This document shows, piece after piece, positions 1 through 64,000 of a stretch of 64,000 nucleotides of DNA (the first letter of the stretch is position 1; each line of letters begins with the position of its first letter). Under the pieces are notes generated by a model, which saw only the letters and a list, made by a program, of their open reading frames with translations, made no database searches and was not told where the DNA came from. Origin of the DNA: Pelecanus crispus. Taxonomy: Eukaryota; Chordata; Aves; Pelecaniformes; Pelecanidae. The position numbers and the translations under genes were made by a program. The stretch lies in the NCBI RefSeq assembly GCF_030463565.1, contig NC_134659.1, positions 7,572,511-7,636,510 of the forward strand, written 5' to 3'.

Positions 1-5980
<5,980 letters not shown>

Positions 5981-6520
5981 TCACGGGTGGGCTCCAGCCC
6001 CACGCACCCCCCCCCTCGAGGGCCAGGCCTTGGCCCCACGGCTGTGGGGCAGCCACGGGGGGCTGGGGCGCTGGGGAAGGGAGGGGCGGCCCTTGGGGAG
6101 CTGCGGCCTGGGGCAGGGGGGCTCCAGGCTCCCCGGGACTGGGGAGGGGAGCGGGGGGCACCCCTCTGCGGGGGGCCCGGGGCCGCCACACCGCCAGCCC
6201 CGTGTCATGGCTGTACGGGGCCATGCAGGGGTGAGGGGGACACGGGGGACCCCCCCCTCCCGAGGAGACCCTGCATGCCAGGCCAGGAGGGACCCCAAAA
6301 ACCCGAGGCCCCCAGCTCCCGTGCTTGTCCCCAGGGTGCGACGCTTTCCCCAGGCTTGTGCCCCCCAACCCACCTCCCCCCGAGCCACTATCCCCAAACC
6401 CGCCGGCGCTGGGACCCCCGAGCCCCCGCGGCGCGGACCCCCCGCCCTCCCCAGCAAGACACTCAGACCAGCTCTCCCCTTGCAACCGTGTTTGCCCCCA
6501 AACCTCCCCCGCCAAAAACG

Positions 6521-7858
6521 CTACAGCTCCGGTTTGGGAGAGCCGACCACCGGCACGTAGACCCCATCCCCGCCGCGCCGCTCCGGCCCCTCAACCGCGT
6601 CCTCGTCGATCTGTCCCGGGATGCGAAAATCCACGGGGGGCTGGTCCCGCTTGGGGCTGGGGGTGCGGGGCCGGGGCTCGGCGGGACAACCGGTGCCCTG
6701 GAGAAACTGGAGGAAGTTCTCCTCGATGGAGCCCTCCCGGCTGGGCAGCCGCAGGTCCTCCTCAGGCGGCTGCTTGAAGAAACACGTGAGGAGCCGTCCC
6801 AGCTCGCCCCGGATCTGCCGGTTGAGGCACCCGTAGAAGAAAGGGTTGGAGGTAAAGCAGAAGTAACCGAGCCAAGTGACCACGGTCTCGGCCGCCGGCC
6901 CCACCAAGGGCTGGGCGCTCAGGGCGATGTAGAGGTGGAAGGAGAAGTAGGGCAACCAGCAGAAGAGGAATTGGCCCCCCACGGCCAGCAGGATGGCAGC
7001 CGCCTTGCCCCCCCCGAACGTCCTCTGCGGGGTGGTACGAGGGGCTCCCGAGGTGGTGACCATGGTGGAGCGGCTGCTGAGCGACTCGGAGCGACGCCGC
7101 GGCGTCTCCATCCAGGTGGGGAGGGGGCCGTGGTGCATGGCGGCCACCCGCGCCACCTTGAACATGCTGCAGTAGACCACCACGATGATGAGGAGGGGCA
7201 GGAGGAAGTAGAAGGCGGCGAAGAAGACCACGAAGAACTTGCAGTAGGGACCGCGGCTCCATTGCAAGGAGCAGCCGCGGCCGGCGGGCACCGGCGGGCG
7301 GTCAGGGGACAGCCAGCCCAGCACGGGGACGAGGGAGGTGGCCACGGCTTTGAGCCAGACGCCGACGAGGACGCAGGCCACCAGCCCCACCGTCATCCTC
7401 ACCTCGTAGCGCATGGGGTGCACCACGTAGTAGTAACGCTCCACGTTGATGGTGGAGATGGAGAGGATGCACATGCTGATGAAGCAGACGCTGAGGAACA
7501 GGTAAACGCGGCACATGGCCTCGCCGAAAACCGGGCTGTCGAAGACGGCCGAGCCGGAGAGCATCTCCAGCGGCATCAGGGTGAGGGCGGCCAAGAAGTC
7601 CACCAGGCAGAGGTGGAAGACGAAGACGAACTTGCGCAACGCCGGCGTCTTCACGATGACGGTCATGACGGCGGCGTTGCCCACGATGGCCGTCAGGTCG
7701 ATGAGCAGCATGAAGAAGAGCCCCACCGATTTCGAGGCCACGTCTTTGGGTTTGCCGTCGGCCGTGCCGTTGGGGGGCATGGGGCCCGGGGAGGGCTGGA
7801 GCCCCCGCGCCGCCCTAGAGCCGTTCCAGGCCCACGGCGCGGGCAGGGAGGGCTCCAT
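6521..7858 (-). CDS. GPR61: GPR61, orphan class A G-protein-coupled receptor
   Basis: A single uninterrupted reading frame of 445 codons (human about 451). The N-terminus is poorly conserved and has NGS and NGT glycosylation sequons. Seven hydrophobic helices follow: TM1 near VGLFFMLLIDLTAIVGNAAV (about 45-64), TM2 with FVFVFHLCLVDFLAALTLMP, TM3 ending in the E/DRY-type motif at NVERYYYVVHP, TM6 with FCWLPYFSFHLY, and TM7 with the NPxxY variant NPFFYGCLN. The disulphide cysteines are those of EAMCRVY at TM3 and GRGCSLQW in loop 2. The third loop carries LPTWMETPRRRSESLSSRS, and the tail has LPSREGSIEENFLQFLQGTG, both nearly identical to mammalian GPR61. GPR61 is a neuronal and pituitary orphan receptor with high constitutive Gs activity. 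The start at 7,858 gives the family-like length. Stop TAG at 6,523-6,521. No frame break is seen. Confidence 0.98.
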   Translation of the reverse strand: MEPSLPAPWAWNGSRAARGLQPSPGPMPPNGTADGKPKDVASKSVGLFFMLLIDLTAIVGNAAVMTVIVKTPALRKFVFVFHLCLVDFLAALTLMPLEMLSGSAVFDSPVFGEAMCRVYLFLSVCFISMCILSISTINVERYYYVVHPMRYEVRMTVGLVACVLVGVWLKAVATSLVPVLGWLSPDRPPVPAGRGCSLQWSRGPYCKFFVVFFAAFYFLLPLLIIVVVYCSMFKVARVAAMHHGPLPTWMETPRRRSESLSSRSTMVTTSGAPRTTPQRTFGGGKAAAILLAVGGQFLFCWLPYFSFHLYIALSAQPLVGPAAETVVTWLGYFCFTSNPFFYGCLNRQIRGELGRLLTCFFKQPPEEDLRLPSREGSIEENFLQFLQGTGCPAEPRPRTPSPKRDQPPVDFRIPGQIDEDAVEGPERRGGDGVYVPVVGSPKPEL

Positions 7859-9560
7859 CCTGTGCCGCCACGCCGGCGCTCACCAGCCCATCGCCCATCC
7901 TCGGGGCGGCCAGCGCGGGGCATCGCCGGGGGCTCACATCCTCGCCCGCCCTATTGCCCGCCGCCGGCCCCGTGCTGTGGTCCGGGCACGGGTGCTGCCG
8001 CGGCGGTGGCTCTCAGAGCACCCAAGGGTGCCCCCCGGCCCCGCTCATCTCCCCGCTCCTCGCCGCCGGGCAGCACCGGGCACCTGCGGGGAAGGTAGAG
8101 CTGTCGGGGGTATTGTGACGCCTGAGGTATCGCGACACTGAGGGTACCACGATGCCGGGGCACCCGTGAGAGCCCGGGGGGGTCTGAGCTCAGCTGTGAC
8201 CCCCAGCCACAGCCCCTGGGCTCCCCTCCACGACACCCCCACCCAAACCCCCTGCTCACCCGAAAGCCTCGTTCCCTCTGAAAATGAGCAATTTTGGGGC
8301 TAAAGCCCCCCAAAGTCCAATGTTTCAACCCAAAACACCCCAGCGGGATCCTTCGCCCACAGCCCGGGGACCACGAGCGGCCGTGGGGTTGGGTGGGGGG
8401 CACTGGCACCCCAAACGCCTGGGCTCACCCCTTGCGCTTCGAGGGCCATGTGTGACCCCCCCCACCCCAAGGCCGTCCCCGGAATGGGTGCTGCACCCCC
8501 ACCCCACCCCAATGGGTGCCACCGGCTGCAAAGCGGAGCCCAGGATGCGGGTGGGAGGCTGGGGGGCACCCCGGAGCCCCCCCACCCATGGGTGCTTCCC
8601 CGGCGGGGAGGGGATCCCCAGCTCCTGCACTCCGGGGAGCGCTGGGGGGGGGGTGGGTGCTGATGGAATGGGGTGCAGGCAGCGGGTCCCCCCGCCCCTC
8701 ACCCCCCCACCCACCCCCGGGGCGATGCCGCCGGTTGGGGTCCCCCATCCCACCCCCGGGGGGGTCCCCCGGTGCTCCCCCCCCCCCCCCGGCGGCCGCA
8801 TCCCCCGCCACCCCCCCCCGCCCCCGGGCATGGCCCCGGTGGGGCGGCTCGGCCGCGGCACCTACCCTGGGGGGCTGCATGGGGCCGGGCCGGGCCGGGG
8901 GGGCCGGGCCGGGCCGGGGATGCTCGGGGCCGGGCCGGGACCGGAGCCGCTGCGGCGAGGGATGCTCTGCGCCCGCCCGGCTGCTGGGTCCTAAGCGCCT
9001 CCCGCCAGCGCGGCGGTACCGGGGGCACGGCCCCCCCCCGGGCACGGCCCCCCCCCCCGGGCACGGCCCGCCCGGCCCCGCTGCAGCTGCAGGGCGCCGG
9101 GGATGGGCGGGGGGCGGCTGGAGCCCGGCTTCACCCCCGCGGGATGGGGGATGGCGTGTGTCCCCCCCCCCCCGTGTCGCCCGCTGCGTGTTGCTTCGGG
9201 CCTCAGTTTCCCCACTCGGCCCTCAAAGGGGCTGGGGGGGGCACTGGGGGGGCTGGGGGGGGAGGTGGGTGGGAGCGGCCCCTCGGGGGCTGTGGGGTGG
9301 GGAGGCAAAGCGGGGGGTCGGGGAGAGGGGGGGTTGGAGCACGGGAGGCAGCCCGGGGTGGGGAGGAGGGGATGGGGACAGGTCCACACTGGGGGGCACG
9401 GGGTGGGGGGGACGGGGGTGGGGGGATGCACAGGGCTGGGGGGGGGCACTCAGAGGGGCCACTGAGGCCCCCAGCTCCACCCACCCCCAGCCCATTGCCC
9501 CTTCACTTGCTCCCAGTTCAGCACCGGGCAACTGGGATCCTGCCCGCCCCGCCATGCTCC
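7859..9560. other. GPR61 5' flank, CpG-rich with G/C homopolymers
   Basis: No coding exon is recognised. The stretch is very GC- and CpG-rich. It holds a GGGCCGGGCC-type tandem tract at about 8,882-8,945 and long C or G runs at 8,640-8,820 and 9,220-9,450. It probably includes the 5' untranslated region of GPR61, but I cannot place the start site or a 5' exon. Open frames on both strands here are low-complexity. Confidence 0.55.
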
Positions 9561-9800
9561 GTGCCTCAGTTTCCCCAGAGCACGGCCATTAGCTTACAAG
9601 GGGGGCATCCCCGTCACCCCCCCAAAAGCCTGCACAGGCTGTGAACTTCCTTCTGGCAGTGCCCTGGCCCCCGTCCCATGGGTGCCCGGGGAGGGGGGGG
9701 ATGCGCGGCCGAGCAGGCCCCAGCCCCGGTGCCGGTACGCGGAGGGCGGCAAGCGGCCGGCGGGCGAGGTGGGCGACGCGTGTCCCTGCCGCAGGCCCCG

Positions 9801-9827
9801 CACGTCACGTGCCCATTGCTAGGTTAC
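9801..9827. promoter_or_regulatory. CACGTCACGTG element and RFX X-box-like site
   Basis: CACGTCACGTG (9,801-9,811) overlaps an E-box (CACGTG) with a CRE-like core. Directly after it, ATTGCTAGGTTAC (9,815-9,827) reads on the minus strand as GTAACC-T-AGCAAT. This matches the RFX X-box (GTNRCC, 0-3 spacer, RGYAAC) except for the last base. The two sites sit about 1.95 kb upstream of the GPR61 start codon, in one of the few non-repetitive stretches (9,800-9,880). Motif matches only; function is inferred. Confidence 0.4.
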
Positions 9828-10164
9828 GAGGACCCAAAAATAAACCCATCCAAACCAGATTAGAAACACGGGACCTCGGATGAACCGGCCCCGTCGTACC
9901 GGGGCCTGGTGATGGCTGCCGGTGGCTCCCCGGTCGCCGCAGGCACCCGTTATGCCGGCACGCGGTCTCCCGGTGAGCAGGAGTGCCAGGGACCCGCGGG
10001 GGCACCCATCCTGCCCCACGTCCCCCCCGCCTGCCCTGGGTCTATCCCCAGCCCCGCGCAGCAGCTGGGAGCTGGGCGCAGGGATCGATCCTGCTCCCCA
10101 GGGTGGGGGGGAAGCCCCGGGACCCCCGCTTTGTCCTGGTAATTCGTGTGAGCACCAAAAGCCA

Positions 10165-10262
10165 GGAGGGCACCCTGCCCTGGGTGACACCTTGCCCTGG
10201 GTGACACGCTTCCCTGGGTGACACCCTTCCCTGGGTGCCCACCCCAATCTGGGTGCCCACCC
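10165..10262. repeat. Short tandem repeat, CCCTGGGTGACAC units
   Basis: About five imperfect copies of a 17-bp unit containing CCCTGGGTGACAC (later CCCTGGGTGCCCAC) run head to tail. It is a minor local array in the GPR61-AMIGO1 interval with no coding content. Confidence 0.7.
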
Positions 10263-10609
10263 CACCCCAAGCTCCCACCCCACCAGCCCCTGCCTCCTCC
10301 CTCCCTCCCGCCGGTGCAGGTGGGTGTTCACCACCACCAGCACCCCAATATTTTGGGGGGGGGGGGATCTCTCATGGTGAGGAGGTGCAGAGCCGGCCGC
10401 CTGCACCCCGCAAGCCGGGAAGGACCCAGCTACGAGGAGCATCGCTCCCCGCCTCCGGGCGTCCAGAAAGGGGAGCGGGGGGGGTCTCCGCACCCCCGGC
10501 ACAGGGGGTGCATCCTGAGAATGGGCCCCTGAGGGGTTTTCTCCTCCCTGGGGAAACTGAGGCAGGGAGCCAGGGCAGCTCCTGCCCCGTCACGCCGGTG
10601 TCAGCGCCG

Positions 10610-10990
10610 GCGCAGGCAGATTTATGGCTTTGCTGCTTCCTGCCACCGGAGCATCAATAATTCAGGGCCCGGGCGGCCGAGCCGCCGCGGCACAGCCTCG
10701 CAGAGCCTGCGAATTCCCCCCGTCCCGGCCTGTGCCACCCTGTGCCGTGGGGAGACCCCCCCCACACCCCAGGGGCACCCCGTGCACCCCCGGCCCCTCT
10801 GCCCCAGCACCCTCCCTGGCACCACACCCTGCAGGCCCCCAAAACCAGGTGCCGAGGGCCCCCGCAGGCAGCCCCAGGCCTGGATCCCCCCCCCCTCAGC
10901 TACCCCCGGGGAGGTCCTGCCCCCCAAAAAGGGGCTGGCTGCGGGCCCCCACCCTGCGGCCCAGCCAGACCCCCGGGGACTAGGCACGGT
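10610..10990. other. Non-repetitive interval between GPR61 and AMIGO1
   Basis: 10,615-10,675 is unusually AT-containing and non-repetitive for this area (it includes TTTATGGCTTTGCTGCTTCC and GCATCAATAATTCAGG), so it may be a conserved non-coding element. The rest to 10,990 is C-rich without recognisable genes. Confidence 0.3.
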
Positions 10991-11039
10991 GGGTGCTGGG
11001 GTGGGGGGCTGCCTCGGCGTTATGGGGTTTATGGTGCCC

Positions 11040-12730
11040 TGGCACCCCGGTGCCTCAGCACCCCCCCCCCACCCTGAGACTGCTGGCACCCCATTGTCCT
11101 GGCACCCCAGCACCCTGGCACTGCTGGCACCCCAGCATTCTGGCACCCCAGCACCCCAGTCCCCAAGCACCCCGCTATCCCAGCACCCTGGCACCCCAAC
11201 AACCTAACAGCTTGGCACCCCAGTACCCGTTATCTTGGCACCCCAGCACCATAGCACCCCAGCACCCCGGCACCCCGGCACCCTGGCACCCCGGCACCCC
11301 AGCACCCTGGCACCCCAGTACCTGTTATCTTGGCACCCCAGCACCCTGGCACCCCAGCACCCTGGCACCCCAATACCCCAGCACCCTGGCACCCCAGCAC
11401 CATGGCACCCTAGCACCCCGGCACCCCAGCACCCTGGCACCCCAATACCCCAGCACCCTGGCACCCCAGCACCATGGCACCCTAGCACCCCGGCACCCCA
11501 GCACCCTGGCACCCCAGTACCTGTTATCTTGGCACCCCGGCACCATGGCACCCCAGTACCCCAGCACCCCAGTACCTCAGCGTCCTGGCACCCTGGCACC
11601 CCAGCACCCTACGGCAGCCCAGCAGCCCAGCATCATGGCACTGTGGCACCCTACCGTCCTGGCACCCCGGTGCTGAGCACCCCAGCACCCTGCCATACCC
11701 GTAACCCAGCACCCCAGAATTCTGGCATCTGGGCACCCTGGCAACCTGCCATACCTGAACCCCAGCACCCCAGCACTCTGGCCCCCCAGGACCCTGGCAT
11801 ATCTGTACCCCGGCGCTCCAGCACCCTGGCATAGCCGTACCCCAGCACCCCAGCAGCCCAGCACCCTGGCATAGCTGTATCCCAGCACCCCAGCACCCTG
11901 GCATAGCTGTATCCCAGCACCCCAGGCCCCTGGCACCCTGGCATACCCGTACCCTGGCATTCCAGCACCCCAGCACTCTGGCACCCCAGCACCCTGTCAT
12001 AGCTGTACTCCAGCACCCCAGCACCCTGGCATACCTGAAACCCAGCACCCTGGCACCCCAGCACTCCGTCACCCCTGCACCCCAGCCCCTTGGCACCCTG
12101 GCATACCCATACCCCAGCACCCTGGCACCCTGGCATACCTGTACCCCAGCACCCCAGCCCCTTGGCACCCTGGCATACCCGTACCCCAGCACCCTGGCAC
12201 CCTGGCATACCCGTACCCCAGCACCCCAGCCCCTTGGCACCCCGGCATACCTGTACCCCAGCACCCCAGCCCCTTGGCACCCTGGCATACCCGTACCCCA
12301 GCACCCTGGCACCCTGGCATACCCGTACCCCAGCACCCCAGCCCCTTGGCACCCTGGCATACCCGTACCCCAGCACCGCAGCCCCTTGGCACCCCGGCAT
12401 ACCTGTACCCCAGCCTCTTGACACCCTGGCATACCTGTACCCCAGCACCCCAGCCCCTTGGCACCCCAGCATACCTCTACCCCAGCCCCTTGGCACCCCG
12501 GCATACCCGTACCCCAGCACCCCAGCCCCTCGGCACCCCGGCATACCTCTACCCCAGCCCCTTGGCACCCCGGCATACCCGTACCCCAGCACCCCAGCCC
12601 CTCGGCACCCTGGCATACCTGTACCCCAGCACCCCAGCACCCTGGCATACCCGTACCCCAGCACCCTGGCTCCCTGGCACCCCGGCACCCCGGCACCCCG
12701 GCACCCCAGCACCCCAGCACAGCTGGAAGG
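11040..12730. repeat. Minisatellite, GCACCCCAGCACCCTG family
   Basis: About 1.7 kb of tandem sequence is built from GCACCCCA and GCACCCTG octamers. In the second half (from about 11,680) they are interleaved with GCATACCCGTACCCCA and CCCCTTG variants, giving units of about 30-50 bp. All frames stay open for long distances, with products rich in His/Pro/Thr on one strand and Gly/Cys/Val on the other, because the units are short and stop-free. Intergenic between GPR61 and AMIGO1. Confidence 0.95.
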
Positions 12731-12754
12731 CCTTGGCCAGGTGCGCAGGTTAAA

Positions 12755-13075
12755 TGTGTTTGCACGTGTGTGTGTGTGTGTGTGCACGTGCCTGGGGGGG
12801 TGCTTGTGTGCACATGCGTGTGTCTCCAGTGTGTTTGCGCGTGGCTGGAGGGACCACACACACGCACGGCGGGCGCATCCGTATGCGCGCACACGCGTGG
12901 CGAACCTGCCAGGTTCGCCACGCGTGTGTGACCAGGGGGTGCACACATGTGTACCCGGTGCACGCGTGTGCGCACGTGTCTCCAGCATGCGTGTGTGCGC
13001 TCAGGCATGCGCGTGCCTGCCTGTCTGCGTGTGCATGCCGGCACGCGTGCGCACCCATGTAAGCGCACACGCCTG
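12755..13075. repeat. Alternating purine-pyrimidine (GTGTGT/CACGCG) tract with a 19-bp inverted repeat
   Basis: The tract contains (TG)n at 12,767-12,783 followed by degenerate GTGCACGTG, GCGCACACGCG and similar alternating dinucleotides, the classical Z-DNA-forming composition. Inside it, 12,890-12,908 and 12,910-12,928 are perfect inverted copies (19-bp arms, one-base spacer) centred on GGCGAACCTG. No gene is seen. Confidence 0.75.
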
Positions 13076-13079
13076 CAGC

Positions 13080-13950
13080 TGGGCAGCTGGCACCAATCCT
13101 GCCTGGCACCAATCCTGCCCCCCCGCCAGGGCGCCTGGGTCCCCGCCAGGTCCCCACCGCGGTGGCACAAGGACAGGGGCACCCGGAGCCCACGGGTGGG
13201 CCGAGGGGGCCGGGGCGTGGGTGCTGCCAGCCGGGGCACCCCTGCTGCGGGGTAGGGGGTCTGGGTGCTGGGTGGGGGCTGGGCAGCGGGTGCTGGGCAG
13301 GGATTAGCACCCGGATTAAAGAAATTGAGGGCAAGCAAAGGACAAAATTCCCCGTCACCGGCCCAGCAGCCAGGGGGGATGATGGCAGCGAGGGGGGGAC
13401 GGCGTGGGGTGGCACCCAGCTAGGGGGCACGGGTGCAGGCAGCAGCTGGGGGTGGGGCCCAGGGCGAGGGGCACCCTGGGGACACCCTGCTCTGGGTGGC
13501 CCGGGGCTCCCCTTTAATTACTGCCCCCCCCCCCCCCATAAAAAGCCGCATCATCGCGGCGCGGTTTGTTCCGGCCCCTTTCCCTGTCGTTTTGGACCCA
13601 AAAAAATGGCACAAATGTGGTGCATCTAAAAATACGCCCGGGAGGCAGAGGCGAGGCCGCGTGGCGGGGGGGCAGCACCCAGGGGTGCCCCTCGGAGGGG
13701 ACGCCAGGGCGGGATGTGTCCCCTCCATCCCGGGGGTGGTGGGTGGCACTGGGATGGGGCCAGTGCCGGGGAATTTGGGCCGGAACAGGGGGTGGGGGCC
13801 AGTGCCGCAGGGTGGGGGTCAGTGCCGGGGGGTGGGGGTCAGTGCCAGGGGGTGGGGGCTGGCTCGGTGGGCTGCGGGCTGGTGCAGCTGGTGGGTGCCA
13901 GCACAGGGGGATGGGGCAGGTACTGGGGCGGCACAGAGGGATTTGGGATG
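13080..13950. other. GC-rich spacer with an AT-containing unique island
   Basis: This lies between two repeat arrays. 13,510-13,640 is non-repetitive and contains TTTAATTACTG, a C-run, CATAAAAAGCC (TATA-like), CCCAAAAAAATGGC and CTAAAAATACG (MEF2-like, last base off consensus). It could be a promoter or enhancer element, but no transcript can be assigned. The remainder is G-rich low-complexity sequence grading into the next array. Confidence 0.35.
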
Positions 13951-15262
13951 GGGATAGGGATGGGATGGGATGGGATGGGATGGGATGGGATGGGATGGGG
14001 ACAGGGGTGAGATGGGGACGAGGATGGGGATGGGGACAGGGATGGGGACCGGGATGGGAACAGGGATGGGATGGGGATGGGATGGGAGTGGGGACAGGGA
14101 TGGGATGGGGACAGGGATGGGATGGGGATGGGAATATGATGGGAATGGGGATGGGGACAGGGATAGGATGGGAATGGGGACAGGGATGGGATGGGGATGA
14201 GGATGAGGATGGAGGTGGGGACAGGGATGGGATGGGGATGGGATAGGGATGGGGATGGGATGGGATGGGATAGGGATGGGGATGGGATGGGATGGGATAG
14301 GGATGGGGATGGGATGGGGACAGGGATGGGATAGGGATAGGATGGGAATGGGGACAGGGATGGGATGGGGATGGGATTATGATGGGAATGGGGATGGGGA
14401 CAGGGATAGGATAGAGATGATGAGGATGGGGATGGGGATGGGGACAGGGATAGGATGGGAATGGGGACAGGGATGGGATGGTGATGGGGATGGGGACAGG
14501 GATGGGATGGGGATGGGGACAGGGATGGGATAGGGATGGGGATGGGGATGGGATGGGGATGGGGACAGGGATGGGATGGGGATGGGGACAGGGATGGGAT
14601 GGGGATGGGGATGGGGACAGGGATGGGATGGGGATGGGGACAGGGATGGGATGGGGATGGGGATGGGGGTGGGGATGGGGACAGGGATGGGATGGGGATG
14701 GGGACGGGGATGGGATGGGGATGGGGATGGAATGGGATGGGGATGGGGACAGGGATGGGATGGGGATGGGGATGGGGACAGGGATGGGATGGGGATGGGG
14801 ACAGGGATGGGATGGGGATGGGGATGGGGACAGGGACGGGATGGGGATGGGGACAGGGGTGGGGTGGGGTTGAGGATAGGGGTGACGGGGATGGGATGGG
14901 GACAGGGATGGGATGGTGATGGGGATGGGGGTGGGGATGGGGACAGGGATGGGATGGGGGTGGTGATGGGGGTGGGATGGGGATGGGATGGGGATGGCAG
15001 ACAGGGGTGGGATGGGGGTGGTGATGGGGGTGGGATGGGGATGGGGACGGGATGGGGATGGAGACAGGGGTGGGGTGGGGTTGAGGATGGGGGTGACGGG
15101 GATGGGATGGGGATGGGGATGGGGACAGGCATGGGATGGAGGTGAGGATGGGGGTGACGGGGATGGGATGGGAATGGGGATGGGGACAGGCATGGGATGG
15201 AGGTGAGGATGGGGGTGACGGGGATGGGATGGGGATGGGGATGGGATGGCGATGGGATGGGG
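13950..15262. repeat. GGGATGGGGACA minisatellite, copy A
   Basis: About 1.3 kb consists of GGGAT, GGGGAT and GGGGACA units, G-rich on the plus strand throughout. The run of closely spaced GGG and GGGG blocks has strong G-quadruplex potential. From 14,167 onward it is repeated, with different unit counts, after the N gap (19,222-20,100). Peptides such as MGMGTGMGW arise from the repeat and are not genes. Confidence 0.95.
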
Positions 15263-15399
15263 CGGGGATGAGGCGCGGTGGCAGGGCTGTGGGGATGCAG
15301 AGGGGGATGGGGATGACGGGGATGGGCACAGGAACGGGGCGGGCCGGGGGCCGGGGCCGGCACCGGGGGCTCCGGGGGGGCTCGGCCGGGGGGCGCCGC

Positions 15400-15556
15400 G
15401 CGGCCCAGGAGGGGTTAAGCGGGCGCTGCCGCCATTGGTCGGGGCGCTGCGGCGGCAGCCAATGGGGACCGGCCGTGCGCGGGGTGCGCCGCGCCGGGCC
15501 CGCCCCCAGACCCTGTCCCGGGCCGCGGGTGCGCGCTGCGGCCGGCGGGGGGCTCG
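15400..15556 (+). promoter_or_regulatory. Probable AMIGO1 promoter, copy A (paired CCAAT boxes)
   Basis: A short unique CpG-rich segment lies between two repeats. It carries two CCAAT boxes in opposite orientation, ATTGG at 15,434-15,438 and CCAAT at 15,459-15,463, with GC-rich flanks. It is about 2.3 kb upstream of the AMIGO1 start codon. AMIGO genes usually carry the whole coding sequence in one exon behind a 5' untranslated exon, so this is a reasonable promoter and first-exon site. The same sequence recurs at about 20,250-20,400. Confidence 0.45.
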
Positions 15557-15895
15557 GCCCGGCCCGCTCGGCTCCGCTCGGCTCCGCTCGGCTCCGCTCG
15601 GCTCCGCTCGGCTCCGCTCGGCTGGGCTCGGCTCCGCTCGGCTCGGCTGGGCTCGGCTCGGCCGGTCGCTCGGCTGCGCTCGGCTCCGCTCGGCCCCGCT
15701 CGGCTCGGCCCTGCCCGGTCGCTCGGCCCCACTCGGGCCCGCTCGGCTCCGCTCGGCTCCGCTCGGCCCCACTCGGCCCGGTCGCTCGGCTCCGCTCGGC
15801 CCACTCGTCTCGGTTCGACGCTGCCCGGCTCGGTTCGGCCTCGCTCGGCTCCCTTCGGCTCCCTTCGGCTCCCTTCGGTCCGGCTCGGCCTCCCC
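15557..15895. repeat. GCTCGGCTCC minisatellite, copy A
   Basis: Tandem decamers GCTCGGCTCC with variants (GCTCGGCCCC, GCTGGGCTCG, TTCGGCTCCC) run head to tail. Recurs at 20,405-20,755 with a few units fewer or more. Confidence 0.9.
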
Positions 15896-16109
15896 TCAGC
15901 GCCCTCCTCCGCACCGGCCCCGGTACCGGGCCCCGGTAACGCCCCGGGAAGGGGGGGGGGGGCGGTGGGCATCCTCCCGCGGGCTCCGTCCGCAGCGGGG
16001 CCGGGGCCGGGAGGGGGCGGGGGGGCCGGGGCCGCCTCCGCAGCGCGGGGGGAGCGGGGCTGCGGCGGGCGGGACCCCCGGGGCGGGCGGGGACCCGGGC
16101 ACGGCGTGA

Positions 16110-17660
16110 CAGCGGCGAGGAGCGAGCCCCGTGACAGCGGGTGCCGAGCCGCCCCATGGCGCGTGCTGTGACATGGGTGACCAAGCCACCCCGCGCCGTG
16201 ACACCGGGTGAGCAGCGAGCCCGGTGCATGCCGTGACACCGGGTGACAAAGCCAGCCCATGCTGTGACACCGTGTGACCAAGCCACCGCGCGCCGTGACA
16301 CCGGCTGAGCAGCGAGCCCGGTGCATGCCGTGACACCGGGTGACAAAGCCACCCCTCACTGCCGCACCGGGTGACGCCAGGCAAGCAGCGAGCCCGGCGC
16401 GTGCCGTGGCACCGGGTGACAAAGCCACCCCCATTCTGCAACGCGGCGTGACCAAACCACCGCGCGCCGTGACGCCGGGTGAGCAGCGAGCCCGGTGCAT
16501 GCCGTGACACTGGGTGACAAAGCCACCCCACTCTGCAACACCGTGTGACCAAGCCACCCCACACCGTGACACCGGTGTGAGCAGCGAGCCCGGCGCGTGC
16601 CGTGACAGCGGGTGACAAAGCCACCCCTCACTGCCGCACCGGGTGACGCCAGGCAAGCAGCGAGCCCGGCGCGTGCCATGGCACCGGGTGACAAAGCCAC
16701 CCCACTCTGCAACGCGGCGTGACCAAACCACCGCGCGCTGTGACGCCGGGTGAGCAGCGAGCCCGGTGCATGCTGTGACACTGGGTGACAAAGCCACCCC
16801 ACTCTGCAACACCGTGTGACCAAGCCACCCCACACCGTGACACCGGGTGAGCAGCGAGCTCGGCACATGCTGTGACAGCGGGTGACAAAGCCAGCCCATG
16901 CTGTGACACCGTGTGACCAAGCCACCCCGCGCCGTGACACCGGCTGAGCAGCGAGCCCAGCGCGTGCCGTGGCACCGGGTGACAAAGCCACCCCACTCTG
17001 CAACGCCGCGTGACCAAACCACCGCGCACCGTGACACCGGGTGAGCAGCGAGCCCGGCGCATGCCGTGACAGTGGGTGACAAAGCCACCCCATGCTGTGA
17101 CACCACATGACCAAACCACTCCACGCCGTGACACTGGGTGAGCGGCGAGCCTGGTGCATGCCGTGACACCGGGTGACAAAGCCCACCCCTCACTGCCGCA
17201 CCGGGTGACGCCAGGCAAGCAGCAAGCCCGGCACGTGCCATGGCACCGGGTGACAAAGCCACCCCACTCTGCAACGCGGTGTGACCAAACCACCGCGCGC
17301 CGTGACACCAGGTGAGCAGCGAGCCGGGTGCGTGCCTGACACCGGGTGACCGAAGCCACCCCATGCTGTGACACCAGGTGACCACAGCCACTCCGCATCG
17401 TGGCACTGGGCTCTCAGCGAGCCTGGTGCACGCCCTGTCACTGGGTGACCAAAGCCACCCCGCACCGTGACACCAGCTGAGCAGCGAGCCCGGTGCGTGC
17501 CGTGACACCGGCTGGCCCAAGCCACCCTATAGCACATGCTGTGATGCGGGGTGACAAAACCACCCCACTCTGCAACACCGCGTGACCAAACCACCCCGCA
17601 CCGTGACACCGGGTGAGCAGCGAGCCCGGTGCGTGCCGTGACACCGGGTGACCGAAGCCA
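16110..17660. repeat. CCGTGACACCGGGTGAGCAG minisatellite upstream of AMIGO1, copy A
   Basis: Roughly 1.55 kb of composite units, each combining CCGTGACACCGGGTGAGCAG, GTGACAAAGCCACCCC and TGTGACCAAGCCACC phrases, with unit spacing of about 75-115 bp. Each composite unit carries one or more GGGTGAGC strings resembling 5' splice sites in the AMIGO1 direction. The array ends about 100 bp before the AMIGO1 start codon, so it probably lies in the 5' untranslated region or 5' intron. Copy B is at 20,970-22,430. Confidence 0.9.
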
Positions 17661-17767
17661 CCCCGTGCGAGCCAACCCCGTGCCGCCAGCCCGCCGTGCT
17701 GGGCGTCGTGAGCATGCCGGCGCCGCGTCCCCAGCACCCGTGCGACGCCGTGGGGCGGAGCGCGGCC

Positions 17768-19021
17768 ATGGGGAGCAGCGAGGGGCCGGCGGCCCCGCTG
17801 CCGCTAATGCCGCTGCTGCTGGCGCTGGTGCTGCTGGCGCCGTGGGGGTCTGCGGGCGGGAGCTGCCCCCCGCGCTGCGTCTGCGCCTCCAACATCCTGA
17901 GCTGCTCGCAGGCGGTGCTGAGCTCGGTGCCGGCCCCCCTGCCCCGCTTCACCGCCGTCCTCGACCTCAGCCACAACAACGTCAGCCGGCTGCGCGCCGA
18001 CTGGGCGCCGGGGCGCCTGGCCCACCTCCACGCCTTGCTGCTCAGCCACAACGGGCTCTCCTTCGTCTCCACCGAAGCCTTCGCCCACGTCCCCCACCTC
18101 CGGCACCTGGACCTCTCCTCTAACCGCCTCCGGGCGCTGGAGGAGAACCTCTTCAGCGACCTGACCGAGCTGGAGGTGCTGCTCCTCTACAACAACGAGA
18201 TCTCTGCCGTGGACCGCACCGCCTTCGATAACCTCGCCGTCTCCGTAAGCTTTACCTGGGGCAAAACCGCATCGCCCGCTTCCCGCTGGAGCTGCTGCGC
18301 GACGGCAGCCGCCTGCCGCAGCTGGCCCTGCTCGACCTCTCGGCCAACCGGCTCCGCAGCTTGCCCGTCGGCGAGCTGCAGGCGCTGCCCGCCTGGCTGC
18401 GCGACCGCCTCTACCTGCACAACAACCCGCTGCCTGCGACTGCCCGCTTTTCCAGCTGGTCGCCCGCGGTCGTCGCCGCCGGCTGAGCGCCGTGATGGAT
18501 TTCCAGGAGGAGTTGCGGTGCTTGCTGCCTGCCGCCTCGGCGCCCGTCGGTATCCTCGCCCTGGCTGGCCGGCAGCCGCTCAACTGCAGCGAGGCGCGGG
18601 AAGCGGTGCTGGAAGCCCACCTGGGTGACACCGTCACCCTCAGCTGCGACACCCGGTTGCGGGGGGTGCGTAGCCGGCACTGGGTGACGCCGGGAGGCGA
18701 ACGGGTGTTGGAGGAAGGGGGTAACGGCAGCGCCGCTCTCCTGGCGAACGGCAGCCTGCAGCTGCGGGTGCTGCGCCCCGAGGACGCCGGCACCTACTCC
18801 TGCTGGGTGGCAGGTCCCTCCTCAACGAGACCCTCTACGTGGAGCTGCTGGTGCACAACTTCACCCTGCACGGTCCCCACGACACCCTCAACACCGCCTA
18901 CACCACGCTGGTGGGCTGCATCCTCAGCGTGGTGCTAGTGCTCATCTACCTGTACCTCACTCCGTGCCGCTGCTGCTGCTGCCGCGGCGCCGACAAGCCG
19001 CCGGCTCCCCGCGACGACAGC
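17768..19021 (+). CDS. AMIGO1: AMIGO1, copy A, cut off at the assembly gap
   Basis: This has the same gene content as 22,537-23,795: signal peptide, LRRNT (CPPRCVCASNILSCS), leucine-rich repeats, LRRCT, Ig domain and the transmembrane segment TTLVGCILSVVLVLIYLYLT, stopping at the N gap just after the membrane-proximal Arg/Asp region. Compared with copy B it lacks single bases near 18,235 (which turns DNLGHLRKLYLG out of frame), near 18,431, and near 18,813, and has a few substitutions. At the stretch around VTPGGERVLEEGG it holds the correct frame where copy B does not. The errors are complementary, and the contig ends exactly at the gap, so I read this as a second haplotype or unmerged read consensus of one gene rather than a pseudogene. 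The start at 17,768 precedes a typical signal peptide; an upstream in-frame ATG gives only unconserved residues. Confidence 0.9.
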
Positions 19022-19221
19022 NNNNNNNNNNNNNNNNNNNNNNNNNNNNNNNNNNNNNNNNNNNNNNNNNNNNNNNNNNNNNNNNNNNNNNNNNNNNNNN
19101 NNNNNNNNNNNNNNNNNNNNNNNNNNNNNNNNNNNNNNNNNNNNNNNNNNNNNNNNNNNNNNNNNNNNNNNNNNNNNNNNNNNNNNNNNNNNNNNNNNNN
19201 NNNNNNNNNNNNNNNNNNNNN
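19022..19221. other. Assembly gap, 200 N
   Basis: Exactly 200 N, the usual placeholder for a gap of unknown size. The sequence on its left matches sequence 4.8 kb to the right, so the true gap is probably an overlap of negative length. Confidence 0.98.
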
Positions 19222-20100
19222 GGATGGGAATGGGGACAGGGATGGGATGGGGATGAGGATGAGGATGGAGGTGGGGACAGGGATGGGATGGGGATGGGAT
19301 AGGGATGGGGATGGATGGATGGATAGGGATGGGGATGGGATGGGATGGGATAGGGATGGGGATGGGATGGGGACAGGGATGGGATAGGGATAGGATGGGA
19401 ATGGGGACAGGGATGGGATGGGGATGGGATTATGATGGGAATGGGGATGGGGACAGGGATAGGATAGAGATGATGAGGATGGGGATGGGGATGGGGACAG
19501 GGATAGGATGGGAATGGGGACAGGGATGGGATGGTGATGGGGATGGGGACAGGGATGGGATGGGGATGGGGACAGGGATGGGATAGGGATGGGGATGGGG
19601 ATGGGGATGGGGATGGGGATGGGGACAGGGATGGGATGGGAATGAGGACAGGGATGGGATGGGGATGGGGACAGGGATGGGATGGGGATGGGGATGGGGG
19701 TGGGGTGGGGTTGAGGATAGGGGTGACGGGGATGGGATGGGGACAGGGATGGGATGGGGACAGGGATGGGATGGTGATGGGGATGGGGGTGGGGATGGGG
19801 ACAGGGATGGGATGGGGGTGGTGATGGGGGTGGGATGGGGATGGGGACAGGGGTGGGATGGGGGTGGGATGGGGATGGGATGGGGATGGGGGACGGGATG
19901 GGGATGGAGACAGGGGTGGGGTGGGGTTGAGGATGGGGGTGACGGGGATGGGATGGGAATGGGGATGGGGACAGGCATGGGATGGAGGTGAGGATGGGGG
20001 TGACGGGGATGGGATGGGAATGGGGATGGGGACAGGCATGGGATGGAGGTGAGGATGGGGGTGACGGGGATGGGATGGGAATGGGGATGGGATGGCGATG
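19222..20100. repeat. GGGATGGGGACA minisatellite, copy B
   Basis: Starts at the gap with sequence equal to 14,167 onward and follows the same order of variants, with about 220 fewer bases overall and a local GGATGGATGGAT difference at 19,313-19,323. G-quadruplex-prone on the plus strand. Confidence 0.95.
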
Positions 20101-20249
20101 GGATGGGGCGGGGATGAGGCGCGGTGGCAGGGCTGTGGGGATGCAGAGGGGGATGGGGATGACGGGGATGGGCACAGGAACGGGGCGGGCCGGGGGCCGG
20201 GGCCGGCACCGGGGGCTCCGGGGGGGGCTCGGCCGGGGGGCGCCGCGCG

Positions 20250-20400
20250 GCCCAGGAGGGGTTAAGCGGGCGCTGCCGCCATTGGTCGGGGCGCTGCGGC
20301 GGCAGCCAATGGGGACCGGCCGTGCGCGGGGTGCGCCGCGCCGGGCCCGCCCCCAGACCCTGTCCCGGGGCCGCGGGTGCGCGCTGCGGCCGGCGGGGGG
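20250..20400 (+). promoter_or_regulatory. Probable AMIGO1 promoter, copy B
   Basis: Repeats 15,400-15,556: ATTGG at 20,281-20,285 and CCAAT at 20,306-20,310 in a CpG-rich unique segment. Near-identical to copy A with single-base run-length differences. Confidence 0.45.
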
Positions 20401-20404
20401 CTCG

Positions 20405-20755
20405 GCCCGGCCCGCTCGGCTGCGCTCGGCTCCGCTCGGCTCCGCTCGGCTGGGCTCGGCTCCGCTCGGCTCCGCTCGGCTCGGCTGGGCTCGGCTCGGC
20501 CCGGTCGCTCGGCTGCGCTCGGCTCCGCTCGGCCCCGCTCGGCTCGGCCCTGCCCGGTCGCTCGGCCCCACTCGGCCCCGCTCGGCTCGGCCCGGCCCGC
20601 TCGGCTCCGCTCGGCTCCGCTCGGCCCCACTCGGCCCGGTCGCTCGGCTCCGCTCGGCCCCACTCGTCTCGGTTCGACGCTGCCCGGCTCGGTTCGGCCT
20701 CGCTCGGCTCCCTTCGGCTCCCTTCGGCTCCCTTCGGTCCGGCTCGGCCTCCCCT
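20405..20755. repeat. GCTCGGCTCC minisatellite, copy B
   Basis: Second assembled copy of the decamer array at 15,557-15,895, with small differences in unit order. Confidence 0.9.
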
Positions 20756-20969
20756 CAGCGCCCTCCTCCGCACCGGCCCCGGTACCGGGCCCCGGTAACG
20801 CCCCGGGAAGGGGGGGGGGGGGGGCGGTGGGCATCCTCCCGCGGGCTCCGTCCGCAGCGGGGCCGGGGCCGGGAGGGGGCGGGGGGGGCCGGGGCCGCCT
20901 CCGCAGCGCGGGGGGAGCGGGGCTGCGGCGGGCGGGACCCCCGGGGCGGGCGGGGACCCGGGCACGGCG

Positions 20970-22430
20970 TGACAGCGGCGAGGAGCGAGCCCCGTGACAG
21001 CGGGTGGCCGAGCCGCCCCATGGCGCGTGCTGTGACATTGGGTGACCAAGCCACCCCGCGCCGTGACACCGGGTGAGCAGCGAGCCCGGTGCATGCCGTG
21101 ACACCGGGTGACAAAGCCAGCCCATGCTGTGACACCGTGTGACCAAGCCACCGCGCGCCGTGACACCGGCTGAGCAGCGAGCCCGGCGCGTGCCGTGACA
21201 CCGGGTGACAAAGCCACCCCTCACTGCCGCACCGGGTGACGCCAGGCAAGCAGCGAGCCCGGCGCGTGCCGTGGCACCGGGTGACAAAGCCACCCCATTC
21301 TGCAACGCGGCGTGACCAAACCACCGCGCGCCGTGACGCCGGGTGAGCAGCGAGCCCGGTGCATGCCGTGACACTGGGTGACAAAGCCACCCCACTCTGC
21401 AACACCGTGTGACCAAGCCACCCCACACCGTGACACCGGGTGAGCAGCGAGCCCGGCGCGTGCCGTGACAGCGGGTGACAAAGCCACCCCTCACTGCTGC
21501 ACCGGGTGACGCCAGGCAAGCAGCGAGCCCGGCGCGTGCCATGGCACCGGGTGACAAAGCCACCCCACTCTGCAACACCGTGTGACCAAGCCACCCCACA
21601 CCGTGACACCGGCTGAGCAGCGAGCTCGGCGCATGCTGTGACAGCGGGTGACAAAGCCAGCCCATGCTGTGACACCCGTGTGACCAAGCCACCCCCGCGC
21701 CATGACACCAGCTGAGCAGCGAGCCCGGCGCGTGCCGTGACAGCGGGTGACAAAGCCACCCCCACTCTGCAACGCCGCGTGACCAAACCACCGCGCACCG
21801 TGACACCGGGTGAGCAGCGAGCCCGGCGCATGCCGTGACAGTGGGTGACAAAGCCACCCCATGCTGTGACACCACATGACCAAACCACTCCACGCCGTGA
21901 CACTGGGTGAGCGGCGAGCCCGGTGCATGCCGTGACACCGGGTGACAAAGCCACCCCTCACTGCCGCACCGGGTGACGCCAGGCAAGCAGCAAGCCCGGC
22001 ACGTGCCATGGCACCGGGTGACAAAGCCACCCCACTCTGCAACGCGGTGTGACCAAACCACCGCGCGCCGTGACACCAGGGTGAGCAGCGAGCCGGGTGC
22101 GTGCCTGACACCGGGTGACCGAAGCCACCCCATGCTGTGACACCAGGTGACCACAGCCACTCCGCATCGTGGCACTGGGCTCTCAGCGAGCCTGGTGCAC
22201 GCCCTGTCACTGGGTGACCAAAGCCACCCCGCACCGTGACACCAGCTGAGCAGCGAGCCCGGTGCGTGCCGTGACACCGGCTGGCCCAAGCCACCCTATA
22301 GCACATGCTGTGATGCGGGGTGACAAAACCACCCCACTCTGCAACACCGCGTGACCAAACCACCCCGCACCGTGACACCGGGTGAGCAGCGAGCCCGGTG
22401 CGTGCCGTGACACCGGGTGACCGAAGCCAC
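20970..22430. repeat. CCGTGACACCGGGTGAGCAG minisatellite, copy B
   Basis: Second assembled copy of 16,110-17,660, about 90 bases shorter, with one composite unit missing or rearranged near 21,560-21,780 and several run-length differences. It ends about 100 bp before the copy B AMIGO1 start codon. Confidence 0.9.
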
Positions 22431-22536
22431 CCCGTGCGAGCCAACCCCGTGCCGCCAGCCCGCCGTGCTGGGCGTCGTGAGCATGCCGGCGCCGCGTCCC
22501 CAGCACCCGTGCGACGCCGTGGGGCGGAGCGCGGCC

Positions 22537-24023
22537 ATGGGGAGCAGCGAGGGGCCGGCGGCCCCGCTGCCGCTAATGCCGCTGCTGCTGGCGCTGGTGC
22601 TGCTGGCGCCGTGGGGGTCCGCGGGCGGGAGCTGCCCCCCGCGCTGCGTCTGCGCCTCCAACATCCTGAGCTGCTCGCAGGCGGTGCTGAGCTCGGTGCC
22701 GGCCCCCCTGCCCCGCTTCACCGCCGTCCTCGACCTCAGCCACAACAACGTCAGCCGGCTGCGCGCCGACTGGGCGCCGGGGCGCCTGGCCCACCTCCAC
22801 GCCTTGCTGCTCAGCCACAACGGGCTCTCCTTCGTCTCCACCGAAGCCTTCGCCCACGTCCCCCACCTCCGGCACCTGGACCTCTCCTCTAACCGCCTCC
22901 GGGCGCTGGAGGAGAACCTCTTCAGCGACCTGACCGAGCTGGAGGTGCTGCTCCTCTACAACAACGAGATCTCTGCCGTGGACCGCACCGCCTTCGATAA
23001 CCTCGGCCATCTCCGTAAGCTTTACCTGGGGCAAAACCGCATCGCCCGCTTCCCGCTGGAGCTGCTGCGCGACGGCAGCCGCCTGCCGCAGCTGGCCCTG
23101 CTCGACCTCTCGGCCAACCGGCTCCGCAGCTTGCCCGTCGGCGAGCTGCAGGCGCTGCCCGCCTGGCTGCGCGACCGCCTCTACCTGCACAACAACCCGC
23201 TGGCCTGCGACTGCCCGCTTTTCCAGCTGGTCGCCCGCGGTCGTCGCCGCCGGCTGAGCGCCGTGATGGATTTCCAGGAGGAGTTGCGGTGCTTGCTGCC
23301 TGCCGCCTCGGCGCCCGTCGGTATCCTCGCCCTGGCTGGCCGGCAGCCGCTCAACTGCAGCGAGGCGCGGGAAGCGGTGCTGGAAGCCCACCTGGGTGAC
23401 ACCGTCACCCTCAGCTGCGACACCCGGTTGCGGGGGGTGCGTAGCCGGCACTGGGTGACGCCGGGGAGGCGAACGGGTGTTGGAGGAAGGGGGTAACGGC
23501 AGCGCCGCTCTCCTGGCGAACGGCAGCCTGCAGCTGCGGGTGCTGCGCCCCGAGGACGCCGGCACCTACTCCTGCTGGGTGGCAGGGTCCCCTCCTCAAC
23601 GAGACCCTCTACGTGGAGCTGCTGGTGCACAACTTCACCCTGCACGGTCCCCACGACACCCTCAACACCGCCTACACCACGCTGGTGGGCTGCATCCTCA
23701 GCGTGGTGCTGGTGCTCATCTACCTGTACCTCACCCCGTGCCGCTGCTGCTGCTGCCGCGGCGCCGACAAGCCGCCGGCTCCCCGCGACGACAGCATCAA
23801 CTCCTCCGTCCTCAGTGCCACCCCCAACCACGCCACCGGCGTCCCCGGGGAGCCTTGCCGCTCCCGCTCGGCCTCCGCCACCGGCCCGGGGCAGAACGGC
23901 AGGTTCAAGGTGGGGGGGCACCCCCCAGCCGCCCCCCCCGGCACGGCCCCCAAGGCGCAGAGGAAGGTGTCGGATCCGGACTCGGTCAGCTCCGTCTTCT
24001 CCGACACCCCCATCGTGGTGTAG
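22537..24023 (+). CDS. AMIGO1: AMIGO1, full-length copy B (two one-base frame breaks)
   Basis: Type I membrane adhesion protein of neurons and an auxiliary subunit of Kv2.1 channels. Residues 1-31 are a signal peptide; 33-47 the LRRNT cysteines (CPPRCVCASNILSC); about 60-215 hold six leucine-rich repeats (LDLSHNNVSRL, LDLSSNRLRAL, LLLYNNEISAV); 219-275 the LRRCT (NNPLACDCPLFQL); about 285-365 an Ig domain (VTLSCDT to GTYSCWV); about 379-399 the membrane helix TTLVGCILSVVLVLIYLYLT, then a palmitoylation-type CRCCCCRG. The C-terminus VSSVFSDTPIVV is identical to human AMIGO1. Coding is in one exon. The frame shifts once at the G-run 23,463-23,466 and once at the C-run 23,589-23,592, each by one surplus base compared with copy A. 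Without those two bases the length is 494 residues (human 493). I take these as consensus errors, not gene loss. Confidence 0.96.
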
Positions 24024-24796
24024 GGAGGGGGGACACTGCGGGGACAGTCTCCAGGGATGCCCCGTGTCCCCCCCCCGCCTCTGGGACACGTCCCCCATGG
24101 ATGCGCTGCGGGCAGGAGGGGCAGCCTGGACCCCCCACCGCCGGTGTCCCCAGCTTTGGGGTGACGCCGTCGCCCCCCCCTGCATCGCCGCTGGCCACCC
24201 ACGCCGGCCTCCGCCAAGGTCACCGCCGCCGCGGGACCCGCGAGGGACAAGGGGGCTCCTGTGGGGACAGCGTGGCCGCCGAGCCGGGGGGGCACCGGCC
24301 CGTTGCCCACCGGGCACTGCAGGACCACGGGTGACGGCGCCCGGGCCGGTTTGGCGCGTGGCCCCCCGCCGGGGACGGCGGGCACCGGGGGCACCCACGC
24401 GGCGGCGGTGCCGGGAGCTGGGCCCCGGGGGTCCCGTTTCGGCAGGGCAGCCGCCCCCCCTCCCCGCGACGCCGACCCCCCCCGCGCCCTCCCCGGCATG
24501 TCTGTCGCGAAGCATGAGTCCCGCTCGGCGGGGGGGACACGAGGGGCACGTCACCCCCTGGGGACCCATGGGCGCGACCCCCCCCCAACACCCTCCTGCC
24601 CGCCCCCCATGCACCCCCCAGCCACAAGCAGAGCCCCCCACCCCGCAGGGAGCGGGACCCCGGGGGGCTCCAGCACCCCAATGGGGGCACCCACGCACCC
24701 CAGCCTGTGTCCCCCGTGTCCCCCTCCCCGGGTCGCGTCCCGTGTCCCGTCCCCCCCCCCCGTGCTGGCAGCCCCTGATGCCATGGCCAAAATAAA
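24024..24796 (+). terminator. AMIGO1 3' untranslated region with AATAAA at 24,791
   Basis: After the TAG at 24,021-24,023 comes a C-rich untranslated stretch ending in ATGGCCAAAATAAACG. The canonical poly(A) signal AATAAA lies at 24,791-24,796, followed by a T-rich stretch. It is the first such signal downstream and the likely end of AMIGO1. Confidence 0.65.
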
Positions 24797-24799
24797 CGT

Positions 24800-25470
24800 T
24801 TTCCCCCGTCGTGCCTGCGCAGCCTCCGCCGGTTTCGGGGGGCTAAGAGGGTCGTCCCCAAGATGGGGTCCCCTCGCTGGGTGGGGGGGGGGTGTCAGGG
24901 ACAGTGCCACCGCGCCAGCCCTGCGGGACCCCCCCGGGATGAGGAGTCAGGCGGAGCCGGGGCCCCCCGCTGCCACCCTGGCCCCCCATTTGGGGGAGCC
25001 AGGGGGTTGGGGGAAGGGGGGGCACCCCAAGGCCCCGCCGACCGTGCAGCTTCCGTGCAGCCCCCCCCAAGCCAGCCCCCGTGCTCACCCCCCGCCCCCC
25101 ACTGACCCTTCCTGGCCCCCCCCCCAGCACCCCAAAGACCCCCTATGGTCCTCCCCCCACCCCACTGCATCCCCCCCAGGGACCCCCCCCAGCTCCCAGG
25201 ACGGGGGGACCCCTGCCCTTCGGGGGTTCCTGGGGACCCCCCCCATCCCTCTGTCCCCTCGGGACGGCCCCTGGGCCCCCCCCGCAGCCCCCATCCCTGC
25301 TGCCCTCGGCCGGGGACCCCCCCCCCCGGGGACCCCCCCAGCCCCTTCTCTGCCCTCACCGCGCTCCTGGGGCCACCCCCGCTGTCCCCAAACACCATGG
25401 GGACCCCCAGGACACAGCCCCCAGCGCCCCCCCCCCCCCCCCCTTCTCTGCAATACCTGGCTTTTTTGGG
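24800..25470. other. GC-rich intergenic stretch after AMIGO1
   Basis: C-run-rich sequence without a recognisable exon on either strand. By mammalian synteny CYB561D1 would be expected between here and about 28 kb on the minus strand; no peptide resembling its six-helix cytochrome b561 core is visible. Confidence 0.5.
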
Positions 25471-25474
25471 TTTT

Positions 25475-25690
25475 TTTCTCCTTTTTTTTTTTTTTTTTTT
25501 TTTAAAAAAGAAACAAAAAACACCAATAGTAATTCTTATAAATATCCGCGGCCGGTGTGGTGGCCCGGTGGTGGCCCGGTGGCCAGTCCTGTGCCGGGCC
25601 CCCCCCGGCCGCAGCCGCCTCCGCTGCCGGGGGCTGGTTTAGCAGCAAGAACAGAACTGAGAGTTTTTGAGGTATTTTTCTGGAAGTTGG
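25475..25690 (-). other. AT-rich island, candidate 3' untranslated end of a minus-strand gene
   Basis: Read on the minus strand, the island contains CTCAAAAACTCTCAGTTCTG, then a GC-rich core, then GATATTTATAAGAATTACTA followed by T-rich sequence and an A-run (25,481-25,505). It is the only AT-rich, non-repetitive sequence for many kilobases and looks like the end of a messenger RNA. ATXN7L2, whose last exon I could not place, or CYB561D1 would be the candidates by position and strand. No canonical AATAAA is seen. Confidence 0.3.
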
Positions 25691-25738
25691 GTTTTTCCTC
25701 CTTCTTTTTGTTTTCCTTGGGGGCAGGGGGTTGGGTGC

Positions 25739-25767
25739 TTTTTTTTTTTTTTTTTTTTTTTTTTTTT
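25739..25767. repeat. Poly(T) run
   Basis: An uninterrupted T run of about 29 bases on the plus strand (poly(A) on the minus strand), flanked by C-rich sequence. It may be a simple repeat or a remnant poly(A) tail; no target-site duplication was identified. Confidence 0.8.
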
Positions 25768-25959
25768 CCGCCCCCCACCCCCCACTCCCCCCCCCCCCGG
25801 CTTTTCCTCGGCTTTTCGGCGTTTCCGGTGGGGGCTTCTTTGCGCCCGCGCTGGAGGGGTGCGGGGGGACAGCGGTGCCCGGTGGGGGGTGGTCCTGGTG
25901 GCCCCTCCGTTAATGGGCTTTGGACTGCGGGAGAGGAGAGCGCGGGTGAGCCCCGGGGA

Positions 25960-26580
25960 CCCTGGGCCCACAGTGTCCCCCACCCAGGGTTTGGGTGTCC
26001 CCCACCCAGGGTTTGGGTGTCCCCGGAGGGAGCATCCCCCCCCCATAGACAAACACATCCCCAGGGGGTCCCCACCTCCCCCAGCTGGGATGTCCCAGGA
26101 CCCGAGATCAGTGTCGCCCCCCCCCCCCCCCCCCCCCCAGTGTCCCCTACTTGGGGCCAGGGGGTACCCAGGGGGTCCCCACAGTGCCCCTCACCTGGGG
26201 CATGGGTGGCCCCGAAGGTCCCCGTGGTGCCCCCCACCCCAGAGCCATGGTGTCCCCAGGGGGTCCCCGCTGCATCCACCCCCCGTGACCCCAGACCACA
26301 GTGTCCCCCAGTGTCCCCTACCCCAGGCCAGGGGGTCCCCAGGGTGTCCCCCCTCCCCTGGGACACGGACGTCCCCATGTTGTCCCCGTGGTGCCCCCCT
26401 AACCAAGACCAGGACACCCCCATGGCGTCCCCCACCTGGGCCACGGTGTCCCCATGGTGCCCCCCTAACCGAGACCAGGGGGTGCCCATGGCATCCCCCA
26501 CCCCACACCAGGGGGTCCCTCAGGCCATGGGTGCACACAAGCAGCCCTGGGAGGAGCCGGGGGTCCCCCCCTGTACCCTG
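25960..26580. repeat. Degenerate GGTGTCCCCCACC-type repeats
   Basis: Loose repeats of GTGTCCCC, CAGGGGGTCCCC and CCCACCCAGG phrases in a C-rich strand, grading into the ordered array that follows. No coding content. Confidence 0.6.
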
Positions 26581-27935
26581 TAGGTGCTGGTGGCCCTGGG
26601 GGGTCCCCCCCCATTTCAGTGCCCAGCGTCACCCCCTGAGCCGGGGGTCCCCCCCTATACCCTGTGGGTGCTGGTGGCCTTGGGGGGGTCCCCCCCATTT
26701 CAGTGCCCAGCATCACCCCCCGAGCTGGGGGTCCCCCCCCTATACCCTGTAGGTGCTGGTGGCCCTGGGGGGGGCTCCCCCCCATCCCCTGTGGGTGCTG
26801 GTGGCCCTGGGGAGGGTCCCCCCCCCCCCATCCCCTATAGGTGCTGGTGGCCCTAGGGGTCCCCCCCTTTTTCATTGCCCAGCGTCACCCCCCCGAGCTG
26901 GGGGACCCCCCTATACCCTGTGGGTGCTGGTGGCCCTGGGGGGGTCCCCCATTTCACTGCCCAGCAATCACACCCCAAGCTGGGGGTCCCCCCCATACCC
27001 TGTAGGTGCTGGTGGCCCCTGGGGGTCCCCCCCATACCCTGTGGGTGCTGGTGGCCCTGGGGGGGTCCCCCCATTTCAGTGCCCAGCATCACCCCCTGAG
27101 CTGGGGGTCCCCCCCTATACCCTGTGGGTGCTGGTGGCCCTGGGGAAGGTCTCCCCCCCCATCCCCTATGGGTGCTGGTGGCCCTGGGGGGTCCCCCCAT
27201 TTCAGTGCCCAGCATCACCCCCCGAGCCAGGGGTCCCCCCCATTCCCTGTGGGTGCTGGTGGCCCTGGGGGGGTCCCCCCCATTTCAGTGCCCAGCATCA
27301 CACCCCGAGCCGGGGGTCCCCCCCAATTCCCTGTGGGTGCTGGTGGCCCTGGGGAGGGTCCCCCCCTATTTCACTGCCCAGCATCACACCCCCGAGCCGG
27401 GGGTCCCCCGTATACCCTGTGGGTGCTGGTGGCCCTGGGGGGGGTCCCCCCCATTTCAGTGCCCAGCATCACACCCCGAGCTGGGGGTCCCCCGCTATAC
27501 CTTGTGGGTGCTGGTGGCCCTGGGGAGGGTCCCCCCCCCATCCCCTATGGGTGCTGGTGGCCCTGGGGGGGTCCCCCCATTTCAGTGCCCAGCATCACCC
27601 CCTGAGCTGGGGGTCCCCCCCTATACCCTGTGGGTGCTGGTGGCCCTGGGGAAGGTCTCCCCCCCCATCCCCTATGGGTGCTGGTGGCCCTGGGGGGTCC
27701 CCCCATTTCAGTGCCCAGCATCACCCCCCGAGCCAGGGGTCCCCCCCATTCCCTGTGGGTGCTGGTGGCCCTGGGGGGGTCCCCCCCATTTCAGTGCCCA
27801 GCATCACACCCCGAGCCGGGGGTCCCCCCCCAATTCCCTGTGGGTGCTGGTGGCCCTGGGGAGGGTCCCCCCCCCCATCCCCTATGGGTACTGGTGGCCC
27901 TGGGGGGGTCCCCCCATTTCAGTGCCCAGCGTCAC
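26580..27935. repeat. GGTGCTGGTGGCCCTGG minisatellite with higher-order repeats
   Basis: Units alternate GGTGCTGGTGGCCCTGG, a G/C-run, CCCATTTCAGTGCCCAGC and ATCACCCCCYGAGC. Basic spacing is about 45 and 85 bp. A block containing GGGGAAGGTCTCCC recurs at 27,138 and 27,641, a higher-order period of about 503 bp. Lies just beyond the last ATXN7L2 exon found, probably within its final intron. Confidence 0.92.
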
Positions 27936-28042
27936 CCCCCCGACACCGCTCTGCACCCCCCAGAGCACCCCAATACCCGCTCCCACCCCCACCAGCTCAG
28001 CAGAGACCCCCCCGCCCAGCACCCCCCCCAGCTCAGCCCTAC

Positions 28043-31000
28043 CTTCAGGGCACTCCGCTTCTCCTCGAAGCCCGGGGGGGTCCCGGTTTCTTCCTGCGGA
28101 CGGAGCCCCCCGAGTCGGGGGGGGCCGGGCCGGGGGGCGGCGGCGGGGGCCGGGCAGAGGGGGCGCAGGCTTGGGCTTGACAGGCCGGCAATACGTGGCC
28201 GCGTTCTTACGCTTCTTGACCTCGTCCTCGGAGATACAACGCGGGGGGGGCGGCGGCACCCCCGGCCCGTGCAGCGGCGAGCCTCGGGGGTCCACGGCGG
28301 GGGGGCTGCGGCAGTCCGGGGGGGCGAGCCGTTTCACCCGCGTCGTACCGTTGAGGACGGCGGCGGAGGAAGAAGAAGCCGGGCAACCCGGAGGGGTGGG
28401 TTTCGTCTTGCCGGGGGGAGCCGAAACCTGGCAGCCGGGGTTTTTGCTTTTGCCCCCGTCCCCCGAACAGGTCCGTTTATAGGGGGGGGCCGCCAGCGGC
28501 GAGAGGGGGCTTGCGTTTGCGGGTATCCGGATCCATCCCGCCGGCTGCTTCCCGGGCTCGGGAAGATTTGCTGGCCTTGGTGGAAGGCAACTTGCTGAAG
28601 GAGGGCGAGGGGATGTTGGCGGGCAGCGGGGAGGTGATGGACTGGCTGCCGCCCCCCCCGCACTCGGGCTGGCTGCAGGCGGCCGCGGCGTGGGGGGACC
28701 CCACCGTGTAGTTGAGGCTGGCGGGGACCCGGCCCTCCCGGGTGCCGGGGGGGGCCGCCGATGACGGGGAGGGCCGGGGCGGCGGGGAGGGGGCGGCGGG
28801 GCCGCAGGGGGGAGCGGCGGGGCTGGGGGGCGCCGGGGGGGGGTGCAGAGGGGGCTCGGCGGCTGGAGGGATCTTCCTGCGGGAGGGGAGGGGAAGGGTG
28901 AGACGGGACCCCCCCCAAATCTCTGCTCCCATCCCTGCATCCCCACTACCTGCCCCCCCACTTCAGATGTGGAGGGGTTGAGATGGGACCCCCCCCCCCC
29001 CAAATCCCTGCTCCCATCCCTGACCCCTTCCATGTGTCCCCCAGTTAAGGCAGGGAGGGTTGAGATGGGACCCCCCCCCCCAAATCCCTGCTCCCATCCC
29101 TGACCCCTGATGCCATCCCTCCTGATTCAGGTGCGGAGGGGTGAGATGGGGCCCCCCCCAAATCTCCGCTCCCATCCCTGCATCCCCTCTACGTACCCCC
29201 CCGATTTAGGTGGGGAGGGGTGAGATGGGGCCCCCCCCAAATCTCCGCTCCCATCCCTGCATCCCCTCTACGTACCCCCCCGATTAGGTGGGAGGGGTGA
29301 GATGGGGCCCCCCCAAATCTCCGCTCCCATCCCTGCATCCCCTCTACGTACCCCCCCCGATTTAGGTGCGGAGGGGTGAGATGGGGCCCCCCCAAATCTC
29401 CGCTCCCATCCCTGCATCCCCTCTATGTACCCCCCCGATTTAGGTGGGGAGGGGTGAGATGGGGGCCCCCCCCAAATCTCCGCTCCCATCCCTGCATCCC
29501 CTCTACGTACCCCCCCGATTTAGATGCGGAGGGGTGAGATGGGGCCCCCCAAATCTCCGCTCCCATCCCTGCATCCCCTCTACGTACCCCCCCCGATTTA
29601 GGTGGGGAGGGGTGAGATGGGGCCCCCCCCAAATCTCCGCTCCCATCCCTGACCCCTGATGCCATCCCTCCTGATTCAGGTGCGGAGGGGTGAGATGGGG
29701 CCCCCCCAAATCTCCGCTCCCATCCCTGCATCCCCTCTACGTACCCCCCCCGATTTAGGTGCGGAGGGGTGAGATGGGGCCCCCCCAAATCTCCGCTCCC
29801 ATCCCTGCATCCCCTCTATGTACCCCCCCGATTTAGGTGGGGAGGGGTGAGATGGGGCCCCCCCCAAATCTCCGCTCCCATCCCTGCATCCCCTCTACGT
29901 ACCCCCCCGATTTAGATGCGGAGGGGTGAGATGGGGCCCCCCAAATCTCCGCTCCCATCCCTGCATCCCCTCTACGTACCCCCCCCGATTTAGGTGGGGA
30001 GGGGTGAGATGGGGCCCCCCCCAAATCTCCGCTCCCATCCCTGACCCCTGATGCCATCCCTCCTGATTCAGGTGCGGAGGGGTGAGATGGGGCCCCCCCA
30101 AATCCCCCGCTCCCATCCCTGCATCCCCTCTACGTACCCCCCCGATTTAGGTGGGGAGGGGTGAGATGGGGCCCCCCCAAATCTCCGCTCCCATCCCTGC
30201 ATCCCCTCTACGTACCCCCCCGATTTAGGTGGGGAGGGGTGAGATGGGGCCCCCCCAAATCTCCGCTCCCATCCCTGCATCCCCTCTACGTACCCCCCCG
30301 ATTTAGGTGGGGGAGGGGTGAGATGGGGCCCCCCCAAATCTCCGCTCCCATCCCTGACCCCTGATGCCATCCCTCCTGATTCAGGTGCGGAGGGGTGAGA
30401 TGGGGCCCCCCCCAAATCTCCGCTCCCATCCCTGCATCCCCTCTATGTACCCCCCCCGATTTAGGTGGGGAGGGGTGAGATGGGGCCCCCCCAAATCCCC
30501 GCTCCCATCCCTGCATCCCCTCTACGTACCCCCCCGATTTAGGTGGGGAGGGGTGAGATGGGGCCCCCCCAAATCTCCGCTCCCATCCCTGCATCCCCTC
30601 TACGTACCCCCCCGATTTAGGTGGGGAGGGGTGAGATGGGGCCCCCCCAAATCTCCGCTCCCATCCCTGCATCCCCTCTACGTACCCCCCCGATTTAGGT
30701 GGGGAGGGGTGAGATGGGGCCCCCCCAAATCTCCGCTCCCATCCCTGCATCCCCTCTACGTACCCCCCCGATTTAGATGCGGAGGGGTGAGATGGGGCCC
30801 CCCAAATCTCCGCTCCCATCCCTGCATCCCCTCTACGTACCCCCCCGATTTAGGTGGGGAGGGGTGAGATGGGGCCCCCCCAAATCTCCGCTCCCATCCC
30901 TGCATCCCCTCTACGTACCCCCCCGATTTAGGTGGGGAGGGGTGAGATGGGGCCCCCCCAAATCTCCGCTCCCATCCCTGCATCCCCTCTACGTACCCCC

Positions 31001-34000
31001 CCCGATTTAGGTGGGGAGGGGTGAGATGGGCCCCCCCAAATCTCCGCTCCCATCCCTGCATCCCCTCTACGTACCCCCCCGATTTAGGTGGGGAGGGGTG
31101 AGATGGGGCCCCCCCAAATCCCCGCTCCCATCCCTGCATCCCCTCTACGTACCCCCCCGATTTAGGTGGGGAGGGGTGAGATGGGGCCCCCCCAAATCTC
31201 CGCTCCCATCCCTGCATCCCCTCTACGTACCCCCCCGATTTAGATGCGGAGGGGTGAGATGGGGCCCCCCAAATCCCCGCCCCCATCCCTGCATCCCCAC
31301 TACGTGCCCCCCCAGTTAAGGCGGGGAGGGTTGAGATGAGACCCCCCCCAAATCCCTGCTCCCATCCCTGACCCCTGCTACGTGCCCCCCCACTTCAGGT
31401 GCAGAGGGGTTCAGACAGGTCCCCCCCAAATCTCCGCTCCCATCCCTGCATCCCCTCTACGTACCCCCCCGATTTAGGTGCGGAGGGGTGAGATGGGGCC
31501 CCCCCAAATCTCCGCTCCCATCCCTGCATCCCCTCTACGTACCCCCCCGATTTAGGTGGGGAGGGGTGAGATGGGGCCCCCCCAAATCCCCGCTCCCATC
31601 CCTGCATCCCCTCTACGTACCCCCCCGATTTAGGTGGGGAGGGGTGAGATGGGGCCCCCCCAAATCCCCGCTCCCATCCCTGCATCCCCTCTACGTACCC
31701 CCCCGATTTAGGTGGGGAGGGGTGAGATGGGGCCCCCCCAAATCCCCGCTCCCATCCCTGACCCCTGCTATGTGCCCCCCCACTTCAGATGTGGAGGGGT
31801 TGAGACGGGACCCCCCCCAAATCCCCACTCCCATCCCTGACCCCTGCCATGTCCCCCCACACCTCAGGTGCAGAGGGGTGAGATGGGACCCCCCCCCCAA
31901 ATCTCTGCTCCCATCCCTGCATCCCCACTACATGCCCCCCAATTCGGATGTGGAGGGGTTGAGATGGGACCCCCCCAAATCCCTGCTCTAATCCTTGCCC
32001 CCCTGATGCCATCCCTCCCGATTCAGGGGGGGAGGGTTGAGATGGGACCCCCCCAAATCCCTGCTCCCATCCCTGCATCCCCACTACGTACCCCGCAAAT
32101 TTAGGTGGGGAGGGTTGAGACGGGACCCCCCCACATCCCCGCTCCCATCCCTGACCCCTGCCACGTCCCCCCCTAATTCAGATGTGGAGGGTTGAGACGG
32201 GACCCCCCCCACATCCCCACTCCCACCCTTGCCCCCCCAATTCAGCTACACCCCCTCCACACCAGGACCCTGGGGAGGGCAACCCCCACCTTGGGGCCGG
32301 GTGCCTTTGCACCCCAGCACCCAGCGGCACCCCCTGGCACCCAGCAGCAGCCCCCGGCCCCCCCCCAGCACCCCCCAGCACCCCCCAGCCCCCCTCACCT
32401 CCACATGTGGGAGCTGCGGTGCCGCTCCAGCATGGAGCCAGCACCCAGCAGCACCCCCAGCACCCCCCAGTACCCCCCAGCACCCCCCGGCCCCCCTCAC
32501 CTCCACATGTGGGAGCTGAGGTACCGCTCCAGCATGGAGCCCAGCACCCAGCAGCACCCCCAGCACCCCCAGCACCCCCTGGCACCCAGCAGCACCCTCC
32601 AGCCCCCCCCAGCACCCCCCAGCACCCCCTGGCACCCAGCAGCACCCTCCAGCCCCCCCCAGCACCCCTTGGCCCCCCTCACCACCATATGTGGGAGCTG
32701 AGGTGCCGCTCCAGCATGGAGCCAGCACCCAGCAGCACCCCCAGCACCCCCTGGCACCCAGCAGCACCCTCCAGGCCCCCCCCAGCACCCCCCAGCCCCC
32801 CTCACCTCCACATGTGGGAGCTGCAGTGCCGCTCCAGCATGGAGCCCAGCACCCAGCAGCACTCCCAGCACCCCCCAGCACCCCCAGTACCCCCCAGCAC
32901 CCCCCGGCCCCCGTCACCTCCACATGTGGGAGCTGAGGTGCCGCTCCAGCATGGAGACCAGCACCCCCAGCACCCCCAGTACCCCCTGGCACCCAGCAGC
33001 ACCCTCCAGCCCCCCCCAGCACCCCCCGGCCCCCCTCACCACCACATGTGGGAGCTGCGGTGCCGCTCCAGCATGGAGACCAGCACCCCCAGCACCCAGC
33101 AGCCCCCCCAGCACCCCCCGGCCCCCCTCACCTCCACATGTGGGAGCTGAGGTGCCGCTCCAGCATGGAGCCCAGCGCCGAGCAGAAGCGGTCGAGCCGC
33201 CGGTTGAAGACGTAACAGCGGTGCAGAACTGCGGGGGGGGGGGACACACATGGTCACACCCCAAAACCTCCCCCCCGCAACCCGGAGCATCCCACCCGGC
33301 ACGGGGCCGGCAGCGGGATGCAGCTGGGTGGGCTCCCGGTGGGGTTTTGGGACCCCCCCCTCCAAATCCCTGCTCCCTTCCCTGCATCCCCACTACGTGC
33401 ACCCGCAGTTCAGGTGGGGAGGGGCGAGATGGGACCCCCCCAAATCTCCGCTCCCATCCCTGACCCCTGCTATGTGCCCCCCCCCCACTTCAGGTGTGCA
33501 GGGGTTGAGACAGGACCCCCCCAAATCCCTGCTCCCATCCCTGCATCCCCACTATGTGCCCCCCCATTTCAGGTGGGAAGGGTTGAGATGGGGCCCCCCC
33601 AAATCCCTGCTCCCATCCCCGACCCCTGCTATGTGCCCCCCCAATTCAGGTGTGCAGGGGTTGAGATGGGGCCCCCCCAAATCCCCGCTCCCATCCCTGC
33701 ATCCCCACTATGTGCCCCCCCATTTCAGGTGGAAGGGTTGAGATGGGGCCCCCCCAAATCCCTGCTCCCATCCCTGACCCCTGCTATGTGCCCCCCCCCC
33801 CCACTTCAGGTGTGCAGGGGTTGAGACAGGACCCCCCCAAATCCCCGCTCCCATCCCTGCATCCCCACTACGTGCCCCCCAACTTCAGGTGGGAAGGGTT
33901 GAGATGGGACCCCCCCCAAATCCCCGCTCCCATCCCTGACCCCTGCCGCGTGCCCCCCCCCACTTCAGGTGTGCAGGGGTTGAGATGGGGCCCCCCCAAA

Positions 34001-37000
34001 TCCCTGCTCCCATCCCTGCATCCCCACTATGTGCCCCCCCAGTTCAGGTGGGAAGGGTTGAGATGGGGCCCCCCCAAATCCCTGCTCCCATCCCTGACCC
34101 CTGCTATGTGCCCCCCCATTTCAGGTGGGAAGAGGTTGAGACGGGGACCCCCGAAATCCCTGCTCCCATCCCTGCATCCCCACTACGTGCCCCCCAACTT
34201 CAGGTGGGAAGGGTTGAGACAGGACCCCCCCAAATCTCCGCTCCCATCCCTGACCCCTGCTATGTGCCCCCCCCACTTCAGGTGTGCAGGGGTTGAGACG
34301 GGACCCCCCCAAATCCCCGCTCCCATCCCTGCATCCCCACTATGTGCCCCCCAATTCAGGTGCGGAGGGGTGAGATGGGACCCCCCAAATCCCCGCTCCC
34401 ATCCCTGCATCCCCACTACGCGCCCCCCCCCAACTCAGGCGCGGAGGGGTTGAGACGGGACCCCCCCCCACCCTGGGGTGCCCCCTCACTCACCGCCTGG
34501 GGCCGCGGCGGGCGCGTGGGGGGGCCGGGGGGGCTCCTCGCCCCCCTCCTCCTCGCTCTCCTCGCTCGACACCCGGTTGCCCCCCTTGGGCAGGGGGAAG
34601 GGGAACACCCCCGTGCCCCCCTCCCCGCAGGCGGCCGGCGCGTCCTCGGCGTCGCTGTCGGAGGAGAGCCGGGCCCTGCGCCGGCGGGCGGGGGTGAGAG
34701 ATTTTTGGGGTGCCCGAAGCGGGGGGTGCCGTGTCGTGTCCCCCCCCCCCCCCGCCGCCGCCGGGGTCCTCACCTGGGGAGCGGGCAGTGGGCGTGGGGC
34801 AGCTTGGCTCGGCACGGGGAGGTGCTGGGGGGGGCCGGCGGGGGTCTGCGGCAGCGAGGAGGGGTCCTGCTGGAGGGGGGGCAGCGGGTCCTTGCCGGGG
34901 GGGCTCCTCTCTTTTGGGGAGTCACCCTTGCGGGAGCTGGCCTTCAGCTCGGCCACCAGCACGTCAAAGTCCTTGGCCCGGCCCCGCACCTCGCGGCGCT
35001 GGTGAACCGAGTGGATCTGTGCCGGGCGACAGCGGCGAGGCGGGGGGTCAGGCTCAAGAAAAACACCCGCCGGGACCCCCCACCTCTCAACCACCCCCAA
35101 GCAGGATGACGGTGCCCCCCCCCTCCCCCGGTACCTTGCAGGTCAGCAAGCGGGTGCAGATTTTCTTGGTGTCGGGGTTGAGCACGCCGCACTGCCGGTT
35201 CAGGTCGCACTCCTTGCCTGCGGGCAGAGGAAGGCAGCGGGATGCCGGGGGGGCCCGGGGGGCCGAGCGGCGTCGGGGGCAGAGGGGGGAAGCCCCCCGC
35301 CCCCCCGCCATGTCCAGCCCCGGTCGAGGTTCCCGTGGACGGTGGGATGAGAGCGGCGGCGGCGGGGCGGGGGGCTCCAGCGGCTGCGGTGGGGGGGGGG
35401 GGGCACGGCGTCACCGGGCCCACCGCCGGCCGGCCGTGGGGCGGGGGGCTCTGTGGGGTGACCCCAGCCCACCCGGGCCAGGGCTGGCGATGGAGACCCC
35501 CCGCTTCTCGCAGCGAGAGGCCGCTGCGTCCGCCCGACTCCCGTTTCTGCGCGGGAGTTGCGGGGCGGGGGGACAGGGACGGGACGACACAACCGGGAGA
35601 TTGGGGGTGGGGGGTGGGGGGGGGTGGGATTCAACCCTGGCTCACGCTCTTGCCGCACGCCGCCACCGCCGCCGTTTCCTCCGGGCCAGCCGGCACCGCG
35701 GGCAGAGACCCTAAACCTGCCGGGTGAACGGAGCTGCGGTCAGGGCACGGCTCCCCCGGCTGCGGGAGGAAGAGGTGGGAGCTGCCCCCTCGGTACCTAC
35801 CCCGCTGCCAGGCCCGGCCGCCGCAATAACGGGACCAGGATGCCGCGCCGGGACGCGGTGCCGCGTGGCGCCCACCTGCCGCCCCCACCCCGCCGCCGGC
35901 ACGGAAAGGGGGACTCACGCGCCAGCTTCTTGTGGGACCTGGGGGGCGGCTTGGAGGCACCCGCGTCCTTCTCCCCCGGGGCGGGCGCGCTCTCCGGTTT
36001 GCACCCGGGGCCGTCGGCGGGCATCGCCGAATCCCCCCCGACCCCGGCCGACGCCGGGGGCTCTTTGGGCACCGCGGCGGCGGCGGGTTTCCCCAAGGGT
36101 TCCTTGGTGGGTACGGCTTTGGGGGGCACCTTGATCCCGTGCCCGTCTGCTTTGGGAATGCTGGGAATCTTCTCCAGGTTGACCACGGGCACGAACAAGC
36201 TGGGGAGAGAATTTAGGGGTGGGGGGGGGGGGCGGGGGTCAGCGCGGCCGCGCGGCGGGGAAGGGGCCGAGCCGCCCGTCCCGGCGCTCACCAGAGGTTG
36301 TCCTTGTCCGGTCGCTCGGGCAGGGCCTGGACTCGCCCGCGGGCGCCGGGGGGCTTCTCCCGCAGCGCCTTGGCCGCGCCGGGGGTCCCGCCGGCCGCCG
36401 GTTGCCCGTTGACGGCGGCGTGGCACTTGGTGGCGGCGGTGGCGGCGGCGGCGCGGGCGTACAGCTTGCTGAGCGGGCCGTGGCGGCGTTCTGCCGGGAC
36501 AGGGCGGGATGGGGAGGGCGCGTGGCGGGGGGAAAGCCCGGCGTTAGCCACCGCCACCAGCCCCCCAACCCGGGCTGTGCCGGCACCGCCAGCCCCGGCT
36601 GCGCTCCCACATCCCTCCCGACGCCGGAGGGGATGCCGTGGGGGGGGGATAGCCGCGCCCGGAGCCGCCCCCGGCTCACCGCAGTGCTTCTGGAAGGCCT
36701 GGGGCTTCACCACCTGGCTGCAGTGGTTGCAAACCACCAGGTAAAACTCGTCGTGCGCCGGGCAGTGGCCGAAGATGTTCATGTCTGCGGGGCGAGAGTT
36801 CGGTGAGCGGTGCGGCACGGCTCCCGCCGGCGCCGGGGGAAGCGTCGCAGCCTGAGGGTCGAGGCCGGAGGGCGAGCACGGCCCCAAAATGCCGGGTTTT
36901 CTCCCCAAAGGAGGGAGCTTACCTTCCTTAATCAGGGTCATGGCGTCCAGCTTCTTGCCGCCGCTCTTCCCGCTCTCCTCCAGCTCCGACCCCGATCCTG

Positions 37001-40000
37001 CCGGAGACAAAAACCCGTCAGCAGCGGCTGGCACGCGGAGGGTCCCGGGCTCCCAGCCATCGAATGCCGCCGGCGCTCCCGGAACAATTAAACTGGCTAA
37101 AATTCAGCAGAAGGACGGATCGGTCGCGGGATTGGGGGTCGGCCCCGCGGCGTGCCATCGCCTCCGAGGTCCCCGTCCCGCCACCCCGCGCCGGACCCTG
37201 CCGACAGCCCAGCACCGGCCCCGTCCTGGCTGGGATGCGACCGGGGTCAGCGCCCGCTGCCCGGGGACACCCCGGGAACACCCCGGGGACACCCCGGGGA
37301 CACCCCATCCTCGCTGGCCGTGCCAGGCGGGTGTCCCGGCCCCAGCCGGCTGCACCAGGCTCTGCTGCGGGGGAACCGGTGTCCACTGGGCCAGTGGTGA
37401 CAGTGTCCTGGCCAGCTGTGCCGTACTGGGTGCCCAGTGCTGTCTGGCTGTGCCATACTGGGTGCCCAGTGCCATCCAGCTGTGCCGTACTGGGTGCCCA
37501 GTGCCATCCAGCTGTGCCGTACTGGGTGCCCAGTCCATCCCCAGTTCTATCAGGCCGTGCCAGACCAGGTGCTCAGTCCTGTCCGGGCTGTGCCAAACTG
37601 GGAGCCCAGTTCCATCCAGCTGTGCCATACTGGGTGCCCAGTCCCGCCCAGCTGTGCCATACTGGACATGCAGTCCTGGCTGCCTGTGCCATACTGGGTG
37701 CCCAGTCCTGTCTGGCCAAGCCATACTGGGTGCCCAGTCCTGCCCAGCTGTGCCATACTGAGTGCCCAGTCCCGTCTGGCCAAGCCACACTGGGTGCCCA
37801 GTCCTGCCCAGCTGTGCCATACTGGGTGCCCAGTCCCGCCCAGCTGTGCCATACTGGATATGCAGTCCTGGCTGCCTGTGCCATACTGGGTGCCCAGTCC
37901 TGTCTGGCCAAGCCATACTGGGTGCCCAGTCCCACCCAGCTGTGCCATACTGGGTGCCCAGTCCCGCCCAGCTGTGCCATACTGGGTGCCCAGTCCTGTC
38001 CAGCTGTGCTATAATGGGTGCCAAGTCCCATACAGTTATGCCGTACTGGGTGCCCAGTCCCACCCAGCTATGCCATACTGGGTGCCCAGTCCCATCCAGT
38101 TATGCTATACTGGGTGCCCAGTCCCGCCCAGCTGTGCAATACTGGGTGCCCAGTCCCATCCGGTTATGCTATACTGGGTGCCCAGTCCTGCCCAGCTGTT
38201 CCATACTGGACATCCAGTCCCATCTGGCTGTGCCATACTGGGTGCCCAGTCCCGTCTGGCCAAGCCATACTGGGTGCCCAGTCCCGCCCAGCTGTGCCAT
38301 ACTGGGTGCCCAGTCCTGTCCAGCTGTGCTATAATGGGTGCCAAGTCCCATACAGTTATGCCGTACTGGGTGCCCAGTCCCATCCAGTTATGCTATACTG
38401 GGTGCCCAGTCCTGCCCAGCTGTGCAATACTGGGTGCCCAGTCCCGCCCAGCTGTGCCATACTGGGTGCCCAGTCCCATCCGGTTATGCTATACTGGGTG
38501 CCCAGTCCTGCCCAGCTGTTCCATACTGGACATCCAGTCCCATCTGGCTGTGCCATACTGGGTGCCCAGTCCCGTCTGGCCAAGCCATACTGGGTGCCCA
38601 GTCCCATCCAGTTATGACATACTGGGTGCCCAGTCCCACCCAGCTGTGCCATGCCGGACATGCAGTCCTGGCTGCCTGTGCCATACTGGGTGCCCAGTCC
38701 CGTCTGGCCAAGCCATATTGGGTGCCCAGTCCCGTCTGGCTGAGCCATACTGGGTGCCCAGTCCCATCCGGCTGAGCCATACTGGGCACCCAGCGGTGCA
38801 CGGCCATGCCAGGAGTGCCTGCACCCATCCAGCCGTGCTGGGAGCCTGCACCGTGCCCGCCAGCTGCCCGGTCCCATCCAAGCCGTGCCTGCCCTGAGGT
38901 GCCCGGTGCGCAGAGCCCGCCGGGGCCGCGCCCGGCTCCCCGGTACCCCGGCACCTGGCACGTGACGCCCGGTTCCCTGCCTAGGGCACCTGGTAGCCAC
39001 TGCCGGGTGCCCGGTGCCCGGTCTGGGGCACCCTGTGCCCTCTGCCTGGTCTGGGGTAATGGCGGCAACCGGTTCCCAGTCTGGGCTACCCAGTTCCCGG
39101 TCCGGGCTACCCAATGCCCACCGCACCCGGGGATATCCGGCACCCGGTAACTGGCTCCCAGTAACGGGTGCAGGGTTCCCAGTGGCCAGACTGGGGTGCC
39201 CGCTGCCAGCTCTGGCTGCCGGGTGCAGAGCACCCGCTGCCCGGTTGCCGGTGCCAGGTTGCTGGTGCCCGGTTCCCGGTTCCCAGTGCTGGGTGCCAGA
39301 TTCCTGGTGCCCACTGCCCAGTGCTGGGTTCCCGGTGCCTGGTTACTGGGTGCCCATTTCCCAGTGCCCGGTTCCCGGTGCTAGGTGCCAGGTTCCTGGT
39401 GCCCAGTTGCCGGTGCCCAGTTCCTGCTGCTGGGTGCCCAGTTCCCAGTGCCCAGTTCCCAGTACTGGATGCCTGGTTCCTGGTGCTGGGTTCCCAGTGC
39501 CTGGTTCCCGGTGCCCAGTGCCCGGTTCCCAGTTCCCTGTGCCCACTGCCCAGTGCAGGGCTCCTGGTGCCCAGTTCCCAGCGCTGGCTGCCCGGTTCCT
39601 GGTGCCCAGTTGCCAGTGCCCAGTTCCTGGTGCTGGGTGCCCAGTTCCCTGTTCCCGGTGCCCACTGCCCAGTGCAGGACTCCCGGGTGCCCGGTTCTGG
39701 GTGCTGGCTGCCAGATTCCCGGTGCCCAGTCACTGCTGCCCAGTTCCCAGTGCCCAGTTCCCAGCGCTGGCTGCCTGGTTCCCGGTTTTGGGTGCCCAGT
39801 TCCCGGTTCCCGGTGCCCAGTCACTGCTGCCCAGTTCCCAGTGCCCAGCGCTGGCTGCCTGGTTCCCGGTTCTGGGTGCCCAGTTCCCGGTTCCCGGTGC
39901 CCAGTCACTGCTGCCCAGTTCCCAGTGCCCAGCGCTGGCTGCCTGGTTCCCGGTTCTGGGTGCCCAGTTCCCGGTTCCCGGTGCCCAGTCACTGCTGCCC

Positions 40001-42569
40001 AGTTCCCAGTTCCCAGCGCTGGCTGCCTGGTTCCCGGTTCTGGGTGCCCAGTTCCCGGTTCCCGGTGCCCAGTCACTGCTGCCCAGTTCCCAGTGCCCAG
40101 TTCCCAGCGCTGGCTGCCTGGTTCCCGGTTCTGGGTGCCCAGTTCCCGGTTCCCGGTGCCCAGTCACTGCTGCCCAGTTCCCGGTGCCCAGTTCCCAGCG
40201 CTGGCTGCCTGGTTCCCAGTGCTGGGTGCCAGGTTCCTGGTGCCCAGTTGCCGCTGCCCAGTTCCCGGTGCTGGGTGCCCAGTGCCTGGTTCCTGATGCC
40301 CACTGCCCAGTGCTGGGTTCCTGGTGCCTGGTTACTGGGTGCCCAGTTCCCAGTGCCCGGTTCCCAGTGCTGGGTGCCAGGTTCCTGGTGCCCAGTTCCC
40401 GCTGCTGGGTGCCCAGTTCCCAGTGCCCGGTTCCCAGTACTGGATGCCTGGTTCCTGGTGCTGGGTTCCCAGTGCCCAGTTCCTGGGTACCCAGTTCCCA
40501 GTGCCCGGTTCCCGGCGCCTGGTGCTGGGTGCCAGGTTCCTGGTGCCCAAATCCCAGTGCTGGGTGCCCGGTTCCTGGTGCTGGGTGCCCAGTTCCCTGT
40601 TCCTGATGCCCACTGCCCAGTGCAGGCTTCCCAGTGCCTGGTTACTGGATGCCCATTTCCCAGTGCCCAGTTCCCGGTGCCCACTGCCCAGTGCAGGGCT
40701 CCCAGTGCCTGGTTCTGGGTGCTGGCTGCCAGATTCCCAGTGCCCAGTCAGTGCTGCCTGGTTCCCGCTGCCCAGTTCCCGGTTCCCGATGCCCACTGCC
40801 CAGTGCTGGGTTGCTGGTGCCCAGTTGCTGGGTGCCCATTTCCCAGTGCCCGGTTCCCGGTGCCCAGTTCCTGGTGCTGGGTGCCCAGTGCTGGCTGCCC
40901 GGTTCCCGGTTGCTGGGTGCCCATTTCCCAGTGTCCAGTTCTCGGTGCCCAGTTCCCAGTGCTGGATGCCAGGTTCCTGGTGGCCAGTTGCCGGTGCCTG
41001 GATCCCAGTGCTGGGTGCCCAGTTCCCGGTTCCCGATGCCCAGTGCCCGGTTCCCGGTGCCCAGTTCCCGGTGCTGGGTGCCAGATTCCTGGTGCACAGT
41101 CACCGCTGCCTGGTTCCCGGTGCCTGATTCCCAGTGCTGGCTGCCCGGTTCCCGGTGCCCAGTCACCACTGCCTGGTTCCCAGTTCCCGGTGCTGGGTTC
41201 CCAGTTCCCGGTGCTGGGTTCCCAGTTCCCAGTTCCCGGTTCCTGGTGCTGGCTGCCTGGTTCCCGGTGCCCAGTCACCGCTGCTGGGTTCCTGGTGCCC
41301 AGTCACCGCTGCCCGGTTGCCGGTGCCCGGTTCCCAGTGCTGGGTGCCTGGTGCCCGGTTCCCGGTGCCCAGTCACCGCTGCCCGGTTCCCGGTGCCTAG
41401 TTCCCAGTGCTGGGTGCCTGGTGCCCGGCGCTGGGTTCCCGGTTCCCAGTTCCCAGTGCTGGCTGCCCGGTTCCCGGTGCCCAGTTCCCAGTGCTGGCTG
41501 CCCGGTTCCCGGTGCCTGGTTCCCAGTGCTCGGTCCCAGTTCCCGGTGCCCGGTTCCTGGTGCCCAGTCACCGCTGCCCAGTTCCCAGTGCTGGCTGCCT
41601 GGTTCCCAGTGCCCAGTCACCGCTGCCCGGTTCCCAGTGCTGGCTGCCCGGTTCCCGGTTCCCGGTGCCCAGTCACCGCTGCCCGGTTCCCAGTGCTGGC
41701 TGCCCGGTTCCCGGTTCCCAGTGCTGGCTGCCCGGTGCCCGGTTCCCAGTCACCGCTGCCCACTTCCCAGTGCCCAGTTCCCGGTGCTGGCTGCCCGGTT
41801 CCCGGTGCCTGGTTCCCAGTTCCCGGTTCCCAGTGCTGGCTGCCCGGTTTCCGGTGCCTGGTTCCCGGTGCCCAGTCACCGCTGCCCGGTTCCCGGTGCC
41901 TAGTTCCCAGTGCTGGGTGCCCAGTGCCTGGCGCTGGGTTCCCGGTTCCCAGTTCCCAGTGCTGGCTGCCCGGTTCCCGGTGCCCGGTTCCCAGTGCTGG
42001 CTGCCCGGTTCCCGGTGCCTGGTTCCCGGTGCCCAGTCACCGCTGCCCGGTTCCCAGTGCTGGCTGCCCGCTGCCCGGTTCCCGGTGCCCAGTCACCGCT
42101 GCCCGGTTCCCAGTGCTGGCTGCCCGCTGCCCGGTTCCCGGTACCCAGTCACCGCTGCCCGGTTCCCAGTGCTGGCTGCCCGCTGCCCGGTTCCCGGTAC
42201 CCAGTCACCGCTGCCCGGTTCCCAGTGCTGGCTGCCCGGTTCCCGGTGCTGGGTTGCCGGTGCCCGGTTCCCGGTGCCCACCGCCCCAGCGCTGCCTCCC
42301 GGCCGCCCGCTGCCCGCCTACCGCGCGGCGGCGCTAGGACCGGGGGGCGGCGGGCGCGGTTCCCTTCGCGGCAGCCCCCCCCCCCCGCCCCCCCCCGCCC
42401 GCCCCCGCCGCCGCCGCCGCCGCCGCCGCCGCCCCTCACCCGGCTCTGCCGGCGGCCCGGCCCGCTCCACCCAGGCGCTCCAGCTCTGCCCCGCGAACTC
42501 GTCCAGGCTGGGCAGCCGCCGCTCCGCCGCCATCGCCGCCGCCGCCGCCGCGCGCCCACGCGCCGCCAT
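28043..42569 (-). CDS. ATXN7L2: ATXN7L2, ataxin-7-like SAGA subunit (ten coding exons seen)
   Basis: Paralogue of ataxin-7, the anchor of the SAGA deubiquitinase module in the nucleus. Coding exons on the minus strand: 42,569-42,440, 36,997-36,923, 36,784-36,680, 36,490-36,292, 36,199-35,919, 35,217-35,135, 35,016-34,774, 34,675-34,494, 33,228-33,132 and 28,876-28,043; nearly all have GT-AG borders and matching phases. Exon 1 gives RRLPSLDEFAGQSWSAWVER. Exon 3 holds the N-terminal zinc finger, FGHCPAHDEFYLVVCNHC with a later HC-ERRH. The SCA7 domain spans exons 5-7 (KKLARKECDLNRQCGVLNPD). Exon 9 to 10 reads SMLERHLSSHMWRKIPPAAEP. A serine/acid stretch (VSSEESEEEGGEE) is in exon 8. The upstream of two in-frame ATGs (42,569, not 42,533) matches the mammalian N-terminus. 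Three G/C runs (34,674-34,676, 28,482-28,489, 28,117-28,124) each need one base fewer to keep frame; the total is then 742 codons, close to the human 722. The last visible residues are GFEEKRSALK before a GTAGGG donor; the terminal exon was not found. Confidence 0.96.
28965..32200. repeat. 78-bp minisatellite in the ATXN7L2 intron between exons 9 and 10
   Basis: About 40 head-to-tail copies of a 78-bp unit carrying AAATCTCCGCTCCCATCCC, TGCATCCCCTCTACGTACC, CCGATTTAGGTGGGGAGGGG and TGAGATGGGGCCCCCC. The period is exact in the centre (TACGTAC at 30,131, 30,209, 30,287). Edge units are more diverged, as expected of older units at array margins. The same family reappears at 33,340-34,470. On the plus strand many frames stay open, giving PKSPLPSLHPLYVPPRF-like peptides that are not genes. 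Confidence 0.96.
32330..33131 (-). repeat. Array of six partial copies of ATXN7L2 exon 9 with its 5' splice site
   Basis: Downstream of the true exon 9 (33,228-33,132) its last 40-50 bases recur six times at about 33,035, 32,915, 32,801, 32,679, 32,497 and 32,394. They read CATGCTGGAGCGGCACCTCA and CTCCCACATGTGGAGGTGAG on the minus strand and are separated by CAGCACCCCC repeats. In the exon frame a copy encodes SMLERHLSSHMWR. Most copies keep the AG|GTGAGG donor. Copies at 32,679 and 33,035 read GTGGTGGTGAGG instead, still with GGTGAG. None has the acceptor end of the exon, so they cannot be whole exons; they could act as alternative 5' splice sites. Confidence 0.9.
33340..34470. repeat. 78-bp family minisatellite in the ATXN7L2 intron between exons 8 and 9
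   Basis: About 14 units related to the 28,965-32,200 array, with variant phrases CATCCCCACTATGTGCCCCC and TTCAGGTGTGCAGGGGTTGAG. Units alternate between those with CTGCATCCCCACTA and those with CTGACCCCTGCTA, suggesting a two-unit higher-order period. The two arrays flank exon 9. Confidence 0.92.
37420..38790. repeat. 32-bp minisatellite in ATXN7L2 intron 1
   Basis: About 43 units of CCATACTGGGTGCCCAGTCC plus a variable CCAGCTGTG or TCTGGCCAAG arm; period 32 bp (for example 37,921 and 37,953). Marker variants such as GGACATCCAGTCCCATCTGG recur about 320 bp apart, so ten-unit blocks have been copied. Intronic. Confidence 0.95.
39190..42260. repeat. GGTTCCCGGTGCCCAGTTCC minisatellite in ATXN7L2 intron 1
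   Basis: About 3 kb of TTCCCGGTGCCCAG and TTCCCAGTGCTGGCTGCC modules. Between 39,720 and 40,200 a higher-order unit of about 84 bp (marked by CAGTCACTGCTGCC) repeats six times. Further blocks marked by CAGTCACCGCTGCC follow to 42,210. Up to 911 codons stay open in one frame; amino-acid content is only Pro, Val, Ser, Cys, Gly, Ala and a few others, so it is not a gene. Confidence 0.95.
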
Positions 42570-42607
42570 CGCCGCCGCCGCGGGAGCGCGCGCGCCCCCC
42601 CCCCGCT

Positions 42608-42638
<31 letters not shown>
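42405..42638. repeat. CCG trinucleotide tracts on both sides of ATXN7L2 exon 1
   Basis: About nine CCG units at 42,405-42,431 lie within intron 1, a few bases after the exon 1 donor. About ten units at 42,609-42,638 lie upstream of the start codon, where the 5' untranslated region is expected. On the transcript these read CGG. A CpG-rich promoter with CCCCGCCCCGCC boxes follows at 42,705-42,730. Confidence 0.85.
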
Positions 42639-42640
<2 letters not shown>

Positions 42641-42734
42641 CCGCGCGCCCCCGCGCATGCGCCGCGCGCCCCCGCCCGCCCCGCGGCACCACGGGCGGTG
42701 TAGTCCCCGCCCCGCCCCGCCCCGCCCCGGGGCT

Positions 42735-43965
42735 GCCCCCGGTGTGCGGGGCCGGGACCCCCGGTGCGGGGCCGGGATCCCCCCGGTGTGCGGGGCCGGG
42801 ACCCCCGGTGCGGGGCCGGGATCCCCCCGGTGCGGGGCTGGAACCCCCGGTGCGGGGCCGGGATCCCCCCGGTGTGCGGGGCTGGGACCCCCGGTGTGTG
42901 GGGCCGGGACCCCCGGTGCGGGGCTGGGAGCCCCCCGGTGCGGGGCTGGAACCCCCGGTGTGCGGGGCCGGGATCCCCGGTGCGGGGCCGGGATCCCCGG
43001 TGCGGGGCTGGGAGCCCCCCGGTGTGCGGGGCCGGGACCCCCCCCGGTGTGCGGGGCCGGGACCCCCGGTGTGCGGGGCTGGGACCCCCCCGGTGCGGGG
43101 CTGGAACCCCCGGTGTGCGGGGCCGGGACCCCCGGTGCGGGGCCGGGACCCCCGGTGCGGGGCCGGGATCCCCCCGGTGCGGGGCTGGAACCCCCGGTGT
43201 GCGGGGCCGGGATCCCCGGTGCGGGGCCGGGATCCCCGGTGCGGGGCTGGGAGCCCCCCGGTGTGCGGGGCCGGGACCCCCCCGGTGTGCGGGGCCGGGA
43301 CCCCCGGTGTGCGGGGCTGGGACCCCCCCGGTGCGGGGCTGGAACCCCCGGTGTGCGGGGCCGGGACCCCCGGTGCGGGGCCGGGACCCCCGGTGCGGGG
43401 CCGGGATCCCCCCGGTGCGGGGCTGGAACCCCCGGTGTGTGGGGCCGGGACCCCCCCGGTGTGCGGGGCCGGGATCCCCCCGGTGCGGGGCTGGAACCCC
43501 CGGTGTGTGGGGCCGGGACCCCCGGTGCGGGGCTGGGAGCCCCCCGGTGTGCGGGGCTGGGACCCCCGGTGTGTGGGGCCGGGACCCCCGGTGTGTGGGG
43601 CCGGGACGCCCCCGGTGTGCGGGGCTGGGACCCTCCCGGTGCGGGGCTGGAACCCCCGGTGTGTGGGGCCGGGACGCCCCCGGTGCGGGGCCGGGACCCC
43701 CCCGGTGTGCGGGGCCGGGATCCTCCCGGTGCGGGGCCGGGAACCCCCCCGGTATGGAGCTGGAGCCCCCGGTGCAGGGCTGGGACCCCCCCGGTGTGGG
43801 GCTGGGACCCCCCCGGTGCGGGGCCGGGACCCCCGGTGCGGGGCCGGGACCCCCGGTGCGGGGCTGGAGCCCCGGTGTGCGGGGCCACAACCTCCCGGTG
43901 TGCGGGGCCGGGACCCCCGGTGCGGGGCCGCGGGCAGCACAGACCCCTCTGCGGGGCCGGGGGTC
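42735..43965. repeat. CCGGTGCGGGGCCGGGACCC minisatellite upstream of ATXN7L2
   Basis: Units of about 20-22 bp, CCGGTGTGCGGGGCCGGGAC followed by CCC, alternate in three forms (GGGACCC, GGGATCC, CTGGAACC). They are arranged in longer blocks with shared order, for example 42,960-43,090 and 43,195-43,330. Every unit holds CpG dinucleotides and G-runs. It begins directly upstream of the ATXN7L2 promoter. Confidence 0.95.
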
Positions 43966-43969
43966 CCGG

Positions 43970-45330
43970 TACGGGGCTGGGGGTCCCTATAGCTCCTTAC
44001 AGGGGCCAGGGGTCCTTATAGCTCCATACAGGCCCAGGGGTCCCTATAGCTCCTTACAGGGGCCGGGGGTCCTTATAGCTCCATGTGGGCCTGGGGGTCC
44101 CTATAGCCCCTTACAGGGGCCGGGGGTCCTTATAGCTCCATACGGGCCCAGGGGTCCCTATAGCTCCTTACAGGGGCCGGGGGTCCTTATAGCTCCATAC
44201 AGGCCCAGGGGTCCCTATAGCCCCTTACAGGGGCCGGGGGTCCTTATAGCTCCATACGGGCCCAGGGGTCCCTATAGCCCCTTACAGGGGCCGGGGGTCC
44301 TTATAGCTCCATACGGGCCCAGGGGTCCCTATAGCCCCTTACAGGGGCCGGGGGTCCTTATAGCTCCATACAGGCCCAGGGGTCCCTATAGCCCCTTACA
44401 GGGGCCGGGGGTCCTTATAGCTCCATGTGGGCCTGGGGGTCCCTATAGCCCCTTACAGGGGCCGGGGGTCCTTATAGCCCCATATGGGGCCAGGGGTCCT
44501 TATATAGACCTTACAGGGCTGAGGCCCAGGGGTCCCTATACGGGGCTGGACAGCCAGAGGTGACATATAGTCCTATACGGGGCTGGGGGTCCTTATAGCC
44601 ATATATGGGGCTGGGGGTCCTTATATAGCCCTTATGGGGCCGGGGGTCCCTATATGGGGCTGGGCAGCCAGGGGTGACAGAGAGCCCTATTTGGGGCCGG
44701 GGGTCCCTATATAGCCCTATACGGGGCTGGGGGTCCCTATATAGCCCTACATGGTGCTGGGGGTCCATATAGCCCTATATGGTGCTGGGGGCCAGGGGTC
44801 CCTATACAGGGCTGGACAGCCAGGGGTGACCCCTATACAGGGCTGGGGGTCCCATATAACCCTATACTGATGGGGCTGGGGACGAGGGGTCCATATGCTC
44901 CTATATGGGGCTGGGGGTCCTATATACCCCTATACAGGGCTGGGGGCCAGGGGTCCATATACCCCTATACGGGGCTGGAGAGCCAGGGGCAACATATAGC
45001 CCTATATGGTGCTGGGGGTCCTATATACCCCTATACAGGGCCAGGGTCCAATAGCTATATATGGTGCTGGGGGTCCTATGTAACCCTACACAGGGCTGGA
45101 CAGCCAGGGGCAACATATAGCCCTATATGGGGCTGGGGGCCGGAGCTCCTATATACCCCTATTTCAGGGCTGGGACCTGCAGATCCATATAGCCCTATAC
45201 AGGGCTGGGGGTCCTATATATCCCTATACAGGGCTGGGGGCCGGGGGTCCTATATAGCCCTATACAGGGCTGGGGACCCAAGTTATCCCTATATGGGGCT
45301 GGGGGCCGGGGGTCCTATATAGCCCTATAC
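43970..45330. repeat. GGGTCCTTATAGCTCCATAC minisatellite, degenerate to the right
   Basis: Units of about 57 bp pair GGGTCCCTATAGCCCCTTAC with GGGTCCTTATAGCTCCATAC to about 44,480. Beyond that the units become irregular but keep CCTATA, GGGGCTGGGGGTCC and ACAGCCAGGGGT phrases to about 45,330. Intergenic. Confidence 0.93.
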
Positions 45331-45760
45331 AGGGCTGGGGACGCAAGTTATCCCTATACAGGGCCCGGAATCCAGGGGGTATATATATATATATATATAC
45401 CCCCCCTATACAGGGCTGGGGACCTGGGGTTATCCCTATACGGGGCTGGACTCCCAGGGGTCATATATGTCCCTGGCACAGGGCTGGACAGCCAGGGGTG
45501 ATGTATATACACTTCCTGCATGCAGCTGGGGACCCAGGGCTTCTATACGTCCCTATACAGAACGGGACACCCAAGTGCTGTATACCCCTCTATAGAGCTG
45601 GACAGCAGGGGTTATCTATGCCCTTATAGGGGGCAGGATGCCCAGGGGTTATATATAGCCCCCATACATCAGCAGGTATCCAATGTTTAATTACTCCCTG
45701 TATAGAGCTGCATACCCAGAGTTATACACAGCCCCTATATAGAGCTGGGCACCCAGGTGT
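45330..45760. repeat. Transition zone with a (TA)n microsatellite
   Basis: Contains an uninterrupted (TA)n run at 45,380-45,399. Around it lie degenerate pieces related to both neighbouring arrays (CCTATACAGGGCTGG, GACACCCAGGGGT), which suggests that one array evolved into the other. Confidence 0.7.
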
Positions 45761-45769
45761 TATGAATGT

Positions 45770-48350
45770 ATGGAGCAGGACACCCAGGGGTTGCATATAG
45801 CCCCTATATAAAGCTGCCTGTACGCAGCAGGACACCCAGGGGTTGCATATAGCCCCTATATAAAGCTGCCTGTACGCAGCAGGACACCCAGGGGTTGCAT
45901 ATACCCCCTATATAAAGCTGCCTGTACGCAGCAGGACACCCAGGGGTTGCATATAGCCCCTATATAAAGCTGCCTGTACGCAGCAGGACACCCAGGGGTT
46001 GCATATACCCCCTATATAGCTGCCTGTATGGAGCAGGACACCCAGGGGTTGCATATAGCCCCTATATAGCTGCCTGTATGGAGCAGGACACCCAGGGGTT
46101 GCATATAGCCCCTATATAAAGCTCCTTGCATGGAGCAGGACACCCAGGGGGTGCATATAGCCCCTATATAAAGCTCCTTGCATGGAGCAGGACACCCAGG
46201 GGGTGCATATAGCCCCTATATAAAGCTCCTTGCATGGAGCAGGACACCCAGGGGGTGCATATAGCCCCTATATAAAGCTCCCTGTATGCAGCAGGACACC
46301 CAGGGGTTGCATATACCCCCTATATAAAGCTGCCTGTACGCAGCAGGACACCCAGGGGTTGCATATACCCCCTATATAAAGCTCCCTGTACGCAGCAGGA
46401 CACCCAGGGGTTGCATATAGCCCCTATATAAAGCTCCCTGTACGCAGCAGGACACCCAGGGGTTGCATATAGCCCCTATATAAAGCTGCCTGTACGCAGC
46501 AGGACACCCAGGGGTTGCATATACCCCCTATATAAAGCTGCCTGTACCCAGCAGGACACCCAGGGGTTGCATATACCCCCTATATAAAGCTGCCTGTACG
46601 CAGCAGGACACCCAGGGGTTGCATATAGCCCCTATATAAAGCTGCCTGTACGCAGCAGGACACCCAGGGGTTGCATATACCCCCTATATAAAGCTGCCTG
46701 TACGCAGCAGGACACCCAGGGGTTGCATATAGCCCCTATATAAAGCTGCCTGTACGCAGCAGGACACCCAGGGGTTGCATATACCCCCTATATAAAGCTG
46801 CCTGTACGCAGCAGGACACCCAGGGGTTGCATATAGCCCCTATATAAAGCTGCCTGTACGCAGCAGGACACCCAGGGGTTGCATATAGCCCCTATATAAA
46901 GCTCCCTGTACGCAGCAGGACACCCAGGGGTTGCATATACCCCCTATATAAAGCTCCCTGTACGCAGCAGGACACCCAGGGGTTGCATATAGCCCCTATA
47001 TAAAGCTCCCTGTACGCAGCAGGACACCCAGGGGTTGCATATACCCCCTATATAAAGCTCCCTGTACGCAGCAGGACACCCAGGGGTTGCATATAGCCCC
47101 TATATAAAGCTCCCTGTACGCAGCAGGACACCCAGGGGTTGCATATAGCCCCTATATAAAGCTGCCTGTACGCAGCAGGACACCCAGGGGTTGCATATAG
47201 CCCCTATATAAAGCTCCCTGTACGCAGCAGGACACCCAGGGGTTGCATATACCCCCTATATAAAGCTCCCTGTACGCAGCAGGACACCCAGGGGTTGCAT
47301 ATACCCCCTATATAAAGCTGCCTGTACGCAGCAGGACACCCAGGGGTTGCATATACCCCCTATATAAAGCTGCCTGTACGCAGCAGGACACCCAGGGGTT
47401 GCATATACCCCCTATATAAAGCTCCCTGTACGCAGCAGGACACCCAGGGGTTGCATATAGCCCCTATATAAAGCTCCCTGTACGCAGCAGGACACCCAGG
47501 GGTTGCATATACCCCCTATATAAAGCTCCCTGTACGCAGCAGGACACCCAGGGGTTGCATATACCCCCTATATAAAGCTGCCTGTACGCAGCAGGACACC
47601 CAGGGGTTGCATATACCCCCTATATAAAGCTGCCTGTACGCAGCAGGACACCCAGGGGTTGCATATAGCCCCTATATAAAGCTCCTTGCATGGAGCAGGA
47701 CACCCAGGGGTTGCATATAGCCCCTATATAAAGCTCCTTGCATGGAGCAGGACACCCAGGGGTTGCATATACCCCCTATATAAAGCTGCCTGTACGCAGC
47801 AGGACACCCAGGGGTTGCATATACCCCCTATATAAAGCTGCCTGTACGCAGCAGGACACCCAGGGGTTGCATATACCCCCTATATAAAGCTCCCTGTACG
47901 CAGCAGGACACCCAGGGGTTGCATATAGCCCCTATATAAAGCTCCCTGTACGCAGCAGGACACCCAGGGGTTGCATATACCCCCTATATAAAGCTCCCTG
48001 TACGCAGCAGGACACCCAGGGGTTGCATATACCCCCTATATAAAGCTGCCTGTACGCAGCAGGACACCCAGGGGTTGCATATAGCCCCTATATAAAGCTC
48101 CTTGCATGGAGCAGGACACCCAGGGGTTGCATATAGCCCCTATATAAAGCTGCCTGTACGCAGCAGGACACCCAGGGGTTGCATATACCCCCTATATAAA
48201 GCTGCCTGTACGCAGCAGGACACCCAGGGGTTGCATATAGCCCCTATATAAAGCTCCTTGCATGGAGCAGGACACCCAGGGGTTGCATATACCCCCTATA
48301 TAGCTGCCTGTACGGAGCAGGACACCCAGGGGTTGCATATAGCCCCTATA
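45770..48350. repeat. 52-bp minisatellite, about 49 units each with CCTATATAAAG
   Basis: Unit: GCCTGTACGCAGCAGGACAC, CCAGGGGTTGCATATAGCCC, CTATATAAAGCT; period 52 bp (for example TATATAAAG at 46,321 and 46,373). Variants: CCTTGCATGGAGCAGG units near 46,120-46,270, 47,680-47,760 and 48,100, and a CATATACCCCC alternative. Units lacking AAAG (CTATATAGCTG) lie near 46,010-46,080 and 48,295. Almost every unit contains TATATAAAG, a match to the TATA-box consensus on the plus strand. The array lies between the 3' end of SYPL2 and the ATXN7L2 promoter. Confidence 0.97.
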
Positions 48351-48507
48351 TAGAGCCAGACACCGGGGGTCACAGGCCCCCCTATATAGAGCTGGTACCC
48401 AGGCCTTTTATCCGCCCCGCACGCAGCCGCGGCGCCCGGGGTTCCGCGCAGCCCCCGTACAGAACGGGACCCCCGGGCCCCTATATACAGCCGGGCAGCA
48501 GCCGCTA

Positions 48508-55307
<6,800 letters not shown>

Positions 55308-55608
55308 GGCCGGGCCGGGGGCGGTCGGTGCTGCCTCCGCCGCCCGCTGGGACCGCTCCCGCTGTCAGAGCCGCCACCGGGAACCCCACCGCCCCCGGGG
55401 CCGGGCAGCACCGCCCCGCCCCCGGCAGGGCCCCCGGTCCGCCCCTGGACACCCCCGGGACAGCCCCCAGCCCCGGTCCGCCCCAGGGCCCCCCGCCCAG
55501 CGCGGAGCCGGCCCCCGGCGGGATGGGCAAACCCACTCCCGGGGGAGGGGGGGGGCGACCCCCAATTAGCGTCCCTGTGCTCCTCAGTCCTGGAACGGGA
55601 CGGGGAGC

Positions 55609-55680
55609 CCCGGTGCGGCACCGACGGTCCCGTTACCGGCCCCCGGGGGCCGGTAACGGGACCGTCGGTGCCGCACCGGG
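55609..55680. repeat. Perfect 72-bp palindrome between SYPL2 and PSMA5
   Basis: 55,609-55,644 and 55,645-55,680 are exact reverse complements with no spacer, centred on CCCCC|GGGGG. The left arm begins CCCGGTGCGGCACCGACGG. It lies in the intergenic region about 300 bp upstream of the SYPL2 start and 450 bp upstream of the PSMA5 start. It could extrude a cruciform, or it could be a fold-back artefact of sequencing. Confidence 0.95.
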
Positions 55681-55739
55681 AGCCGGGTGCCGGGCACGGC
55701 CCCGGAGGAACCGGGGGCATCGCAATGCCTCTGCCCCGG

Positions 55740-56132
55740 CGCCCCCTCCCCGGTGCCCGCCCGCCTCGCCCCTCTACCGGGCTGGCCCCGCCCCCTCGCG
55801 CTGGCCCCGCCCCTCTACCCCTCATGCCCCGCCCCCTGGCGCTGTCCCCGCCCCCCTACCGCTCTCCCTCCAATCCCCGCTGTCCACCGCTCCTCCCCTC
55901 CCTTCTCCCCCCTCCCTTAGCCCGCCCTCCGCCTTCTTCCATTGGCTAGACGGCGGGCGACGCGGCCCAATGGGAAGGCGTTGCGGGAGGAAGTGGGGCG
56001 AAGGGGCGGGGCGGCGCCTGCGCGCTGCGGGCCCGCTGGCCGGAAGCGGCGGAGCAGAACCCGGCGAGGGCAGCGCGGCGATCCCGCATCCGCCGCCCGT
56101 TCCCCCCCGCGCCCCCCGCCGCCGCCGCCATC
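55740..56132. promoter_or_regulatory. PSMA5 promoter, probably shared head-to-head with SYPL2
   Basis: Several CCCCGCCCC GC boxes (55,787-55,860), two opposed CCAAT boxes (ATTGG at 55,941-55,945, CCAAT at 55,967-55,971), a GCGCCTGCGCGCTGCG stretch (about 56,012) partly resembling an NRF1 site, and a CCGGAAGCGG ETS-type site (about 56,040). TATA-less and CpG-rich, typical of proteasome genes. The start codons of the two genes are 826 bp apart and diverge. Confidence 0.7.

Positions 56133-64000
<7,868 letters not shown>

Follow-up and report, generated by a model that had tools for sequence, protein, structure and literature searches.

On either side of a single gap in this bird assembly stands a copy of AMIGO1 together with its upstream region, and the question that the locus raises is whether the genome holds two tandem genes or whether one gene has been assembled twice. 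The window studied is a stretch of 64,000 bases (C17:7,572,511-7,636,510; C17 is 9.53 Mb in length), and positions are counted from its first base. Judged from the sequence, this is very probably a false tandem duplication produced by assembly, in which one AMIGO1 locus is represented by two unmerged contig ends, rather than a real gene duplication. In the following paragraphs we discuss the gap, the two copies and their neighbours, and then the ways in which such an arrangement could arise.

A scan of all 64,000 bases of the window reveals one run of N, exactly 200 long, at 19,022-19,221 (no strand assigned). It is also the sole N run across 264,000 contiguous bases of C17; the gap sample behind our reading is one gap in 264 kb. 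The two pieces of assembly that meet at this gap form a dovetail. End-to-end alignment matches the terminal 4.86 kb of the left piece (14,166-19,021) with the initial 4.57 kb of the right piece (19,222-23,795), both on the plus strand, such that a suffix of the one corresponds to a prefix of the other, both terminate at the gap, and the gap lies between the copies. Semi-global alignment pairs the first base of the right piece (19,222) with 14,166, from which point 92 bp match exactly, followed by 4 bp over a small unit shift and another 283 bp of exact identity; at the opposite end, 23,736-23,795 is identical to the final 60 bases of the left piece. The original prediction held that the copies abut the 200-N gap. 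Both do end at the N run; the left copy starts at 14,166 and not, as had been proposed, at 14,167. A global alignment begun at 14,167 yields 4,495 identical positions, 39 differing positions and 31 indel events. Chance similarity can be ruled out, since the alignment spans the whole right piece with an E value reported as 0. When the interval 22,000-23,000 (1,001 bases, as DNA) was used as the query against the 1.31-Gb genome in 310 contigs, 18 matches were listed, two of them full-length and both inside the window, the others being partial or weak; no third full-length AMIGO1 place was found among the matches listed in this DNA search.

The order of elements is common to both copies: a G-rich minisatellite, a CCAAT pair, a decamer array, a CCGTGACACC array and AMIGO1. 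This is the order that had been predicted on the left and right of the gap, and the arrays reported by TRF and the CCAAT pair do fall at corresponding places, all on the plus strand. The minisatellite, composed of GGGATG-type units, occupies 13,945-15,270 on the left; on the right (19,222-20,121; TRF and alignments) it begins within the array and possesses several unit blocks fewer. Motifs of four G-runs, of the G-quadruplex type, are dense here, with 44 non-overlapping examples on the plus strand in the 1,326 bp of the left array and 25 in the 900 bp of the right one, whilst a stretch of 20,001 bp nearby has 15 of them on this strand and 86 on the opposite one. At such a density of these motifs the quality of the sequence is likely to suffer. 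Shortly downstream of the very dense minisatellite at 13,945-15,270 comes the CCAAT pair of AMIGO1, which consists of an inverted box (ATTGG) at 15,434 and a direct CCAAT at 15,459 in the left copy (15,434-15,463) and of the same boxes at 20,281 and 20,306 in the right (20,281-20,310). The decamer array, with GGCTCCGCTC as its unit, is found by TRF at 15,551-15,889 and 20,399-20,748. TRF likewise places the CCGTGACACC array, with periods of 31, 97 and 271 among others, at 16,158-17,668 and 21,032-22,434, and the left array exceeds the right by one 97-bp block at 16,686. This higher-order array stops some 45-50 bases short of the ATG that opens the AMIGO1 frame. A further array, with TRF periods of 40, 72 and 112 bp, is present beyond the duplicated stretch at 12,021-12,714.

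Substitutions between the copies amount to 20 in 897 aligned positions (2.2%) of the minisatellite, 3 in 329 of the decamer array and 11 in 1,411 of the CCGTGACACC array. The two non-repeat stretches show none (0/276 and 0/268), and the AMIGO1 part has five in 1,353 (0.37%), all five being transitions and three leaving the protein unchanged. Over these three non-repeat segments, 1,897 aligned positions in all, the five substitutions stand against nine indels of 1-3 bases. Larger indels are found in every array. Those of the minisatellite measure 45, 18, 65, 67 and 12 bp, those of the decamer array 10 and 19 bp, and the CCGTGACACC array has the 97-bp one already mentioned. The divergence outside the repeats is allele-like, and whole repeat units differ; the five transitions and the whole-unit differences are consistent with alleles, and also with a very recent duplication. 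The one-base indels number 19, and in 15 of them the left copy is the shorter (p 0.019, two-sided binomial test); the base concerned is G or C in 16 of the 19. An initial count had given 16 of 20 (p 0.012), from which the indel at the first base of the right piece was dropped because semi-global alignment pairs that base.

The gene is identified as AMIGO1 (amphoterin-induced protein 1) by its LRR domain and its closest sequence match. Pfam identifies LRR_8 in both copies; the first open part of the right copy matches PDB entry 2xot, Amphoterin-induced protein 1 (E=2.3e-106); and the closest sequences are those of birds, the best match being the AMIGO1 of an ibis, Theristicus caerulescens (95% identical, with 93% of the query covered), from which the source is taken to be a bird. 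Located by tblastn with bird AMIGO1, the left copy runs from 17,714 to 19,021 on the plus strand, in four pieces covering residues 1-437 only, and the right copy extends in full over 22,483-24,023 on the same strand, with its stop codon at 24,021-24,023. The original prediction that AMIGO1 is assembled twice is correct in that there are two copies, but the left one is not a whole gene and neither is open. With a 511-residue bird AMIGO1 as the frame reference, the left copy is distributed over three frames and ends at residue 437, directly against the N run, so that it lacks the last 75 codons (225 bases) and the stop that follows them. Each break was called as a contraction or an expansion by asking which of the two copies stays in the conserved frame there. 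By this measure the left copy carries one-base contractions near 18,236, 18,432 and 18,815, and the two frame breaks of the right copy are one-base expansions near 23,463 and 23,587. Sites 18,815 (left) and 23,587 (right) correspond to one another and carry errors of opposite direction. There are accordingly four break sites: two in the left copy only (contractions), one in the right only (an expansion) and one in both, in opposite directions. The copies also differ in their letters near 18,236, so that a genuine allelic difference may be present there in addition to the missing base. Two noisy consensus ends would be expected to give just such independent run-length errors, opposite in direction, within a single conserved gene. 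A run of 29 T residues (25,739-25,767) lies downstream of AMIGO1.

The neighbouring genes offer both a control and a map. GPR61, on the minus strand at 6,524-7,879, reads through 452 codons with no stop and matches the 7tm_1 domain over its full length and GPR61 in the PDB with E=8.9e-203; this one control gene (n=1), of a length similar to that of AMIGO1 and about 10 kb from its left copy, has an open frame. Also on the minus strand are a GNAI3-like exon at 5,357-5,473 (Pfam G-alpha, below the cut-off, E 0.0026) and a SYPL2-like exon at 51,994-52,197 (Pfam MARVEL, below the cut-off, E 7.2e-05), and proteasome exons of the PSMA5 type are located on the plus strand near 57.3 and 59.5 kb. Two short minus-strand stretches, 34,909-34,974 and 36,915-36,986, are presumably ATXN7L2-like; a Pfam search of the two gave no match. 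The ATXN7L2-like, SYPL2-like and other neighbour stretches were chosen by composition, and the composition lists, one of which covered 4-57 kb above a score limit, contain no second copy of any of them. The human gene order has one AMIGO1 slot here, and CYB561D1 would be expected in that order; CYB561D1 was not identified in the window. The neighbours, namely GPR61 and the PSMA5-type exons together with the weakly matched G-alpha and MARVEL types, fit the single AMIGO1 slot of that order. The highest GC content of any 2-kb bin in the window, 83%, is found at 42,001-44,000.

A dovetail alone does not prove a false duplication, because the same picture would result if a gap covered the junction of a genuine tandem copy. 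We must therefore consider a real and very recent tandem duplication of AMIGO1 with its junction within the gap, which would give two near-identical copies on one scaffold and with which the dovetail by itself is compatible. Such an event seems highly improbable. Both copies are broken as assembled, mostly at different places, and it would be a strange coincidence if a fresh duplicate had been pseudogenised twice over; in place of two complete genes and a sequenced junction we find a left copy truncated at the gap, no junction, and two broken frames. For the truncation at the N run and the broken frames, two independent genes were rejected as the lead reading. The 283-bp stretch of identical minisatellite and the fit of the neighbours to a single-copy order likewise speak against a real duplication, as does the position of the gap exactly between the copies. 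The last is a published mark of false duplications, which are described as most often gap-separated, a property absent in the true duplications examined (PMC9516828). A duplication on one haplotype only, i.e. a copy-number polymorphism that was assembled with a gap, could be supported by unequal crossing-over in the tandem-repeat-rich DNA beside the gene; the same points count against it, no feature of the sequence calls for it, and we regard it as more improbable still.

If the duplication is false, its kind has to be decided. The VGP report attributes heterotype errors to divergent haplotypes and places homotype errors near contig boundaries (PMC8081667). A purely homotype error would mean here that the same haplotype was written twice, with consensus noise at two contig ends. 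The location at such a boundary, the excess of small indels over substitutions in the non-repeat segments and the one-base errors that break the two AMIGO1 frames in opposite directions all favour this, and it is a possibility that we hold to be real, if rather unlikely. One-base run-length errors do occur in both copies, yet unit-count differences and transitions are present as well: blocks of 97, 67, 65 and 45 bp differ between the copies, and the substitutions in the AMIGO1 part, all transitions and mostly silent, resemble allelic variation. Errors of noisy reads can favour transitions too. A mixed or heterotype error appears about twice as likely as a purely homotype one, and of the options first suggested, a pair of alleles or a pair of noisy consensus builds, probably both apply.

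The unmerged contig overlap first proposed for this locus therefore stands as the best reading, in view of the opposite one-base errors, the left copy cut at the N run, the single-slot neighbours and the published marks of such errors. According to this reading of a false duplication, both assembly pieces would end inside the AMIGO1 locus, the 4.86 kb on the left and the 4.57 kb on the right being the same place. The ends would differ in repeat-unit counts, most likely because they derive from two haplotypes, and in homopolymer lengths, the consensus being poor where the DNA is very rich in G and in repeats. The overlap may have gone unrecognised because differences in repeat length between the haplotypes, together with run-length errors, hid it, and the scaffolder would then have placed one contig after the other, separated by a spacer of fixed length (200 N).

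An error of this sort looks like a well-known kind. Scaffolding is described by the VGP as yielding tandem copies with a gap between them (PMC8081667), and the AMIGO1 case has in common with those of the two reports on heterotype and homotype false duplications (PMC8081667, PMC9516828) tandem, near-identical copies on one scaffold, an intervening gap, a location at contig ends, allele-level divergence and consensus noise. It differs in that their cases are based on depth and k-mers and ours on the assembled sequence. It resembles overlaps of the type handled by purge_dups in that two scaffolded contigs overlap in part where they meet; unlike those, the AMIGO1 overlap remained, perhaps owing to the differences in repeat length. 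A study of GC-rich bird genes that assemblies have missed names AMIGO1 once, its expression being confirmed by mass spectrometry of chicken fat (P < 0.05) (PMC5470226). The GC-rich region of a bird chromosome and AMIGO1 as one of the genes handled are common to that work and to ours; the genes there are missing from assemblies, whereas AMIGO1 is here present twice (PMC5470226). A literature search for a duplication of AMIGO1 in birds found none, and the match that it gave concerned the little skate.

The AMIGO1 locus as assembled would give false gene counts, promoter distances and claims of copy number, and in automated annotation the gene may be labelled as duplicated and pseudogenised; the immediate use of the finding is a curation note. 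The locus also provides a compact example of how a gene in a bird assembly can end up doubled and with broken frames through differences in repeat length combined with GC-rich runs. There is an even chance, in our estimation, that each copy represents a genuine haplotype of a single bird or else, as the less likely alternative, that AMIGO1 has recently undergone a true duplication in tandem. In the former event the arrays within 4 kb upstream of AMIGO1, the G-quadruplex-type minisatellite and the CCGTGACACC array, would be polymorphic in length within that individual and could tune the expression of the gene.
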